Source: Hyphomonadaceae bacterium (GTDB lineage: Bacteria; Pseudomonadota; Alphaproteobacteria; Caulobacterales; Aquidulcibacteraceae). From it: a stretch of DNA of 64,000 nt. The position numbers and the translations under genes were made by a program. The first letter of the stretch is position 1. Every line of letters starts with the position of its first letter. The notes below the pieces were generated by a model. The model was not told where the DNA came from and ran no database searches. It worked only from the letters and a program-made list of their open reading frames with translations. The stretch lies in NCBI GenBank assembly GCA_022841905.1, contig JALHQO010000003.1, positions 232,236 through 296,235 of the forward strand, in the 5' to 3' direction. Positions 1-64,000 of this stretch are shown piece by piece.

Positions 1-500
1 TGCGCTGGGGATTGCCAGGGCCGCCGCAATTTGGAAGCGCGCCAGTCACAAACATTCGCAACATTAAAAGTCCGCACTGGCGTGCGCTGCTCAGTCCAAC
101 GCATCGCTGTCTCGTGCCTTTCACGGCCTTCAGCGAATACGACGACGCTTCACCAAAGGGGGCGAAAGTGATCCGTTGGTTCGCGCCGCCCGATAGAGGG
201 ATGCTTTTCTTCGCCGGGGTCTGCGGCGAATGGTACGGCGACTATGGTTCGAAGAAGGAGCCCAATGTCGGCGCCCATCAGCTCTTTAGTTTTCTGACCA
301 CAAAAGCGAACGATCTGGTGCGTCCCATCCACGCGAAGGCAATGCCGGTCATCCTGCGCACCGAGGCGGAATGCGAGGAGTGGCTGCAGGCGCCGGCCGA
401 TCGCATCGAGGCGATGCAGGCGCGCGTTCTGCCTGCCGAGGCATTGGACGTCGTCCCCGACGAGGAAGCCGTCCAGTATGCGGGCGGTTATCTGAGATAG
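1..500 (+). CDS. SOS response-associated peptidase (SRAP/YedK/HMCES family), 5'-truncated
   Basis: The reading frame is open to the window edge and begins mid-protein with R-W-G-L-P-G-P, so the N-terminus, including the catalytic Cys2, lies outside. Family hallmarks visible are the NIRN motif, the RCLVP...FSEY segment (equivalent to the RCL(I/V)P..GFYEW block with the active-site Glu), and IHAKAMPVIL, equivalent to the H-x-R-M-P-V-I-L block with the active-site His. Members of this family attach covalently to abasic sites in single-stranded DNA and form protective crosslinks. About 166 residues are present, so roughly one third of a typical 220-residue protein is missing. The C-terminus is intact, ending in GGYLR. 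Identification is firm; the start cannot be seen. Confidence 0.9.
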   Translation, partial: RWGLPGPPQFGSAPVTNIRNIKSPHWRALLSPTHRCLVPFTAFSEYDDASPKGAKVIRWFAPPDRGMLFFAGVCGEWYGDYGSKKEPNVGAHQLFSFLTTKANDLVRPIHAKAMPVILRTEAECEEWLQAPADRIEAMQARVLPAEALDVVPDEEAVQYAGGYLR

Positions 501-510
501 AACGCGATGC

Positions 511-1135
511 TCACGGGTTTTTCGATTTCTTGGCTCGTTGCGCGCTGCGGCGTTTACTGGTGGGCTTCGACTTGGGGTTCGACTTGGGCTTTGGCTTCGG
601 CTTCCGCTTTGCCTTTGCACGCCTTGGGGTGGAGCCGCCGCCGCCGTCGTCGTTGCGTTTGCTGCGAGCCCGTCGAGCGCGTCGGCGTGCGCACGAAGGA
701 TGGCGGCAGATGCCTCGAGTTCGGGCTTAGAGCTGAGCATTCGACGCGCGCGCCGGTCCTGGCGCACCGCTTCCCAAACTGCTTTGAGATCAGGATCGAG
801 CTTGTTGTTGTCCGCCGTTCGCGCCAGGTACCGAAAAGCGTCGCGTAGTCCGCCTCGCGCTCCAAATAGATGATCAGCGGCGGTGCGGCTACCGCGTCAG
901 TGTTTGATGGGCGGCCGCGCAATTGCGGGTCAAAACGGCGGCGGCGTTCGTATTGCGAAAGTGCTGCGCCATTGAGGCGCTTTGCCTTCCAGATGGCTTT
1001 GATGTCGCGCAGAGTTTTGATCTTGTGACACTTGGCGCACCTAAGTTGGTGACCCGCATTCAGGCGGCGGCGCCCGCAATCAGTTCGGGTCAGATCAAGC
1101 CGATTGCTTGAGGGGTAGCGAAAATCCGCGCACAC
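511..1135 (-). pseudogene. decayed zinc-finger / basic-tail protein spread over three frames
   Basis: No single clean gene fills this stretch. On the minus strand a frame starting near 1135 gives a Cys-containing segment (DCGRRRLNAGHQLRCAKCHK) and reads to about 830. A second frame continues with a helical-looking stretch (LKAVWEAVRQDRRARRMLSS, then ILRAHADALDGLAANA) to about 650. A third frame ends at 511 with a Lys/Pro-rich basic tail (KPKPKPKSNPKSKPTSKRR). Each piece looks protein-like only in its own frame, so two frameshifts would restore one protein of roughly 200 residues. I read this as a broken gene. Alternatively only one of the three short frames is real. The family is not recognised. 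Confidence 0.35.
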
Positions 1136-1188
1136 GGTGGTAACGTAGCCGAGCGGGCGTTTGTGGCTGCGACGGGTCTGGGAACGGC

Positions 1189-4100
1189 ATGGATATCGAT
1201 ACCTGGCTCAGGGGTCTCAAGCTGTCGCAGTACGCATCGTTGTTCCGCGACAGGGCGATCGAGCCAAAAGATCTTGAATGGCTCGACGATGGCGAGCTCA
1301 AGCGCATGGGCATTGCGCCGCGCCACCGCAAGCAGCTGCTTGCCGCCATCGGAGCGCTCAACCCGCTTTTGGACGAAGGCCGCGCCTCGCCCCGCGACGA
1401 AGAAGCCAAGACGCTTGGCCTCAATGCCCAGCACCGGCGCATGACCGTGCTGTTTTGCGATCTGGTTGGTTCAACCGCACTATCCACGCAGCTGGACGCC
1501 GAGGCGCTGCGCGACCTAGTCGGCGCCTTTCACCGGGTTTGCGCCGCTGCGGTGGCGGACGCTTCCGGTTTCGTGGCGCAATATGTTGGCGATGGCCTGA
1601 TGGCGTTCTTCGGCTATCCCGATGCTCACGAGGATGACGCCGAACGCGCCATCCTCGCTGGGCTCGCCATCGTTGACGCGGTGCCGCGGCTTAAGGGGCC
1701 GGACGGCTCGCCGCTGGGTGTACGCGTCGGGATTGCGACTGGCGCGGTCGTGGTCGGGGACTTGAGACACACGTTCGATAGGCAAGAGCGCGCTATAATT
1801 GGCGAGACGCCCAATCTCGCGGCGCGACTGCAGTCGCTGGCGCAGCCCAACAGCATCATCATAGCCGCCAGCACGCACGGCGACGCAAGCGAGGTGTTTG
1901 CATATAGGCGCTTCGATGGCGTGTGCGTCAAAGGCGTCGCCGCCCCGCAGACAGTTTTCGAAGTGATCGGCGAGGCCGCGACGGGCGATCCGCGCAGGCG
2001 TGCGCCAAGAGCAGCACCGCCGTTGTCGGGTCGCAACGACGAAATTGCGCAGGTCATGGCGTTGTGGCGCCGCCACCTTAACGGCGAACCGCAAGCGCTG
2101 GGACTGATCGGTGACGCAGGGCTTGGCAAGTCGAGGCTTTTGGCCGAGATGCGCGCTTGCATTGCTGCGCGCCCGCACGTCTGGCTGGAGAGTGCGGCGG
2201 CGCAAGTGTTCGCAAGCCGTCCATTCTTTGCCATTGCGCGTATGATCCGCCATTCGCTCGTCGGCGGTCGCAGGGCGTCGGCGCAAGACTATCTCGATGC
2301 ACTCACCAGTTCGCTTCACCGCGCGGGGCTCGATGCTGCCGCAATAACGCCGCTGATCGCCGAGATGATCGGGGTCGAGACCCCGGATCGGACAGCGCCG
2401 CTCACGGCAAATGTCGAGCAGCGACGCGCATTGCTCATCGAGGCGCTCAATGCCTGGATCGCCGGCATCGCCGCGCGCTTTCCCACCGTGCTTGTGGTCG
2501 AAGACATTCATTGGGCCGATGCCTCGACCGTTGAGTTGCTGGAGCGGCTCATCAACGCCGATGCGGCCCCGGCGCGCCCGTTTGTAATCTATACTTCCCG
2601 GGACGCCGGGGCGATGCCCGCAGTCGTATCAGATCGGCACGTACAAATCGCGCTGGAGCCGCTCGACGATGACAGTCTGCGCCAAATCATCGCCAATACC
2701 ACCCCCAGCGTGGTGTCAGCTGAGTTCATGCAGCAGATCGTCGCGCGCGCCCAGGGCGTGCCGCTCTTCGCCGTCGAACTTGCGCTTTTGCTTGAAAAGC
2801 AGGCCCCGCATGGCGAAACAACGATACCCGATTCATTGTCGGCGCTGCTCAGCGAACGTCTCGATCGGTTTGGAGCGGCGCGCCAGATCGCTTGTGTGGC
2901 GTCGGTCCTGGGCCATGACTTCTGGTTTCGTTTGCTGCACTCGGTCGCCGGCGGCGACGCGCGGCACGTGCGTGCTTCGCTGACCAAGCTGGTGCGCGGC
3001 GGGGTGCTGACCGCGCACGGTTCAGGGGAAGAGACGCGCTACAGCTTTCGCCATGCACTGCTGCGCGACGCCGCCTATGACACATTATTGCGCAGCCAGC
3101 GTCGCGAACTCCATAGACGCGCCGCGATGACGCTGACTGAGGAGTATCCGCACTTGGCCGCCTTGCAGCCACAACTGATGGCGCAGCATTGGACAGGTGC
3201 GGCCGCGCCTGCGCGCGCGGTCGCGGCTTGGCGCGTCGGCGGCGATCACGCCCGGCGGGCGCGGGCGTTTCGCGAAGCCGAAGCGAGCTATGTGCAGGCC
3301 TTGCAGATCTTGGAGACCTTGCCCGCCACGGCTGAGCGCGACAGCGAGGAATTGGCGCTGCAGAATGCGCTCGCCAGCATCTACCAGATCACCAAAGGGT
3401 ATTCGGCAGCGGCGACCACTGTGGCTTCAGCGCGTGCGCACGCGCTTGCCGGGGCGCGCGGTGATATCGCCACGCAAGTCGCGCAGGAGGTAGCCGCATG
3501 GGCGGCGCAATCCAGCGCGGGCGAGTATCAAGCAGCGGCCGCGACCGCGGCGCGCGCGATGCAGCTTGCCCGCGCCGATGGCAGACCTTCCGTGCTGGCG
3601 CACGGCTACATGATCCAAATGACGTCGCACTACAGATTAGGCGATCTGATGAGCGCTGAAGAGAGTTTCGTCGAGGGCAGCGCCTTCTTCGAGGCGCCAG
3701 GCTTTTGCCGCCAACCCGGGGCGTTTGCGCAGACCTTCGGCAATGCCGCGCGGGTGGCCTGGATGATGGACGATGCCGAGGCCGCCTCCGTCCGCATGCG
3801 CCGCGCCCTTGCGAACGCCGAGGCCTGCGCCAATCCCTACGACCTTGCCTTCGCCTTTTACATGGACGCCATTCTGCGCGTGCTCACCGGCGAGTTTGTC
3901 AGCGCCTGCGCCGCGGCCGCGGCCTCCATCGCATTATCCGAAGAGAAAGGCTTTCCCCAGTTCGCGGCCATCTCACGCGTGGCGCTCGGACGTGCTAAGG
4001 CCGGCCTCGGCGCCGCATCAGAAGGCGAGGCGCTTATTCGCCAAGGCGTCGAGGCGATGACGCAAACCCGCTCGCGCGTGGCGATGACGATGTATTTGAC

Positions 4101-4347
4101 TTGGCTCGCCGAAGCGCAGCTGGCGGGCGGCGCACCTGATCGTGCGCGCGCGTCTATCGGCCACGCTCTCCAGTGCAATCCCCAAGAGCTCTTCTATCGC
4201 CCCGAGACGCTCCGGCTGAGCGCAAGCGTTGGGGCCGATCCGGAATTGGCGCGTCAGCACTTGCGCGACGCTGTGGCGCTCGCCAAGCGCATGGGCGCAA
4301 AGCTCTTTCACGCTCGTGCACTGGCGGCGGCGCCCGGCGCCGCTTAG
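1189..4347 (+). CDS. SAM domain-class III adenylate/guanylate cyclase-ATPase-TPR protein
   Basis: This 1052-residue multidomain signalling protein starts with a SAM-like domain (residues about 1-55, DIDTWLRGLKLSQYASLF). A class III nucleotidyl cyclase domain follows (about 80-260), with metal-binding Asp residues in FCDLVGST and VGDGLMAFFG and the transition-state Asn-Arg pair in NLAARLQS. Then comes a P-loop ATPase with Walker A GDAGLGKSR near residue 308 and Walker B VLVVEDIHWAD, the AAA_16-type arrangement common in these fusions. The C-terminal half is helical and repetitive, consistent with TPR repeats. It probably makes cAMP in response to a ligand or partner sensed by the ATPase/TPR part. 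The 892-residue protein at 19923 is a shorter relative. The stop overlaps the convergent gene at 4344. Confidence 0.9.
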   Translation: MDIDTWLRGLKLSQYASLFRDRAIEPKDLEWLDDGELKRMGIAPRHRKQLLAAIGALNPLLDEGRASPRDEEAKTLGLNAQHRRMTVLFCDLVGSTALSTQLDAEALRDLVGAFHRVCAAAVADASGFVAQYVGDGLMAFFGYPDAHEDDAERAILAGLAIVDAVPRLKGPDGSPLGVRVGIATGAVVVGDLRHTFDRQERAIIGETPNLAARLQSLAQPNSIIIAASTHGDASEVFAYRRFDGVCVKGVAAPQTVFEVIGEAATGDPRRRAPRAAPPLSGRNDEIAQVMALWRRHLNGEPQALGLIGDAGLGKSRLLAEMRACIAARPHVWLESAAAQVFASRPFFAIARMIRHSLVGGRRASAQDYLDALTSSLHRAGLDAAAITPLIAEMIGVETPDRTAPLTANVEQRRALLIEALNAWIAGIAARFPTVLVVEDIHWADASTVELLERLINADAAPARPFVIYTSRDAGAMPAVVSDRHVQIALEPLDDDSLRQIIANTTPSVVSAEFMQQIVARAQGVPLFAVELALLLEKQAPHGETTIPDSLSALLSERLDRFGAARQIACVASVLGHDFWFRLLHSVAGGDARHVRASLTKLVRGGVLTAHGSGEETRYSFRHALLRDAAYDTLLRSQRRELHRRAAMTLTEEYPHLAALQPQLMAQHWTGAAAPARAVAAWRVGGDHARRARAFREAEASYVQALQILETLPATAERDSEELALQNALASIYQITKGYSAAATTVASARAHALAGARGDIATQVAQEVAAWAAQSSAGEYQAAAATAARAMQLARADGRPSVLAHGYMIQMTSHYRLGDLMSAEESFVEGSAFFEAPGFCRQPGAFAQTFGNAARVAWMMDDAEAASVRMRRALANAEACANPYDLAFAFYMDAILRVLTGEFVSACAAAAASIALSEEKGFPQFAAISRVALGRAKAGLGAASEGEALIRQGVEAMTQTRSRVAMTMYLTWLAEAQLAGGAPDRARASIGHALQCNPQELFYRPETLRLSASVGADPELARQHLRDAVALAKRMGAKLFHARALAAAPGAA

Positions 4348-4772
4348 CCTTTGCGCACCACTTCGATACTCGTGACTTCGGCGAAGGTCTTTGAGAGATC
4401 GTGGTTGCTCAGGCCGTTGGAGATCAACCAGAAGCGATTATTATCGACCCGTTGCATGAGATATTGGCCTATGAAGGCTGTGCTGTCGTTCAGTTGAAAA
4501 TTCATAGTTGCGCTGCCAAAGCCGTCATCGGGCCCCGGCGTGCAATGGCCGGTGAGCGCGTAACCGTTTTGGCTCATTTTGAGCGGCGAACTCGTATTGC
4601 TCATGAGGACCTTGGAAAATCTTTGGTCGCCCTTAATCGTGAACCGAGCAGCGTCCGCTGGGTCCGCGTTGATCTCAAGCCATCCCAGACCGGCGATGTG
4701 ATAGAGATAAGGGTGGTTGTTGTCGAAGCCGGTGAAGCGGAAAGCGTAACGGCCAATTAAATTTGCCGGCAT
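4344..4772 (-). CDS. hypothetical protein, 142 aa
   Basis: A predicted soluble, beta-rich protein beginning MPANLIGRYAFRFTGFDNNH, with many aromatic and glycine residues and no obvious signal peptide or membrane segment. The chosen ATG at 4772 is preceded on the minus strand by GGAGGG a few bases upstream. An earlier in-frame start at 4811 would add 13 unconvincing residues. The stop shares bases with the stop of the convergent cyclase gene. I do not recognise the family. Repeated short Gly/aromatic patterns (GLGWLEIN, NNRFWLISNG) loosely recall beta-trefoil or lectin-like folds, but that is only an impression. Confidence 0.6.
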   Translation of the reverse strand: MPANLIGRYAFRFTGFDNNHPYLYHIAGLGWLEINADPADAARFTIKGDQRFSKVLMSNTSSPLKMSQNGYALTGHCTPGPDDGFGSATMNFQLNDSTAFIGQYLMQRVDNNRFWLISNGLSNHDLSKTFAEVTSIEVVRKG

Positions 4773-4840
4773 AAACCCTCCAGTGGAGTTGAGATGAGGG
4801 GTTCGCTTCACGACTCATGCGTCGCGAAGCGAACCGGAGC

Positions 4841-5092
4841 TCATTGATTGGGGGGCTTGTTGTCCATTTCATCGAGCACGCGTTGGAGCGCCGCGCGAAT
4901 AGCTGGATCGGCCTTCGCCTTTGGAATGACCTCGTATAGCCGATAACCGCAAGCGAGCACTTTGTGGCCGAACACGTGCAACGCGGCCAATTGCTCCGGC
5001 GTCAAGTCCTGCACCGTGCTTGCATCGCAGCGTAGGTTTTTCGCCAGCGCTCCGACCGCGCTGTTTTGAAGTATGTCGACGTTCTTAGGCAT
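4841..5092 (-). CDS. hypothetical small protein, 83 aa
   Basis: Small soluble protein starting MPKNVDILQNSAVGALAKNL and ending in a Pro/Asn-rich tail. The ATG at 5092 is chosen because AGGGAGG lies just upstream; a longer in-frame start at 5140 lacks such a site. The sequence is mostly helical by composition, with LTPEQLAALHVFGHKVLACG in the middle. It is codirectional with the gene at 4344 and with the membrane protein upstream of it at 5171, so the three may be cotranscribed. No known family is recognised. Confidence 0.6.
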   Translation of the reverse strand: MPKNVDILQNSAVGALAKNLRCDASTVQDLTPEQLAALHVFGHKVLACGYRLYEVIPKAKADPAIRAALQRVLDEMDNKPPNQ

Positions 5093-5170
5093 GGAGCCCT
5101 CCCTTGCTTTCCCACCACGGGAAACTCTTAACACCACCAATGAACCTGGGCCAGGAATGCGCCGTCACCG

Positions 5171-6100
5171 TTACGGCGATGCTGCGGCCGACGCGGCCGA
5201 CGCGGGCGGTGCGCTCGCGAGCGGAGAAGGCGGCGGTGCGATGTCTGTATCGGGCAGCGCGCGTGTAGGCTGATCGCCTCGAATGGCTGGACGCCCACGG
5301 CGCGAGACCAGGCGCGCTATGGTGTCCTGCAGACGCACGTTTTCGGCTTGAAGCGTAGCGATTTGTTGGTTGCGGCTGCGCAGGCGTTCGGCCGCTAAAC
5401 CCCGCTCAGCGTCCATGGCGCGGATCTCATCAACAAGGGGCCCGATCGAAACCGCGACAAGAATGGCCACAGCAACGGCGATAAGCGCGCCGAGCAAACC
5501 GGCGATGGCGCCATTAGAGGATTGCTCGCGCGGGTAAGGCAGGGCGTGTAATGGCGGCTCTAGCGTTGCCAAGGATTGCGATGGGATTGTCACCACCACA
5601 GGCGCAATGGCATTGGAGCCGCCCGGCGGTTGGTAGACGGCGATCTCGCCGCCCACGCTAATCTTGGCGCCGTCACGCGTTGTGCTGCGGGTGTGATAGC
5701 TCGGATGTGGTTCGACCTGGACTGACACGGCTGCTTGCTCCCATCCAAAATGCGCTTGTAGGCGGGTTTCGAGCGTGCGCTCGAGCGCGCTTAAGTGGCG
5801 CTCGACCACACTGGCGACTTGATCGGCGCTTCTGGCCGCGACCACCATGTGAACAGTCAAACCGTGGTGGTTGAATGTGGTGTGGCGCACGTGCTCGACG
5901 CGGCCATCGAACTCGGATTCGACGACGCCGGCGCAGCGTTCGACGATGGCGCGTATGGCTTCGTCGCGATGATCGCCGCGCACCCAATCAATTTTGGCGC
6001 CGGGGGCCGAGATTAATGTGACCTCAATCGTCACCACTGGCTCTGTGCCTTCAGACACCCAGTGTTTATGGGTCGGAGGATCCGAATAGGGAAGCGCCAT
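5171..6100 (-). CDS. hypothetical single-pass membrane protein with C-terminal coiled coil
   Basis: A 309-residue protein. The N-terminal ~190 residues are soluble mixed alpha/beta sequence. They are followed by one strong membrane segment (AIAGLLGALIAVAVAILVAV), a short coiled coil (AAERLRSRNQQIATLQAEN, then VRLQDTIARLVSR), and a Pro/Ala-rich tail. The ATG at 6100 is preferred over a TTG at 6106 because GAGGAG sits 8 bases before it. That ribosome site overlaps the stop of the TPR gene (6113), so the two are very likely translationally coupled. The function is unknown; the layout suggests a membrane-anchored partner of the secreted TPR protein. Confidence 0.7.
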   Translation of the reverse strand: MALPYSDPPTHKHWVSEGTEPVVTIEVTLISAPGAKIDWVRGDHRDEAIRAIVERCAGVVESEFDGRVEHVRHTTFNHHGLTVHMVVAARSADQVASVVERHLSALERTLETRLQAHFGWEQAAVSVQVEPHPSYHTRSTTRDGAKISVGGEIAVYQPPGGSNAIAPVVVTIPSQSLATLEPPLHALPYPREQSSNGAIAGLLGALIAVAVAILVAVSIGPLVDEIRAMDAERGLAAERLRSRNQQIATLQAENVRLQDTIARLVSRRGRPAIRGDQPTRALPDTDIAPPPSPLASAPPASAASAAASP

Positions 6101-6112
6101 GGTCAAATCTCC

Positions 6113-7924
6113 TCAAGCACGGCAGCGGCGGATACGGTGTGCGCCAAAGCGCGCCGCGACGGCGCGGTCACTGATGAGGGCGTCGCGCATCATGCGCGCC
6201 GCTTCAGCGGGGCGGCCGAGGCATTCGAGCACGACGCCTTGCGCATATTGGTGAAGCGCCCTTTGTGCGGCGTCTGAGGCGTTATCGGCGCCGATCGCTT
6301 CATTGAGGTAAGTGGACGCTGTAGCCAAGCGCTCCTGCTCTTCGGTGCTTGTGCGCGCGGCCGCCAAGGCCCAGCGCAGCTGCAGCAGACCCATCGCGCC
6401 CAATGTGTAGCCGAGATCGGCGCGTTCACCGTTTATGCGGGCAAGGGCGATAGCGTCCTGGCATGCGCCTTCCGCTGCTGCCCATTGGCCGCCGCCGACG
6501 GTGCGGGCAAGGCAGCGGCTGGCGATGATGCGCGCCCGGTTCGGCTGCAGCGCAGCTGCCCGATCAGCAAATCCAACGGCGCGCAGAGCGGTCTGACGGG
6601 CATCGGCGCCAGGCTCGTCGATCAGACCCCAGGTGGCGCGCGCACGCATGGTCAACGCATCGGCCGTCAACGCAGCGCCATCTGCCCCGGGCGAGAAATA
6701 TCCGCCTTCAGCCAGGGTCACTGCTTGTGCGAAGCTCTGCTCGGCGCGGGCGTAATCGGCGGCGTTGAGATAGATGAGCCCACGCCGATAATGGATGTCG
6801 AACGATTGTCCTCCGCCTTGATGCAAGGACGCATCGTAATCACGCATGGCCCGTTCGGGATCGCCCAATTGGGCATGCAGATCGCCGCGCAGCCGAAGAA
6901 GATAGGCGCTGTTTGGATCGGCGCGCAGGGCGCTGTCTAGATCAGCAATAGCGCGTTGCAGACGGGATGGGTGCTCCGCAAAGACTGCCGCGCGTCCTGT
7001 GAGTGCGGCAATGTTGCGGCTGTCGAGACCGAGTGCGGCCTCATAGTCGCGTCCCGCCTCGGCCAGATCGGAGGCCCCGCCCAAGCGTCGGTAACGCGCC
7101 ACCAAAAGGTCGCCGCGCCCCGTCAACGCGCGCGCACGCAGTGCGCGCATGGCGCCGCTTTCGCTGTGCGGGAGGAGTGCTAACGCATCGCCATAGGCGC
7201 CAAGTGCTGCAGCAAAGTCGCCGCCGCTCGGTTGGCGCCCGGCCCGTAGACGCAATGCATCGGCAAAGGCGAGGAGTGCGCTCGCTGAAGCCCGGTCGAC
7301 GTCGCGAGCGCGCTCAAATTCTTGGATGGCGGCGTCCAATGCGCCCCCGCCAAGGCGGGCGTGGCCGGCGCCGACCAAGGCGCGGGATCGTTGTTCATTA
7401 TTGGCGGCGTTTGCAAAGGCGCGCGTATAGGCGTCCAGGGCTGGCGCCCAATTGCGGCGCTCGCGTTCGGCGTCGCCCAGCGTGAGGCCGATCTCGAACA
7501 GCACTGCACGGTCGCCGCTGGCCAGACGCTCCGCTTCGGTCAAAATCGCCACCGCCTCCGGCGCGTTGAGGCGAAGCTGAACCCGGCCAAGCGCCAGATA
7601 AGTGCGGGCGCTCGCGTCGCCCAGTTCGACGGCGCGTAGCAGATCGTTGAGTGCGCCGGTCAAGTCACCCCGGTCACTGCGCAGGCCGCCGCGCACGCTG
7701 AGCGCGCGCCGTACTTCAGAGATTGAGGCGCCCGCGTCGCCGATCACTTGACTGCACGCGGTCAGCGCCCGCTCGACGTGGCGCGGATTGTCGTCGGCGC
7801 ACCGGCGCATTGAAAAAAAGCCGCCGCCAGCCTGGGCCGGCTGCGCCGCCGCCAGCATCAAGGCGGGCGCAGCGCCGAGCAGCAGCATCACAATCCTTGA
7901 GCGACGATAAAACGACTTGGTCAT
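6113..7924 (-). CDS. secreted TPR-repeat protein
   Basis: A 603-residue protein with an N-terminal signal peptide (MLLLGAAPALMLAAAQPAQA, cleavage probably after AQA) followed by successive helical TPR-like repeats from about residue 60 to the end (for example RTYLALGRVQLRLNAPEAVA and RRGLIYLNAADYARAEQSF). The ATG at 7924 is chosen because it places the signal peptide at the N-terminus. The open frame continues upstream to 8518 but has no protein-like character there and would overlap the Crp gene. Such TPR proteins act as periplasmic protein-interaction scaffolds. It is coupled to the membrane protein at 5171. Confidence 0.85.
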   Translation of the reverse strand: MTKSFYRRSRIVMLLLGAAPALMLAAAQPAQAGGGFFSMRRCADDNPRHVERALTACSQVIGDAGASISEVRRALSVRGGLRSDRGDLTGALNDLLRAVELGDASARTYLALGRVQLRLNAPEAVAILTEAERLASGDRAVLFEIGLTLGDAERERRNWAPALDAYTRAFANAANNEQRSRALVGAGHARLGGGALDAAIQEFERARDVDRASASALLAFADALRLRAGRQPSGGDFAAALGAYGDALALLPHSESGAMRALRARALTGRGDLLVARYRRLGGASDLAEAGRDYEAALGLDSRNIAALTGRAAVFAEHPSRLQRAIADLDSALRADPNSAYLLRLRGDLHAQLGDPERAMRDYDASLHQGGGQSFDIHYRRGLIYLNAADYARAEQSFAQAVTLAEGGYFSPGADGAALTADALTMRARATWGLIDEPGADARQTALRAVGFADRAAALQPNRARIIASRCLARTVGGGQWAAAEGACQDAIALARINGERADLGYTLGAMGLLQLRWALAAARTSTEEQERLATASTYLNEAIGADNASDAAQRALHQYAQGVVLECLGRPAEAARMMRDALISDRAVAARFGAHRIRRCRA

Positions 7925-8207
7925 GCCACGCTCCTTGCTGGCCAGTGCAACGCGATGGAGCGGAAAATGGGACGCGGCGAGCCGTTGGCGTATGACCCGA
8001 TTGGGGTAAGCGCGCGTGTGCTTTTTCATCCGAGCGGGGGAGGGGGGCTGCGGGCAGCGTCGCGATGGGGAGGACGGCTGGCTCGGTGAAACGAAACCCG
8101 TGCGGCGGCGCTGATTTTGGGGACGCCGCCGCACGGCCCGCAGCCCCGTTGAGCAGATTATCGCCACGCTCTCGTTGGCGTTTCCCGCATTTGGGTGAAG
8201 TCGGGGC

Positions 8208-8942
8208 TCAAAAACGCCAGTCGATGGCGTCGGATGTCGTTTCCCCAGCGCGGCGGCGTACCAGCGTGCGCAACTTTTCCAAATCCAAGATGACGATATC
8301 GCGTTTGTCCTGACGCACAACGCCTTCGCTGGCCAGCAAGCGCAACTCGCGTGTGACCGCCTCGCGTTGAGCACCCACGGCGGCCGCGATCGTCTCATGC
8401 GTAGGCGCGCCGCGGATAGTGACTTTGCCGTCGCCGTCGGTGTCGCCGTTGGCGGCAAGGCGCAACAGTTCCGCGTAAATCCGGAAGCGCACTTCGAGGG
8501 CGGCCAATTCGAATACACGCTCAGTCAGTTGGACCACAATGCGCGAAAGGGCGCTGGCGACCGAGGTGGCGAAACGTGCGTCTTGGTTCATTAGCTGGAG
8601 AAAGGCGTCTTGCGAACACTCGGCAATGAGCCCGTCGGTTTCAGCAATCACGGCGAGTGACCGAGGCGTGTTGGCAAGTGCTGCGATCTCGCCGAAATGG
8701 CTGCCTGCGGAGATTTGCCTGATCGCCACCACCCGTCCGGCCGCCGTCTCTAAACGCGTGCGAAACGCGCCTTCGACGACGAAATAGACCTGCGCCTCCG
8801 AAGACAGATGCGAAACGATCGTCTCGCCTGCCTTGACGTGTTTCCAGGTCAAGACTGCGCCGAGTGCGCCCAGCGCCGCGTCGTCCAATTCGGTCAGCAC
8901 GCGAACGCGCCGCAACAAGGAAAGCGTGTCTTCTAGGCTCAC
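8208..8942 (-). CDS. Crp/Fnr-family transcriptional regulator
   Basis: A 244-residue protein with an N-terminal cyclic-nucleotide-binding beta-roll (residues about 15-130, containing GSHFGEIAALANTPRSLAV, the phosphate-binding-cassette region), a dimerisation helix (ALSRIVVQLTERVFELAALE), and a C-terminal winged HTH with recognition helix around AAAVGAQREAVTRELRLLA. The start is the GTG at 8942, which has AGGAG 7 bases upstream and gives normal family length. An earlier start at 9056 would run to within 3 bases of the divergent LuxR gene and leave no promoter. The protein is a close paralogue of the one at 23470. The phosphate-binding cassette has the FGE...R-S pattern compatible with cyclic nucleotide binding. 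Confidence 0.9.
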   Translation of the reverse strand: MSLEDTLSLLRRVRVLTELDDAALGALGAVLTWKHVKAGETIVSHLSSEAQVYFVVEGAFRTRLETAAGRVVAIRQISAGSHFGEIAALANTPRSLAVIAETDGLIAECSQDAFLQLMNQDARFATSVASALSRIVVQLTERVFELAALEVRFRIYAELLRLAANGDTDGDGKVTIRGAPTHETIAAAVGAQREAVTRELRLLASEGVVRQDKRDIVILDLEKLRTLVRRRAGETTSDAIDWRF

Positions 8943-9058
8943 ACCCAAGCTCCTACTCAATGCTGCGCGTTTTTGTGCGGCGTTGGAAGTGAGCCCGGTG
9001 CGAAATATCACGTATGCGGCCGCCGCTGGTTTTGCTGGGATGATCGCGGGAGGCAATC

Positions 9059-10087
9059 ATGACCAGAGATGCGCGCTTGCTTGGGTTTGAAGCCTGGATG
9101 GACGCCGCCATGAGTGACGCTGGATGGGCCGATGCGCTGCAGAGGAGCCGCGCTCTATTGCGTGCGCGCGGAGCCTCGATCGTCGTCCACGACGCCAACG
9201 CCAGCGTGGTGAGCACCGATTGTGAAGCGCCAGCGGACTTCGTGCGGTATTGTCGCGCGCTGGCGCCGCGTCGTTCCAGCGGGATAAATGACTGCCGAGC
9301 GGACAATCTTGGCCGTGTTGTATGGCTTCGGGTTGAAGGCCGCGCTGAGCGAGCGCTAAGCGATGTGACCTTCGCGGTCCTCGCCGACGAAGCGTTAGAC
9401 CTTATTCTCTTTGCCGAACTCGCCATGGCGGCGGCGCGCGCCGTGGCGGCGCGCGCGCGTCTGGCTTGCACGCAGCAATCGTCGGCGCTGATGACGGCGG
9501 CTTTCGATCACGTCCCCTTTGGCGTCGCCACGGCCGACGCCCAGGGACGCGTCACCAACCTCAATGACGCCTGCCGCACGTTGCTGGCGCGGGCCGATGG
9601 CTTGAGCACGCGTCACGGCAAACTCATGTGCCGCGATCCCAGCGATCAGCGCGCCCTTATGGAGGCCATAGATAAGAGCTTGCGCGGCGAGGGCGCACGC
9701 GTCCTGCGCGCAACCCGCGCCGGCGGCGCCCAACCCTACGTTATTCGTGTGCTCTGTCCGCGCGAGGCAGGCGCCATGCGCGATCAATGCGTGCTGATGA
9801 TTATCGATCCCGACGATCAGCCTTCGCCAGGGGCCGAGATCTGGCGGGTCATGTTTGATCTGACTGAATGCGAACTGATTATTGCCGAGGGGCTCGTGGC
9901 GGGCCGCCGAATCACTGACATCGCCAACGAACGAGGCGTGTCGGTTGAGACGGTGCGAACCCAAACCAAGCGCATGTTCGAACGGCTAAACGTGACCAGC
10001 CAGGTCGAGGCGACCGCGCGTTTGTGTCGGGCTACGCCGTTCCGCGCTGTTGACGCCACAGCGGTGCGGCGTCGCGCGGCGGCGTGA
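9059..10087 (+). CDS. LuxR-type regulator with PAS-like sensory region
   Basis: This 342-residue regulator ends in a LuxR-family HTH (residues about 265-330: FDLTECELIIAEGLVAGRRI, then ANERGVSVETVRTQTKRMFE). In front lies a PAS-like segment (FDHVPFGVATADAQGRVTNL, then NDACRTLLARADGL), and the N-terminal ~130 residues are of unknown fold. It is divergent from the Crp gene, sharing a 116-bp gap with that gene's GTG start. It is clearly homologous to the protein at 18953, which lacks the HTH. The ligand is unknown; no response-regulator receiver domain is present. Confidence 0.85.
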   Translation: MTRDARLLGFEAWMDAAMSDAGWADALQRSRALLRARGASIVVHDANASVVSTDCEAPADFVRYCRALAPRRSSGINDCRADNLGRVVWLRVEGRAERALSDVTFAVLADEALDLILFAELAMAAARAVAARARLACTQQSSALMTAAFDHVPFGVATADAQGRVTNLNDACRTLLARADGLSTRHGKLMCRDPSDQRALMEAIDKSLRGEGARVLRATRAGGAQPYVIRVLCPREAGAMRDQCVLMIIDPDDQPSPGAEIWRVMFDLTECELIIAEGLVAGRRITDIANERGVSVETVRTQTKRMFERLNVTSQVEATARLCRATPFRAVDATAVRRRAAA

Positions 10088-10378
10088 GCCGACACTCGCT
10101 TGATAAGATTTGGCCGCTGTCGATTTGACGCCCCCGTCGATAGACCAAAGCTCCGCCAGACGCGAGGCGCGTCACCCCACCCATAAAGAATGTCGCGCCC
10201 AGAAATTGCTGCTCCGCCAACATCCCCGCGTCACGCGGCGCGGGCGAATGGGTGAGTACTGCTAGCGCGCTGGCCGTGACACTGAAATGAAAGAAATCCA
10301 CCAGGCATTTTGTTTTAGCGTTGCAGCAGCCGGTCGGGCACGCAAGATTGCCTTGTTGCGGGCGGGGAGATCGATCCG

Positions 10379-10777
10379 GTGTCTACAGAACGCAGCGCCA
10401 ACACCATTGACAGGAAGCTGGGGGCGCGCGTCCGAGCGCGCCGGCTTGAACTGGGCATGAGCCAAGAGCATCTGGCTGAAGCGCTCGGCATCACCTTTCA
10501 GCAGGTGCAAAAATACGAAAAAGGCGTGAACCGTATCGCCACCAGCCGACTGATCGATATTTCAGACGCGCTGGGCATGGCGCCCGCTCGGCTCATCGAG
10601 GGGTTCGAGACAGCTCCAAAGGCCGACCAAAAGAAAGCGCACGGCGCCAGCGCGCCTGACACCGCCATTGACGACGTCGGCGCGGGCGAACTCTTGCGCC
10701 TTTATGCCAGCATCAAAAAACCAAAGCTGCGTCGGCGCGTACTGGAACTCGTGCGCGCCATGGCGGAGGCGGATTAG
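10379..10777 (+). CDS. XRE-family HTH regulator
   Basis: A 132-residue protein with an N-terminal lambda-repressor-like HTH (residues about 12-65: LGARVRARRLELGMSQEHLA, with TFQQVQKYEKGVNRI as recognition and scaffold) and a short C-terminal helical region of unknown role. It resembles the small alphaproteobacterial XRE regulators of the SinR/PraR type. The GTG at 10379 is the first plausible start; the HTH begins close behind it. About 290 bases upstream hold no gene I can see. Its 3' end overlaps by four bases the convergent small gene at 10774. Confidence 0.85.
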   Translation: MSTERSANTIDRKLGARVRARRLELGMSQEHLAEALGITFQQVQKYEKGVNRIATSRLIDISDALGMAPARLIEGFETAPKADQKKAHGASAPDTAIDDVGAGELLRLYASIKKPKLRRRVLELVRAMAEAD

Positions 10778-10959
10778 CAAAGCCGCCGCAAGGTGAGGCC
10801 ATTCAAATCGGCAAATGCGTCGATCGCGGCCAAGCACGCCGCCTCGTCTTTCGTTTGCCGCGTGCTTATCCAGCGCAGCAATTCGATTACATCGTCTAAC
10901 TGAGGGTGGTGAAGCAGCGCGCGCGCAGCAGTCTCGATGCCGTCTGTTTGATCTTCCAT
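10774..10959 (-). CDS. hypothetical small protein, 61 aa
   Basis: A short frame starting MEDQTDGIETAARALLHHPQ, acidic and helical by composition, ending in LNGLTLRRLC. It is convergent with the XRE gene, overlapping its stop. A weak ribosome site (GGAA) precedes the ATG at 10959; a start at 10971 is also possible. No family is recognised. The composition is protein-like, so I keep it with moderate doubt. Confidence 0.45.
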   Translation of the reverse strand: MEDQTDGIETAARALLHHPQLDDVIELLRWISTRQTKDEAACLAAIDAFADLNGLTLRRLC

Positions 10960-10971
10960 GAGTTCCACCAA

Positions 10972-11412
10972 ATGCGCCAGGGTGTGCGGATTTCGCGTGG
11001 CCCTCAGCCAGACCCGCCTAAACCGACGCCATTATTCAGAAAACGCACTTCAGGCGCTGTCAAACTGAATTCAGCGGCGTGCCGGTGAAGTGATGCGATG
11101 CGTGCGCGAGTGCGACAAACGCCGCACGTATTCGGTTTTCGAGCGATGCGTTTGCGCCATCGGGCGGCGCCATGCGCCCGCGCTGCTCGGGTGGAGGCGG
11201 CGTGCAAGATTGGCTGGCTCGCGGAGCTTACAGGCCCTTTGCGCCAGTCGCGGACGGATACGCGTCGGCGCCAACCCGGTGACGCGAGGTTGGCGCGCTG
11301 CCCCCGCGCAGGAGACAAGAGATCCGCCAGTGGCTGGTGCGCGTCGCGCGGTGTGGCGCCCCGCGAGGCGCGAAGATATGCAAAAGCTGCGCAAAAACCT
11401 TATCATCAAACC
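10972..11412. other. gap without a confident gene before the TPR-CHAT gene
   Basis: About 440 bases. The TPR-CHAT frame stays open upstream to 11098, but the extra 105 residues are Arg/Ala/Cys-rich and unlike the TPR part, so I treat this as leader DNA. No RNA gene, clear palindrome or promoter consensus was recognised. The last 40 bases are the least GC-rich part and probably contain the promoter. Confidence 0.4.
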
Positions 11413-14400
11413 ATGGCCCGCAGGCTGAACCCAGATCAAGACCTTAGGCGTGCGATCGCGCGCATCGAACACAGCGCCGATATGGCGGAGCGCATGAGCG
11501 CTGTGGAGCGAGCGCTGGCCATTATTGAGCGCCGCGGCGAGGCCAAAGGCTCGATGCTGCATGCAAGTCTCTTGGTGCAACTCGGTCAATTGTTTGGCGA
11601 TCAGCCGGCGCGCGCCGGCGACAGCGGCGACAGGGCGCGCGCCGCAGCACACTTGAAGCGGGCGCTTGCCATGTTTCCGCGGCGGCGCGCCCGCATTGAA
11701 CGCGCCCATGCTCAGATTGTGCTCGCCAATATTTTGAGCGAGGGCGACGAGCGTGATTTTGAACAGGCGATTAGGCTCTATCGCGCCGCATTGCGGTGCT
11801 TGAGGCCCCGCACTGACGCCGAGGATTGGACAACCGCCCAAAGCAATCTGGGCTACTGCCTCGTTCATCGCTTGCGCGGAGACAAAAAGCGAAATCTTGC
11901 GGGCGCGATCAAGGCCTATGAGAGCTTGGCGCGGTTTTATCAGCGGCGCGGTCAACGCCAAGATTGGGCCGCCACCAAGATAAAGCTGGCGATCGCCCTG
12001 TCTGAGTTCGGCGCCGAGCCTGCCGGACAAGAGCGCGCCATAGCTGCGATCGAAGCAGCACTTGGCGTCTTTACACGCCGTGGTGCGCCGATGCGATGGG
12101 CCGAGTGCCAGAATGTCTTAGGCGCGCTTTATTACGAGCGGATCAAAGGCGACCGCAGTGACAATATCGAGCGCGCAATCGCAGCGCTTCAGCGTGCACT
12201 CGCTGTGCGAACCAAAAAAAAGGCCCGCGATGAGTGGCTCGCCAGCATGAATAATCTAGCGCTTGCCTTGTCTGACCGGGTGCGCGGAGGGCGCGCTGAC
12301 AATCTGGAGCGCGCGCTGGCTGCGCTCAATCAGGTCGTCGCCGCCTGTCCCCGCCGTAGTGCGGCGTGGGCCAGAGCACAGGCTAAGCGCGCCATAATCT
12401 TGCTGGAGCGGCCGGGCGGGGTGCGCGCAAGAAATATCGAAAGCGCAATTGGCGCTGGCGAGCGCGCAATTGGGGTCTTTGATCCACGGCGTACGCCTTC
12501 GGAATGGGCTCACGCCACCAACGTGACCGCCAACGCCTATGCCGACCGTGAGCGCGGCGGCCGCAGCCAAAATATTGAGACCGCAATCGCGATGTTTAAG
12601 AGCATACGGGCGCACCTCGATCCGCGCGCCTTTGCGCTCGACTGCGCCACCGCCGACCTCAACCTGTCGGTCATTTATGCAAGTCGGATCGAGGGTGCGC
12701 GGGCTGACAATCTTGAAGCGGCGATTGGTTTTGCCCGGCGCGCTTTGCGTGTGCTGAACCGCCAGGTTGCGCCGCTCGATTGGGCTTCTCTTAACGCTAA
12801 TCTCGGCGGGTTTTACTTTTCGCGGGCGCGCGGCGCGCGACGGGAGAATTTAGAGCGTGCGATTGCGGCGGATGTGGCGGCCTTGCAGGTTTTCACGCGC
12901 GCCGAGCATCCGATCGCTTGGGCCGGGGTGAAAGCCAACCTCGCCAACGCCTTCCGCGATCGCATTGACGGGGATCGTAGAGAAAATCTTGAGTGCGCGT
13001 TGGCCTGCGTTCTGGACGCGCTGGAGGTTCTTGACGCGGAGGCTGCGCCGCTCGATTGGGCCGGCGCACAGCAGATTTTTGCGAGCGTGTTGTTGCATCG
13101 CCAAGGGGAGAACCGGCGCAGCGATCTTGAAGAGGCGATTGGCGCAATTGAGCGGGCGAGCGAGATCTTTGTGCACCACGGCTTGGGGCTTGAATGGGCC
13201 AAGGCGCGCGCAACGTTGGCCACGCTCTATCTGGAGCGCGTCGAGGGCGCGCGCGCCGACAATGTCGAGCGCGCCTTCTTGGCCTCAAGCGAGGCATTGT
13301 CGCGGCTCAGCTCCGAAAATGAGCCCGTCGGCTGGGCCAATGCGATGAGCGACTTGGCCGTGGCGTATTCTGAGCGCAGTCGGGGCGATCGGGCCGATAA
13401 CATCGAGCGAGCGATCACACATATCCGCGGCGCTCTTGCAGTCTTGAGCCGTGATCATACGCCGTTTGAATGGGCGCGCGCCCAGGCCAATCTGGCCACC
13501 TTATTCATCCTGCGCGAGGAGGGCGTTCAAACAGAAAACCTGTCGCGGGCGGTGCGGGCGCTGGGCTATGCCCGCACCGTCATGAGCCGGCGGCGCGCGC
13601 CGGGCGAGTGGGCGCAATTGACGATGAACCTCGCCGTGGCGGTGCAGCGCCTCGACGCCGGTGAAGGCGGCGGGCTCAACGTCTCGATCAGATTGTTCGA
13701 GGAGGCGCTCAGCGTGTTGAGCGCGGTAAGCCATCCCCAAGACTGGGCGATGGCGAAGGTCAACCTTGCCAATGCGCTGCGTTGGCGGGCTGAGACCCAA
13801 GGCGAGGACGACGCCAGGCGCGCCGCCAAGGCGTATCGCGAGGCCTTGACCGTGGTGACGCCGGAGCGTTTTCCCGAGGAGCATGTTCGCGCCGCACGAT
13901 TGTTGGCCACGACGCTCTCGGGCTTGGGCGAATGGGACGACGCCGGGTTAATGTTTGCGCGTGCGCGCGCGGCGGCCTTTTCGCTAATCGGCGTGGGTCT
14001 CCATGCTGGCGAACGCGAGCGCGTGTTGGCCGAAGTCGCAAGGCTCGGTCCTGACAGCGCCTATGCGAAATTGCGGGCAGGAGACGCCATCGGCGCCCTC
14101 ACCGACCTCGAGGCAGGACGAGCACTAGAACTGGCGCTGTGGGGCCGCCTCGGTGAAACGCTCACTGGACGAGACCGTGTCCGCCTGCGCAGGGCAAGAC
14201 GAACAGCGCTCGCCGCCGAGCAAAGTCTGGCGGCTGCGGCGGCGCCCGCGCGCCGGGCGGCGTTGGGCAAACTGATGCGCGCGCAAAATGCGCTGGCGAC
14301 ACTTGCCGGCGCGGCGTCATCGACCGACGGATTGAAGACGCAATTGCGCCAGCTTATTGGCGCCGACACGCTGCTGATCGCGCCAGTGTTGAGCCAGGCT

Positions 14401-15450
14401 GGGGCAGCGGTGTTGCGCGCGCGTTGGCGCGGCAAGCGTCTCATCATCGACAGCGCACCGATCGCTGCGCCCAAACTGCCCACAACCGGAGAGGCGCCAG
14501 CCGCCATGGGCCCCTCAGTGCGTCTGGTCGCGCCCCAAGGGCAAGCGGCCGCAGATCGGGCCTGGCAGATATTCGCCGCCGGCGTGGACGGTGCGGAAAG
14601 TCGGTTGATTGTCATGGCGCCCGGCGCGGAGATCACGACGCCGGCACTTGCTGAAAAAGCCGGCGTAAGCCTGGTCGAGCGGTGTGAGATCACCCACGCG
14701 CCCAGCATGACTGCAGCGTGCAACGCGGCGCGTCGCTGCGCGGTTTCTTTTACACCGAGCCTTGGCGCCATCATCGATCCCGGCGCCAATCTCAGTGGGG
14801 CAATGGTCGAACATAATCTGGCGGCGCATCACTTTGGCGCTCGTCACTGCGCCGGCGCTGTCGGCCAAGGGGCCACCAGAGCCGCGGCGGCCGCGGCCTT
14901 ACGCGACAAATCCTATTGGCTGATCGCCACGCACGGGCGCTTCGATTCAGGTCGCGCGGGTCAGTCGTGGCTGGCGCTGGCGGGTGACGAGCGTCTCTCT
15001 CTCGAAGACGCTCTCTTCCTGCGGCGCCCTAAACATCTTCGGCTTGCCGTGTTGTCGGCATGCGAGAGCGGGGCGCACGATGACCAGCGTCGGCCTGAGG
15101 AATTCGAAGGCTTCGTCAACGCATTCTTGCAATTGGGTGCAGTGGGCGTTGTAGCGGCGAAATGGCCGGTGGACGATGTGGCCGCGGCGTTTGTGATCGG
15201 GCGTTTCTTTGAACACCACCTCGGTGAAGGCGATCGGCCGGCCAAAGCCTTGCAAAAGGCGCAGCTTTGGCTGCGTCAGGCAAGCGTCTATCAATTGCAC
15301 ACAATGATGCGGCGCAGGGCAGCGTCGATGACGCAAGCCCAGAGGCGCGCAGCCCAAGCGGTGCGCCTTCGGCTCGATCGTTATGGCGGCGAGGCAACCC
15401 CATTTTCAGATACGCGCCATTGGGCCGGCTATGCGCTCTACGGCGCTTGA
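11413..15450 (+). CDS. TPR-CHAT protein (caspase-HetF-associated with TPRs)
   Basis: A 1345-residue protein. Residues about 1-900 are a long array of TPR-like units with a recurring signature (G-x-R-A-D-N-x-E-R-A-I followed by an L-x-x-x-x-x-P-x-x-W-A half-repeat), about 17-20 copies. The C-terminal ~300 residues form a CHAT domain with the caspase-like dyad His1174 (IATHGRF) and Cys1217 (LSACESGAHD), followed by GAVGVVAAKWPVDDVAA, the typical CHAT block. CHAT proteases are activated by conformational change in the attached repeats and cleave specific partners. The ATG at 11413 is chosen because the repeats begin directly after it. The gene is followed 55 bases later by the HTH gene at 15506, a possible partner. 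Confidence 0.9.
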   Translation: MARRLNPDQDLRRAIARIEHSADMAERMSAVERALAIIERRGEAKGSMLHASLLVQLGQLFGDQPARAGDSGDRARAAAHLKRALAMFPRRRARIERAHAQIVLANILSEGDERDFEQAIRLYRAALRCLRPRTDAEDWTTAQSNLGYCLVHRLRGDKKRNLAGAIKAYESLARFYQRRGQRQDWAATKIKLAIALSEFGAEPAGQERAIAAIEAALGVFTRRGAPMRWAECQNVLGALYYERIKGDRSDNIERAIAALQRALAVRTKKKARDEWLASMNNLALALSDRVRGGRADNLERALAALNQVVAACPRRSAAWARAQAKRAIILLERPGGVRARNIESAIGAGERAIGVFDPRRTPSEWAHATNVTANAYADRERGGRSQNIETAIAMFKSIRAHLDPRAFALDCATADLNLSVIYASRIEGARADNLEAAIGFARRALRVLNRQVAPLDWASLNANLGGFYFSRARGARRENLERAIAADVAALQVFTRAEHPIAWAGVKANLANAFRDRIDGDRRENLECALACVLDALEVLDAEAAPLDWAGAQQIFASVLLHRQGENRRSDLEEAIGAIERASEIFVHHGLGLEWAKARATLATLYLERVEGARADNVERAFLASSEALSRLSSENEPVGWANAMSDLAVAYSERSRGDRADNIERAITHIRGALAVLSRDHTPFEWARAQANLATLFILREEGVQTENLSRAVRALGYARTVMSRRRAPGEWAQLTMNLAVAVQRLDAGEGGGLNVSIRLFEEALSVLSAVSHPQDWAMAKVNLANALRWRAETQGEDDARRAAKAYREALTVVTPERFPEEHVRAARLLATTLSGLGEWDDAGLMFARARAAAFSLIGVGLHAGERERVLAEVARLGPDSAYAKLRAGDAIGALTDLEAGRALELALWGRLGETLTGRDRVRLRRARRTALAAEQSLAAAAAPARRAALGKLMRAQNALATLAGAASSTDGLKTQLRQLIGADTLLIAPVLSQAGAAVLRARWRGKRLIIDSAPIAAPKLPTTGEAPAAMGPSVRLVAPQGQAAADRAWQIFAAGVDGAESRLIVMAPGAEITTPALAEKAGVSLVERCEITHAPSMTAACNAARRCAVSFTPSLGAIIDPGANLSGAMVEHNLAAHHFGARHCAGAVGQGATRAAAAAALRDKSYWLIATHGRFDSGRAGQSWLALAGDERLSLEDALFLRRPKHLRLAVLSACESGAHDDQRRPEEFEGFVNAFLQLGAVGVVAAKWPVDDVAAAFVIGRFFEHHLGEGDRPAKALQKAQLWLRQASVYQLHTMMRRRAASMTQAQRRAAQAVRLRLDRYGGEATPFSDTRHWAGYALYGA

Positions 15451-15505
15451 TCGGCAGGGCAAAGTCTGGCGAGTGTTTCAACTCTCGTAGACGGGGACCC
15501 GAGAC

Positions 15506-16291
15506 ATGGGCGTAGAGGTGCCGCAACTCGGCAAGAAAGTCCGGTTACTCTTATTGGAGAGCGGTCACACATTGACATCATTGGCGATCGCAATCGGGCG
15601 CGCGAAAGCGACGGTGAGCGGCTGGATCAATGGCGGGAAGATGAACGATCCCGAAGTGACGCCGGAAAGGGGACTGGACGATCTGGCTGAATTTCTGGCG
15701 GCTTTTGCTGGCATTTCGCACGAACGTGCGCGCCAGGCCTGGATGGGCGAGTACGAAGCCTTTGAGGCGGCGGTGAAGGCGCGCACGCAGGTTGATTTCG
15801 CCAGCCTCATCGCGGCCGGCGCACGGAAATCCATGCTCAAATATCGACCTAACGGTATGGAGGAAGCGCGCCTGGTGACATTCTTCGCCAGCAGCGCAGG
15901 CCACGCCATTGCCGCCTTGGTGGGGGAGTCGTTTGCGCTCGACGTCGACGGCCCCCCTGACGCCCAGATCGTGTTGATCGCCCAAAGCGCGATTGGACAT
16001 CATCTGGGCGCGCCCGGGCCCGGCGCGCCAAGCCGGATCGGGCCGACCGGCGTCGCGCGTTTGCCGGACGCGCCATCGCTTTATCAATTTCACGAGCCTG
16101 CCGGCCTTCATACGTTTTTTGTTTTTCTTGCCGAGTGCGCAGCACCCTTGGCGGTCGGCGCGCACGCTGGCAAGACGACGCCGCTCACAGAAGCAGAACT
16201 TAACGCCTTCGCCCGCGAACTCACCGATGCGTCACGCGTTTCCAATTGGTGGTTTGACACGTTGGCAGTGGATGTTCGCCGCGCCCTTTAA
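15506..16291 (+). CDS. HTH-domain protein of unknown family, possible regulator
   Basis: A 261-residue protein. Residues about 8-65 look like an XRE-type HTH (KKVRLLLLESGHTLTSLAIA, then GRAKATVSGWINGGKM). The rest is a mixed alpha/beta region containing a stretch reminiscent of extracellular-sensor DUFs (LHTFFVFLAECAAPLAVGA). It lies between the TPR-CHAT gene (55 bases upstream) and a palindrome-rich leader in front of the borosin operon. It is a candidate regulator of one or the other, or a CHAT substrate. The C-terminal family is not recognised. Confidence 0.7.
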   Translation: MGVEVPQLGKKVRLLLLESGHTLTSLAIAIGRAKATVSGWINGGKMNDPEVTPERGLDDLAEFLAAFAGISHERARQAWMGEYEAFEAAVKARTQVDFASLIAAGARKSMLKYRPNGMEEARLVTFFASSAGHAIAALVGESFALDVDGPPDAQIVLIAQSAIGHHLGAPGPGAPSRIGPTGVARLPDAPSLYQFHEPAGLHTFFVFLAECAAPLAVGAHAGKTTPLTEAELNAFARELTDASRVSNWWFDTLAVDVRRAL

Positions 16292-16293
16292 CT

Positions 16294-16350
16294 TGCTCCT
16301 TGGAGCATCCGAACAATGTTCGATTCTGCTCGGGTAGGTTTGGCCTAACC
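16294..16350. promoter_or_regulatory. three palindromes upstream of the borosin operon
   Basis: In the 102-bp gap before the oxidase gene lie two perfect palindromes, TGCTCCTTGGAGCA (16294-16307) and CGAACAATGTTCG (16310-16322). A near-perfect one, GGTTTGGCCTAACC (16337-16350), follows. Such a cluster just upstream of an operon and just downstream of an HTH gene fits operators. The first could instead be a weak transcript-end hairpin of the HTH gene. Visible in sequence; the role is inferred. Confidence 0.45.
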
Positions 16351-16393
16351 AAGGGCGCACGTTTGGCTCCGTTGAATAACGTGGAGCCTGAAC

Positions 16394-17905
16394 GTGAGCA
16401 CTGCTCAGTTCGATTTTGAAGACATCGTGGTCGGCGCCGGCGCTGCGGGAAGTTATTGCGCCTATCGCCTGGCGCATGCGGGTCGCGAGCTCGCCCTGTG
16501 CGATTCAACCGGCCGCGTCAGCGGGCGGCTGATGTCGTGGATGCTTCACAATGGCGCCCCGGTTGAACTTGGCGGCTTTTCGCTGAGTGACGCAGATGAA
16601 AACACTTACGGGCTTTGCCGGCGTCTCGAACTTAACCTCCAGCCGCTGACCATGCGGCGCGGACCAAGCGCTTTTCGCGGCCGCCACTTAAGAGCCGCCG
16701 ACCCCCGCGATCTCCCCTACGTATTCGCTTCCGCTGAAACTGGCCGCCACGCTGGCCAACTGGTTCTTGATGCGCTGAACACCGTGCTGCCTACGCTGCC
16801 CGGCTTGTGGCCGCAGCAGGGCAATGATCCTGGCGAAACCGCGCGGTTTTTGCGCACCGCGCGGGTTGATGATCAGCCGCTCTGGCGTTGGGGTCTGTGG
16901 AATTTACTGAGCATAGGCCTCAGCCATGAAGCTTACGAATATGCGCTGGCCTCGTTTGGGAGTGTCGCGGCCCTGCGCAACATTAACGCGGCTGATGCGA
17001 TCTGGACGCTTCTGCGGGAGTGCGCGCCGGGACAAACGCACTTCGTCGTGGAGCAGGGCTTCGAACAACTGCCGAAAGCGCTCGTCGGCGCTGCGGGCGT
17101 GACGCCGCGCTTCTACCACAGGCTTTTACGTGTCGATCGCTTTCGCTCTGGCGTACGCGTCTGGTTCGCTACGCCGCGGGGGCGCGTGTCCTACACCGCC
17201 GAGCGCGTGGTTCTCGCTTTGCCTGCAACGCCGTTGCGTCGGCTTGGGCTGGAGCGTCTCTTCAGCGATGGCGAGCGCTACCTCGCCGATCTCGATGCGG
17301 TCGCGCCTGTCAATGCGTGCAAACTCTTTCTGAGTTTTGAAACGCCTTGGTGGCGGGTTGAGCCGTTAGACTCAAAAGCAGTGCTCGCGGGCTTCACTGA
17401 CCAGCCGATGCGCCAATGTTACGCCTTCGAGCCTCAGGCCGGCGACGATGGCGCCGTGATGATGGCGGTTTATGCCGATGATGCGGCGGCGACGTTTTGG
17501 AGCGGTCTGGCGCAGCCGAGAGGAGAGACGCGCGAAGGCTTGGGCCGCGACGATGGGTGCACGCGCCCCACGGTGCTGATGATCGATGCCGCGCGCCGGC
17601 AACTGAACGCTTTATTCCCGCATACGCCCGCGCCGGCGCCGGTGGACGGCGTCTTCATTGATTGGTCGCGCCAACCTTCGGGCGCGGCGTGGCACGCATG
17701 GAAAACGGGCGTGCGCAGCTGGGATGTGCGCGAGCGCATGCGTCAGCCCGATCCCCATTTGCCCTTGTTCATCTGCGGTGAGGCGTTCGCCGAAACGCAA
17801 GGATGGTGCGAGGGCGCATTGAATAACGCCGAAGCAATGCTCGAACGCCATTTCGGCGTGAAGCGGCCCGATTGGGTTGGCTCAACATACGTGTTCGAGC
17901 GCTAA
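16394..17905 (+). CDS. FAD-dependent amine oxidase-like oxidoreductase (borosin locus)
   Basis: A 503-residue flavoprotein. The N-terminal Rossmann motif is VVGAGAAGSYCAYRLAHAG, followed by the second family block (GRVSGRLMSW) and, near the C-terminus, FICGEAFAETQGWCEGALNN, the typical FAD-binding C-terminal signature of the monoamine oxidase/flavin-containing amine oxidase superfamily. It has no signal peptide, so it acts in the cytosol. The GTG at 16394 follows GGAG by 7 bases. The stop overlaps the start region of the precursor gene, so the three genes form one operon. In this context it may oxidise the methylated peptide, but the substrate is unknown. Confidence 0.8.
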   Translation: MSTAQFDFEDIVVGAGAAGSYCAYRLAHAGRELALCDSTGRVSGRLMSWMLHNGAPVELGGFSLSDADENTYGLCRRLELNLQPLTMRRGPSAFRGRHLRAADPRDLPYVFASAETGRHAGQLVLDALNTVLPTLPGLWPQQGNDPGETARFLRTARVDDQPLWRWGLWNLLSIGLSHEAYEYALASFGSVAALRNINAADAIWTLLRECAPGQTHFVVEQGFEQLPKALVGAAGVTPRFYHRLLRVDRFRSGVRVWFATPRGRVSYTAERVVLALPATPLRRLGLERLFSDGERYLADLDAVAPVNACKLFLSFETPWWRVEPLDSKAVLAGFTDQPMRQCYAFEPQAGDDGAVMMAVYADDAAATFWSGLAQPRGETREGLGRDDGCTRPTVLMIDAARRQLNALFPHTPAPAPVDGVFIDWSRQPSGAAWHAWKTGVRSWDVRERMRQPDPHLPLFICGEAFAETQGWCEGALNNAEAMLERHFGVKRPDWVGSTYVFER

Positions 17906-17916
17906 TGGAGAACGAG

Positions 17917-18138
17917 ATGAAAAACAGTGTCACCAACTATCTCACGCGCTTGGGCGAGAATCCGCGTCTGCGACTGACCTTCGCCCGCGACCCCAACGCA
18001 ACGATGAGCCCAGCTTCGCTCAGCGGACCTGAGCGCGCTGCGCTCACCTCAGGCGATGCCTCGGCGATCTATCGCGCGGCGGGCGTTAATGAACGCCCGG
18101 CGCCGAAGATCATTCAAATCCCGGCCCTGCCGGCGTGA
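17917..18138 (+). CDS. candidate split-borosin precursor peptide
   Basis: A 73-residue peptide with two parts. Residues 1-58 form a helical leader ending in a LigA-like motif (LSGPERAALTSGDASAIYRA), the kind of domain that binds borosin methyltransferases in split systems such as Shewanella SonA. A short hydrophobic, Pro-containing C-terminus, NERPAPKIIQIPALPA, is the likely core. The ATG at 17917 is chosen because GGAG (17907-17910) sits 6 bases before it. An upstream ATG at 17905, overlapping the oxidase stop, would add four residues. The methyltransferase gene follows 63 bases later. The family assignment is inferred from sequence pattern and context. Confidence 0.8.
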   Translation: MKNSVTNYLTRLGENPRLRLTFARDPNATMSPASLSGPERAALTSGDASAIYRAAGVNERPAPKIIQIPALPA

Positions 18139-18143
18139 TGGTC

Positions 18144-18171
18144 AACCGGCGCGCGCACGCGCGCGCCGGTT
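18144..18171 (+). terminator. strong hairpin between precursor and methyltransferase
   Basis: A perfect 12-bp stem (AACCGGCGCGCG / CGCGCGCCGGTT) with a four-base loop lies 6 bases after the precursor stop and 30 before the methyltransferase start. No long T-run follows, so it may be a partial terminator or an RNA-stability element. It would let the precursor be made in excess of the enzyme, a common RiPP arrangement. Confidence 0.6.
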
Positions 18172-18201
18172 CTTCGTTCAACATCCAGCAAGGAGCAGTT
18201 T

Positions 18202-18933
18202 ATGCAAAGAGGCTCATTGATCGTCGCCAGCGCTGGGATCGGCATTGGCCAGTGCACAGTCGAGGCGCGCAGCGCCATTGAGGACGCTGATATCGTGCTG
18301 AGCGTGATGGGTGACCCATTCTTGCAGCAATGGGTCGCCGCGCTAAACCCCAAAACGCGCTCGTTACAGAGCCATTATGGGAGCCAACCCAATCGTCGCG
18401 CGGCATATTCGGCGATGGTGGATGAGATTCTCGTCCATGTCCGCGCGGGCCTCAATGTATGCGCGGTGTTTTATGGCCATGCTGGCGTCTACGTGACGCC
18501 CTCGCATGAGGCGATCGCGCAGGCGCGCGCCGAGGGGTTTGACGCCATCATGCTGCCGGGGGTGTCGGCTGATGCTTGCCTTGTGGCCGATCTCGGTGTC
18601 GACCCGGGCGCGCATGGGTTTCAAAGCTACGAGGCGCACGCCTTCTTTCGCCGTCGGCCCCGCTTCGACACGTCCGCCGCGCTGGTGCTCTGGCAGCTCG
18701 CTGTGTTGGGCGATGACGCCTTCACCCGACTGGAGCCCGATTACGAAGCCGTGGCGGCGTTGGCGACGCTTTTGTGTGAGCACTACCCGGTTGACCACCG
18801 GGTTGCGATCTATGCCGCGTCCACGCTGCCTGTGCTGACGGCGAGCGTGCAGCAAACTGAGCTTGCTTTGCTTGCCACAGCGCGGATCGATCAGTCCTCC
18901 ACCCTGTACGTGCCGGCGCTAGCTTTAGGTTAG
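18202..18933 (+). CDS. borosin-type peptide backbone alpha-N-methyltransferase (split)
   Basis: A 243-residue SAM-dependent methyltransferase of the tetrapyrrole-methylase fold, matching the borosin family. It opens with SLIVASAGIGIGQCTVEARS. The catalytic region holds Tyr59, Arg65/66 and Tyr69 (LQSHYGSQPNRRAAYSAMVD). The SAM-binding block is VCAVFYGHAGVYVTPSHEAI, followed by MLPGVSADACLVADLGVDPG and a C-terminal STLYVPALALG. Fused fungal OphMA carries its core on its own C-terminus; this one stops after the catalytic domain, so the substrate must be separate, as in Shewanella SonM/SonA. AAGGAG precedes the ATG. I am confident of the family; activity on the 17917 peptide is inferred. Confidence 0.9.
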   Translation: MQRGSLIVASAGIGIGQCTVEARSAIEDADIVLSVMGDPFLQQWVAALNPKTRSLQSHYGSQPNRRAAYSAMVDEILVHVRAGLNVCAVFYGHAGVYVTPSHEAIAQARAEGFDAIMLPGVSADACLVADLGVDPGAHGFQSYEAHAFFRRRPRFDTSAALVLWQLAVLGDDAFTRLEPDYEAVAALATLLCEHYPVDHRVAIYAASTLPVLTASVQQTELALLATARIDQSSTLYVPALALG

Positions 18934-18952
18934 GCGGCTCGGTGGTTAGCCG

Positions 18953-19807
18953 CTATGAGGAGGGCGGAGCGATCAGCCGCTTGGCGAGATGAAGTTCGGC
19001 TTCACTGAGATCAAACGTTGAGCGCCAAGGCGCGCTGGTTAAACCAGCCGCGTCGCTATCGATTACGACCATGAGGCAATTGGGTCGTAAAGCGCCTGGC
19101 GGGCTAGGCGCAAACCAAGTGAGGCACGCGCCCTCGCTACGCTCGCGCGCGATGCGCACAAACGATCGGCGGCGCTCGCCGCGAAAGGCCCCGCTGAGCG
19201 CCTTGGCGAAGCTGCGGCGGTCACGGTCGCGTGGACAGCTGAGCCGCCCATCGTTCACGGTCAGCCCATCGCCGCGCGCTAATATGCGCTGACACGCGCG
19301 GTTGGCGTTTTCGATACGCCCCTCTGGACTGATGAGCGCCACGCCAATGCTGAGCGCCTCAAGAGCTTCGTTGGCAAGCGTTGCGCGCTGTTCCGCTTGT
19401 GTCAGATGCAAACGTATGGCCGCGGCTTCCGCACTGGCCTGCGCATTGGCGCGCAACGCACTTTCGTCGATGAGCTGATCGGCGAGACAGATGATCCATG
19501 CGCGGCTTTGCGCGCCAGCGTCAGCCCTGGCCCAAAAAACCTGAAACGCCGGATCGGAAGCGGGCAGGGCGCCGTACGTGCAATCGTGCGCCGCACTGAT
19601 CGTATTCCACCAGACGAACAGGCCGGGATCACCGCACCAATGGGGAGCTGATTGACGGTCGCGAGGGGCGCGATCTTCGAGTGCAAGGGCGAGGGTGCGA
19701 GCGCCGAGCTTGCGGCCACTCGCTTCAAGCGCGCTTTTCCAACCTCGACCGGCAAGGGCCGCTTCGGTCCAGCATCCGGTTGCAGCTTCTGAGCGAACGG
19801 GCCCCAT
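18953..19807 (-). CDS. PAS-like regulator paralogue truncated before its LuxR HTH
   Basis: A 284-residue protein homologous along its length to residues about 1-285 of the LuxR-type regulator at 9059 (shared blocks: ILARGDGLTVNDGRLSC and WRSTFDLSEAELHLAKRLIA). The paralogue continues into its DNA-binding HTH. This one ends abruptly with IAPPSS and a stop, 20 bases from the borosin methyltransferase stop. No HTH-like sequence follows in any frame, because the methyltransferase coding region occupies that DNA. It therefore looks like a gene cut by insertion of the borosin cassette, or a deliberately HTH-less variant. It is divergent from the cyclase at 19923, with a CRP-like box in between. Confidence 0.75.
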   Translation of the reverse strand: MGPVRSEAATGCWTEAALAGRGWKSALEASGRKLGARTLALALEDRAPRDRQSAPHWCGDPGLFVWWNTISAAHDCTYGALPASDPAFQVFWARADAGAQSRAWIICLADQLIDESALRANAQASAEAAAIRLHLTQAEQRATLANEALEALSIGVALISPEGRIENANRACQRILARGDGLTVNDGRLSCPRDRDRRSFAKALSGAFRGERRRSFVRIARERSEGACLTWFAPSPPGALRPNCLMVVIDSDAAGLTSAPWRSTFDLSEAELHLAKRLIAPPSS

Positions 19808-19842
19808 GTCACATTGATGACGCGAAATTTGGCGTGCGGCTA

Positions 19843-19858
19843 TGTGATCTTTAGCACA
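19843..19858. promoter_or_regulatory. CRP-like box
   Basis: TGTGATCTTTAGCACA fits the TGTGA-N6-TCACA CRP consensus with one mismatch. It sits between the divergent truncated regulator (start 19807) and the cyclase (start 19923), in a position suited to controlling either or both. Binding is inferred from sequence only. Confidence 0.5.
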
Positions 19859-19922
19859 AGGTTCGGCCCCGGCTCGGTGCGCCGCCTTGGCGCCTGTTCA
19901 GCTACTGATTACGCTTAAGCCC

Positions 19923-22601
19923 ATGCACGCCGCTTACCTCTACACTGACGTCGAGGACAGCACGCCGCGTTGGGAGAAAAAGCCCGCCGCGATGCGGGCG
20001 GCGATGGCGCGCCACAAGGCTTTGATCAAAGCGTGTGTGAACCGTCATGGCGGGCGCGTTCACGACGCGGTCGCCGATAGCGTTTTCGCGATTTTTCCCG
20101 AGGGTGAGCCGCTCGCCTGCGCGCTCGACATTCAGATGGCCCTGCAAGAGCAAGACTGGGCCGACGTCGGCGGCTTGTCCGTGCGTATCGGCGTTCATGT
20201 GGGGCCGATGGAGGCCGACGAGCAGCCCGACGAAGTAACGGCCAATCGCACCGAGCGCATAACCTCTTGCGCTTGGGGCGGCCAGATCGTGGTGAGCGCC
20301 GACGCATACGCGATGTTGGCGCCGCCGCGTGGCGCTTCGTTCGCGAGCTTGGGCGCGTGCCGGCTGCGCGGCGTGTTGGGCGCCATCCGGCTGTTCGGCC
20401 TGACGCACCCGCTGTTGAACCGCACAGAGTTTCCCCCGCCGCGCGTCGCCGACTTTGATGGATCGCCGCCGCCAGCGCGAAACGGACCACTCTATGGCCG
20501 CGAGCGGGAGCTCGATGACATTTGTGCGCTGGTGATGGATGTCTCTGTGCGGCATGTTACAATCGTGGGAGCAGGCGGCAACGGCAAGACGCGTTTGGCG
20601 ACCGAAGTTGCGCATCGCCTCGGCGATGAATTTGCGATCATTTATGTCGCGCTTGACCCGAATGAACGGGAGAGCTTGTTCCTGGCGCTGGCGCGCGTCT
20701 TGACCTTTCCCTTCGACGCGACAAGCCCCCACCAAGAACAGCTGATCGACTATCTTCGCGAAAAGCGAGGTCTTCTCATTATCGACAATGCCGAATCCGC
20801 AAAAGACGGCGAGGGCTTCCTCGATCGTCTGATTGTCGCCGCGCCTGAGATTAAAGTGCTCGCGGCGGGACGCGCGCCACTGCAGAGTCAGTGTGAGCGC
20901 CTCTACCAACTTGGCGGCTTGCAGTGGGCAGGCGCCGATCCCGAGGCGGTGCGACGCTCGGCGGCGTTTGCGTTTTTTGCGCAAGAAGCGGAGCGCTTCG
21001 GCGGCGACGTGACCCTCGACGACGGCGCAGCCGCAGCGTTCCAGGCCATTTGCGAACAGGTGCGGGGATCGCCATTGGCGCTGCAGCTTGCGGCGCGCTG
21101 GAGGCGCATGTTGTCGATTCAAGACATTCTTGCGCGCCTGCAAAACGGCATGCGTTTTCTGGCTGAGGCGCCGCATCCCGGCGCCGGTGACGATGCCTTG
21201 CGCCAAGTCTTCGAGACCTCTTGGACCTTGCTCTCAACCCCAATGCAGGACGCGCTGGCGCGATTATCAGTTTTTCACGATGGCTTTGAGGCCGATGTTG
21301 CCGACCGGGTCGCGCAATGTCCGCTCAGCGTGCTTGGAGAACTGGAACTGCGCGGTCTCGTCGAGAAGCGCAGCATGCGGCGTTTTAGTCTGCATCCGCT
21401 CATCTGTGAGTATGCCCGCGAACGCCTTGATGACCGGGCGTTCGCCGCCGCAACGCGCTTGCAGCATTGTCGCCATTATCTTGAAGTGCTGAGCTCGGAC
21501 GCGAACTTCGCCGCCGTATTGAACGCGGTGGAGCATGATAACGCTAATCTGAAGGCGGCTTGGGCCTACGCTGTAGCGATCGACGACGATGGGCTCGTTC
21601 GCAGCGCCATTGAGCCGCTCTTTTACGGCGCGGTCATGCGTTCGCGCTACGCAGACGCTCTGCAAATCCTCGCCGTCAGGCCGGAGCGAGGAGAGCTACA
21701 GTATTACTGCCGCGCGCTCGCTTCGAATTGTCTTGTTCACATCGGCGAGGTCGCCAGCGCTCGCGTCGAGGCGGAGGCCGTTCTTGCCGGGGCGCATGAG
21801 CCGCTGGCCCGTGCGCACGCCCACCAGGCGCTCGGCAACATTGAGCACCTTCGCCACGCGTTTGAGGCGGCTTCACGCCATTATGAGGCCGCGCTCGCCC
21901 TGCGGGCCCGTGAAGCAGACAATGTGGGGCAGTTTTACACTTACCTCTCGCTGGCTGCGCTTTATGTCCTGTCCGGCGAGCATGCGCGCGCGCGGGCGCT
22001 GCTCAAGATCGGTCATCGTATCGCCTTGCGCGTCGGCCTCAAGGCGGGCCTTATTAACGTTCATCTCGTGTCCGGCGATCTTGCAGTAGCCGAAGGCCGC
22101 CTTGAAGACGCGCGAGGTAATTACCTTGAGGCCCTCAAGTGTGAGGAGGCCGTGGGTATCCCGCAATTCCGCTGCCGGGCTCTGTCGAAGCTTGGCGCGG
22201 CGCTGAGCCAGATGGGCTCTTACGCCGCTGCGTGCGCTTGCCATCGCGAGGCGCTCGCGATTGCCGAGGCGCGGGGCGATCTGCGGGGCAAGGTGATGGC
22301 GCTGATTGAGGTTGCCCGCAGTGATGCGGGGCTCGGTGACTTTGAAACAGCGCGAGCGGACTTGCTCTTGGCGTGTCGCGATAGTTTGAAGCTGCAATCG
22401 CCCGGCTTGGTCGCCGCCGCTTTGCGACTGCTCGCAGAGGTCGAGCGAGCCGCTGGCAATCTCGCCTTGGCTGAGCGGCTAACCGGTTTGCTCGAAGAGG
22501 AGAGCGGCGAGCAACCGCCGGCGAGCGGCGCTCTAGAGGCGCTGCACGCAGCGGCCGAGGACGTCCTGCTCGAGGCCGAGCATGAGCGCATGGGCCTCTA
22601 A
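19923..22601 (+). CDS. class III cyclase-NB-ARC/AAA ATPase-TPR regulator
   Basis: An 892-residue protein. The N-terminal class III cyclase domain (residues about 1-165) keeps metal-binding Asp in YLYTDVEDST and VADSVFAIFP and the Asn-Arg pair in NRTERITSC. The first motif is less canonical than in the 1189 protein. A P-loop ATPase follows, with Walker A VGAGGNGKTRL near residue 220 and Walker B LLIIDNAE, and GSPLALQLAARW resembling the GLPLAL motif of NB-ARC/STAND ATPases. The C-terminal ~400 residues are TPR-like. The ATG at 19923 is chosen; a TTG at 19887 would add 12 residues without family support. A signal-transducing STAND cyclase is likely. Confidence 0.85.
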   Translation: MHAAYLYTDVEDSTPRWEKKPAAMRAAMARHKALIKACVNRHGGRVHDAVADSVFAIFPEGEPLACALDIQMALQEQDWADVGGLSVRIGVHVGPMEADEQPDEVTANRTERITSCAWGGQIVVSADAYAMLAPPRGASFASLGACRLRGVLGAIRLFGLTHPLLNRTEFPPPRVADFDGSPPPARNGPLYGRERELDDICALVMDVSVRHVTIVGAGGNGKTRLATEVAHRLGDEFAIIYVALDPNERESLFLALARVLTFPFDATSPHQEQLIDYLREKRGLLIIDNAESAKDGEGFLDRLIVAAPEIKVLAAGRAPLQSQCERLYQLGGLQWAGADPEAVRRSAAFAFFAQEAERFGGDVTLDDGAAAAFQAICEQVRGSPLALQLAARWRRMLSIQDILARLQNGMRFLAEAPHPGAGDDALRQVFETSWTLLSTPMQDALARLSVFHDGFEADVADRVAQCPLSVLGELELRGLVEKRSMRRFSLHPLICEYARERLDDRAFAAATRLQHCRHYLEVLSSDANFAAVLNAVEHDNANLKAAWAYAVAIDDDGLVRSAIEPLFYGAVMRSRYADALQILAVRPERGELQYYCRALASNCLVHIGEVASARVEAEAVLAGAHEPLARAHAHQALGNIEHLRHAFEAASRHYEAALALRAREADNVGQFYTYLSLAALYVLSGEHARARALLKIGHRIALRVGLKAGLINVHLVSGDLAVAEGRLEDARGNYLEALKCEEAVGIPQFRCRALSKLGAALSQMGSYAAACACHREALAIAEARGDLRGKVMALIEVARSDAGLGDFETARADLLLACRDSLKLQSPGLVAAALRLLAEVERAAGNLALAERLTGLLEEESGEQPPASGALEALHAAAEDVLLEAEHERMGL

Positions 22602-22609
22602 CGGCGTGC

Positions 22610-23371
22610 TTACGACAACTGAGCGAATGGCTTTGCGCCGGCGGCTGCCGCGTAAAGCGCCTGCAAACGAGCCCGGTCCACCACTTCGATTTCGCCGCGA
22701 TTGACGCGGATGACGAGAGCCTTCTCAAGCCAGGCGAGGTGGCGCGTGACAGCTTCGCGCGAAGCGCCGATCTGGGCGGCGAGCGCATTATGAGTAGGGC
22801 AAGGAAGTGTTGGGGCGCCGGCGTCTGGGCCCGCTAACCGCAACAATTCCCCAATCAGCCGACCGCGCACATCTAGCCCCGCAATTTCGAAGAGGCGCGT
22901 TTGAGCTTGGGTGAGCGCCAAGGATTGCGCCCGAAGCACGGCTGCGGCGAACCTTGGTTCAGTCGCGAGAAGGTCGAGTACAAGCGCGTTTGGCGCCGAC
23001 ACGATTTCGCCCGGCGCTTCGGCGACAAGGCGCACATTGGCGCCCGGGGCAAGCCCCAAGACCGCGCAGCATGCGCCGAAGACATCCCCCGGTCTCAGCG
23101 CGTTCAGGGAGACCACATCGGCCTTGGCCGTGAGTGCAACGATGCGAAACGCGCCGCTGTGCACAAAACCCACATGATGGGTGAAGTGCCGCGCCATCAT
23201 CAATGTGGCGCGCGCGCGAACGTCGTGCACCTTGACCTGATCGCAAAGCGCCAAGAGCGCATGTTCAGAGAGCTCCGCGAGTACGCCGATGGCGCGCAAC
23301 TCCCCGGGCGTCAAACGCGCAGACGGCCTGACCCGTTCGAAAGGCAGCGGAGTGGGTTCGTCTGCTGACAT
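22610..23371 (-). CDS. Crp/Fnr-family regulator
   Basis: A 253-residue protein with a degenerate effector domain (residues about 25-145; the usual phosphate cassette reads PGDVFGACCAVLGLAPGANV, lacking the Glu-Arg pair of CRP) and a clear winged HTH (CPTHNALAAQIGASREAVTR). It resembles regulators that sense something other than cAMP. It is convergent with the cyclase gene, 8 bases between stops. A perfect CRP-type palindrome lies 72 bases upstream of its ATG (23443-23458), so it is probably regulated by a family member or by itself. Confidence 0.88.
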   Translation of the reverse strand: MSADEPTPLPFERVRPSARLTPGELRAIGVLAELSEHALLALCDQVKVHDVRARATLMMARHFTHHVGFVHSGAFRIVALTAKADVVSLNALRPGDVFGACCAVLGLAPGANVRLVAEAPGEIVSAPNALVLDLLATEPRFAAAVLRAQSLALTQAQTRLFEIAGLDVRGRLIGELLRLAGPDAGAPTLPCPTHNALAAQIGASREAVTRHLAWLEKALVIRVNRGEIEVVDRARLQALYAAAAGAKPFAQLS

Positions 23372-23442
23372 CGTACACGCTCAGACAACGCGCCTCGTTT
23401 GGCGCAAGGTGTGTTATGCGCAGGCTATCTGGGCTCGGTCTT

Positions 23443-23458
23443 TGTGATTTGGATCACA
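23443..23458. promoter_or_regulatory. perfect CRP-like palindrome
   Basis: TGTGATTTGGATCACA, flanked by T and A to give an 18-bp palindrome with only the central four bases unpaired. It lies upstream of the Crp/Fnr gene at 22610-23371 and just beyond the 3' end of the paralogue at 23470, so it most likely serves the former. Confidence 0.65.
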
Positions 23459-23469
23459 AGCCGGTATTG

Positions 23470-24231
23470 TCATACCTGCCAGTCCAAGTGCTGACTGAGC
23501 GTGGGGCCCGCGCGCGCACGCACCATATCCTCCAGTCGGGTGAGGTTTTTGATCAAGAGTTCGCGCCGTACCTGCGCGATGACGCCTTCGCTGGCCAATT
23601 GATTGAGTTCTCTGGTGACCGATTCACGCTTGGTCCCGATGGCCGCCGCGATTGCTTCATGGGTTGGCGCCTCGGCGATGCGAACCCCCCCGGCGGTTGC
23701 TTGGCCGTCGCGCGCCATGCGCAGTAATTCGGCGTAGAGCCGGAAGCGAATTTCAAGTGCGGCGACTTCGAACAATTTGTCGGTGAGCGACACAACGGTT
23801 CGCGCAAGCCCCGAGGCCACCGCGCTGGCGAAGTCGCCATTAGCGGCCATAGCCGCGCGAAACGCCGCGCCTGGACATTCGGCCAGCAGGCCGGCGGTCT
23901 CTGCGGTGACCGCCACGCTGCGGGGCGTGGCGATCAAGGCTGCGATCTCGCCGAAGTGATCGCCCGCCTGCAGCCGTCGGATTGATACTGAACGACCAAA
24001 GGGCGTCGTCATGCTGAGGGCAAAGCTGCCCTCGGCGATGAAGCACACGCTGTCGCTTTGGCTCAAATGGGCAAACACTTCTTCATCTGCAACGACGCGC
24101 CGCCAGCGCACGGCTTGGCCCAAGGCGTCGCGTTCTGGTTCGGTCAAGTTGGCCAGCAGGCGGATTGCGCCCAGGCGCGCCCGCGCGTCAGCGGGAGCGG
24201 AAAGGTTCGACGATTTGGATTCGCTTGGCAT
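23470..24231 (-). CDS. Crp/Fnr-family regulator, paralogue of the one at 8208
   Basis: A 253-residue protein with a cyclic-nucleotide-binding fold (AGDHFGEIAALIATPRSVAV), a dimer helix (GLARTVVSLTDKLFEVAALE), and a winged HTH (AAAIGTKRESVTRELNQLAS). It is near-identical in layout to the 8208 protein, including the APTHE-AIAAA-IG stretch. The ATG at 24231 is chosen for family length; an open frame continues to 24309 but is unconvincing. It may be activated by cyclic nucleotide made by the neighbouring cyclase. A CRP palindrome lies about 195 bases upstream. Confidence 0.9.
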   Translation of the reverse strand: MPSESKSSNLSAPADARARLGAIRLLANLTEPERDALGQAVRWRRVVADEEVFAHLSQSDSVCFIAEGSFALSMTTPFGRSVSIRRLQAGDHFGEIAALIATPRSVAVTAETAGLLAECPGAAFRAAMAANGDFASAVASGLARTVVSLTDKLFEVAALEIRFRLYAELLRMARDGQATAGGVRIAEAPTHEAIAAAIGTKRESVTRELNQLASEGVIAQVRRELLIKNLTRLEDMVRARAGPTLSQHLDWQV

Positions 24232-24330
24232 GGGATCGCGGACGGGGAGCGGGGTTGATGTAAGTGGCAAGACGGATCGGGCTGCGCCAGTAAATCGCGG
24301 CCACAGCAATTACTTAGCGAAGCGATCGGT

Positions 24331-24365
24331 GCAAAGAAACAGCGCCGCCCTAAGGACGGCGCTGT
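24331..24365 (-). terminator. Rho-independent terminator
   Basis: On the minus strand a stem of about 9 bp (ACAGCGCCG / CGGCGCTGT, plus an inner CC/GG) is followed by TTTCTTTG. It lies 118 bases beyond the stop of the peptidase gene at 24483 and upstream of the Crp gene at 23470, and so separates the two transcripts. It could act as an attenuator for the Crp gene if transcription starts near the CRP box at 24427. Confidence 0.6.
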
Positions 24366-24426
24366 GGAGGCGAGGCCGCTTGGGGCTGATGGGCGCGGCG
24401 CTTCACCTCCGGCGATCACCGAAACC

Positions 24427-24442
24427 TGTGATCTAGATCACA
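24427..24442. promoter_or_regulatory. perfect CRP-like palindrome
   Basis: TGTGATCTAGATCACA is an exact 16-bp palindrome matching TGTGA-N6-TCACA. It lies between the peptidase gene and the Crp/Fnr gene at 23470-24231, both on the minus strand, and upstream of the hairpin at 24331-24365. The most likely target is the Crp gene. Confidence 0.6.
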
Positions 24443-24482
24443 ATATCAGGCGCGTTCGCCAACGCCAGCACAAACGCCGGCG

Positions 24483-25739
24483 TCACAGATCGCCGGGTTT
24501 TGGGCCCGGCGCACCGTAGGCGAAGCAGGCGAACTTGGCATGAAAGCGCTTGTGCACGCCACGTCCTGCGCTGGCCAGAAACTGAGGCAATGCGGCCGCG
24601 AACAAAGCGTCGAACATGACATTGATCGACGCTGCAAAGCGCAAACAGTGAGCCCGGTCGCGTGGATCCTTGATTAACTCGACCAACATGAGCGGGCGAA
24701 GCATGGATGGCGGATGATCGAAGGCCGCGTCGCACCAGGCAAGCACCGCGTCGTGTCGCTCGATCCAGTCTTGTCGTTTGCACGCCGCATAGATCGCACG
24801 GTCGACAAGTTCGAGGCCCTTGCAGGCGAGATAAGCGCCCCAAAAGCCGGGGATTGGGCTGCCAAATTCGAGCTGGGCGTCGTCACACGCAATGGTCAGC
24901 CCGAACGCATCGGCTTCGATTTCTTGGAGGCGCGATTTCATCAGTTCGCTGACGCCTGGCTCGTCGGCAAGTGCTTCCGGCATCGCGCCATCGAGATGGC
25001 CGCGCAGCAGGTGACCCAGTTCATGGCCAATGATGAAATGCTCAAAGCCCGTGCACAGCATCAGCGCCAATTGGTGTTGATGCGGCGCCAACACCCAGGG
25101 CGGCAGCGTTCTGATCCAGCCGTCGCGCACATAGGTCTCAATCAGGGCCGCAAACCAATGTCCCGCAGCAGGCGATGCGAGAATGGGATCTGCGGCGCGA
25201 TTGAGATCAATATCGGCAAAGCCGCCGTCGGCCGCGCCGCCGACCGCGATTACCGAGGCGGTAATCTTGCTCAAGAGGTAGGCGAGGACGCGGATTTCAT
25301 CGTCGAAGACGATGGCCACTTCCTCGCTGGCGACGACACGCAAAGCGCGCGCATTGACTTCGCCGGTTGGAAGTGTCGCCAGAATAGGTTGCCGCACGAT
25401 GGCCTCGCCGCGCCGCTGTGCCAACGCTTCGGCCCGCGCCCACAATTGGCGCAAGCCCGCATGCGCCATTGGATCCTGCAGCGAGGTCGGCAAGGCGCCC
25501 TTGTCGCTATGAAGTGCGGCGATGTCGGCGACGCTTGAATTGACCAAACCATGGCCCTCATAGGCGCGGTGGATGGCTTTGAGGCGCGCCTCCAAAACGT
25601 TTGCATTGAGATCGTCGCGGAGCCAGGGCGCGTCGTCATATCCGGCCCGCTGCATCGCCTCAATGGCGCGGCGAAGCGGACTTAGGCTGGCGGCGTCGAC
25701 CCTGGCGAACGGTCCGGCTGTGTTTGATGCATCACTCAT
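24483..25739 (-). CDS. HExxH zinc metallopeptidase-like protein
   Basis: A 418-residue protein. The motif IIGHELGHLLRGH (HELGH at residues 239-243) and the downstream LQEIEADAFG (residues 271-280, supplying the third zinc ligand and the Asp/Ala pattern of gluzincins) show a zinc peptidase active site of the M48/M78-like type. There is no signal peptide or membrane segment, so it is probably cytosolic. The N-terminal 230 residues are helical and of unknown family. Its ATG is 65 bases from the divergent MFS gene. The substrate is unknown. Confidence 0.75.
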   Translation of the reverse strand: MSDASNTAGPFARVDAASLSPLRRAIEAMQRAGYDDAPWLRDDLNANVLEARLKAIHRAYEGHGLVNSSVADIAALHSDKGALPTSLQDPMAHAGLRQLWARAEALAQRRGEAIVRQPILATLPTGEVNARALRVVASEEVAIVFDDEIRVLAYLLSKITASVIAVGGAADGGFADIDLNRAADPILASPAAGHWFAALIETYVRDGWIRTLPPWVLAPHQHQLALMLCTGFEHFIIGHELGHLLRGHLDGAMPEALADEPGVSELMKSRLQEIEADAFGLTIACDDAQLEFGSPIPGFWGAYLACKGLELVDRAIYAACKRQDWIERHDAVLAWCDAAFDHPPSMLRPLMLVELIKDPRDRAHCLRFAASINVMFDALFAAALPQFLASAGRGVHKRFHAKFACFAYGAPGPKPGDL

Positions 25740-25804
25740 TGTGCGCCAACGTCGAGCATGATCAGCGTTGACACAAGTACGCGCGCCGCGCCAGACGACC
25801 CCGC

Positions 25805-27166
25805 ATGACGCCGGTTGAACACGAGAGCGGACAAAGCGCGCTTGATGAGATTGGCGCCCGGCTCGACCGTATGCCGGTCACGCGTTTCCATCATCAGCTC
25901 GCTATTATTGTTGCGGCCGGATTGATTGTGGACAGCGTTGATCTCGCAATGACGGCGGGTGTATCGGGCGCGCTTTTGCGCGAGGGCTTTGCCGATCTTA
26001 GCCAGATTGCGCATTTGGCGATGGCGACCACGTTCGGTCTGGCGGCGGGCGGCGCGGTGATGGGCTATCTCGCCGATCGCTTTGGACGTCTGTTCATGAT
26101 GCGGGTTTCGATGCTTGCAGTCATCGTCACCGCTCTTGGTGCGGCGAGCGCATCCAGTATTGAGGCGCTGATCGGTTGGCGCCTTGGCGCCGCCTTGGCG
26201 CTCGGCGGCGAGACGGTGCTGGCTTATGGCATTATGATTGAATTCATGCCCGCGCGGCTGCGCGGACGGTGGATGAGCTGGGTGGCTTTGTTGGCGAGTG
26301 TCGGCTTGCCAATGACCATGGCGCTTGGGCTCTTTTTTCTGCCGATGGAAGCGGGCTGGCGTTGGCTGTTGGCGGCGCCGGCTCTCGCCGGCTTTGTCGT
26401 CTTTGGTTTGCGGCTGCTGTTGGAAGAATCGCCGCGCTGGCTTTATCTGCGCGGCGCCGGGGAAGCGGCCATGGCTATCGTAAAGCGCGTCGAAGCCAGC
26501 GCCAAAACGCCATTGCCCGCCATTGAGCCGGCGCGGCCGCTTGCGCCGGTCGCTGACGGCGAGGCGCGCCCTCTTAGCGTTCGGCAAGCCTCGTTCGGCG
26601 CGCGCTTTGTCGTTGCTTCCGCTATTCACGTCGCCGCCTTGGTGGCCGTTTGGGGGTTTGTCGCCTGGCTGCCCACATTCTTCGTGGCGGCTGGCCATAG
26701 CGTGGTCGCATCGACGCAGTTCTCTTTGATCATGATGATAGGCGCGCCCGCAGGGTCGGTGTTGGCTTTGTGGGCCGCCGACCGCTTCGAGCGCAAATGG
26801 AGCGTGGTGGCGAGCGCGCTGGCGGCGGCCGCGTTCGGGGCCGCTTATGCGTTCACCGCAACGCCTCTGCTGATTGTGTCACTCGGCTTTGTCGTCGTCA
26901 CGATGCTTTATCTTTATGCGACGCTCGCCATGATCAGCTACGTGCCTGAGTTGTTTGCGACCAAGGCGCGTCTGCAAACGATTGGTATGGCCGCCGCAAT
27001 TGGCCGCATCGCGGCGTTTGCAGCGCCTTTGGTGATTGTGCCTTTGTTTGCGGAAACCGGCCAGCGCGGGGTGGTGGCCTTCGTCGCGGCGCTGCTGGTC
27101 GCGCAGGCGCTCGTGGTCGCAAGGCTCGGCGTGCGCACGCGCGGCGTCCAACTTGAGCACGTGTGA
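25805..27166 (+). CDS. MFS transporter (sugar/aromatic-acid:H+ symporter type)
   Basis: A 453-residue integral membrane protein with about 12 hydrophobic segments. It carries the MFS loop motif GYLADRFGRLFMMR between helices 2 and 3, a charged cytoplasmic middle loop (residues about 210-250, ESPRWLYLRGAGEAAMAIVK), and a second half beginning at AIHVAALVAVWGFVAWLPTF. The ESPRWL segment is typical of the sugar porter and aromatic-acid (AAHS) branches. Residue-level substrate prediction is not possible. It is divergent from the peptidase and convergent with the Hsp70-like gene, 15 bases apart. Confidence 0.88.
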   Translation: MTPVEHESGQSALDEIGARLDRMPVTRFHHQLAIIVAAGLIVDSVDLAMTAGVSGALLREGFADLSQIAHLAMATTFGLAAGGAVMGYLADRFGRLFMMRVSMLAVIVTALGAASASSIEALIGWRLGAALALGGETVLAYGIMIEFMPARLRGRWMSWVALLASVGLPMTMALGLFFLPMEAGWRWLLAAPALAGFVVFGLRLLLEESPRWLYLRGAGEAAMAIVKRVEASAKTPLPAIEPARPLAPVADGEARPLSVRQASFGARFVVASAIHVAALVAVWGFVAWLPTFFVAAGHSVVASTQFSLIMMIGAPAGSVLALWAADRFERKWSVVASALAAAAFGAAYAFTATPLLIVSLGFVVVTMLYLYATLAMISYVPELFATKARLQTIGMAAAIGRIAAFAAPLVIVPLFAETGQRGVVAFVAALLVAQALVVARLGVRTRGVQLEHV

Positions 27167-27181
27167 GACGTTGGAGGGCTC

Positions 27182-28543
27182 TCAGCCCGCGACTGGATGG
27201 CCGCCGCGGTCAAGATCAGCAAGCGCCCCGCCCAGCGAAATGGCCACTTGCGGCATGACTGAAGCGAGGCGGCTATCGACGCCTGCCGGCAAGCGCCAAT
27301 CGATGCCGAAGCGCTCGACGACGGCGGCGACGCTGGGATCGCCCTGTTTGGCCGCCGCTTGTGCGAGCGGCGCCAGAAACGAAAGGTTTGCGCCCCCGCC
27401 GGCAAGCAAGATGGTGATCTCAGGGCTGCTTGCAGCGCGGGCGCGCACGGCGACCGCCTTTACGCTGGTGGCGGCGATCGCGGTCAAGGCTGAGACATAG
27501 TCTTTGAAGCGAGAACTCGCCAGGAGTTCGCGTCGTTTCAGTTGCAGTTTGACGCCGTAGCCGCTGAACGCGCAACGGCCGGCCTCAAATAGCTCCTTCT
27601 TAAAATCGCGGACGTGAAGTCGAAGCGCCCGCCAGACGTCGGATTGGACATCGCGTTGTTTGCTCTTCAACTTGGCCATCATCAGATGGGCGATGATGTC
27701 GTCGATTTCATCGCCCGCAAGGCCGCAGCTTTGGCGCGCCTCGGCAATTTCCGACAAGAGTTGATCGTCGCCGCCGAGACGTTCAAAGCCGGCGAAGTCG
27801 GTGGTGCCCGCGCCCATGTCGAAGACGAGCAAGAAACGTTTCGGGGCCTGGGCGAACGCTGCGTAGGCCGCCGCTGCAGCATGCGCTTCAAATACGCCGC
27901 TCTCCAATTGGCCAAGGCCTAGGGCCGTTTCAGCCTTATCGAGCGCGGCGCGGGCGTGGGCGATGGAGACCCCGTTGGGCGCCGTCAAAAGTGCGCCGAG
28001 ATCGGCTGAGACGATGGCTGCTTCATCAAAGAGCCGTCCCATAACGCGGTCGCCCTCAACATGCGTGCGCCAGATCGGGCTGGTATAGCGGCGCCGCTCG
28101 GTCGGACCTGCGTCGGCCAGCGCAGGATCGCTGTGGAGGGCGGTTCGTATCAGCTGATCGAGATAGGCGAGGTAGAGAATAAGCGCGTCGCGCTGGCGCA
28201 GCGTGCCTGTGGGGTCGATCGAGGGTTTAACCTTGAGCGTCAGCGCCTGTTCGAGATCGCGAGCGGCAAGGATCGTTTTGAAAGATAAAATTGGATCGCG
28301 CCCGGAGACCGCAATCTGCGCGCGCGCCAACGCCATCGGTCCAAAGGTGATGCGGCCATCGTCGACGAACATCACTGACGGGGTGAGAAAAGGATGGTCG
28401 CTGTTTGCCGCCGCGCCGATCGCGAGCGGGCGCGCAAGGCCTGCGATGCGCACGCTGGCCTTTGAGAAAGCGGTGCCGAAATCGAGGCAAACGCGAGCCT
28501 CTGACGCCGCATTGATGATCGCCCTGTCGTCCGCCACGGCCAC
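27182..28543 (-). CDS. Hsp70/actin-like ATPase (chaperone-like)
   Basis: A 453-residue protein with the actin/Hsp70 ATPase landmarks. The phosphate-1 loop is LDFGTAFSKASVRIAG, the phosphate-2 loop is LLVFDMGAGTTDFAGF, and the adenosine motif is ILLAGGGANLSFLAPL. It lacks the substrate-binding beta-sandwich and lid of DnaK, so it is not a classic chaperone. Stand-alone proteins of this type occur in many bacteria with unknown partners. Upstream is a gap of about 120 bases shared with the VanZ-like gene, containing an ATTAGA...TCTAAT inverted repeat (28551-28572). Confidence 0.8.
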   Translation of the reverse strand: MAVADDRAIINAASEARVCLDFGTAFSKASVRIAGLARPLAIGAAANSDHPFLTPSVMFVDDGRITFGPMALARAQIAVSGRDPILSFKTILAARDLEQALTLKVKPSIDPTGTLRQRDALILYLAYLDQLIRTALHSDPALADAGPTERRRYTSPIWRTHVEGDRVMGRLFDEAAIVSADLGALLTAPNGVSIAHARAALDKAETALGLGQLESGVFEAHAAAAAYAAFAQAPKRFLLVFDMGAGTTDFAGFERLGGDDQLLSEIAEARQSCGLAGDEIDDIIAHLMMAKLKSKQRDVQSDVWRALRLHVRDFKKELFEAGRCAFSGYGVKLQLKRRELLASSRFKDYVSALTAIAATSVKAVAVRARAASSPEITILLAGGGANLSFLAPLAQAAAKQGDPSVAAVVERFGIDWRLPAGVDSRLASVMPQVAISLGGALADLDRGGHPVAG

Positions 28544-28664
28544 CCGTCCGATTAGACGCTAACGAATCTAATTTTCTGGTGTAGGGGCGATCGCGCGGTT
28601 AGGCAAAAGCCCTCGCCAGTGGAGGGCGGCAGGCGCGCGCGCCGAAGCGACAAGACCTGGTAGA

Positions 28665-29138
28665 ATGCCGGGTACGACAGGGGGCGGGGCAGTGTGGCAG
28701 GCGTGGCGCCATCGCGGCCTACGGCGCGTGAGCTTGGAGCTTGGGCTCTTGGCTCTTTGCGTGCTGCTCGCGATGGCTTTCAGTGACGAGACCGATTTAA
28801 AGCAATTGCAGGTCGTCGATGACAAGTTGGCGCATGTCTTCGGCTTCGCCGGGCTCGGGCTCTTTTTTACGCTGGGTGCTGGGCGCACCGAATATTGGTT
28901 CTGGAGTCTTTATCTGGCGCTGCTGACCGGGGCGATTGAAGTCTTGCAGCCCTTGCTGACGGTGTCGCGCGAGGCGTCGTCCAATGACGTCTGGGCCAGT
29001 TTGGCGGGACTGGGTGCGGGCGCTGCGGCGGCTGGCGTCTTCAATCTTGCGCGCAGGCTGATCGGGCGGCGCCGGTCAGCCGAGCGTCCAGGCCACCAGC
29101 CCAAACATCACCCACCAGAGCAACAGCGAGACACTTAG
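28665..29138 (+). CDS. VanZ-like membrane protein
   Basis: A 157-residue protein with about four hydrophobic helices. It shows the VanZ pattern: VVDDKLAHVFGFAGLGLFF (the Asp-Lys-x-x-His block), GAIEVLQPLLTVSREASSND (Glu-x-x-Gln and the Asp after Ser-Asn), then VWASLAGLGAGAAAAGVF. VanZ-like proteins often accompany exopolysaccharide clusters and are thought to act on polyprenyl-linked or lipid substrates. Here the gene leads into the EPS region. A second VanZ-like gene lies at 54506. Its 3' end overlaps the small minus-strand gene at 29076. Confidence 0.85.
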   Translation: MPGTTGGGAVWQAWRHRGLRRVSLELGLLALCVLLAMAFSDETDLKQLQVVDDKLAHVFGFAGLGLFFTLGAGRTEYWFWSLYLALLTGAIEVLQPLLTVSREASSNDVWASLAGLGAGAAAAGVFNLARRLIGRRRSAERPGHQPKHHPPEQQRDT

Positions 29139-29273
29139 CACAAGCGCAAGCGCAGGTGCGCGTGGAAGCCGGTAGACCGGCGTGGAGGCGACCAAGGAGC
29201 GACGCACGAAAGAGATATTAACCTGGAAATCTTGATTGTCCCTGAATATCTGGGCGGGCGAGATGGTTGTCAT
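29076..29273 (-). CDS. putative small membrane protein, 65 aa
   Basis: A short frame with one strong C-terminal hydrophobic segment (ALALVLSVSLLLWWVMFGLV) after a basic/polar N-terminus (MTTISPAQIFRDNQDFQVNI). It looks like a plausible tail-anchored small protein and occupies an otherwise empty gap. No clear ribosome site precedes the ATG, and its 3' third overlaps the VanZ-like gene. No family is recognised. Confidence 0.4.
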   Translation of the reverse strand: MTTISPAQIFRDNQDFQVNISFVRRSLVASTPVYRLPRAPALALVLSVSLLLWWVMFGLVAWTLG

Positions 29274-29383
29274 TAAGTAACCAACTCGTTATTAATTAGA
29301 ATTAGTCATATTGATTACCCAAGACCTAAAGACATCTCCCGTAATTATGTCCGCCACACTAGCGAAAAGCTGGGGACATATAA

Positions 29384-30391
29384 ATGTTACGGGTGGTGGT
29401 TATTACGGCGGTGTTGGTCAGCGCTTGCGCTTCGCCGACGATGAACGCGGTCAATAGGGCTGGCCATTTGGAAGCGGGCGCAGCGACCGCGCCGCCAGAG
29501 GGCCTCGCTGAATATTGCGAGCGGGTTCCCGAGGATTGCGGCGCTGGCGCAGGCGCAGGCCTACGCGGGCGCTTTAGCCCGACCGGGGCCGCGGGCTTTC
29601 AGCGCGCCAATAGCGGGCGCGGCGATGCGAGCCTCTTTCATGCGCTTTTGGCGCAGCGCCAAGCCGCCGCGCGCGACGCCGCCGCGAGCGATGGGGCGGC
29701 TTCGATGAACGCACCCGACCCGCGCGCATCCCTGCGTCAGGCGCGTGTCGCTCTCGATGCGGCGCGCCTGCAAGAATTGTCGCGCATCAATCGCCAAATC
29801 AATCGCGCCATCCGCCCGACACGCGACCTTGTCCTTTATGGACGCGAAGAATATTGGGTGCGCCCGCTTGCACTTGGACAAAGCGCGCGCGGTGATTGCG
29901 AAGATTATGCCTTAGAAAAGCGCGCGGCCTTGATCGCGGCGGGCTGGTCAGTCGAGGCGCTGTCTTTGGCCGTCGCTGTATCGCCGCGTGTGGGCTTGCA
30001 TGCGGTTTTGGTGGTGTCGACCGATCAGGGCGATCTGGTGCTCGACAATCTTTACGATCGGCCCCAGCCGATCGCACATCTCGATTATGTCTGGCTGTCG
30101 CGCCAAACCGGCGCTGATCTCGCCAGTTGGACGAGCGTGCGCCTGGTCAACGGCGCGCCTGGCATGGCAAGCCCCACCGATCGCTTCCACGCCATGATGC
30201 GTGAGCGCATGGGCGCCCAAGCGCCGCTGGTCGCCGACGCGCGCGAAGAGTTGGATGAAAGCGCGCCTAACGCCGTTGCGCCGACACCTGCGCCTGCGCC
30301 TGCGCCTGAACCAGAAGCTTCGAATGAAGATCGAAAGCCCCGGCAAGTTTGGATCAAGCCGACCCCGCGCGTCAGAGAGACAAAACTCTAA
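29384..30391 (+). CDS. bacterial transglutaminase-like cysteine proteinase (BTLCP), lipoprotein
   Basis: A 335-residue protein. The N-terminus has a lipobox (VSAC, Cys15), so it is probably anchored in a membrane facing the periplasm. The BTLCP triad is visible: Cys172 in RGDCEDYALEKR, His206 in GLHAVLVVST and Asp221 in LVLDNLYDR. BTLCPs are linked to periplasmic processing (the LapG family) or to EPS loci. The C-terminal 60 residues are Pro/Ala-rich and low complexity. It sits in the EPS cluster, overlapping the convergent O-antigen ligase by 4 bases. Confidence 0.88.
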   Translation: MLRVVVITAVLVSACASPTMNAVNRAGHLEAGAATAPPEGLAEYCERVPEDCGAGAGAGLRGRFSPTGAAGFQRANSGRGDASLFHALLAQRQAAARDAAASDGAASMNAPDPRASLRQARVALDAARLQELSRINRQINRAIRPTRDLVLYGREEYWVRPLALGQSARGDCEDYALEKRAALIAAGWSVEALSLAVAVSPRVGLHAVLVVSTDQGDLVLDNLYDRPQPIAHLDYVWLSRQTGADLASWTSVRLVNGAPGMASPTDRFHAMMRERMGAQAPLVADAREELDESAPNAVAPTPAPAPAPEPEASNEDRKPRQVWIKPTPRVRETKL

Positions 30392-31737
30392 CGCGCGGTC
30401 GGCGTGCTCCAGGCGCCTAAGAGATAGGCGTAGAGTGCGGCCACCGCCGGGGTCTGCAAGGCGAAATCGACGAGGCCGTGGGCAAGCAGTATAAGCGAGA
30501 TCGCAAAAGCCGCGCCCGCCCATTCTGCGCCGGGTTTGGCCCCAATGACGCGCGCCAGCGCCATTAATATTGGCGCGCCCAGCGCTGCGCTCAGCAAACA
30601 AAGTCCGACAATGCCGGTCTCTTCGAGCGTTTGCACATAAATGTTGTGGGCAGAACCTACGCCTTCAAGCGCACGCCAATTATCCTGGGTCAGTGCTTGG
30701 ATGTTGAGCTCGTGATAGGTGTTGAGGCCGTGGCCAAGCCAGGGGCGCTCGAGCACCAGCGGCCAGTGCGCGTCGATCAGCAATTGACGCTGCAGCCAAT
30801 CGTCCTCGGCCAAGGCAAAGCGCGCCATGACGTCGTCGCCGCCGCGAACAAAGAGCGCAACGAGCGCCGCCGCAATCAAAAGCAATGGCGCTGCAAGCGC
30901 GCCAGCGCGCCAGCTTGAGGCCTTCAGGCCTCGGCTGGCGAGCAAGATGACGAGAACAATCAGTCCGAGTAGCGCGCACACCAGACCGCCACGCGATGCG
31001 GTGAGCAAGAGCGCGGCGAACATTATGAGCAGCACGCCAAGCGATAGCGGCGCGTTGAATATGGCGAGAGCGCCGTGTGATGGATGGGCGGGCGCATCAC
31101 CATCGGCGCCGCGCCAGGCGCGGGCGATACTGGCGACGGCGATGAGCGCAAAGGCTGCAAACACAATAGCGGCGACGTTGGCCGAACTGACGCCGACATC
31201 GAGGCGTGGTCCCGAGCGGCCGGCATAGAAGAGGGCAAAGCCCGCAAGCGCGTAAAGCGCGCCTGCGCCAATGAGCCAGCGCGCGCTCCAGCTGCGCGCC
31301 TCGCGCTCCTGGGCCAAGAGCGCGCCCAGTAGGAAGGCCGCGCACGCCGAGAGCAAGGCGACCAGTCCTTCCAAGCTTCGATAAGGCGCAAGCGATAGCG
31401 GCGCATCTGGCGCGTCGCGCCAGGTCGGATGCGGGCTCAAGCCAAAGAGAGAGGCGGGCGCGGTGGTGGCGATCGCCAATGTGATAAAAATCACAATTGC
31501 AAGGATGGAGAGCCAGTGTGTGCGCCACACCCGCGCGAGTGCGCTCCGCGGTGAAAAGAGCGCAGCGATCACGAGCGCTCCAGCCATGGAAGCGCTGAAC
31601 AAAGCAGCACTTGCGGCAGTGTTGGCCCCTTCGAGGAGAAGCCCACAGACCAGCAGCAGGCTGGCCGCCAGTGCGGGCAAGTTCACCGCCGCTAAGCGGC
31701 GCATCAAGTGATCCATCGTCGCCCGCGCCCCACCCAT
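30388..31737 (-). CDS. O-antigen ligase/polymerase-family membrane protein
   Basis: A 449-residue protein with about 10-12 hydrophobic helices and the Wzy_C/O-antigen ligase signature near the C-terminus, LGHGLNTYHELNIQALTQDN followed by SAHNIYVQTLEETGIVGL (the H-N-x-Y/F-L-x-x-x-x-E-x-G block). It would polymerise or ligate lipid-linked glycan on the periplasmic face. The start may be 31737 or the ATG at 31716. A CRP-like palindrome (TGTGATAAAAATCACA, 31480-31495) falls inside the coding region and is probably coincidental. Confidence 0.87.
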   Translation of the reverse strand: MGGARATMDHLMRRLAAVNLPALAASLLLVCGLLLEGANTAASAALFSASMAGALVIAALFSPRSALARVWRTHWLSILAIVIFITLAIATTAPASLFGLSPHPTWRDAPDAPLSLAPYRSLEGLVALLSACAAFLLGALLAQEREARSWSARWLIGAGALYALAGFALFYAGRSGPRLDVGVSSANVAAIVFAAFALIAVASIARAWRGADGDAPAHPSHGALAIFNAPLSLGVLLIMFAALLLTASRGGLVCALLGLIVLVILLASRGLKASSWRAGALAAPLLLIAAALVALFVRGGDDVMARFALAEDDWLQRQLLIDAHWPLVLERPWLGHGLNTYHELNIQALTQDNWRALEGVGSAHNIYVQTLEETGIVGLCLLSAALGAPILMALARVIGAKPGAEWAGAAFAISLILLAHGLVDFALQTPAVAALYAYLLGAWSTPTAR

Positions 31738-31836
31738 AGCCTGTCGCAGCCAGGCAATGAATTAGCACGCGCGCCATTGCTGGCGGCAACCGCTTTTCGT
31801 TAGAAGCAAGATGGCGGATGGGCGTGAGGCGAAAGC

Positions 31837-32574
31837 GTGCTGGGATTAGGGGCCAAGAAGAGCGCGCGGTTTGCGCCGGGGCGCGTAGGCTATGCCGTGG
31901 GCGACATCCATGGCCGCGCCGATCTATTGGCGCGCCTGTTTGACCGGCTGGAGAGCGAAGCCCGCGCCAGCCAGCCGATCGTGATTTTCCTCGGCGATTA
32001 TATCGACCGGGGCCCAAACAGCCGCGAAGTCATCGAGCTTTTGTTGACGCGCCGGCCCGAAGGTTTCGAACGCCGCTATTTGATGGGCAATCATGAAGCG
32101 GCGATGTTGGGGTTCATCGCCGATCCCTTCGCCAATCGCGCCTGGCTCAATCATGGCGGGTTGGAGACGCTTGGCGATTATGGCGTTTCGCCCTTGCCAT
32201 CCTTGGGCGCGGGGTCAACCCAGATCGAAGCGGCGGGCGCTGGCTTTCGCGCTGTGCTGCCAGACAATCATCTTGGATTTTTCAATCAGCTCGAGCGCTA
32301 CATCGTCATCGGCGATTATCTTTTTGTGCATGCGGGCGTTGATCCGCAAAAACGGCTCGAACAGCAAAGCGATGCCGATCTTTTCTGGATTCGGAAGAAG
32401 TTTTTGGAAAGCGACAAGAAGTGGCCGCACGTCGTCGTCCACGGTCATACGCCGTCGGGCAAACCGCACCGGGATCAGCGCCGCATCGGCATTGACACGG
32501 GCGCTTATTTTTCCGGCGTGCTGAGCGTGGCGCGCTTTGAAGATGAGGCCGTCGACTTCATCGAGATTAGCTGA
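31837..32574 (+). CDS. calcineurin-like metallophosphatase (Ser/Thr phosphatase type)
   Basis: A 245-residue enzyme with the complete PPP/calcineurin motif series: GDIHGR, GDYIDRG, GNHEA, and a C-terminal HGHTPSG. The bimetal site is therefore intact. It starts with a GTG at 31837. It lies between EPS genes and could reverse phosphorylation by the Wzc-like kinase at 35227, which is a contextual inference; many such enzymes act on small molecules or proteins. Confidence 0.9.
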   Translation: MLGLGAKKSARFAPGRVGYAVGDIHGRADLLARLFDRLESEARASQPIVIFLGDYIDRGPNSREVIELLLTRRPEGFERRYLMGNHEAAMLGFIADPFANRAWLNHGGLETLGDYGVSPLPSLGAGSTQIEAAGAGFRAVLPDNHLGFFNQLERYIVIGDYLFVHAGVDPQKRLEQQSDADLFWIRKKFLESDKKWPHVVVHGHTPSGKPHRDQRRIGIDTGAYFSGVLSVARFEDEAVDFIEIS

Positions 32575-32610
32575 GCTTGGGTGGGCCCCAAGCTGGCCAT
32601 GCGCGCGCTG

Positions 32611-32630
32611 GCGCGCTAACATTAGCGCGC
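32611..32630. promoter_or_regulatory. palindromic site before the Wza-like gene
   Basis: GCGCGCTAACATTAGCGCGC is a 20-bp palindrome with only the central two bases unpaired, ending 16 bases before the ATG of the exporter gene. The inner GCTAA-N2-TTAGC recurs upstream of other EPS genes (35190, with a related form at 33330), which suggests a common operator. Confidence 0.5.
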
Positions 32631-32646
32631 AGTGCTTGGGAGAGGG

Positions 32647-33234
32647 ATGATGAGCTCTAAATTAACGCGGCGTGGCGTCGGCGCAGCGGCGCTGGGGCTC
32701 ATTCTTCCGGCCGCTGCGTGCGGTGGCGGGGCCTCGGTTTCGGGCTCAGAACTTGAACTGCCGCTGATGACGACCGTCTCGGACTATCAATTGGGGCCGG
32801 GCGATCGATTGCGCATCAATGTGTTTGGCGAACCAGACCTCACTGGCGAATTCGTCGTGTCGGCGAACGGGATGGTGTCTTATCCCCTGATTGGCGACCA
32901 TCCGGCCGAACGCAAGACCTTGGTTGAGTTCACCGACACCCTGCGCCTGGCGCTGCAGCGTTACGTGCTGCAGCCCAATATCAGCGTCGAAGTGATGAAT
33001 TATCGCCCGTTCTTTATCCTGGGCGAGGTGCAAAACCCCGGCACCTATCCGTATGCGGCCGGCCTCAATGTTATGAACGCGGTGGCGACCGCGGGCGGCT
33101 TTAGCTACCGGGCCGATACGCGCCGGGTGTTTATCAAGCACGCCAATGAGGTGGCCGAACGCCAATATGCGCTGACAACGACCACCCCAGTCTTGCCCGG
33201 CGACACGGTACGCGTTCCCGAGCGGCGCTTCTGA
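32647..33234 (+). CDS. Wza-like polysaccharide export lipoprotein
   Basis: A 195-residue protein with a Tat/lipoprotein-like N-terminus (TRRGVGAAALGLILPAAACG, lipobox Cys). The polysaccharide-export domain follows: YQLGPGDRLRINVFGEPDLT, then EGVQ-type blocks ILGEVQNPGTYPYAAGLNV and FSYRADTRRVFI (SLBB-like). It should form the outer-membrane channel that works with the Wzc-like protein at 35227. It is shorter than E. coli Wza, as is usual in alphaproteobacteria. I use ATG 32647; 32650 is equally possible. Confidence 0.92.
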   Translation: MMSSKLTRRGVGAAALGLILPAAACGGGASVSGSELELPLMTTVSDYQLGPGDRLRINVFGEPDLTGEFVVSANGMVSYPLIGDHPAERKTLVEFTDTLRLALQRYVLQPNISVEVMNYRPFFILGEVQNPGTYPYAAGLNVMNAVATAGGFSYRADTRRVFIKHANEVAERQYALTTTTPVLPGDTVRVPERRF

Positions 33235-33329
33235 GCCAGCCGCAGACGCTGGAGGTGTGGCGCCGGCGCCCCAATCCCACCCCCGCGCGTTCGACTGTGC
33301 GCAACGTCACAAAGGTTAGGCTCGACAAA

Positions 33330-33346
33330 TTAGCGCCAGCCGCTAA
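33330..33346. promoter_or_regulatory. TTAGCG-N5-CGCTAA inverted repeat
   Basis: Perfect 6-bp arms separated by 5 bases, in the short gap before the secreted protein at 33383. It is related to the GCTAA/TTAGC palindromes at 32611 and 35190. Also nearby are GGTTAGG and CTAATTTAGG. Visible in sequence; its role is inferred. Confidence 0.4.
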
Positions 33347-33382
33347 CCCTTGCGCGTCTGTTATCTAATTTAGGGGCGTCTC

Positions 33383-33847
33383 ATGCGCGTTCGGGGCCTG
33401 TTTTTGAGTGTCGTGCTGGCCGGCGCGGGGTTGGCCGGCGCCGCCTTTGCTGCAACTTCGGCTGAAACCGTGGCCTTGGCGCGCACGACGCTGAGTGCGG
33501 TGACAGCCGCGCCCGCCAATCGCGACGCCGTGATGGACGCCATCAATGGCGCAACCCAGGGCGTAGAGCTGGACGTTATCACGGCCGCGCTCTGCCAGCT
33601 TCAGCAACGCCGCGACCTCGACGATATCGTTGGCCGCGATCCAAACGCTCTGGCGCAGGCGCAAGCTACGCTCAATCGCGAAGAAGTCGCCGACGCTCTG
33701 GGCGATGCATGCGAAGTGGCGCGCCTGGCGCTCGCTTCTTACGGCGCAACAGGCGGCGTGCCGGCCGGTGCGGCCCCAGGCCAAGCCTTCGGCTCTGGCG
33801 CGGTTGGCGCGCCGGGCGGCGGCGGCGGCAGCGGCTACACCGACTGA
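33383..33847 (+). CDS. secreted hypothetical protein in the EPS operon
   Basis: A 154-residue protein with a signal peptide (LFLSVVLAGAGLAGAAFAA, cleavage after AFA). Its middle is helical and Ala-rich, containing two Cys (ALCQLQQRR and GDACEVARL) that may pair. The tail is Gly-rich (GGGGGSGYTD). It lies between the Wza-like gene and the outer-membrane barrel gene on the same strand. No recognised family; possibly an accessory secretin/EPS assembly factor. Confidence 0.65.
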   Translation: MRVRGLFLSVVLAGAGLAGAAFAATSAETVALARTTLSAVTAAPANRDAVMDAINGATQGVELDVITAALCQLQQRRDLDDIVGRDPNALAQAQATLNREEVADALGDACEVARLALASYGATGGVPAGAAPGQAFGSGAVGAPGGGGGSGYTD

Positions 33848-33913
33848 TCGGCGTTCTCGGCGCGCGGCGTCTGGCAAGAAAAGATCTGGCGGGCTGGCCG
33901 GAAGGGGTGGGGA

Positions 33914-35194
33914 ATGAAAAAGTCTGACCTGTCGCTTGGCATTCTCGCCGCGGCGATCGGCCTTGTCGTCGGAACGCCGCCGGCCTTGGCGCAGGGCCGT
34001 GACGACAATTTCGATCGTGACCGCAATGTCGGCGTGCGCGAACGGCCAAAGCCCGAATACGAAGCCGGCGGCATCCGCATGGGCGGATTTTGGCTCTACC
34101 CGCAGCTGACCGTTGCGGCTGAGTTCAACGACAACATTTTCGCCACCGAGACAGACACGCAGGAAGACATCATCTTCCATGTGGCGCCGAAGCTGGAGCT
34201 GAGTTCACGCTGGACCACGCACTCGCTTGGGTTTTCGCTCGAAGCGCCAAGCCGTTTTTACAACGACTATGACGACAATTCGACCACCGACGTCATCGGT
34301 ACTGTGGACGGACGGCTCGATGTCTATCGCGATTTTTACGTGTTCGGCGGCGCCTCGTTCGGCGACATGACCGAGCCCTTGTCGAGTTCGCCGTCCAGCC
34401 TGCCGCTGGCCGAGCCGATCGAATATACGCGCTGGTCGGTCAATGCCGGCTTCGTCAAGGCCTTCAATCGTCTGCGTCTCTCGGGTGAGGCGCGCCAGAC
34501 CGACCATGATTATGACGACGGCATTCTCTTCAATTTGACGCCAGTCGATCAAGATGACCGCGATCGCTCCGTGTCTGAAGTGGGTCTGCGCGTCGATTAT
34601 GCGGTGAGCCCCATGACGGCGCTCTTCTTGGCCGTCGGCGTCAATCAACGCGATTACGATCTCGATCCGCCCGATGCGCCGACCAATCGCGATTCAGAAG
34701 GCTATGAAGCCTTGGTCGGCGCCAATTTCGATCTGACCCGCCTGATGCGCGGTGAAATCGGCGTGGGTTATCTGGCTCAAGAGTATGACGATCCTAATGT
34801 GGGCGAGACTTCGGGGCTGGCGGTGCGCGCGAGCATCGAATGGTTTCCCGACGAACTGGTGACGGTGTCGTTCGGCGCCGCGCGTGAGATTGCCGATGCG
34901 GGCGCGGTTGGCGCCTCGAGCTACATCGCCAACAATGTAAGCTTTGGCGTCGACTACGAACTCCGGCGCAACATCATCTTGGGCGTAGGGCTCGATTACA
35001 GCTTCGACGATTACACCGGCATTGAGCGCGAAGACCAGCGCTATGGCGCCGAACTCAGCTTGGACTATCTGGTCAATCGCGGCGTCGCGATCTTTGCCGA
35101 AGTCGGTCATTATGAGCAAAGCTCAGAAGGACTGCAGTTGGGGCGGGAATACGATATCAATCGCGCCGTCATTGGGGTTAGATTGCGCCGCTAA
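33914..35194 (+). CDS. outer-membrane beta-barrel protein of EPS locus
   Basis: A 426-residue protein with a signal peptide (LGILAAAIGLVVGTPPALAQ) and a long series of alternating hydrophobic/polar beta-strands rich in Tyr, Asp and Asn (for example GFSLEAPSRFYNDYDDNSTT and LSLDYLVNRGVAIFAEVG). It ends in VIGVRLRR. It matches the OMP family that accompanies Wza/Wzc in alphaproteobacterial EPS clusters (the outer_membrane beta-barrel type near VpsM/ExoF-like genes). The stop overlaps a GCTAATATTAGC palindrome. Confidence 0.85.
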   Translation: MKKSDLSLGILAAAIGLVVGTPPALAQGRDDNFDRDRNVGVRERPKPEYEAGGIRMGGFWLYPQLTVAAEFNDNIFATETDTQEDIIFHVAPKLELSSRWTTHSLGFSLEAPSRFYNDYDDNSTTDVIGTVDGRLDVYRDFYVFGGASFGDMTEPLSSSPSSLPLAEPIEYTRWSVNAGFVKAFNRLRLSGEARQTDHDYDDGILFNLTPVDQDDRDRSVSEVGLRVDYAVSPMTALFLAVGVNQRDYDLDPPDAPTNRDSEGYEALVGANFDLTRLMRGEIGVGYLAQEYDDPNVGETSGLAVRASIEWFPDELVTVSFGAAREIADAGAVGASSYIANNVSFGVDYELRRNIILGVGLDYSFDDYTGIEREDQRYGAELSLDYLVNRGVAIFAEVGHYEQSSEGLQLGREYDINRAVIGVRLRR

Positions 35195-35201
35195 TATTAG
35201 C
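35190..35201. promoter_or_regulatory. GCTAATATTAGC palindrome
   Basis: A perfect 12-bp palindrome overlapping the stop codon of the barrel gene and ending 25 bases before the Wzc-like start. It matches the inner core of the 32611 palindrome. Confidence 0.5.
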
Positions 35202-35226
35202 AGCGCGGCAGCGCCAAGGACGACTG

Positions 35227-37464
35227 ATGAACGTGGTTTCCATTCGACGCAGCGACGAGCCTCTGCGCGATCGTCTCGATGAACCTGAGCCCCACGATCA
35301 GGGCGCGCAGCTTAAACGTCTCTACGCCATTTTGCTGCGCCGTTGGCGGCTTGCCTTAGCGGCCGGCGTAATCGTGTTCGCCGCCATCGTCGCCTATACC
35401 TTGGTCAGCCCTCGCATCTATACGGCCACCACATTGCTGATGGTCAATCCGGGCCGCGAACAGGTGATTTCGCAAGAACAGATGATCGAAGACGCCGCAC
35501 CCTCGTCGGCGGCGGTCGATAGCGAAATCGAAGTGCTCCGTTCGATGATGTTGAGCGCGCGGCTGGTCGAGGACATGAACCTTGTCGAAGACCCCGAATG
35601 GAACGGCGCGCTGCGGCCGCCCGGCTTGCTGGCGAGCGTGCTTGCGCCGCTGGGCGCACTGACCGGTAATGCAGAAGAGGCCGAAACGGACGGCTTATCG
35701 CAGGCCGAAGCCATCGCACGTGCTGTCAACGATGCAATCACGGTACGCCGCCGCGGCCTGAGCTACGGGATCGAGGTGTCGTTCGACTCGCGCGACCCGC
35801 GCCGCGCCGCCCAACTGCTCAATAAGCTGACCGAACTTTATCTTCTGTCGCAGACCGAAGCGCGTTTTGAAGCGTCGCAACGGGCCAATGATTGGCTGTC
35901 GGCGCGGCTGCAAGAGTTGCGTGTAGAGGTGCAGACCAAGGAACGCGCCGCGGAAGCGTTTCGACAACAGCATGGGCTTTCGGTCGCGGCCGGCGGTGAA
36001 GCCAACATGCCGACCCAAACCGAAGAAGTGCAGACCATGCTGGTCCAGGCGCGCGCGGATCTGGCCGAAAAGGAAGCGCGCCTGCGCCAAGTGCAGCGGC
36101 TGGTGACGGCCGGCGGCACCGCCGAAAGCATCGCCACAGCGCTCGATTCGCCAGTCATCGGCGATCTGCGCAGTCGCGAAGCCGAGTTGGCCCAACGGGG
36201 TGCGGAAATGCGTCGCCGCTATTCGGCCGAACACCCCCAAGTGCTGGCCGCGCAAGCCGAACTCGCCGATGTCCGCCAGCGCATCAATGATGAGATCCGC
36301 CGCATCACGGGCAGCCTGCAAAACGAAGTTGATATTGCGCGCGCGCGGCTTGGCACCTTGCAGGGAAGCTTCGGCAGTGCGGCCGGCGCCAGCGATCAAG
36401 ACAATGAAGCGGTCATTCAGTACCGCGAATTGTTGCGCGACGCGGCTGCGGCGCGCTCGGTGCATGAGAGCTTCCTCGAGCGCTTCCATCAGGTCTCCGA
36501 CCAAGGCAATTTGCCAAGCGCGACTTCGCGCGTCGTATCGGCGGCCACGCCGCCTGGGGCGCCCAGCCGGCCAAATCTGAGTTCAGCCTTCTTGATGGCG
36601 CTGCTGCTCGGCGGCATGGCCGGGGTCGGTCTTGCCTTTTTGCTGGAGACCCTCGACGCGTCGCTGTCGAACGCTGAAGACGCTGAGCGCAAGCTCGGCG
36701 TGCCGGCGGTGGCGTCGATCCCTGTGTTGAAGCCGCGTGATCTGCAAGGCCAGCCGCCGCATCGTCGAAGCCCTGCGCTTTATCTGGTCGACAAACCCGC
36801 ATCTGGCTTTGCCGAGGCGTTTCGGGTGCTGAGAACCTCTTTGATGCACGCGCGCCTGGAAAAGCGCCCGCAAGTGATCACCATCACATCGGCGGTGCCT
36901 GATGAAGGCAAAACAACAACGTCGCTGTGTCTCGCTCGCATCGGTGCGATGTCGGGGCAGCGCGTTCTTCTGGTCGATTGCGATCTGCGGCGCCATTCCT
37001 TGAGCGAAGAGATCGGCGTGCGCCCGACGCGGGGACTGCTCGACGTTTTGTCGGGAGAGGCGCTCTGGCGCGACGCGCTGGTGCAGGACCCGGAGAGTGG
37101 GGCGCATGTCTTGGCGACATTGGCGGGGCGCTTCACGCCGCGCGATGTGTTTGAGTCCGAGGCGATGACCAGGCTCATGCAGGAGTTGCGCGCACACTAC
37201 GATCTGATCGTGCTCGATTCCGCGCCCGTATTGGCGATCGCCGAGACCCGCACTGTTGCAGAGCACGCTGACCTTACACTGCTTGTGGTGCGCAGCGACA
37301 AGACCCCGGCGGGCGCTGCGCGGACAGCGCTCCGAGAGATCGTGCATTCGGGCGCAAACGTTGCAGGCGTTGCGCTCAACTATGTTGACCCGCGCCGGCC
37401 CGGGCACGGCTCTTATGGCGACACGCTCTATTATAGCTACGGGCGCAAGTACTACAGCAACTGA
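35227..37464 (+). CDS. Wzc-like polysaccharide copolymerase with BY-kinase domain
   Basis: A 745-residue inner-membrane protein. It has an N-terminal Wzz domain with the first membrane segment (LALAAGVIVFAAIVAYTLVS) and a long periplasmic coiled coil (residues about 215-430). The second membrane segment is SAFLMALLLGGMAGVGLAFL, followed by a BY-kinase domain with Walker A SAVPDEGKTTT (Lys562), Walker A' VLLVDCDLRRH and Walker B DLIVLDSAPVL. The tail is Tyr-rich (YGDTLYYSYGRKYYSN), the usual autophosphorylation cluster. It controls glycan chain length and export with the Wza-like protein. Full length and intact. Confidence 0.94.
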   Translation: MNVVSIRRSDEPLRDRLDEPEPHDQGAQLKRLYAILLRRWRLALAAGVIVFAAIVAYTLVSPRIYTATTLLMVNPGREQVISQEQMIEDAAPSSAAVDSEIEVLRSMMLSARLVEDMNLVEDPEWNGALRPPGLLASVLAPLGALTGNAEEAETDGLSQAEAIARAVNDAITVRRRGLSYGIEVSFDSRDPRRAAQLLNKLTELYLLSQTEARFEASQRANDWLSARLQELRVEVQTKERAAEAFRQQHGLSVAAGGEANMPTQTEEVQTMLVQARADLAEKEARLRQVQRLVTAGGTAESIATALDSPVIGDLRSREAELAQRGAEMRRRYSAEHPQVLAAQAELADVRQRINDEIRRITGSLQNEVDIARARLGTLQGSFGSAAGASDQDNEAVIQYRELLRDAAAARSVHESFLERFHQVSDQGNLPSATSRVVSAATPPGAPSRPNLSSAFLMALLLGGMAGVGLAFLLETLDASLSNAEDAERKLGVPAVASIPVLKPRDLQGQPPHRRSPALYLVDKPASGFAEAFRVLRTSLMHARLEKRPQVITITSAVPDEGKTTTSLCLARIGAMSGQRVLLVDCDLRRHSLSEEIGVRPTRGLLDVLSGEALWRDALVQDPESGAHVLATLAGRFTPRDVFESEAMTRLMQELRAHYDLIVLDSAPVLAIAETRTVAEHADLTLLVVRSDKTPAGAARTALREIVHSGANVAGVALNYVDPRRPGHGSYGDTLYYSYGRKYYSN

Positions 37465-37513
37465 GCGCAAAGTCGTGACCGTGATCACCACCTGAGTGTC
37501 ACGACGCACAAAC

Positions 37514-37553
37514 GTTAGCGACAAACATTAGTTATTGAGTTGCTAACATTAAT
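37514..37553. promoter_or_regulatory. TTAGC/GCTAA repeats before the sugar transferase gene
   Basis: GTTAGC (37514-37519) and GCTAACATTAAT (37542-37553) are inverted copies of the half-site seen in the other EPS palindromes. CATTAG and GCCGCTAAAG lie between or nearby. The spacing (22 bases) and position (before 37590) are consistent with a distributed operator. Weaker than the 32611 and 35190 sites. Confidence 0.4.
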
Positions 37554-37589
37554 GACGCCGCTAAAGTTCGCCTGCTAAGGGTGGACTTT

Positions 37590-38270
37590 ATGGCTGGTGG
37601 TGGATTGTCGAGGGCGGTCGCGCGCGCTGCGCCCGCTACAGATGCGACGGCTAAGGTGATCGATCTCGGATCGCGTCTGCGCGTCCGGGGACCGGCGCGT
37701 CACGTCTCTTGGCGCAAGCGAAGCTTCGACATTTGCGTCTCAAGCGCGCTGTTGGTCGCCTTGGCGCCTGTACTTATTCTGACTTGGATCGGCGTGCGAG
37801 CGACCAGCCGGGGCCCTGGTCTTTATTGGTCAGACCGCGTCGGCTATCGCGGGCGTCACTTTGCGATGCCGAAATTTCGCACCATGCGTGTGGGCGCGCC
37901 GTTGTCGGCGCGCGAGCACCTTGTTGGCGCCGACACGCACATTACGTTGATCGGGCGCCTGCTGCGGCGCTTTAGCATTGATGAGACGCCGCAGCTGTTT
38001 TGCGTGCTGCGCGGCGACATGAGCTTGATCGGGCCGCGTCCTCTGATCGCCAATGATCCTGCGCAAGCCGCGCGGGCGCAATTTCCTGATGTCATGATGG
38101 TGCGCCCGGGCTTGAGCGGATTGGCGCAGGTGCGCGGCCGCAATCAAGTGTCGCCGCGCCGAAAAGCCCGCTTGGACGCGTTCTACGCGCGTCAGCGGTC
38201 CTGGAAACTTGACCTTGCTATCGCCGCCAGCACCGCGCTCGTGGTGTTGACCGGACGGGGCATGATGTGA
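37590..38270 (+). CDS. undecaprenyl-phosphate sugar phosphotransferase (bacterial sugar transferase)
   Basis: A 226-residue enzyme of the WbaP/WcaJ C-terminal type. A reentrant membrane helix (ICVSSALLVALAPVLILTWI) is followed by the catalytic part: KFRTMRVGAP, RRFSIDETPQLFCVLRGDMS, LIGPRPL, and RPGLSGLAQVRGRN. It starts glycan assembly by moving a hexose-1-phosphate onto undecaprenyl phosphate. It lacks the extra N-terminal membrane domain, as in the short PglC-like/HfsE-like enzymes. ATG 37590 is preferred over GTG 37581. The next gene overlaps its stop by 4 bases. Confidence 0.94.
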   Translation: MAGGGLSRAVARAAPATDATAKVIDLGSRLRVRGPARHVSWRKRSFDICVSSALLVALAPVLILTWIGVRATSRGPGLYWSDRVGYRGRHFAMPKFRTMRVGAPLSAREHLVGADTHITLIGRLLRRFSIDETPQLFCVLRGDMSLIGPRPLIANDPAQAARAQFPDVMMVRPGLSGLAQVRGRNQVSPRRKARLDAFYARQRSWKLDLAIAASTALVVLTGRGMM

Positions 38271-38803
38271 GCGCGCGATTAAAGCCGCATGACGGTCTTA
38301 AGACCGGCGAGCGCTGGTTTTTGGTCAACACGCAAACGGGCCGCGAGCAGCTCGCAGCCCAGCACCTCATCCGGCAAGAGTATCGGCCATTCATTCCATG
38401 GACGTGGCGCAGCATTCGTCATGCGCGCCAGATTCGGACGACGAAGTCGGCCTTTTTCCCGGGCTATCTTTTCGTGCCGCTCGATCTGGAGCGCCAGCGT
38501 TGGCGTCCGATCGACGGCACCATCGGGGTGCTGCGGCTGGTGAAAGCGGGCGCTCATCCGCTGGCGGCGCCCACAGGTCTGGTGGAAGATCTGATCGGTG
38601 CGACCGGCGGCGACGGCGCGCTTGATCTGGTAGGCTCAGATCTTGCGATTGGTCAATCGGTGCGCGTGATCCGTGGACCGTTCGCTGATCATTTGGCCGT
38701 TGTTGAACGCGCCAGCGCCGGCGAGCGCATCCGGGTGCTGCTGGCCATCATGAACCAGAGCGTGCCGGTTGATCTGCAACGCGCTGACTTGGCCGCGCTT
38801 TAA
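38267..38803 (+). CDS. NusG-like transcription antiterminator (RfaH/UpxY type)
   Basis: A 178-residue protein with a NusG N-terminal domain (WFLVNTQTGREQLAAQHLI, then FFPGYLFVPLDLERQRW) and a KOW-like C-terminal part (VRVIRGPFADHLAVVERASA). Paralogues of this kind assist transcription through long surface-polysaccharide operons. It is translationally coupled to the sugar transferase (ATGTGA junction), so it belongs to the EPS operon and probably reads it or the glycan operon at 54-64 kb. An ops-like recruitment element was not identified. Confidence 0.9.
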   Translation: MSARLKPHDGLKTGERWFLVNTQTGREQLAAQHLIRQEYRPFIPWTWRSIRHARQIRTTKSAFFPGYLFVPLDLERQRWRPIDGTIGVLRLVKAGAHPLAAPTGLVEDLIGATGGDGALDLVGSDLAIGQSVRVIRGPFADHLAVVERASAGERIRVLLAIMNQSVPVDLQRADLAAL

Positions 38804-39219
38804 GCTAAAGTGTTCGCACGCCGCAATGGACGCGATCTGTTGTGGGCGGCCCAATCGGTTCAGATCGGCGGCGTGAAAACGCGAGCCGCCGGCGGCGCCA
38901 AGTGTGGTTTGGGAACGTAGACGCCGCCGGGCCCGTCAGCCCCGATGCAGTAAAGCATGATCGATGCACGGTCGCGACACCGACAGAATGTGATCTTTAT
39001 CACAGCGCGCTTTATCGCCTTCGCACAGCCGTTGCTTGTTGCAGAATTCGCGTCGCGCACTGGTGCTTGACGCTGACGCCGGCGCTTGATGCTGCGCCCG
39101 TCCACGGCTTGCGTTTCCTCCGACCTCACGGAATATTGCAGTCGGTCACCGCGAGCGACGCGGTCGTGAAATCCGGCCGACCCAGTGCGGCGCTATCGGA
39201 TCAGGCAGGAGGAAAACAT
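38804..39219. other. intergenic region with a CRP-like box
   Basis: About 415 bases between the NusG-like gene and the gene at 39220. A frame in phase with the latter is open from 38842, but its Cys/Arg-rich, disordered translation and the strong ribosome site at 39207-39213 argue that it is untranslated leader. Apart from the CRP-like box at 38989, no other structure is seen. Confidence 0.45.
38989..39004. promoter_or_regulatory. perfect CRP-like box
   Basis: TGTGATCTTTATCACA matches TGTGA-N6-TCACA exactly. It lies 215 bases upstream of the gene at 39220 and is the only regulator-type palindrome in this gap. It shares its core half-site with the boxes near the Crp genes at 22-24 kb. Confidence 0.6.
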
Positions 39220-39963
39220 ATGGGGTCCTTGCAGCTTCTGGAATTCTCTCACGACCGCTACAATGCGCTTCAGGGCATCGTCGAAGTCGATCATCACCTT
39301 CGAACCGGCACGTTCTTTGATCGCGAGCTCCACGAGATTTTCGCCGCGATCGACGATGCAGGCCTGTCGCGACTAGTTGGCGTCGCTCTGCTTCACGGTC
39401 ATTTCGACGCCGCGCCCGGCCAGGCGCCGACGCAGAGCGATGGCAAAGGGGCTTTGCGTGATTGTCTCGTGACCGCAAACGCGCCAGTGACGGGCGATCG
39501 CACGCCGGTGCTCTTGAAAGCAGCCTATCACGACGGCGCCAGCGTGTGGGCGGTGGCGCCGCTCGAGTATTCGGCGATAGCAGCCGCCAAAGTTGCGTGG
39601 GCGCACATTATGAAGCAAGAGGCCGGATTGACGCGCATTGTGGAGACGATCGGCCAATTGGGTCTCGACGATTTGGTTGGCTTGAGCGTGCTTCCCCGCA
39701 CAGACCGCAAGCTGGGCTCTGATGAAGCCTGGGTCGAACAGACGAGTGCGGTCGGCGACGACATGCACTGGGCCAATGTCGTCGCGGCTCAACGTGTCAG
39801 TGACGTCGTCTTCGGCGACATGATACAGACTGTGTTTGTGTCTCCCGCCCAAGACATCAATCCGACAGCCTGTGTGCCGGTGTGCGATGTCGGGCCAACG
39901 TTTTGCAATCGTTATGGGCAAATGCACGAACGCCAAAGCAATCACGGCAGGCGCCACACCTAA
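39220..39963 (+). CDS. hypothetical protein, possible CRP-regulated, 247 aa
   Basis: Begins MGSLQLLEFSHDRYNALQGI after an excellent ribosome site (AGGAGGA, 39207-39213). It is soluble, mixed alpha/beta, with His- and Asp-rich stretches (EVDHHLRTG, LHGHFDAAPG). A C-terminal Cys cluster (CVPVCDVGPTFCNRYG) could bind metal. The spacing C-x3-C-x6-C-x3-Y is not a motif I can assign. Encoded downstream of a perfect CRP-like box. No family recognised. Confidence 0.6.
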   Translation: MGSLQLLEFSHDRYNALQGIVEVDHHLRTGTFFDRELHEIFAAIDDAGLSRLVGVALLHGHFDAAPGQAPTQSDGKGALRDCLVTANAPVTGDRTPVLLKAAYHDGASVWAVAPLEYSAIAAAKVAWAHIMKQEAGLTRIVETIGQLGLDDLVGLSVLPRTDRKLGSDEAWVEQTSAVGDDMHWANVVAAQRVSDVVFGDMIQTVFVSPAQDINPTACVPVCDVGPTFCNRYGQMHERQSNHGRRHT

Positions 39964-40148
39964 GGCGTCCCGATGCGGTGTCAGACCGACCACGCATGGC
40001 GTTTGCGCTTATTGGAGCTCATATCTAATCGCCCTACTTGTTCGGTCTGCCCAAAGCGGGGGCGGGCGGCATCCTTTTTTTGAACTCGCTCATTGTCCAG
40101 GCGCCAAGGCGGCGACTAGGCTTGCTGCGCGATCGGGCGGGGCATCAC

Positions 40149-40672
40149 TTGTACAAGACATTTCAGGCTTTGGTGCTTTGCGCGCTGCTGACATTGGCTG
40201 CGGCCCCGTTGGCGCAGGTGCGAGCTGAAGGACGTCCGATTGCCGGCGCCACGACAATATCGATCCTTGCCAGGACACTGAGGTCGATCTCGCGGCGCGC
40301 AGAGCGCGCAGCGCTGCTTCTCAACCGCCGGCGCCGCCGCCGGTCCAATACCCGGCGATCCTGCCGATCCCGTCGAATTCTCCTGATCCGGAAAGTGTGC
40401 CCGCCACTATGCCGGTGAGCGTCGATCAGGCCCGGCTCTATCCGGCGCGCGCGCTGGATCGTGGCATGGCCGGCGAGGCTGTTATCATTGCGCGCATCAA
40501 TGGCGCTGGGCGTGCGGAAGAGGTTTATCTCGTATCGCAAAATCCTTCCGGTTGGTTCTTTGGTGAAGCCGCGGTGCTCGCCGCGCAAAATGCGCAATGG
40601 CCGACGACGGCGGCCGATGGCGCGCCGGCGCCCTATTTCGCCAGATGGCGCGTGCGCTTCCGTGTTGAGTGA
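40149..40672 (+). pseudogene. TonB-C-terminal domain protein with a frameshift
   Basis: The C-terminal half (40397-40672 and the open frame before it) encodes a TonB-C/energy-transducer-like domain: LYPARALDRGMAGEAVIIAR, then INGAGRAEEVYLVSQNPSGW and AAVLAAQNAQWPT. Upstream in that frame a Pro-rich stretch (SQPPAPPPVQYPAILPIPS) runs back to a stop at 40226. The signal-peptide-like start (LVLCALLTLAAAPLAQVRA) lies in another frame, so one indel around 40230-40290 breaks the gene. It may be decayed, or a sequencing error may have split it. The start site is uncertain. Confidence 0.55.
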
Positions 40673-40870
40673 AAGCGGGCATGAAACGCCGGGGAAGTGC
40701 ATTCGGCGCAACGCCGCCTTCACCTGGTTGAAGGCTAAGGCTTGGCGTTGTCACCTCTGCTAGAACGCTGCGCGACAATTGTTTGTCTCGGCGCGCCGTT
40801 TTGACGGGCGACGCTCGAGGCGGTCGAACCAACACAAACACGCGCGTTCGTCCCTCACCCAAATGTGCTC

Positions 40871-40886
40871 TGTGATTTAGATCACG
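40871..40886. promoter_or_regulatory. CRP-like box, one mismatch
   Basis: TGTGATTTAGATCACG fits TGTGA-N6-TCACA with one mismatch at the last base. It lies 147 bases before the zinc-ribbon gene at 41034. Confidence 0.45.
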
Positions 40887-41033
40887 CATCCTCCCTTTAT
40901 TGATGCGTGGCCAGAGTTGAGGCCCAATGTTATTTTGTCGGCGCTGCGCACGCTGATCTTGTGTCCCGCATCTCGGACAGGGCCCCGCGTGGTCGCTTCA
41001 ATGTGCCGTCCCGGCGCTGAAGGGAGGTTGCTC

Positions 41034-41288
41034 GTGAACTTGATGCTCTACCCAGACTGCCCCAAGTGTGGCTCGAAGAAAGTGTCTAGCGCGTTGCCGG
41101 ACCAATACGGCCTCGGCAGGGCAGGGCGCGGCATGGGCACGATCGCGCGAGGCGGCGCCTTCCTGGCCCCGGTCGCTGCGGCGATGGCTGCCGGCATTAG
41201 TGTTGCAGGCGTTGTTATGGGCGCTTATGTGCGCGTGCCCGGCGGCGGCGAGAAGCGTTGCGCAGACTGCAATAATGTATTTCGCTAA
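41034..41288 (+). CDS. zinc-ribbon membrane-associated small protein, 84 aa
   Basis: Starts at GTG 41034, 6 bases after AGGGAGG. Four Cys in two pairs (CPKCG near residue 8 and CADC near the C-terminus) would form a zinc ribbon. Between them lies a hydrophobic Ala/Gly segment (APVAAAMAAGISVAGVVMGA) that may insert in a membrane. The next gene starts 14 bases before its stop. Similar 'zinc ribbon plus glycine/alanine hydrophobic' small proteins are common and uncharacterised. Confidence 0.65.
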   Translation: MNLMLYPDCPKCGSKKVSSALPDQYGLGRAGRGMGTIARGGAFLAPVAAAMAAGISVAGVVMGAYVRVPGGGEKRCADCNNVFR

Positions 41289-41919
41289 GGGCTGGGTTGC
41301 GGTCGCGGCGGGCTGTCTTGCCTTTGGTCTTGTGACGGCCTGCGCGCGCGCTCCCCAGGCGAGCCCTGATCAGATCTTGACGATCGCTCATGAGGCGACC
41401 GGCGTGGAGTACGCCGTATCCAGCTACGAAGATTATTTGCTCTCGCCTGTGGCCAATAGCAGATTGTTTCACAATGCGAGTGCGCCCCCTCCAGCGATCG
41501 AACACCGCAACATTGCCGTGCTCTTGCGGTTTTCCTCGTGCAGAAATTTCGCGAGCGCCTATACGGCGTTTTTGCGTGATGCAGGCGGCTTTCTGGGACC
41601 GCTGGCGCGAAGGGATACACGCAGTGACGGCCACGAGGCTGGACTGGGCGATCCCAATGTCGGCAACGGTATTTTTCTGTTCGCTTCGCCGACGCTGCGG
41701 GCTGATGTCATTGAAAGCGAGGTGGCGCGGTGCAAAGCCTATGATGCGGCCAATCCCGGCTTGAAACATCACGTCTTCGCGGTTTTGGTCAGGGTGGAGG
41801 ACTCGCCTTCGTCTGCGGCGTTCTATGATCGCTATGTCGAAGACGTTGTGTTCGCCAACACGCATGCGAGCTTTTCTGACTGGGCTGTTCAGGAGTTCAT
41901 TATCGGCATGATGTTCTAG
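41275..41919 (+). CDS. hypothetical lipoprotein, 214 aa
   Basis: The N-terminus MYFAKGWVAVAAGCLAFGLV is followed by TAC (lipobox Cys23). The rest is mixed alpha/beta with no recognised motif. It overlaps the zinc-ribbon gene by 14 bases in another frame, so the two are probably translated together. The in-frame extension to 41068 overlaps most of the zinc-ribbon gene and is rejected. Confidence 0.6.
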   Translation: MYFAKGWVAVAAGCLAFGLVTACARAPQASPDQILTIAHEATGVEYAVSSYEDYLLSPVANSRLFHNASAPPPAIEHRNIAVLLRFSSCRNFASAYTAFLRDAGGFLGPLARRDTRSDGHEAGLGDPNVGNGIFLFASPTLRADVIESEVARCKAYDAANPGLKHHVFAVLVRVEDSPSSAAFYDRYVEDVVFANTHASFSDWAVQEFIIGMMF

Positions 41920-42218
41920 AAACTCCGCTGAGTATTTCGCAGCTGCGGGCCGACGCGCTGATGCGCGTAGGTGAGGGGTGAGCGACGAGGTCGCCGTATG
42001 GACCATCTGGTTGGAGTCCCATACGACAAACGTGCAAAACGACGTTCGTGCGCAAGCGCCGAGGGCTAGAGCGTTTCATGCCAGTGGTCTCCAGGCGCCG
42101 AGCGCGTTCTTGTGTCTATGCGTCAGTAGAGTTCTGGCTCCCTGAACGAGCCCGACGCAATGTCCTCGCAGCCGGGAAACCGCTTCCACGTTCCAAGATT
42201 GCTGCGTAGGCTTCCACC

Positions 42219-43838
42219 ATGCGGGGCAAGCGAATTTTTATCAGCTATCGGCACGCGGATGCAGCCGCGGAAGCGCGAAGCATTTTCGCGGAGCTACGCG
42301 AACACTTCGGCGTCGACCGCGTCTTTCAAGACATTAGGAGCCTTCCCAAGGGCGAGGACTTCAAGGCGGCTCTTGAGCGTGTCCTTGACGACACCGCCGT
42401 CGTTGTCGCGGTGATCGGACCGTCATGGTTGGGCATCGTCGATGAGAAGGGCGAGCGGCGCTTGGACAACGATGATGACCTCGTGCGGCAGGAACTGGCC
42501 GCCGCCTTGAGCCGCGGCATTCCACTCATTCCGGTGCTCGTCGGCGGCGCATCTCTGCCGCGCGCAAGCGAGCTGCCAGACAGCATAGCCCGCTTGCCGT
42601 CCTATCTTGGCATGCACGTGTCGCATTCCAATTTCGCTTCAGACATGAATGCGCTGCTGCCGGCATTGGAGGCGCGTGTGGGGCGTCCGCACGCCACACT
42701 CTCGGCGCTGAGGTTTGCGGCGCAGCTGCAAAAAACCTTTGCCGCCGTCCCATACTGGGCGCGAGCATTGGGCGCCGTATTGGGCGCTCTTCTGCTCGTC
42801 GTCTTGGCCAACCCTGCGATCGGGGCTCAAGCCGAAGCAGCCGTACGCATCGCGACAAGATCTCCGGAGCGGGCGCCAATTTCGGCTGTGACCGACGAGC
42901 GAATTCGCACGCTCATGCCGCGTCACACGGCGACAAGTTGCCGTGATTTTGAACACATAGTAGACGGCGTGCTTTGGGGCGCAGCTCAGGCCTACGTGAC
43001 GTGCGGCGCGCCGCCTGCAGCATTCGAGGCGTTTCAACGAACGTCGAACCGCTTGCTCGATCTCAGCTGCATGTGTTGGCCCACCGGAGTGGGGACCGCC
43101 TATTACGCCGACTTCTGGGTGATGGAGGCTTTCTCCGCCAATGGAGTGGCTCTGCGGCCCGATGTCGTGGCGAGGATCGTGGCATCCCAGACTTCGGACG
43201 GGTGGTGGCCGGTGCACCCTCAGCAACAGGCTCAAGCTGCGGGGGCGCCGTTATACTTGACCGCGCTCATGGTGATTGCACTGCGCCGGCAAGCGCCGCT
43301 CGTTGACGACGAGGCGTTTCGCGATGAGATCGAGGCAGCCATTGCCCGAGGCAAGGACTGGTTGGCCGCCAACGAGCCCGCGGCCGGGGACGAGTGGTCG
43401 GACTATCCCAACAATGATCGTCGCGTGCGCAATCTGCTTTTTGGCGGCATGGTCTTGACCGCCTTGTCAGACGAAACGGGCTCTGAGCGATATCGGAGAT
43501 TGGCCGGGGCCTGGATCGAAAACTTAGAGTTCTCGCCCGCGGCATTATACATTGGTTCTGATGCGCTGGTGACGACTGAAAGACGCGGACGCGTTTTCAT
43601 CTTTCCCGACAATTATCGCCACGTGCCATTCTCATGGGAAGTGTGCGGCCTTGCTTCGATTTGGCCGGTGCTGTCGTTTAGCGAGAAGGTCACTTTTCTG
43701 GTAGAACTCGAGCGGAGCATTCAAAGGGAAGCGAGACGCGAAGACCCCTTCGGCCGTCCTTGGGTCAGAGATGAGGTGGCGTATTGCTTTGCGGAGTTGC
43801 GGCGCGTTCGTCGTGAGCGCGAGGCGCGAGACCCCTAG
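42219..43838 (+). CDS. TIR domain-membrane-toroid (QW-motif) fusion, candidate immune effector
   Basis: A 539-residue protein in three parts. Residues 1-155 are a TIR_2-type domain (KRIFISYRHADA, RSLPKGEDFKAAL, VVVAVIGPSW, and DDDLVRQELAAALSRGIPLI with the candidate NADase Glu92). Residues about 181-203 are one membrane helix (ARALGAVLGALLLVVLANPA). Residues about 230-530 are a helical region with a QW motif (QTSDGWW, 324-330), the hallmark of terpenoid-cyclase/squalene-cyclase alpha-alpha toroids. TIR domains in bacteria usually deplete NAD on sensing infection; here a toroid may be the sensor. A polyprenyl-type ligand or other target is speculation. It lies in the accessory region beside hipBA. 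The combination is one I do not recognise from described systems. Confidence 0.78.
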   Translation: MRGKRIFISYRHADAAAEARSIFAELREHFGVDRVFQDIRSLPKGEDFKAALERVLDDTAVVVAVIGPSWLGIVDEKGERRLDNDDDLVRQELAAALSRGIPLIPVLVGGASLPRASELPDSIARLPSYLGMHVSHSNFASDMNALLPALEARVGRPHATLSALRFAAQLQKTFAAVPYWARALGAVLGALLLVVLANPAIGAQAEAAVRIATRSPERAPISAVTDERIRTLMPRHTATSCRDFEHIVDGVLWGAAQAYVTCGAPPAAFEAFQRTSNRLLDLSCMCWPTGVGTAYYADFWVMEAFSANGVALRPDVVARIVASQTSDGWWPVHPQQQAQAAGAPLYLTALMVIALRRQAPLVDDEAFRDEIEAAIARGKDWLAANEPAAGDEWSDYPNNDRRVRNLLFGGMVLTALSDETGSERYRRLAGAWIENLEFSPAALYIGSDALVTTERRGRVFIFPDNYRHVPFSWEVCGLASIWPVLSFSEKVTFLVELERSIQREARREDPFGRPWVRDEVAYCFAELRRVRREREARDP

Positions 43839-44395
43839 ACCCGCACAGTTACGTGGCTGCCGCCAAAGACAGCTTTCGACTTCAGCCTACGACGATAATC
43901 GCGCTGAAGTTCCCTGTTTGCAACTATAAGTTCGTCGGCGTTTTGCGCAGGTGTAGTCGGCGTTTCACCGGGCTGCAGCGGTTCTGAGCGTTTCTCTCCT
44001 CCATCGCCGCGTCCTGGTCGTCACTCTCACAGGCGGTTTGTTTCTTGGTGGCGAACGGGTCACGCACGTGATTTGCACAAAGCGCGCGAACGCCTGCGAC
44101 ATCAAAGGCCCGCCCGATCAACTGCCTTATCGGGCAAGCTTCGCATCAGCTCACGCGACAGCTGGCTTTTCGCGCAAGCGCGCGTTCACTGTGCCGACCC
44201 TTCGTCATTTCAAGCCGCGATAGAGATTGACGACCCTGAGCGTCTCAAACGTCTGACCGTGCTGCATGTCTTCGCTTAAGAGCGTGTCGCAAGCCTGCTT
44301 CAAGTGCGGCCGCCACAAGCGAAAGCGGATTGGCGCGGCGTTCGGTGGTCTGAGCAAAGCCTCACGGCAAGTGGCGGTTTGGCGCCGAGGCGGCC
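43839..44395. other. intergenic gap before hipBA
   Basis: About 560 bases. Short frames on the plus strand (for example about 44073-44279) do not look like real proteins. No terminator, RNA or palindrome was seen before the operator cluster that starts at 44396. Confidence 0.35.
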
Positions 44396-44494
44396 TATAA
44401 CCGAGCGATCATAATTTGGTTCTATAATCGCTCGGTTATAATGGGTATCTATAATCGTTCGATCATAACTTGAAATTAAGATCGATCGATTATA
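44396..44494. promoter_or_regulatory. four phased hipB operators
   Basis: Four copies of an 18-bp palindrome, consensus TATAATCG-NN-CGATTATA, start at 44396, 44423, 44450 and 44477. Successive starts are exactly 27 bp apart. The least conserved copy (44477-44494) is next to the hipB start. This is a typical autoregulatory operator set of a HipB-type repressor, with unusually strict phasing (about 2.5 helical turns). Confidence 0.8.
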
Positions 44495-44504
44495 TTTTGA
44501 GAGC

Positions 44505-44795
44505 ATGATCTCAACCCGTATCACTCGACCTGAAGACGTAGGTGCAATTGTGCGTGCTTATAGGCGCGAGCATAAGCTTTCTCAGACCGAGCTTGCGCAG
44601 ACCCTTGGCGTCTCTCAGCGCTGGGTCTCGCATGTCGAAAACGGTAAGCCCACGCTGCAACTGGGCTTGGTTCTTCGCGTGTTCAATGAACTCGGTATTG
44701 GACTTACTGCAAATGCCGGAGATACGCCGGCGCCGCAAGCGCGACCAGCTCAGACGAAGCGGCTGACCGATATAGATAGCATCGTCGATGGCTAA
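44505..44795 (+). CDS. hipB: HipB-type antitoxin (XRE HTH)
   Basis: A 96-residue protein with an XRE HTH (residues about 10-62: IVRAYRREHKLSQTELAQTL, then VSQRWVSHVENGKPT). It neutralises HipA and represses the operon through the operators at 44396-44494. Its stop overlaps the hipA start by 8 bases, which shows coupling and fixes the order antitoxin-toxin. The C-terminal tail (residues 75-96) is flexible, as in other HipB proteins. Confidence 0.93.
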   Translation: MISTRITRPEDVGAIVRAYRREHKLSQTELAQTLGVSQRWVSHVENGKPTLQLGLVLRVFNELGIGLTANAGDTPAPQARPAQTKRLTDIDSIVDG

Positions 44796-46083
44796 GGAGC
44801 TTCGCGTCCTCGTCAATGATCGCGCGCTTGGTTCGGTTATCCAAGCCGGCAACGGGCGGCTGCGCTTCATTTACGACAATGAATGGCGATCAAGCGTCGA
44901 CGCCTTTCCGCTCTCCTTGTCGATGCCGCTGGGGGTCGCCGAACACGGCCACAACGAGATCACCAATTACCTCTGGGGTCTGCTTCCGGATCGTACGTCT
45001 GCTCTCAGCGCAATTGCCGCCGCGCACAATGTCTCTGTGCGGAGCGCCTTCGCACTCGTGTCCGCAGTAGGAGAAGATCTCGCGGGCGCAGTTCAAATCG
45101 TGCCTCCCAATAAGGTCGAGGCGATGAAGACGAGGGAAGGGATCGTGCAGATTCCGGAGGCGCGCCTCGCGAAATTTCTGGACGATCTCGTGGCTAACCA
45201 AGGCGCAATGAACATCAACGAAGACGCAGGCTTCTTCAGCCTCGCCGGGGCGCAAGCAAAGAAGGCCGTCTATTGGGTCAATGGCAAATGGTATGAACCG
45301 AGAGGCCGGACGCCTTCAACGCACATTATCAAGCCGCCCATGCCAGGGCTCGAGGGTCAGGTCGAGAATGAGCACTTCTGTCTTCGGCTCGCTCAGGCAT
45401 TGGATTTGCGGACCTGCGAATCGTCGATCGAGCTCATCGGCGACAAGCCCAACATTGTCGCCGGTCGGTATGATCGTCTGCGCATCAAGAATGGAAAGCG
45501 GGCGCCGCTGACGCAATCTGGAGGACGCGTCGTGCGCATCCATCAAGAAGACATGTGTCAAGCGATGGGGATCGATCCGACCAAGAAATATCAAGCCGAA
45601 GGCGGTCCGGGGATGCAAGACATCATGGCGCTCCTGGCCGGAAGCGGCGATCCTGCCACCGACCGCACCCGTTTTATGCGCGCGTGCGCATTCAACTTCG
45701 TGATCCTAGGACCTGACGCGCATGGCAAGAACTTCAGCGTGCTTATCGACAGCGCAGGGCGATATCGCCTGGCGCCGCTCTACGACATCAACAGCGTGCT
45801 GCCGTATGATCTCGAAAAGGCGCGTAAGCTCGCAATGACGATCGGCGGGGAGGGACGTTGGAGAAGCGTCGCACCCATTCACTGGGAAAAGGCTGCCAGG
45901 CTCTGTGGATATCCACCAGCCGATGCGTTGGGGCACGTGGGCGACATCGTTGCGCGCGCGCCTGCCGCAGCCAATCAGGTTCTGAAGCAATGTCGGAGCG
46001 CGGGACTGTCCACGCCGGTGCTAACGCGCCTAGTCGATCAACTCAAACGTAGATGTGACGCTCTGGCCAAGGACTACAATTAA
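44788..46083 (+). CDS. hipA: HipA-type Ser/Thr kinase toxin
   Basis: A 431-residue kinase, full length, with an N-terminal Couple_hipA region and the family SLAGAQAKKAV block (residues 151-161). The kinase core has HGKN (residues 312-315, in ILGPDAHGKNFSVLIDSAG) and PLYDINSVLPYD with the metal-binding Asp333. It phosphorylates a translation factor or tRNA synthetase (classically GltX) and causes growth arrest when not held by HipB. Complete, so presumed active. The overlap with hipB ensures balanced production. Confidence 0.92.
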   Translation: MAKELRVLVNDRALGSVIQAGNGRLRFIYDNEWRSSVDAFPLSLSMPLGVAEHGHNEITNYLWGLLPDRTSALSAIAAAHNVSVRSAFALVSAVGEDLAGAVQIVPPNKVEAMKTREGIVQIPEARLAKFLDDLVANQGAMNINEDAGFFSLAGAQAKKAVYWVNGKWYEPRGRTPSTHIIKPPMPGLEGQVENEHFCLRLAQALDLRTCESSIELIGDKPNIVAGRYDRLRIKNGKRAPLTQSGGRVVRIHQEDMCQAMGIDPTKKYQAEGGPGMQDIMALLAGSGDPATDRTRFMRACAFNFVILGPDAHGKNFSVLIDSAGRYRLAPLYDINSVLPYDLEKARKLAMTIGGEGRWRSVAPIHWEKAARLCGYPPADALGHVGDIVARAPAAANQVLKQCRSAGLSTPVLTRLVDQLKRRCDALAKDYN

Positions 46084-46437
46084 ATTCGATCAAAGCAATC
46101 GCGGGCGCCTGGTCGGGCGGCGCGCGAGCGCTTCAGGCGCGTGCAAGTGCGATCACTGGCGTTATCGAGCGCGGGCGCCCTTTCATTCAAATTCGGTGGG
46201 GCGACGCCGGACTAGGCCTAGCTGCTGAGACCGGTGGAGTGGATCGGGTCGACGCGCGGGCAGCCTTGTGTCGCGGCACAGAGAAACGAACGGACTTAGA
46301 CGACAAGCGCTTGGTCGCGCGGATGCGCACGATGAGTTGGCGCGTCGCCCATTGGGAGATTGAGTGGGGAGATTGAGTGGGGCGGATCGTGCGTTATGAT
46401 GCGTCCGCATGAGGTTGCGCAAAAAGGGGGCCCCGTC
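46084..46437. other. intergenic region
   Basis: About 350 bases with no gene I can support. The open frame upstream of 46438 adds a non-signal-like N-terminus and is not chosen. It contains the 23-bp stretch (46149-46171) that is nearly repeated at 50685-50707 (21 of 23 bases identical). Confidence 0.35.
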
Positions 46438-46920
46438 ATGAAGCTGAGCTATGTCCTAGCCGCGGTCGCGCTTGCTGCGGCGAGTGTGACTGCCTGCCAG
46501 CCTCAACCCGCGACCACTGAACCGGAAGCTGAGCCGCAGGCCGTCGAGGTGGCTACGCCGGCGCCCTCCAATGAGGCGCCGGCGAACGAGATCGCGAGTG
46601 CGTGTCCAGTCATTGCTCATCGTGGGTGGGAAGCAACTTTTACGACACGGCAAGGCGGCGCCTCGACGCTGACAGTGAGTGGGCAAATTGACTTGCCGCG
46701 GCCCGGTTACTCCGTCTCTCTCGTGCGCGATCCAAATCAGAACTCCGCCGCGGAACCGCAACTCTCGCTCTTGCTGACACCGCCTGCGCAGCCCGCGACC
46801 GCGGCGGTGACCGCGCATCCGGTCTATTATTTTGCACCGGCGTCCGGGCAGTCCAGTGTCGTGCACATTGTTTGTGAAGGGGCGCCGTTGGCTGACATCA
46901 ACGTGGTGACTGGCCAATAA
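46438..46920 (+). CDS. hypothetical lipoprotein, 160 aa
   Basis: The N-terminus MKLSYVLAAVALAAASVTAC has a lipobox Cys20. A Pro/Glu-rich linker follows (residues about 21-60, QPATTEPEAEPQAVEVATPA), then a beta-rich domain. Two later Cys (ACPVIAH and VHIVCEG) may pair. The ATG at 46438 is chosen as it gives the signal peptide. The next gene codes for a similar small lipoprotein, so they may form a tandem of related genes. Family not recognised. Confidence 0.65.
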   Translation: MKLSYVLAAVALAAASVTACQPQPATTEPEAEPQAVEVATPAPSNEAPANEIASACPVIAHRGWEATFTTRQGGASTLTVSGQIDLPRPGYSVSLVRDPNQNSAAEPQLSLLLTPPAQPATAAVTAHPVYYFAPASGQSSVVHIVCEGAPLADINVVTGQ

Positions 46921-46980
46921 TTCAGAACCGGCGCCAGAATGCGAGAGCGATGAAGATGGGCTTCAACGGAGCTGGGGGTC

Positions 46981-47361
46981 ATGCGGCGTGCAAGGTTTGG
47001 AATACTGGCGTTCGCTGCCGCCCTGGGCGCGTGTGGGCCAAGCTACGCCCCGCCCAATGCGCCTGCCATTGCGTGTCCGCAGATCAGCGCTGCTGACTAC
47101 GACGCCGCAGTCGCAGCGGGTGCGGCGCGCGCGAGTGCGACGATAAACCAGAGCGGCATGGTCTCGATGGAGACAGGGCCAGGTAGCGTTCATTGCGCGA
47201 CCTTCAGCAGTTCGATGCGCCCGTGCCGGCGCCCGGTCGATTTCGTGATCCGCTACACGTTAGCGAGCGGCGAGGTGCTTCACGTCCGCGTGCCTGCCGG
47301 CGAGCAATACCGGTTCCGCGTTCAAGCCCAGCCGACGCCCTGCGAGATCGTCAACTTTTAG
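46981..47361 (+). CDS. hypothetical lipoprotein, 126 aa
   Basis: The N-terminus MRRARFGILAFAAALGAC has a lipobox Cys18. A short Pro-rich linker leads to a small beta-rich domain with four Cys (ACPQI, VHCATFS, RPCRRPV, PTPCEIVNF). It resembles the protein at 46438 in layout (lipobox, Pro linker, Cys-bearing beta domain) though the sequences differ. Family not recognised. Confidence 0.6.
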   Translation: MRRARFGILAFAAALGACGPSYAPPNAPAIACPQISAADYDAAVAAGAARASATINQSGMVSMETGPGSVHCATFSSSMRPCRRPVDFVIRYTLASGEVLHVRVPAGEQYRFRVQAQPTPCEIVNF

Positions 47362-47542
47362 CGGCGCGTGGCTTTGCTTGGGACAGTGTGAGCGTGCGTG
47401 ATTTAGCGCTTAAAGCTACTCACGTCGGAGGCAATCGTCGCCGTGCGCTTACACTCATGAGCAACGCGACCGACTTGGTGACGTCTGGCCGAGCGGTTGG
47501 CCTCCGGGCATGCGTCGCCGCCTACGGGCCCGAACGGGTGCT

Positions 47543-49249
47543 TCAATCTTGACGCTGAAATGTGCCGTACCACGGAGGCGGCGGGATCGGCGCGGGCGTA
47601 ATCGTGCTCGGTTGGATGCTTAGCACTGGGCCGCGGCAGACCGCGGGCGACCTTTGCACGGAGCCTGCCGCCGCCTCGCCAGATCGGAACGGCGTCGTGC
47701 GCTCGCTCACCTGGGCGCCGCGAGCATAAAACTGCACGCTCCAAGTGGCGGTGACGTCAGTGACAGTGCGCTCCAGCAGCAGCGACGGCTCGCCCTCTGG
47801 CGGCGGGCCGCCGGCGAGGCGTGTGTCCCAGGGCAGCGCACGCCAACGCCAAGCAAAGCCGCCGCGAAGCACTTGGCGCATGCTGCTGTAGCGGTCGACC
47901 GGCGCCTCTATCGTGACGTCGTTGAAAGTCCCGGCGCCCGTGCCGTCGGGCGTGAAGCTGACGGTCACTGAACCGCTGATCAGTTCGCCCTCGGGGATCA
48001 TGCCCCCGAATGCTGAGCGGCGGAGATCTTCAAAGCCAATGGTCCAAGTCCCGACCGGGCAACGGCAGACGCGCTCGCCGGCGGGACTTGTCGTGGCGCG
48101 CGCGCGCCGTTGCGACGGCGACGTCGACGCCGCAGCCGAGGTCAGAACCAAAACGCCGCTGCCATATTCGTCGCAGGCGTCTATTGTAGCGCGCAACGGT
48201 AGCCAACTTTCATGCGCGCGCCGCCACGCGCCGCGCGCCTGCGCATCTTCAGGTGTTTCGATCGCCCAGGTCGAACCGCGCGAAAACTGGAAGACGCCGA
48301 GTGCTGCCTGGAATGGCCGCGCTTCACCCAAATCCAACATCTGCTCGCGCTCGATAGACGTGATCGCGGAGAGATCGGGAACGGCGATGGCGACGCGTCG
48401 GCCGTTTGGGTCGGTGAGATTGCCATCGATCCAAGCGTGAACAAAATCAAGAAACAGCTGATCGATATCGGGGATATTGCGCAGTGATGCGACGCTGCCA
48501 TCGGCGGAATGATCCCGCGACGCGCCCTGTAGGAAGTTCGCAACTGCTTCGGGCGAACGCCGGACGCCAAGAAAAAAGATGAAGGGCGCTGCGCTCTCGC
48601 CCAGCTCATAGAGTGGCCGCTCGATAAGCAGAGGCAGGGTGTCGCCATAGGCTGGGTTGAATGGCGCGTCTGGAACCGCGACGCCTGAGAAATACTCGGC
48701 TGTCGCTTCGTCTCGCCATTCAAGTTGTATATGGTCGAGCGTCGGATCCGTGAATTGCACGCAGTGAAAAAGCTCATGCGCGACGGTGCGCATCAGGTCA
48801 GCGCGGTCCAACGTGCGACCGGTGTGGTGGGCGGCGTTCTCTATCGAGATGACGCATCCGCCGCGCCCATCCGTCGTCGCCTCGCCGGCTTCTTCGAGCC
48901 CAGGAAAACTCCCGAGAATGATTGTGGTGGGGGCCGTGTGAAACCAGCGGCCGTAAACGGTTGCGCTTCGTTCGACCGCTTCGCGTATGATAGCGACTTG
49001 CGTCTCCAGATCCCGGCTGCGCGCGCCGACAATGTCGGCCACGCGATAACGCGTAGCGACCACGGTGAAATCCTCGCGCAGCACGCAATCTGCATTGCTG
49101 ACGCCTGCAGGCAGACGGATGAGCCTAGCGTCGGCAGGCATCAGCGTAGCGCACCTAACAGGGGCTTGGGCGTCCGCAGTCGTTGCAGGAAACAGCGCCA
49201 CGACAATCGCGGCCGCAGCAAGCAAAGTCCCACTCAGCCAGGCGCGCAT
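47543..49249 (-). CDS. secreted HExxH metallopeptidase-like protein
   Basis: A 568-residue protein with a signal peptide (LLAAAAIVVALFPATTADAQ). A gluzincin-like motif (VAHELFHCVQF, residues 158-162) is followed 18-22 residues later by acidic residues in WRDEATAEYFSG, giving Glu181 or Glu185 as third ligand. The C-terminal half is beta-rich with Cys. It would act in the periplasm or outside the cell. The ATG at 49249 has GGGGAGG just upstream; the open frame to 49312 has no signal-like sequence. Family unknown. Confidence 0.7.
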   Translation of the reverse strand: MRAWLSGTLLAAAAIVVALFPATTADAQAPVRCATLMPADARLIRLPAGVSNADCVLREDFTVVATRYRVADIVGARSRDLETQVAIIREAVERSATVYGRWFHTAPTTIILGSFPGLEEAGEATTDGRGGCVISIENAAHHTGRTLDRADLMRTVAHELFHCVQFTDPTLDHIQLEWRDEATAEYFSGVAVPDAPFNPAYGDTLPLLIERPLYELGESAAPFIFFLGVRRSPEAVANFLQGASRDHSADGSVASLRNIPDIDQLFLDFVHAWIDGNLTDPNGRRVAIAVPDLSAITSIEREQMLDLGEARPFQAALGVFQFSRGSTWAIETPEDAQARGAWRRAHESWLPLRATIDACDEYGSGVLVLTSAAASTSPSQRRARATTSPAGERVCRCPVGTWTIGFEDLRRSAFGGMIPEGELISGSVTVSFTPDGTGAGTFNDVTIEAPVDRYSSMRQVLRGGFAWRWRALPWDTRLAGGPPPEGEPSLLLERTVTDVTATWSVQFYARGAQVSERTTPFRSGEAAAGSVQRSPAVCRGPVLSIQPSTITPAPIPPPPWYGTFQRQD

Positions 49250-49546
49250 CAGAGCCTCCCCAGAGCGGCAAGTGTGGCGTGCGGTCATCATGGCGCCAAC
49301 CCCCCACGGCACGCCAGCTCCAAGCTCTTACGCCCGGTTGAGGGCAGGGGCGTTTCTCTCGGCGTTCGCTCGGGTTTGGCTAGGCGAGGGATGTGAGCCA
49401 AATCAGATTTCGCGCCACGCGCTCGCTCGTCGGATTGCGTTCATATTGCAGGTGTCGCGTCGGGGCGAACTACACGGTAAGCCAGCCACTCCCGGCGCCC
49501 TGACGAGTTGGGACCCGCGCTGCAGGCGGCCCAGGGCTAAGCGATT

Positions 49547-50305
49547 TCAATCAGGCTGTGAGTACGGCAAGAAGAGCCGTCGGCCCATCGCCTGCTCATC
49601 CATTTTTTGAAGCGCGCGCAAGCTGACGATTGTGATCTTGCCCCGATCCAACTCGATCACACCCTCTTCTTTCAGGGCGTGAAGCTGACGCGAGACAGCC
49701 TCGCGCGTGGCGCCAATGAGGGCGGCTAGCGAAGCTTGCGTGGGCGAAGGATTAAGCCGCCGACGGTCGCCGCCCGGGACGAGGTGGGCGTGGCGAATGA
49801 GTTCCGCCAGCAGCCGATTGCGCGCGTTGCCTGCGGCGAGTTCGTAGACCCGGGCGCCGTAGTTCAGCGCGTGTGTCACCAGCGTGCGCGTCAGGTTCTT
49901 CGCGAATGCCGCCGACTTATCGGAGAGAGAAAGGAAGTAATCGGTCGGTATGTCGAGGATCACGCCGCCGCGATCCACGAAGAGCCGGTGCGCGTCGCCG
50001 AAGCTGTGTCCAGCCAGGGCGATGGCGAACCCGAACGCCTCGCGCGGCTTGACCCCATACATGGTGACAGTGTCGCCGTGGGGCGTGGTTACGCCGACGC
50101 GATACTCGCCACGCCATACAAATCCGACGCGCCCATGAAAGTCGCGCTCGATCATACAAGTCGCGCGGTTCTTGAACTTAGTTCGACGCACGAGGACAAA
50201 CACCTCCTCAAGCACTTCATCGTCGAGGTCGTTGAACAGGTGCAGTTGGCGCAATTCTTGTGGCGTCTTTGGACCGTTGCCTGCCAAATCCAGAGATGTT
50301 GCCAT
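49547..50305 (-). CDS. Crp/Fnr-family regulator
   Basis: A 252-residue protein with the cNMP-like beta-roll (GFVWRGEYRVGVTTPHGDTV, then MYGVKPREAFGFAIALAG) and a winged HTH (LAALIGATREAVSRQLHALK). The usual FGE-x-R phosphate-binding cassette is not clear, so it may use another signal. It belongs to the same broad family as those at 8208, 22610 and 23470 but is the most diverged. ATG 50305 is chosen for family length. It faces the accessory element on its left. Confidence 0.87.
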   Translation of the reverse strand: MATSLDLAGNGPKTPQELRQLHLFNDLDDEVLEEVFVLVRRTKFKNRATCMIERDFHGRVGFVWRGEYRVGVTTPHGDTVTMYGVKPREAFGFAIALAGHSFGDAHRLFVDRGGVILDIPTDYFLSLSDKSAAFAKNLTRTLVTHALNYGARVYELAAGNARNRLLAELIRHAHLVPGGDRRRLNPSPTQASLAALIGATREAVSRQLHALKEEGVIELDRGKITIVSLRALQKMDEQAMGRRLFLPYSQPD

Positions 50306-50971
50306 GAAATCCAACTTACCTTGAGAGCCAGCAGGCACGCGCCGTTTGCGTCTCGATCACGCAGGCTCCCATGCCGGGTTGCTTATAGGCGATTTCGGCG
50401 GAGAGCTGAACCTCCGTTACGGCAAGCGCCTTCTCGACGAACCGATGCGGTTGCTGATGCCGGATCGGCCGACCTTGGTCCATCCCCGCCCTAAAGCGCC
50501 GCGCGCGTCGGCGTTGTGTGTGGACGACGTAGCGACGGAGTTCTGTGAGACTTGCGTGCTGCGTTGCGGTCACATCCGAACGCCTCAACAATCACATTTG
50601 CGCATCGCGACTAGGATCAGCGAAGGGAGCTTTCGTCGAACCCCGTGAGCGAGGCCGGACGTGCGCGCGCGACATCGGGCTGGCGCGATCAGCGGCGTTA
50701 TCGAGCGTGCGCGATAAGCACGGCGCAAAGGGCGAGGGCAAATGCGCCCTATTACTGGGCGAGTGTGAACCGGTACTGCGCGAAAGCGCGCGCCTCGCCT
50801 TGCCGCGCGTAAGCAGCGAGCACTCAAGCTTCCGAGGCCGGGGAGGGGATAGGGGGGTAGGGGGAGGGGCGCCGCGTTTTCTTGAATTCAACCCTATGCA
50901 CCGTGCCCCGGACTTGTCCTTTGGCGGCGCCTTCTTATCTGCAGCCGGCGACCAAGCGGGGAGGAAAGTTT
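50306..50971. other. gap before the integrase element, no supported gene
   Basis: About 665 bases. Several frames are open but their translations are Arg/Ala-rich and disordered. It contains a 23-bp near-repeat of 46149-46171 (at 50685-50707) and the G-run cluster at 50840-50869. No tRNA or attachment-site duplicate was identified. Confidence 0.35.
50840..50869 (+). other. G-quadruplex-type sequence
   Basis: Five G-runs of 4-6 bases (GGGG, GGGG, GGGGGG, GGGGG, GGGG) separated by loops of 1-3 bases form one of the densest G-tracts in the window. It is about 100 bases upstream of the first gene of the integrase element. Quadruplex formation is predicted by pattern only. Confidence 0.5.
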
Positions 50972-51637
50972 TTGAAAAAACAACGCGCAAGAGTCGTGAG
51001 CGCTCCGCCGGCGCCGGCCGCCGCGGCCGCGCGGCTTCCGGCGCGAGTGCGAGCATTAAAAGCAGACGCCTGCGTCGTGAAAGACGACGTAGCCGCCGCC
51101 TTTGATGCGACGGACCGGCGCGCCGCGCAGCATCTATTCCGACAAACTTACGGCCCGCTCGTCTCGTCCGTGCATGGGGCTGCGCCGGAGGAGGTAGAAG
51201 TCGCGCTAAGCGCGTCGTTGGCGCTGATCCGAGATATCGCCCCGCGAGACGCGATTGAGCAAATGCTCGTGGTGCAAATGCTCGGCTTGCATAATACGGC
51301 GATGGATTTGATGACGCGCGCCGCACTTGCCCCGGGCATGGCGACGGCGAATGTCGATACGGCGCAAGCGACGAAGCTGATGGCGTCCTTCCGCGCGCAT
51401 GCAGAGACGTTGCAAAAATTGCGCGGCAAGGGGCAACAAAAGATAACCGTCGAGCACGTAAGCGTGCATGCCGGCGGTCAGGCCATTGTCGGCAATATCG
51501 AAGCGCCCGTGTCCGCGAAGACCCTGCCTTCGCCCGTTCTCAAAGCTCTGCCCGCGCCGGAGACTTGCGACGCCGCGTTAAACGCCGCGCCAAAGCCTAA
51601 GCGCCGAACGCCGGTAAGACGGGCACGGGGCGCGTAG
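50972..51637 (+). CDS. hypothetical protein of the integrase element
   Basis: A 221-residue protein, starting at TTG 50972, 7 bases after GGGGAGG. The N-terminal 40 residues are Ala/Pro/Arg-rich, and the middle is a helical region. The conserved-looking segments are LVVQMLGLHNTAMDLMTRAA and KITVEHVSVHAGGQAIVGNI. The tail is basic (KPKRRTPVRRARGA). In alphaproteobacterial genomes proteins with this pattern accompany small integrative elements; I recall this only as a general pattern. Function unknown. The open frame extends to 50882 but without a ribosome site. Confidence 0.6.
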   Translation: MKKQRARVVSAPPAPAAAAARLPARVRALKADACVVKDDVAAAFDATDRRAAQHLFRQTYGPLVSSVHGAAPEEVEVALSASLALIRDIAPRDAIEQMLVVQMLGLHNTAMDLMTRAALAPGMATANVDTAQATKLMASFRAHAETLQKLRGKGQQKITVEHVSVHAGGQAIVGNIEAPVSAKTLPSPVLKALPAPETCDAALNAAPKPKRRTPVRRARGA

Positions 51638-51669
51638 TCGTGGATGCTCGTGCCCGCGATACTTCGGCA

Positions 51670-51912
51670 ATGCAGGAAAGCCTCCGTTGTGGCGCAAGAA
51701 CGCGGCGTGGATCGCTTTGTTGTTCGCCCGCGGTCGTCGGTAAGAAGCGCTGCCGCATGCACGGCGGCGCGCACGGATCGGGCGCTCCTCGCGGCAACGC
51801 GAATGCGCTGAAGCATGGCCTCTATACGCGCGAAGCGATCGCCGCCCGAAAAGCGATGCGGGACTTACTTAAGGAAGCGCGTAATCTAAGGGCGCGGCTC
51901 TCAAGCTTCTAA
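51670..51912 (+). CDS. HGGxxGxGAPxGNxNAxKHG-motif small protein
   Basis: An 80-residue protein with the N-terminal Cys-rich block LRCGARTRRGSLCCSPAV, then RCRMHGGAHGSGAPRGNANA and KHGLYT. That block is the recurring signature of a small phage/integrative-element protein family found widely in alphaproteobacteria; biochemical function is unknown. GTG 51640 is an alternative start. It overlaps the convergent XRE gene at 51909 by 4 bases. It lies between the 50972 gene and the repressor. Confidence 0.75.
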   Translation: MQESLRCGARTRRGSLCCSPAVVGKKRCRMHGGAHGSGAPRGNANALKHGLYTREAIAARKAMRDLLKEARNLRARLSSF

Positions 51913-52172
51913 CGGCGCGGCTGCTTGCGCTTGCGCGCGCGTTTCGGTTTGAGCTGTACGCCGGGCGAACTTTCGGGATCGCCGATGAATTCGACGCCGT
52001 GTGCAACGAGCGTCGCCTCGACGCGATCCAAAGCGGCGCCGCGGCGTTCGGATACGCCGTCGATGGCTTCGTAGCGTTGAATTGTTCTGTGCGTGATACC
52101 GGCAAGCTCCGCGAGTTCGGCTGCGGAAATGCCGAGTAGCGCTCTTGCAGCTCTAATTTGTCGACCCGACGG
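51909..52172 (-). CDS. XRE-family repressor of the integrase element
   Basis: An 87-residue HTH protein (RQIRAARALLGISAAELAEL, then AGITHRTIQRYEAIDG) with a basic C-terminus. The ATG at 52172 is preferred; 52205 would overlap the operator. It is divergent from the integrase, with a perfect inverted repeat (52192-52210) between the two starts. It probably represses the integrase. Confidence 0.82.
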   Translation of the reverse strand, partial: PSGRQIRAARALLGISAAELAELAGITHRTIQRYEAIDGVSERRGAALDRVEATLVAHGVEFIGDPESSPGVQLKPKRARKRKQPRR

Positions 52173-52191
52173 CATTGCACTGAAAACCTTA

Positions 52192-52210
52192 ATGTCGTAA
52201 ATCACGACAT
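52192..52210. promoter_or_regulatory. inverted repeat between repressor and integrase
   Basis: ATGTCGT-AAATC-ACGACAT, perfect 7-bp arms, ending at the base before the integrase ATG (52211). A natural repressor site that would block integrase initiation. Confidence 0.65.
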
Positions 52211-53209
52211 ATGCAGACGGCAGAAACGTCTAAGTCAGACCATGCTTCGACAACGGAATGCAAGCGCGCTGATATCGCTGACCTGCTCGCGCAATGCGCC
52301 GGCGCCTACTCGAAAAATTCGCTGCGGGGTTATGCTACCGATCTCCGATCGTTTGCAGCTTGGTGCGCGACTATCAACGCGCAGTGGCTGCCCGCCCGAC
52401 CGGAAACCGTAGCCGCCTATATCGACAAGGAAGTAGAGACGCTTTCCGCCGCGACGTTGAAGCGGCGCGTTGCGTCGATCAATTTCGCGCATCGACTACG
52501 CGATCTCGATAGCCCTGCGTCGGCGAGCGTTGTGCGCCTTGCCTTGCGGCGAGCGTCGCGCCGAACGAGTCGACGTCCGGCGCAAGCAAAAGGGCTAACC
52601 TCGGAAGTCTTGCGGAAGATAGTAGACGGGCTGCCGGATACGCTCGGGGGTGCGCGCGACGCGGCCCTTATTGGCGTCGGCTACGATACGCTCTGCCGAA
52701 GTGCGGAGCTTGCGGCGATGCGCATCGAGCATTTGCGAGAAGAGCCCGGCGGATGCCGCGTTCTAATCCCGCGGTCAAAATGCGACGTCGCCGGAGACGG
52801 GCGCATCGCATGGCTCTCGCCGGAGACCGCGTTACGTCTCCGAAGGTGGCTCGACGTTTCGGAAGTTGAGGAGGGGCCGCTCTTTCGCGCGCTCAATCTC
52901 GGGCGGCCGTCCGAGAGAGGTTTGGATACCTGCTCGATACGCCGACTAATAAAGCGCGCGGCGACGAGTGCGGGCGTTGAGCCGAAGCTCGCTGCGGAGC
53001 TTTCAGGTCACTCTATGCGCGTCGGCGCCGCGCAGGATATGCTCGTCGCCGGCTTTGACTCGCTCGCGATTATGCAAGCCGGCGGCTGGAAGACGACGGC
53101 GGTGCTGCTGCGCTATGTCGAGAATGCATCGACGCAGGCGCTTCATGAACGGCGATGGCGGCATCGGCTCGAAACAAATCCTGCGCTGGCAGGATCGAAT
53201 TCGGACTGA
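52211..53209 (+). CDS. tyrosine recombinase (integrase)
   Basis: A 332-residue site-specific recombinase with a SAM-like core-binding domain (residues about 25-115) and a catalytic domain. The visible catalytic residues are Arg163 (CRSAELAAMR), Lys190, His267 and Arg270 (SGHSMRVGAA), Trp293 (GGW) and Tyr302 (LLRYVENAS). All six positions are present, so it is probably active. It is encoded divergently from the XRE repressor and ends 24 bases before the metK stop, at the edge of the accessory region. The att site may lie in or near metK, but no repeat of its 3' end was seen in the window. Confidence 0.93.
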   Translation: MQTAETSKSDHASTTECKRADIADLLAQCAGAYSKNSLRGYATDLRSFAAWCATINAQWLPARPETVAAYIDKEVETLSAATLKRRVASINFAHRLRDLDSPASASVVRLALRRASRRTSRRPAQAKGLTSEVLRKIVDGLPDTLGGARDAALIGVGYDTLCRSAELAAMRIEHLREEPGGCRVLIPRSKCDVAGDGRIAWLSPETALRLRRWLDVSEVEEGPLFRALNLGRPSERGLDTCSIRRLIKRAATSAGVEPKLAAELSGHSMRVGAAQDMLVAGFDSLAIMQAGGWKTTAVLLRYVENASTQALHERRWRHRLETNPALAGSNSD

Positions 53210-53233
53210 TGCAGGCAATCGCAGGGGTACTTG

Positions 53234-54406
53234 TCAGGCCATGCGCTTGAGTTCATCCGCGAGATCGGTCCGTTCCCAGGAGAAGCCGCCGTCTTTATCG
53301 GGCGCGCGTCCGAAGTGCCCGTAGGCGGCTGTGCGCGCATAGATGGGCCTATTCAGCCCTAGGTGCTCCCGAATGGAGCGGGGCGTGCAGCCGCCCAACA
53401 TTTCCGGCAAAGCCGTCTCAAGTTTGGCAGGATCGATATTCCCGGTGCCGTGCAGGTTGACGTAGAAGGCGAGCGGTTTTGAAACGCCGATGGCGTAGCC
53501 AATCTGAATCGTGCACTTGTCCGCGAGACCGGCAGCAACAACGTTCTTGGCAAGATATCTGCAGGCGTAGGCTGCTGACCGGTCGACCTTTGTCGGGTCT
53601 TTGCCGGAGAAGGCGCCTCCGCCGTGGGGTGCTGCGCCGCCGTAGGTATCAACAATGATTTTGCGCCCTGTTAGGCCGCAATCGCCGTCGGGACCGCCGA
53701 TGACGAAATTCCCGGTCGGGTTGATGTGCCACTCCGTTTGAGCGTCAATGAACTCCTCGGGCAGCACTGACGCGATATAGGGTTTCACGATTGCTGCGAT
53801 GTCGTTCGAGGTGAGCGAAGCCTTGTGCTGGGTCGATAGAACAATGGAGGTGGCGCGGACGGGGCGGCCACGATCATAGAGCAGCGTGATCTGGCTTTTT
53901 GCGTCCGGCTCTAGGCCGTCCTCTTTTCCGAAATGGCGCGCCTCTGCCAGCGCCAAGAGGATGCTGTGGGCATATTGCAGGGGCGCCGGCATTAGCTCGG
54001 GCGTTTCGTTGGTCGCATAGCCGAACATTATCCCCTGATCACCAGCGCCTTCGTCTTTGTTGTGCCCGCTATCGACACCCATCGCGATGTCGGCAGATTG
54101 CTGATGCAGGTGGCACTCGTAGTGCGCGGTTTCCCAATGAAATCCTTCTTGTTCATATCCGATGTCTTTGACTGCGTTGCGAACTTTTTCCTCAAGCCCT
54201 TCGATTACGCTTTGTGGGCCGCGCACCTCGCCGCCCAAGATTATCCGCTGTGTCGTCACCATGGTTTCGCAGGCGACGCGCGCGAAAGGGTCCGCTTCGA
54301 TAAAGGCGTCGACGACAGTGTCAGAAATCCGGTCGGCAACCTTGTCCGGATGGCCTTCGGAGACACTTTCGCTGGTGAAGAGGTAGCTCTGTCTCAAGTC
54401 AGTCAT
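53234..54406 (-). CDS. metK: S-adenosylmethionine synthetase
   Basis: A 390-residue enzyme, full length. Signature blocks are [36 protein letters not shown] (conserved GAGDQG) and [19 protein letters not shown] (GGGAFSGKD). It makes SAM from ATP and methionine and supplies methyl donors, including for the borosin and FkbM methyltransferases. The ATG at 54406 follows AAGGA by 7 bases. No SAM riboswitch is recognised in the 99-base leader. Confidence 0.97.
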
Positions 54407-54505
54407 TCAGTCATCCTTGATTCGTAGTTGGCGCGCCGCGTCACTCTGAGCGCCGAATTTGCATTTAGGTGAAGGGCTGGTCAGCGCTTTGAGTTCTCGC
54501 TCTAA

Positions 54506-54898
54506 CTATTCCCGCCAATTTTTCCCGATCGCTAGGATCGCGAGCGTTGTGACGACTGCTAAACAATCGACGATCCAATCCACACCGCTCGCGTCACGGT
54601 GGAGCGCGGGGATGCTCTGAACGATCTCTATAAGCGCGCCAAACGCGGCGAGGCTGGCGAATATCATAGTTGGTCGAGCGCTCGGAAAGGCCGCCCTCGA
54701 CAGTAGCGTCAAAACTACAAACGCTACGATGTGCTGCAGCTTGTCTGACGGATGGCCCGGCAGCTGTGGTGGCTGCGGCAGGCTAGCCATGACGAGCGCG
54801 AACAGAGCTGCCAGACAAAGCAGAAGACGAAAAACCAAGCGCGAAGGGCTGCCCACGGGCAGAAGCGCCCGTATCATGGGCGCCGGAATTTTTCGCAC
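54506..54898 (-). CDS. VanZ-like membrane protein
   Basis: A 130-residue protein with about three to four hydrophobic segments (RLLLCLAALFALVMASLPQP, HIVAFVVLTLLSRAAFP) and the VanZ pattern (HPSDKLQHIVAF, GALIEIVQSIPALHRDASGV with Glu-x-x-Gln). A second VanZ-like protein of the window, here at the downstream end of the glycan operon (fcl is just upstream) and just before metK. It may modify a lipid-linked glycan. Confidence 0.82.
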   Translation of the reverse strand: MRKIPAPMIRALLPVGSPSRLVFRLLLCLAALFALVMASLPQPPQLPGHPSDKLQHIVAFVVLTLLSRAAFPSARPTMIFASLAAFGALIEIVQSIPALHRDASGVDWIVDCLAVVTTLAILAIGKNWRE

Positions 54899-54914
54899 AG
54901 TGGCTCAGTAGGGA

Positions 54915-55859
54915 TTAGCACGCGTGGCGCCGCTTGAAGTCCGCGTACGCATCGGCAATGCCCTGCTCCAGCGGGATGCGCGCAGTCCAGCCGAGCGCGG
55001 TCAATCGCGTTACATCCACGAGCTTGCGAGGCGTGCCGTCTGGCTTGGATAGATCGTTCGTGATCTGGCCTTCGTAGCCGACCACACGCGCCACCAATCT
55101 GGCGAGGTCGCTGATAGAAATGTCTTCGCCTACGCCTACGTTGACGTGCTCGTTGTCCGACCAGTGTTGCATCAGAAAGACTAGTGCATCAGCACAGTCA
55201 TCGGCGTGAAGAAACTCTCGACGCGGCAGGCCGGTGCCCCATACCGTGAGCGACGGTGCATTGGCAATTTTCGCTGCGTGAGCCTTAGCGATGAGCGCCG
55301 GCAGCACATGACTTGAATTAAGGTCGTAATTGTCGCCCGGCCCATAGAGATTGGTTGGCATGGCGCTGATGTAGTCGCAGTCATATTGCTCGCGGTAAGC
55401 TTGGCAGAGCTTGATGCCGGCAATCTTGGCGATCGCGTACCATTCATTGGTCGCTTCAAGCGGGCCGGTAAGGAGCGCGCTCTCTGGCATCGGTTGGGGC
55501 GCAAACTTCGGGTATATGCAAGTCGATCCCAGGAAGAGCAACTTTTCGACTTCCGCCGCGAACGCGCCGCGCATGATTGAAAGTTCGATCTCAAGGTTGT
55601 CGGCGAGGAAGTCGACAGGCCGAGTGCTATTGGCAAGGATGCCGCCGACTTTAGCGGCAGCGACAAATACGGCTTGGGGTTTGCGGTCTACGATGAAGTC
55701 CTTCACCCGCTGAGCGTCCCGCAGATCGAGCTCTGCACGGGAAGCGGAGATGATCTCGCAGTTTTCGCTCGCAAGCCTGCGCACGATCGCCGATCCCACC
55801 ATGCCGCGGTCCCCTGCGACAAAGACTTTCTTGTTCCGGAGAGAATAGGGGATGGTCAT
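54915..55859 (-). CDS. fcl: GDP-L-fucose synthase
   Basis: A 314-residue short-chain dehydrogenase. The N-terminal NADP-binding motif is [20 protein letters not shown], and the catalytic Tyr-x-x-x-Lys is in [20 protein letters not shown]. Blocks such as FLGSTCIYP and [12 protein letters not shown] are typical of the fcl/WcaG family. It converts GDP-4-keto-6-deoxymannose from Gmd to GDP-L-fucose. Its start overlaps the stop of gmd by an ATGA junction, so they are coupled. Confidence 0.95.
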
Positions 55860-56926
55860 TCAACGATGATCCGATCGCGCGTGGCGCATTCCTTTTGCAT
55901 GGACACAAGTTCTGCTGCCATCATTTCTTTGACCAGTTCGTCGAACGTCGTCGTCGGTTCCCAACCGAGCTTCTCACGCGCTTTGGATGCGTCGCCTACT
56001 AGGAGATCTACTTCGGCCGGGCGGAAGTACCTCGAGTCTACGGCGACCAAGACCTCGGCGGTCTTCCGATCGTACCCTTTCTCGTTCGTACCTTGGCCTT
56101 TCCAATTGATTTCGCGGCCGACCTCTGCGAATGCTTTCTCGACCATCTCTCGCACCGAATGTTTTTTGCCGGTAGCAAGAACATAATCATCCGGCTCAGG
56201 TTGCTGGAGCATGCGCCACATTCCCTCGACGAAGTCGCGCGCGTGCCCCCAATCGCGTTCGGCATTGAGATTGCCGAGATAAAGTGTCTTCTGCTGCCCT
56301 AACTCGATCGCAGCCACGCCCCGTGTGATTTTGCGGGTGACGAATGTTTCGCCGCGGATGGGGCTTTCATGGTTGAAGAGAATGCCATTCGAGGCGTGAA
56401 AGCCGTAGGCTTCGCGATAATTCACGGTGATCCAATACCCGTAAAGTTTGGCAACGCCATAGGGGCTACGCGGATAGAATGGCGTGGTCTCAGATTGCGG
56501 TACGGCTTGCACCCTGCCGTAAAGCTCGGATGTGGAGGCTTGATAGAAGCGGACGCTGTTTTCCATCCCAAGAATACGTATCGCCTCAAGCAGCCGGAGC
56601 GGCCCAACTGCATCCGCATTTGCTGTGTACTCGGGCGTCTCAAAACTGACGCCCACGTGACTCTGTGCAGCCAAGTTATAGATCTCTGTTGGCTGCACTT
56701 CCTGGATGATGCGGATTAGGTTCGTGGAGTCCGTCATATCCCCATAGTGCATACGGAACCCGGTGTCGCCTTCGTGTGGATCGACGTAAATCTCATCGAC
56801 CCGCTGCGTGTTGAATGATGATGATCGGCGCTTTACGCCATGCACGTCGTAACCTTTGGAAAGAAGCAGGCGAGCGAGATAGGCGCCATCCTGCCCGGTG
56901 ACGCCCGTAATGAGTGCGCGTTTCAT
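55856..56926 (-). CDS. gmd: GDP-mannose 4,6-dehydratase
   Basis: A 356-residue SDR enzyme. The N-terminal Rossmann motif is [20 protein letters not shown], with [13 protein letters not shown] typical of Gmd. The Ser and Tyr-x-x-x-Lys catalytic groups are in [10 protein letters not shown] and [20 protein letters not shown]. It produces the intermediate for GDP-fucose. Upstream is a 50-base gap to the glycosyltransferase stop; downstream it overlaps fcl. Confidence 0.96.
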
Positions 56927-56979
56927 AAAGCGATCCAGTGCTGGGTTTTGCGTTCAACGGCGGCGGATATAGAAACGCC

Positions 56980-58098
56980 TTAAGTTGGCGCGGATTGATG
57001 TGTGCCCGCTCGAGCCGCAAGGCGGTCAAGCGCTTTGAGGGCACCCTCCACGTCCCCTTGACGAATTGAATCGTGACGATTGTCACCGCCGAGCAGAGCG
57101 TGGACGTCGGACTCTGCGGGGCCCACGAAGAGGCACGGTCGTCCGCTATCGAGGCAGGCGTAGCTCTTCGAGGGAAAGACGTAACCCCAAAAGGGATCGC
57201 CCAGCAGAATGAGATGTGCGTCCGCAGCGATCAGCACGCTTGCTAGCGCATCCAGCGGAACGGGTGCCGAGGCATGCACGGGCAGATCGTGATGTTCGCA
57301 ATAAGAATGCAGCGCTGGCGCGTTCACGCCGCCCGCATTGAGCCAAAGGCGAACACGGTTCGCGCCTTCATGCACGTGCCGCCGATAGGCCTCGGCGAAA
57401 GTCCGCCAATCGTGCGCAACCCCGAGGTTTCCGGAGTAAAGGAGGGCTACCTCGTCCGGCCTGAATGGCCGCAGTGCAGGAGTGAGCTCAGTCCCGAAAG
57501 CGACGGGTGAAGCGTCGCGAACGACTGCAATTCTGTCGTTCGGAACCCCAGATTCTATTAGCCGCCGTCGCTGGCATTCGCTGAGCGCCTCGATGCGATC
57601 GGCGCTGCGCCGCAGAGCATGCACGAACGGGGTAACTGGTTTGAGTGCGTTTGCTCTGCCAGCCGCGAAGGCCGTCTCGGGGTAAAAGTCGGTGACCCGG
57701 TAGCTAATTTGGTGGCGAGGGTTGAGCATCCGCCAAATCAGCACTTGGTAGGAGAGAAAAGGTGGTGAACCAGTAACCCTAATTTCTGACGACCCTTGAC
57801 GCGCGCCCCGCGCAACGGCCGCCATTAATGCAATGTTCTGCCGCAGTGCCCAAACTACTCTCTTGGCGAATGAGGCTTTGTCCGGCGGGCTCGCCGCTAA
57901 TCGTTGGACGGTTAATTTCCCCGGACCGATGGTGCGCGTTTCTTCGCTTGAGGTTTCTCCGAGGCCGATCAACAAGACGCTTCGTCCCGAGCGCGCGAAG
58001 TTTTCTGCGCGAGCCATCTCATACTGTCCCACTGCCCCGAAAGCGGGTGGGAGCCAATCGCAAACGATGATGAGGGGTGTGACGGTTGCTCGCGGCAT
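56980..58098 (-). CDS. glycosyltransferase, GT4-like
   Basis: A 372-residue enzyme with a GT-B fold pattern. The N-terminal domain has IIVCDWLPPAFGAVGQYEMA. The C-terminal domain starts near VALLYSGNLGVAHDWRTFAE and has the donor-binding block DAHLILLGDPFWGYVFPSKS, where the family usually has the E-x7-E region (weak here). The ATG at 58098 leaves a 13-base gap to the preceding GT2 stop; the longer start at 58248 would overlap it by 137 bases. Donor sugar unknown. Confidence 0.82.
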   Translation of the reverse strand: MPRATVTPLIIVCDWLPPAFGAVGQYEMARAENFARSGRSVLLIGLGETSSEETRTIGPGKLTVQRLAASPPDKASFAKRVVWALRQNIALMAAVARGARQGSSEIRVTGSPPFLSYQVLIWRMLNPRHQISYRVTDFYPETAFAAGRANALKPVTPFVHALRRSADRIEALSECQRRRLIESGVPNDRIAVVRDASPVAFGTELTPALRPFRPDEVALLYSGNLGVAHDWRTFAEAYRRHVHEGANRVRLWLNAGGVNAPALHSYCEHHDLPVHASAPVPLDALASVLIAADAHLILLGDPFWGYVFPSKSYACLDSGRPCLFVGPAESDVHALLGGDNRHDSIRQGDVEGALKALDRLAARAGTHQSAPT

Positions 58099-58111
58099 GT
58101 GCGCGTGAGCG

Positions 58112-59026
58112 CTACTGACCACGGTCTTCGTACTCACGAGAGGGGCTGTGAGCCGACAGATTGTCCGGGATGCCAGCGCTGCCCTTATGCGCTGATATCT
58201 GGTGAACGGCGTTTTTGCCGGCTCGTGCAAACTGAGCCTTTGCATCAATCATTACTTCGTAGGACATACGCATCGAGGCGAATGTGTAGCCGGCCGCTCC
58301 GTCGATGAATCCACCTCGCACAAAATACAGGTAGAAAAACACCAGAAAAGGACGCGCTGGCATCGAGTAGGCAAGTGCCTTCAGTGCGGCGCGACGGTTG
58401 CTTGGATCCTTGCTAAATATATCTCTTGCGATCAGAGCAATGGATTGCCGGCCGCCAATCAGGATTGCCTCCGCTGTCGAGTATCGGTTGTGGCGCTCGA
58501 ACCACCATTCCATTCCCTTTTGGAATGGATAATGATCGATGTGATTGAGCAGGTCATTGGTCTTTCCGTGAGCCACGTACAGTTCGTTAATCTCTCGGTG
58601 GACTTGAACGCGTCCCCGGCGCAAGACGCGCGGAAACCAAGTGGGGTATCCGGAAGACCGTCTTAGCCAGCGTCCCATGAACATATCCCGGCGCCGCACG
58701 CGGAACATCGCGTCCTCGGGTGCCGCTGTCGAAATGCGTTCCTCAATTTCGCGCGCCAACTGCGGTGTCATGCGCTCGTCGGCATCCAGCATAACTACCC
58801 ACTCGTGTTTGAATGGTAGCGCCAGTCCCACATTCCTCTGGTGTGCGTACCCTGCGAAGCGGTGCGTCAAAACACTTGCGTCCAACTGGCGGGCGATCGT
58901 TGTAGTCTCGTCGTCGCTACCGGAGTCGAGCACATACAAATCGTCGCGCCATGGGATGGACTGAATACAGTCGGCGATGTTCACAGCTTCATTGAAAGTG
59001 AGGATGAGGACGGAAATGTTAGGCAC
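58112..59026 (-). CDS. glycosyltransferase family 2
   Basis: A 304-residue enzyme with a GT-A fold. The N-terminal nucleotide-binding block is ISVLILTFNEAVNIADCIQS, the DxD-like motif is in VVMLDADERM, and a hydrophobic segment occurs near the C-terminus (ARPFLVFFYLYFVRGG). It is similar to WaaE/KdtX-type transferases. Its ATG overlaps the GMC oxidoreductase stop by 8 bases. Confidence 0.9.
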   Translation of the reverse strand: MPNISVLILTFNEAVNIADCIQSIPWRDDLYVLDSGSDDETTTIARQLDASVLTHRFAGYAHQRNVGLALPFKHEWVVMLDADERMTPQLAREIEERISTAAPEDAMFRVRRRDMFMGRWLRRSSGYPTWFPRVLRRGRVQVHREINELYVAHGKTNDLLNHIDHYPFQKGMEWWFERHNRYSTAEAILIGGRQSIALIARDIFSKDPSNRRAALKALAYSMPARPFLVFFYLYFVRGGFIDGAAGYTFASMRMSYEVMIDAKAQFARAGKNAVHQISAHKGSAGIPDNLSAHSPSREYEDRGQ

Positions 59027-60605
59027 GGCGGCCGACGCGATCGGCTAGGCGCAGAGCGAACGCCATGAGCATAAGAGTAGGGTTTGCGCTTGCTCCAGAG
59101 GGAAATGTGGAAGTGCTGACTACATGGAGATTGGGTACGGCAAATAGCGTTAGATGTTTGTCCACAACTGCTTCAGATCGGCAGGTGCCCATTCGTGTGG
59201 TGCCGCCGGGGTGAAAAATATCGTCGGTACTGTCCGGAAACCCGCCCTGGTCATCCTCCGGATCAAGAGACCAATTAAGCGAGCCTATCTTCGACAATCC
59301 CTGACGACGCCAATATGAATCAAAGCGTCGCGCAAAGACACGAGCCGCGCGAAGTTCCTCACGCCCTATATCCCATTGAACTAGCGCTTTCGGTGTACCC
59401 AGCGCGTCCACTTCGTGGCTAAGAGATATCGCATTTGCGTGTGAAGGCAGTTGCTCGACGACTATGTGCATCGCGTAACGAGCTGGCGCCGGCCAATAGA
59501 GTTGATTTCGATACAGCCGCCACCAGCCCGCTGAAATCAGATAAGGTAGGTCCCGCGTCAGATTGAACGCATCTTGCAGACGCAAGTGGCCACGCTGTTG
59601 CAACCCGCGAAATAGCGCACGGAGTGAGGCCATGCCTGAGGAGGGCGGACCGGCGACGCTGATATGGCCGAAACTGCTCGCGACTCGTTCTGACTTTTGA
59701 GCAGCCGGCGAGAGCTCAAGACGCAAACTTCGCATGATGTTCTGGTGGAACCGGAACGCGGCGAGGCGATTGAGCGCCCTGTGTCGTTGGGTCTCAATAA
59801 CGGCACCTTCAAAAGAGACATGGTCGTGAAGACCGCGCCCAAGAACCTGACAGCCAGCGAAGAGGGTTTCCTCCATTTGGCGGTTGAGCAGCAGCAAGAG
59901 GCGAGTGGATTCAATGGCCCCGGCGGCAACAATGAACTGCTTAGCCGAGAGAGTCAGCTTCGTTCCCGATAACGACTCGGCGGCTAGGGCGCTGATTGTG
60001 CCAGAGTCGGAGTCGGTCCTGAAACAAGTTGCTGTGGCATTTACCCACGTCGAGAGTTGAGGGCTATTCTGAAGGGTCCCTTTAAAAAGTGACGCGACAT
60101 TGCGGTTTCGAAAAGCTGGCCACTTAGCGAAGCGTGCCACAAAGTCGGGATCCTGCCGCGGGACCAGTTCGTTCGAACGTAGCGTGTCGAGAAGCGTTTC
60201 ATCGTATGGCGTGTGACCGACGTCAAAGATCTTCTCCACCTCAGTTACATAAGGCAAGAGCTCAGACATCTCGATGGGCCAAGCTCCGACGCCCAAATAG
60301 GAGCGCGCTTGCAGGTCTTCGGAAAGGAAAGGGATAAGGGCACCTCCCCAACGCGTAGATGTCCCGCCCAATGAGCGTGAACGTCCTAGCGTGGCCCCTT
60401 TGTACTCTCGCCCTCGGTTATCGACGTAGTTCAAAATATGCGTCGAGCCATCGTCCCGAATTCCTCCGCTCTCCACAATCGCAACCCGCTTACCGAGGCC
60501 GCATAATCTTTGAGCGGCGACAAGCCCGGCGATACCGCCGCCGATGATGCAGACATCTGCTGCCTCTGTCTGATCATCTAAACAGGTAGAAAGATCCCTA
60601 ATCAA
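59019..60605 (-). CDS. GMC-type FAD oxidoreductase
   Basis: A 528-residue flavoprotein. The N-terminal Rossmann motif is CIIGGGIAGLVAAQRLCGLG, followed by the GMC block SLGGTSTRWGGALIPFLSED. The C-terminal signature is FHPGGTTRMGTCRSEAVVDK, then LHVVSTSTFPSGASANPTLM, with the His-Asn catalytic pair of the family. It is probably an alcohol/sugar oxidase acting on a glycan precursor in the operon. Its start overlaps the aldo/keto reductase stop by an ATGA junction. Confidence 0.9.
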   Translation of the reverse strand: MIRDLSTCLDDQTEAADVCIIGGGIAGLVAAQRLCGLGKRVAIVESGGIRDDGSTHILNYVDNRGREYKGATLGRSRSLGGTSTRWGGALIPFLSEDLQARSYLGVGAWPIEMSELLPYVTEVEKIFDVGHTPYDETLLDTLRSNELVPRQDPDFVARFAKWPAFRNRNVASLFKGTLQNSPQLSTWVNATATCFRTDSDSGTISALAAESLSGTKLTLSAKQFIVAAGAIESTRLLLLLNRQMEETLFAGCQVLGRGLHDHVSFEGAVIETQRHRALNRLAAFRFHQNIMRSLRLELSPAAQKSERVASSFGHISVAGPPSSGMASLRALFRGLQQRGHLRLQDAFNLTRDLPYLISAGWWRLYRNQLYWPAPARYAMHIVVEQLPSHANAISLSHEVDALGTPKALVQWDIGREELRAARVFARRFDSYWRRQGLSKIGSLNWSLDPEDDQGGFPDSTDDIFHPGGTTRMGTCRSEAVVDKHLTLFAVPNLHVVSTSTFPSGASANPTLMLMAFALRLADRVGRRA

Positions 60606-61417
60606 TTGAGTCGCTCAGCGGCGTTCGCAATCAACTCGAGATGCATCGGTTTGGTCGTTGACACGAGAAGGGTGCCATTTGGTCTACGAGTGAGTGCGTT
60701 TGCAATACGCCTTGCTATCTCATCGCTGCCAAGACGCGATCGGGTGGCGAAAGTCTGCGGTCCGTTGGTTAGTGCTCCATAGGAAATGTCCGGCGGAGTT
60801 TCGCTTGGCCACTGTGCTTCGTGAGTTTGTAGAATAAAGCCATCAAGTGAAATGACCTTCGCTAGTATTTCTAAAGTTCGCCAATCACCCGCGACTCCGA
60901 CATGCAACGCGTGGCCCTCTGCTTGTATACGTCGCATCTCGCCAAACACAGCTGATAAATCCGGTATCACATCTGGATTGGGTTCGTGGAGGAGTAATAG
61001 ATCAACGTAGTCAGTGCGAAGTCTACGCAGAGATTCTTGAAGGCTAGTCCGCAGCGCGGCGGCGGTAATGGGGGGGCGCCTCCGCGGAGCCCGCAAATGG
61101 GCGCGAATACTGTTCTCAATACTCCGTACGGCGGGAGCCAGGCCGGCGACCTGGAGGGGTAGTGTTCTCGGAAAAAGACCTGCTTTGGTTGCAATGACGA
61201 CGTCCGTTCTGCGCTTGGCAAAGCATTTGCCTATAGCCTCCTCCGCAACTCCATCTCCGTAGAGCGGAGCTGAATCGAGATGGCGGAACCCCAGGCCTAC
61301 CGATCGCTCAAGAAGACGAGACCGATCACGCGAGCTTACATAATGTAAACGCGACGCGCCGAATCCCAGACGCGATGTTACTAATGCGCTTCTAATGAGT
61401 TGGGTCTGGTTTATCAT
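60602..61417 (-). CDS. aldo/keto reductase
   Basis: A 271-residue enzyme with the AKR (beta/alpha)8 pattern. FRHLDSAPLYGDGVAEEAIG contains Asp and Tyr (the tetrad residues). KAGL supplies Lys, and LLLHEPNPDV supplies His. The C-terminal part, LVSTTKPMHLELIANAAERL, corresponds to the NADPH-binding region. It uses NADPH to reduce carbonyls, perhaps a sugar keto group. ATG 61417 is chosen for the ATGA overlap with the FkbM stop. Confidence 0.9.
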   Translation of the reverse strand: MINQTQLIRSALVTSRLGFGASRLHYVSSRDRSRLLERSVGLGFRHLDSAPLYGDGVAEEAIGKCFAKRRTDVVIATKAGLFPRTLPLQVAGLAPAVRSIENSIRAHLRAPRRRPPITAAALRTSLQESLRRLRTDYVDLLLLHEPNPDVIPDLSAVFGEMRRIQAEGHALHVGVAGDWRTLEILAKVISLDGFILQTHEAQWPSETPPDISYGALTNGPQTFATRSRLGSDEIARRIANALTRRPNGTLLVSTTKPMHLELIANAAERLN

Positions 61418-62124
61418 GAAGCGTTGCGGAAACGCGTTGCGTGAATGTGAGATGCATCGGGCCATTTCACATCAAAGCCAGCGGCGACGAACTGGTCCGC
61501 AATGTATTTCGGAGCATGTGGGTCACCGGCCTGTGCGAGGAGGCCAAAGTGGACTTCGACAATGCAATCATGCAGCGCAGGGCGCTGAAGGGCCTGACTC
61601 AAGCCCTCAAGCGCTTGGCGTTCGTGCCCCTCGATGTCAATCTTGATGGCAGTCGGTGCTTTTACGCGACCGGAGCTTATGAGCTCATCGCCAGAGAAGA
61701 CTTCGATGAGAAGATGATCTTCGCCTTCAACAGCGTTAGCGATCCGAGACGTCGCCCCGAGATCGTCATCACCTTGGACAAATGACAAATGACCCGGCCC
61801 CGATGAAAGTCCCAGTGCTAGGGGGGTGACGTTTGGAAGTTGCGCGCAACTTGCACACAGTTTTTTGAAATTTAGCGGACTCGGTTCAAATGCATAGACG
61901 TGTCCACTCGGGCCGACCTTGGCCGCGATCTTTGTTGTATAGTAACCGACATTCGCGCCGATATCCCAAACGATGTCATGCGGGCGGATCATGGCCATTA
62001 GGGCCTGATCGACCCTTTCTTCGTAGCCTTTGCTACCAAATATTAGTTGAAGCGGCCTGACCACTCCCGCCCCGCGCAATCGGTTGCGCAGCCAAATGGT
62101 CGCCGGATGCGTTATCAATTGCAC
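61414..62124 (-). CDS. FkbM-family methyltransferase
   Basis: A 236-residue SAM-dependent methyltransferase. The motif I glycine loop is VWDIGANVGYYTTKIAAKVG, the acidic SAM-binding residue is in VYAFEPSPLNFKKL, and the FkbM block is AIKIDIEGHERQALEG. It probably O-methylates a glycan in this operon. The start is GTG 62124, with GGAGAG 5-6 bases upstream. The open frame continues to 62322 but overlaps the GT4 gene. Coupled to the AKR gene by ATGA. Confidence 0.88.
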   Translation of the reverse strand: MQLITHPATIWLRNRLRGAGVVRPLQLIFGSKGYEERVDQALMAMIRPHDIVWDIGANVGYYTTKIAAKVGPSGHVYAFEPSPLNFKKLCASCAQLPNVTPLALGLSSGPGHLSFVQGDDDLGATSRIANAVEGEDHLLIEVFSGDELISSGRVKAPTAIKIDIEGHERQALEGLSQALQRPALHDCIVEVHFGLLAQAGDPHAPKYIADQFVAAGFDVKWPDASHIHATRFRNAS

Positions 62125-62239
62125 TATTCTCTCCTCGGATGGGGCTGGTGTTCGAGTTGCTGAGACCGTTTGACGGCGTCGAATACACTCTTCGTCCCAG
62201 GGGCACGCGATAGCATTTCCCACTTGACCGAAAGACTCG

Positions 62240-63451
62240 TCAACTGAGTTGCACGCAAGAAGGTTTCTCACCGATTCCCAACTGCCAGCGGTATGCTTCA
62301 AGCATTTGGCTGGCAATCGCACTCCAACAGAATCTTCGTGCCACCCACTGCCGTCCTCGTGCGCCCATTTCGCGAAGGTGTGTGCGCGGCATTGCCATTG
62401 CTTGCTTTAAGCTCGCTGCCATGGAAGCCGGGCTTTGTTCGACCCACCAACCGCAGCGGTTATCCTCGAGCGCGCTCCATGGGGCACCCCGTGTGGAGAT
62501 GACGGGCGTCTCCTGAGCGAGGGCCTCCACGACGACGAGTCCGAAATTTTCGCTGCGTGTTGGGAGTATGAATACGTCCGCGTTTCGGTAAGCGGCTTGC
62601 TTGTCGGCACCGAAAACAGCGCCTTCAATCGAAACCCGGCTGAGACCCAGCTCATTAGCCAGCAACCGTAACTGGAGATCATGACCGCGCTCAGCGGGTC
62701 CCGCAATGCGCAGCTTCCACTCTGGCCATTCTTGTTCCAGGAGGGCCCACGCTCGCAGCAAGTTGTCCAATCCTTTCTTGGGGTGCAATCGACCAAGGCT
62801 CAGAATCGTTCGCTCGGAGTGAGGCTGTTGTTGAGACGGCGCGATGCTGGGCAGCTCGATACCGTTGGGGATCACCGCGATTGGCTGATTGAAGCCAAGT
62901 GATCTAATGTCAGAAGCTTCGTCATCGCTCGTCGCATGGAAGCAGTCGGTCGCATCAAGCGCGTATCGTTGGCCCAGCTCGAGGAATATCTTTTTCTTAA
63001 GTGGAGAGAACGAAAGAGCGACTTTGCTAAGGGACCCGCGGGGAGAGAAGAATAGCGGGCGACCAAAACGTTTTGCTATGAGCGCCGGCATGACGTTAGG
63101 CATCCGCCACATGCCATGCGTGTGGATTATGGCCCCGGCTCGGGCTGAGACTCGGATCGCCTCATGCATCTCATCTGACCAGTAGAGCCCGCTGATGAGA
63201 GGTGCCCGCGCCCAATCTCGTTTAAAAAATAGTGTATGCAGTGATCCATCTCGGCACGTTGAGGTGGAATCGCCGAGGCTCATGAGCTCAACATCAGCAT
63301 CCAGCTTCGCGATTGATCGAGCTAACTGAGGCACGGACACGCTGGGGCCACCGAATTGCGGATCGATGGATGCTACAATTTGCAAACAGCGCGGGCGTCG
63401 GATGGTAGGCTCAATCGGCAATTGATCGGAATCTTGACGAGCTCGTTTCAA
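62240..63451 (-). CDS. glycosyltransferase family 4
   Basis: A 403-residue GT-B enzyme. The N-terminal domain has QFGGPSVSVPQLARSIAKLD and a HTHGMWRMPN motif. The C-terminal domain starts at TILSLGRLHPKKGLDNLLRA and has ADVFILPTRSENFGLVVVEA, the E-x7-E motif of retaining GT4 enzymes. It likely adds a sugar to the repeat unit. Coupled to the asparagine synthetase by an ATGA junction. Confidence 0.93.
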   Translation of the reverse strand: MKRARQDSDQLPIEPTIRRPRCLQIVASIDPQFGGPSVSVPQLARSIAKLDADVELMSLGDSTSTCRDGSLHTLFFKRDWARAPLISGLYWSDEMHEAIRVSARAGAIIHTHGMWRMPNVMPALIAKRFGRPLFFSPRGSLSKVALSFSPLKKKIFLELGQRYALDATDCFHATSDDEASDIRSLGFNQPIAVIPNGIELPSIAPSQQQPHSERTILSLGRLHPKKGLDNLLRAWALLEQEWPEWKLRIAGPAERGHDLQLRLLANELGLSRVSIEGAVFGADKQAAYRNADVFILPTRSENFGLVVVEALAQETPVISTRGAPWSALEDNRCGWWVEQSPASMAASLKQAMAMPRTHLREMGARGRQWVARRFCWSAIASQMLEAYRWQLGIGEKPSCVQLS

Positions 63452-64000
63452 AACAGTTTGGGCTCACGCATGGCTGGTGCATTTTGGGCAGGCCAATGCT
63501 GCACCAATGCGCGCGCCCATCTTCGGCCATTATGTCCGCCAAAAGTCCGGTTCGAATTGTTTGTGGGCACTCTCATGTGTGCCGCTTCCTCTAACCACGC
63601 ACCGATCGGCGTTGCGAACCCGCTCTTCCGGCGGTTGATGAGTTCGCTAGGCAACGCGCGACTTGGTGTGCGTGCGAGATCTTGTTTGCTGGGATGTGGG
63701 CGAAAGCCCGCGACCGTTGTAAGCAGCCGGTGGTCTACCAAAGGCACTCGGACTTCAAGAGAGTGCGCCATGCTAGACCAGTCTGTGTCACGAAGAAGCT
63801 GGCTACGCATATAGAGTTGCGCTTCTGCAGCCGCCACACGCGCGAAATCTGAGCCTGGGTCAGGATGTAATGCTTCTTCGATGAGCTCAAGTGGCGCTAG
63901 CCGTTCAATGCCGTCGCGAGCAAATGGCTCGTCAAAGAGTTCGTTGAGCTCCCATGGCATGAAGAGGCCCCGGCGTAGCAGATACGCTCCCGCAAACTTT
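63448..64000 (-). CDS. asparagine synthase (glutamine-hydrolysing)-like, 5'-truncated
   Basis: The frame is open to the window edge, so the N-terminal glutaminase and most of the synthetase domain lie outside. The last ~184 residues are visible: AQLYMRSQLLRDTDWSSMAH and SLEVRVPLVDHRLLTTVAGF match the AsnB C-terminal active-site region. RRKSGFATPIGAWL is the usual conserved tail block. In glycan clusters such enzymes amidate sugar acids rather than make asparagine, so the substrate is open. Overlaps the GT4 start. Confidence 0.85.
   Translation of the reverse strand, partial: KFAGAYLLRRGLFMPWELNELFDEPFARDGIERLAPLELIEEALHPDPGSDFARVAAAEAQLYMRSQLLRDTDWSSMAHSLEVRVPLVDHRLLTTVAGFRPHPSKQDLARTPSRALPSELINRRKSGFATPIGAWLEEAAHMRVPTNNSNRTFGGHNGRRWARALVQHWPAQNAPAMREPKLF

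Follow-up and report, generated by a model that had tools for sequence, protein, structure and literature searches.

Split borosins of type IV are defined, in the relevant passages of PMC8429565, by an α-N-methyltransferase and a precursor peptide that are separately encoded, and the closest described pair, SonM/SonA of Shewanella oneidensis, is of this type. The same passages state that, as of 2021, the final product was known for no split borosin pathway. In the fused borosins of fungi, represented by OphMA, the methyltransferase domain is homologous to the one described here. Imani 2022 and Cho 2022 reportedly set out the architectures of the split types V–X. Among the L-amino acid oxidases, R67 of HTAncLAAO2 (passages of PMC10517122) and R76 of AncLLysO are the carboxylate-binding arginines; in AncLLysO the R76A activity was not detectable, and the glutamate E383 holds the lysine side chain (passages of PMC8405998).

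We analysed a window of alphaproteobacterial DNA (the whole stretch of 64,000 nucleotides) in which an earlier note had proposed a split borosin locus with an FAD oxidase as first gene, an arrangement that its author did not recognise. Within the literature searched, to which the bacterial-borosin surveys Imani 2022, Cho 2022, and Lee 2024 did not belong, this unfamiliarity stands and absence from print is not claimed: no title on a borosin flavin oxidase was among the matches listed, the word oxidase is absent from PMC8429565 and PMC11395268, and the oxidase passages of PMC12048977, PMC9505594, and PMC11285071 are unrelated to borosins.

Results

Gene Order and Methyltransferase

Open reading frames for the oxidase, the peptide, and the methyltransferase follow one another on the plus strand (Table 1). 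The frames, the homology to SonM, and the SonA-type leader profile agree with the proposal of a split borosin pair accompanied by an oxidase. The window locus is a genuine split borosin, in a variant carrying an oxidase; what is demonstrated is homology, residue conservation, and gene linkage. Methyltransferase and precursor are encoded separately by neighbouring genes, the former is homologous to SonM and OphMA with the catalytic residues conserved, and the latter bears a LigA-like borosin-binding leader, detected through a profile of 12 relatives; the type IV label is given here solely by likeness to SonM/SonA.

Table 1: Coordinates (positions in the window) and main evidence for the features of the locus.
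Positions	Strand	Feature	Evidence
16394..17905	+	FAD-dependent oxidase, L-amino-acid-oxidase / amine oxidase fold, 503 aa, GTG start	PF01593 E 8.7e-31; PDB 8jhe E 2.8e-47
17917..18138	+	Split-borosin precursor with LigA-like borosin-binding leader, 73 aa (possible 77-aa form from 17905)	12-precursor profile versus SonA about 2e-14
18103..18135	+	Predicted core PKIIQIPALPA	Ungapped register with SonA; P-K-[IV]-[IV] shared by layout-A relatives
18144..18171	+	Perfect G+C-rich stem-loop of 12 bp directly 3′ of the precursor stop	Folding z −2.85 and −2.53
18202..18933	+	Stand-alone borosin α-N-methyltransferase, SonM type, 243 aa	SonM E 8.6e-54; Y58, R67, Y71, Y93, W166 kept
18953..19807	−	PAS-domain protein like PAS-LuxR regulators, stops before the HTH part	PAS_4/PAS_8 below Pfam cut-offs
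19887..22601	+	Cyclase-like + STAND ATPase + TPR protein, 904 aa	Pfam; family in 11/12 loci
22610..23371	−	Crp/Fnr-family regulator, candidate neighbour by position	HTH_Crp_2 E 1.1e-11
23470..24309	−	Second Crp/Fnr-family regulator, candidate neighbour by position	HTH_Crp_2 E 1.8e-14; cNMP_binding 2.8e-13

The methyltransferase scored 186 bits against SonM (PDB 7ltc), and the OphMA-type chains were matched with E values from 4e-38 to 3e-34. The three motifs that had been quoted as its borosin fingerprint were all present in the translation. In the alignment, the five SonM residues of Table 1 were conserved in 12 of 12 genus members, and the position of SonM F99 was occupied by F or Y. Kinship with precorrin enzymes, set beforehand by the earlier note as the test of its reading, was not favoured: the top NCBIfam precorrin model gave 16.6 bits, its cut-off being 246.35, and the single precorrin enzyme among the PDB matches had an E value of 4.2e-4. 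The protein did match Pfam TP_methylase (1.2e-17). This verdict rests on the scores, on which a precorrin methylase identity was ruled out; the methyltransferase tree contained no precorrin enzymes.

Precursor Peptide and Predicted Core

The LigA-like leader that had been claimed for the small gene was borne out by its family. A profile built from 12 precursors, the window peptide included, matched SonA at 1.9e-14 to 3.7e-14; the window peptide alone matched SonA weakly (E 0.16–0.28) and Pfam LigA at E 0.008, under the Pfam cut-off. LigA was matched by 10 of the 12 family members, at E values up to 1. The same profile reached residues 321–373 of OphMA, which we take to be the clasp region, at about 1e-4, a score that an unrelated designed armadillo protein equalled (1.3e-4), and the likeness of leader and OphMA appears weak. 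The alternative start of the 77-aa form is an ATG, and a GGAG sits just 5′ of the ATG at 17917. The genome itself contains one clear precursor copy, with three other matches at E 0.2–0.4.

The segment KIIQIPALPA of the predicted core is hydrophobic. In an ungapped register, counted manually, the methylated residues L63 and I65 of SonA align with K68 and I70 of the 77-aa form. P-K-[IV]-[IV] is kept in the cores of the three further layout-A peptides in the 12-precursor set, while over the full length these are only 35, 49, and 35% identical to the window peptide. Strong homology of the enzyme indicates that the methyltransferase would N-methylate the backbone of the core. Cores differ among the relatives: those of L018, L019, L020, L023, and L112 read CF[VILM]LGLTR, and the precursors of L014, L016, and L065 end in yet other sequences. 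At L021 a precursor-like gene was found without a recognisable leader domain, and the leader search at L108 gave no match.

Stem-Loop and Flanking Genes

The stem-loop behind the precursor gene, which has a counterpart at the equivalent position in each of the 4 further layout-A loci that were folded, may set the ratio of precursor to enzyme or protect the 3′ end. A scan for promoters and terminators was not above chance (0 promoters versus 0.8 in shuffles; 4 terminator-like sites versus 4.4), and the 12-bp stem-loop was not among its sites. Of 9 same-genus loci searched by tblastn, 7 had a relative of the PAS-domain protein; inspection by eye of the three frames beyond its stop found no HTH, and the protein is possibly a remnant regulator. 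The STAND-cyclase protein is a conserved member of the cluster, and in 6 of 12 loci its family gene sits between precursor and methyltransferase; its top NCBIfam match was HaaT (44.9 bits, cut-off 1125).

No peptidase or exporter common to the sister loci was identified among the annotated shared families, which leaves the freeing of the peptide N-terminus unexplained. Two candidates for a processing protease in the window, an upstream CHAT-TPR protein (11098–15450) and a transglutaminase-like cysteine proteinase (29384–30391), were dropped, being absent from the families listed for at least three loci.

Fold and Active Site of the Oxidase

The AF2 model of the oxidase had a pLDDT of 86.6 and a pTM of 0.90, and the top structures retrieved with Foldseek were 8jhe, 7eih, and 8jt7. 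With these L-amino acid, L-arginine, and L-lysine oxidases the window enzyme has in common the fold, the FAD-binding motifs, kept in the alignment, and the catalytic lysine, which is conserved at the K322/K387 place in 14 of 14 oxidases. Unlike them, the window-type oxidases are genetically tied to a peptide precursor and lack the carboxylate-binding arginine in every one of the 14 (a gap in 12/12 aligned; absent in L065 and L112). This loss suggests a peptide substrate, and the substrate is probably not a free amino acid. Five of the 14 (L018, L019, L020, L023, and L112) carry an arginine two positions later, so that a shifted carboxylate contact is possible in those five. The place of E383, located by manual counting, is occupied by V, I, M, or W in all 14, with no glutamate. 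A general lysine-oxidase reading is weakened by this absence and by the several cores that have no lysine, for which such an enzyme cannot account.

Linkage of the Oxidase to the Borosin Pair

The oxidase accompanies the methyltransferase-precursor pair as a lineage-specific partner, a relation that is new in this analysis. Of 60 family genomes, 11 matched both the methyltransferase and the oxidase at E ≤ 1e-15, and the other 49 matched neither; at all 12 methyltransferase loci found, the oxidase lay upstream on the same strand. A 13th oxidase (L112), at a contig end, is adjoined by a precursor and, by eye, a STAND gene. The order oxidase-precursor-methyltransferase likewise occurs at L065, in an outlying proteobacterium. 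In some relatives the precursor overlaps the 3′ end of the oxidase gene or is fused to it: at L016, on the same contig as L031, a single 600-aa open frame spans both.

The fused frame is known from one metagenome-assembled contig only, and at its junction an ATG with a purine-rich stretch could also start the precursor separately. In the model of the fusion the precursor helices had pLDDT values of about 50–62 and the last 20-odd residues were under 40; given these low values, no docking is claimed.

When the profile of 12 oxidases was run over 80 borosin methyltransferase loci (80 of 274 relatives, some loci being short, so that rarer pairings may be missed), strong matches were obtained in 10, namely, 9 of the same genus and L065. 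The other 70 gave no strong match, and the oxidase is therefore not needed for methylation in general. Weak matches at L099 and L086 (E 1.4e-4 and 4.8e-4) proved to be a short Rossmann protein and an HI0933-like protein. More distant methyltransferases were present in 3 of 384 class genomes besides the window's own, with no oxidase within the 3.6–3.7 kb examined.

Taking into account that the nearest solved relatives act on free L-amino acids, L-arginine, or L-lysine, the enzyme could be a free-amino-acid oxidase, a producer of H2O2 or a scavenger of amino acids, merely co-regulated with a real borosin pair. We consider this unlikely, since the arginine that binds the carboxylate is missing throughout, none of the 60 family genomes has an oxidase match (E ≤ 1e-15) without a borosin methyltransferase, and one oxidase is fused in frame to a precursor.

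Discussion

By comparison with SonM/SonA (passages of PMC8429565), the stand-alone methyltransferase of the window has the same active-site and lock residues, together with a separate neighbouring precursor of similar length, a LigA-like borosin-binding leader, and a hydrophobic C-terminal core. The locus differs in its order, which runs from an LAAO-fold oxidase through the precursor to the methyltransferase, in the STAND-cyclase protein that belongs to the cluster, and in the sequence of the core. In contrast to the OphMA arrangement, precursor and methyltransferase are separate proteins here, and the one in-frame joining seen among the relatives is of precursor to oxidase.

The reading that we favour, with moderate assurance, sees the locus as a split borosin RiPP cluster that has its own dedicated oxidative maturase and in which N-methylation and amine oxidation act on the same peptide. 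Methylation sites, oxidase substrate, order of steps, and regulation are those that we infer as follows. The helical LigA-like leader would dock onto the SonM-like methyltransferase, which would thread the core through its active site and N-methylate backbone amides within KIIQI, a stretch flanked at either end by proline, which cannot be N-methylated. After or before methylation, the LAAO-fold flavoenzyme would oxidise an amine of this peptide: that of the core lysine side chain, giving allysine, or the N-terminal amine freed by leader removal. The product would be a reactive carbonyl (−1.03 Da). The stem-loop might tune the amounts, and the STAND-cyclase, PAS, and Crp/Fnr proteins might control expression.

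Sarcosine and N-methyltryptophan oxidases act on N-methyl amines. As a branch of the favoured explanation with a distinct prediction, the oxidase might likewise, once the peptide has been cleaved, attack the N-methyl amine of an N-methylated N-terminal residue, leaving an α-keto peptide, which would suit cores with and without lysine alike. A functional parallel, and only that, is proposed with mycofactocin MftD, an L-lactate dehydrogenase homologue of a different protein family, which is reported to deaminate a RiPP intermediate oxidatively (passages of PMC7491314). We hold this branch to be doubtful, as it requires a peptidase, of which none was identified here. It is rather improbable that the oxidase serves as a scaffold or regulator, binding the leader or sensing redox without chemical change to the peptide: sensor-type proteins (STAND-cyclase, PAS, Crp) do occur in the clusters, and in some relatives the precursor does overlap the 3′ end of the oxidase gene or join it, but the enzyme has retained its FAD-binding motifs and its catalytic lysine, neither of which a scaffold would need. 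The probability that we are dealing with an ordinary precorrin/tetrapyrrole methylase beside an unrelated small gene is negligible, for although TP_methylase is common to both kinds, the SonM score far exceeds that of the top precorrin model and the leader profile matches SonA.

Starting from the favoured reading of methylation and oxidation on one peptide, we tentatively suggest a borosin subclass in which backbone N-methylation might be coupled to flavin oxidation of the peptide by an LAAO-derived enzyme that swapped amino-acid for peptide substrates. Its products would be N-methylated and carry an allysine or α-keto group, perhaps self-cyclising, and in one lineage the oxidase would have its substrate attached to its own C-terminus, mirroring the fused borosins of fungi. 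The genus supplies 12 natural sets of oxidase, precursor, and methyltransferase, with differing cores, in which this can be tested. If true, an LAAO-fold flavoenzyme evolved for a peptide would represent a RiPP maturase of a new kind, with possible use as a biocatalyst.

Methyltransferase and Precursor Peptide

The three genes that the earlier note had placed here were confirmed at their positions in the window. Its assignment of the methyltransferase to the borosin type also held, the closest solved structures being chains of SonM, the split borosin methyltransferase of Shewanella oneidensis (7ltc, E 8.6e-54, 186 bits); solved structures of the type of OphMA, the fungal fused borosin, matched at E 4e-38 to 3e-34. 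A reading as precorrin methylase was rejected, the top NCBIfam precorrin model scoring 16.6 bits, far short of its cut-off of 246.35. The sole precorrin methylase among the solved relatives appeared at E 4.2e-4, far below SonM. In the alignment, SonM residues Y58, R67, Y71, Y93, and W166 were conserved in all 12 methyltransferases of the genus, and the position of F99 was occupied by F or Y (n = 12). Passages of PMC8429565 describe Y58 and Y71 as gripping the peptide backbone and likewise give roles for R67 and W166. The locus is real, and sequence comparison supports its interpretation as a split borosin.

Alone, the window precursor matched Pfam LigA at E 0.008, under the Pfam cut-off, and SonA, the precursor of SonM, at E 0.16–0.28. 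A profile of 12 peptides (the window, 10 further genus members, and L065, the locus of an outlying proteobacterium) reached SonA at E 1.9e-14 to 3.7e-14, which bears out the LigA-like leader previously proposed; 10 of these peptides matched LigA individually at E up to 1. The profile also matched OphMA residues 321–373 (E about 1e-4), to which we give little weight because designed armadillo proteins reach similar scores (1.3e-4 and 2.6e-4). Over 80 borosin methyltransferase loci, several of which had themselves contributed profile members, a peptide was found in 67 (E ≤ 0.01) or 51 (E ≤ 1e-5). The own genome holds one clear precursor copy and three more matches at E 0.2–0.4. The methylated residues of SonA are given in part of PMC8429565 as L63 and I65, which in an ungapped register counted by hand fall on K68 and I70 of the 77-residue form of the window precursor.

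Association of the Oxidase with the Borosin Pair

The oxidase is a member of the borosin cluster. Methyltransferase matches were found in 11 of 61 genomes, the own one included, and oxidase matches in the same 11; in the family set of 60 genomes (E ≤ 1e-15) these 11 matched both and the other 49 neither. The chance of this co-occurrence is about 3e-12 if genomes are independent, a rough guide only, as they are related. The oxidase lay upstream on the same strand in 12/12 methyltransferase loci, of which six, including the window, have the order oxidase-precursor-methyltransferase (layout A) and six have oxidase-precursor-STAND-methyltransferase (layout B). At a thirteenth place near a contig end (L112) the oxidase is adjoined by a precursor and, on inspection by eye, by the STAND gene as well. 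In L018, L019, L020, and L023 the precursor begins within the 3′ end of the oxidase, in a different frame; in L016 (contig shared with L031) the two read through as a single open frame, 600 aa long, whose junction carries an ATG and a purine-rich stretch. Named records of the genus members are Hyphomonadaceae or Alphaproteobacteria metagenome-assembled genomes; outside the genus, among the 80 named loci kept of 274 relatives, the oxidase occurred in L065 only.

A tree with 84 rows places all 13 methyltransferases linked to an oxidase, L065 and the 12 from the genus, on one side of a single, moderately supported branch (87/69); layout A (100/90) and layout B (97/81) form subclades. L065 is a long branch attached to layout A, and its placement is unsure.

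Neighbourhood and Distant Relatives

Folding of five layout-A loci gave a stem-loop at the place after the precursor stop in each, with z between −2.5 and −4.9 (L022 and layout B lay outside this set), and L065 folded at the same place gave none (z +1.8). The top NCBIfam match of the STAND-cyclase-TPR protein was HaaT, a TPR protein from a cyclophane RiPP pathway. The likeness is taken as generic, since the score of 44.9 bits is far short of the 1125 cut-off. The PAS protein ends ahead of the HTH when compared by eye with the PAS-LuxR protein of L112. Just upstream of the cluster lies a protein of 1450 aa whose C-terminal part is a caspase-like CHAT domain; it is absent among the families common to at least 3 sister loci. 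Another protein, of 1052 aa, combines SAM, guanylate-cyclase, and AAA domains and is built partly like the STAND protein of the cluster.

Features of the window and core sequences of the precursors
Feature	Position	Strand	Remarks
Oxidase	16394-17905	+	
Precursor	17917-18138	+	73 aa; possible 77-aa form from 17905
Stem-loop	18144-18171		12 bp, G+C-rich, directly after precursor stop
Methyltransferase	18202-18933	+	
PAS protein	18953-19807	-	tblastn relatives in 7/9 same-genus loci among the 80
STAND-cyclase-TPR protein	19887-22601		family in 11/12 loci
Two Crp/Fnr proteins			downstream of STAND-cyclase-TPR gene
1052-aa protein	1189-4347	+	
CHAT protein	11098-15450	+	
Layout-A cores			window PKIIQIP; L013 PKVVNVP; L015 PKIITVP; L017 PKIIVVP
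L021 core (layout A)			PKIVHA unit, twice
Layout-B cores			L018, L019, L020, L023 (also L112) CF[VILM]LGLTR
L014, L016 cores (layout B)			different hydrophobic strings
L065 core			C-terminal end MNFIIF

Among the more distant loci, two open frames adjoining borosin methyltransferases are borosin-type precursors with repeated cores: L086 7946-9439 (+), from a gammaproteobacterial MAG, carries many DAAIIKGYAP-like units in its C-terminal part, and L099 7111-7983 (+), from Solirubrobacter soli, many PQILPQIHPQQIFPQVA-like units. Two alphaproteobacterial methyltransferases of the borosin family, in L025 (frame 1429-3147, +) and L026 (frame 1420-3111, +), continue in the same open frame into long short-unit repeats (EQHVTEQHE, ELNDAA) and are perhaps fused repeat-core borosins. 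Split-borosin-like methyltransferases were also seen in archaeal records (L043, L050, L082, and L104; Nitrososphaera, Methanomassiliicoccus, and Thermoplasmata MAGs), with a LigA-like peptide immediately upstream in L050 (E 1.6e-10), L082 (6e-6), and L104 (0.0017).

Oxidase Active Site and Candidate Target

The predicted structure of the window oxidase was good (pLDDT 86.6, pTM 0.90), and its top structural matches were the amino-acid oxidases 8jhe (ancestral LAAO), 7eih (ancestral L-lysine oxidase), and 8jt7 (arginine oxidase), in whose aligned rows the arginine of the GGMR motif is visible. By hand count it corresponds to two residues described as binding the substrate carboxyl group, R67 of HTAncLAAO2 (PMC10517122) and R76 of AncLLysO (PMC8405998); PMC9331233 likewise describes a carboxyl-binding arginine in the three amino-acid oxidases compared there. 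This arginine is a gap in 12/12 aligned oxidases and is also missing from L065 and L112 (14/14). The catalytic-site lysine is kept in all 14 (K322 by hand count; the K387A chain has alanine in the same column). With the lysine kept and the carboxyl-binding arginine missing, the oxidase looks catalytically able, yet unsuited to a free amino acid. A shifted carboxyl contact is possible in five of the 14 (L018, L019, L020, L023, and L112), because they have a different arginine two residues further along.

P-K-[IV]-[IV] is present in the layout-A cores, and L022 has words resembling them in a broken reading frame. In L021, a precursor-like gene at −240 to −70 from the start of the methyltransferase match is without a recognisable LigA leader, and in L022/L108 the frame is apparently broken across the stretch that matches it. 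The core lysine is an attractive target for the window oxidase; it does not serve for all relatives, because several cores lack it. An N-terminal amine released by cleavage would fit all cores. Deamination of a RiPP intermediate has a precedent in MftD of mycofactocin (part of PMC7491314), although MftD belongs to a different protein family from the window oxidase. The partnership with an oxidase is a new feature of this split borosin.
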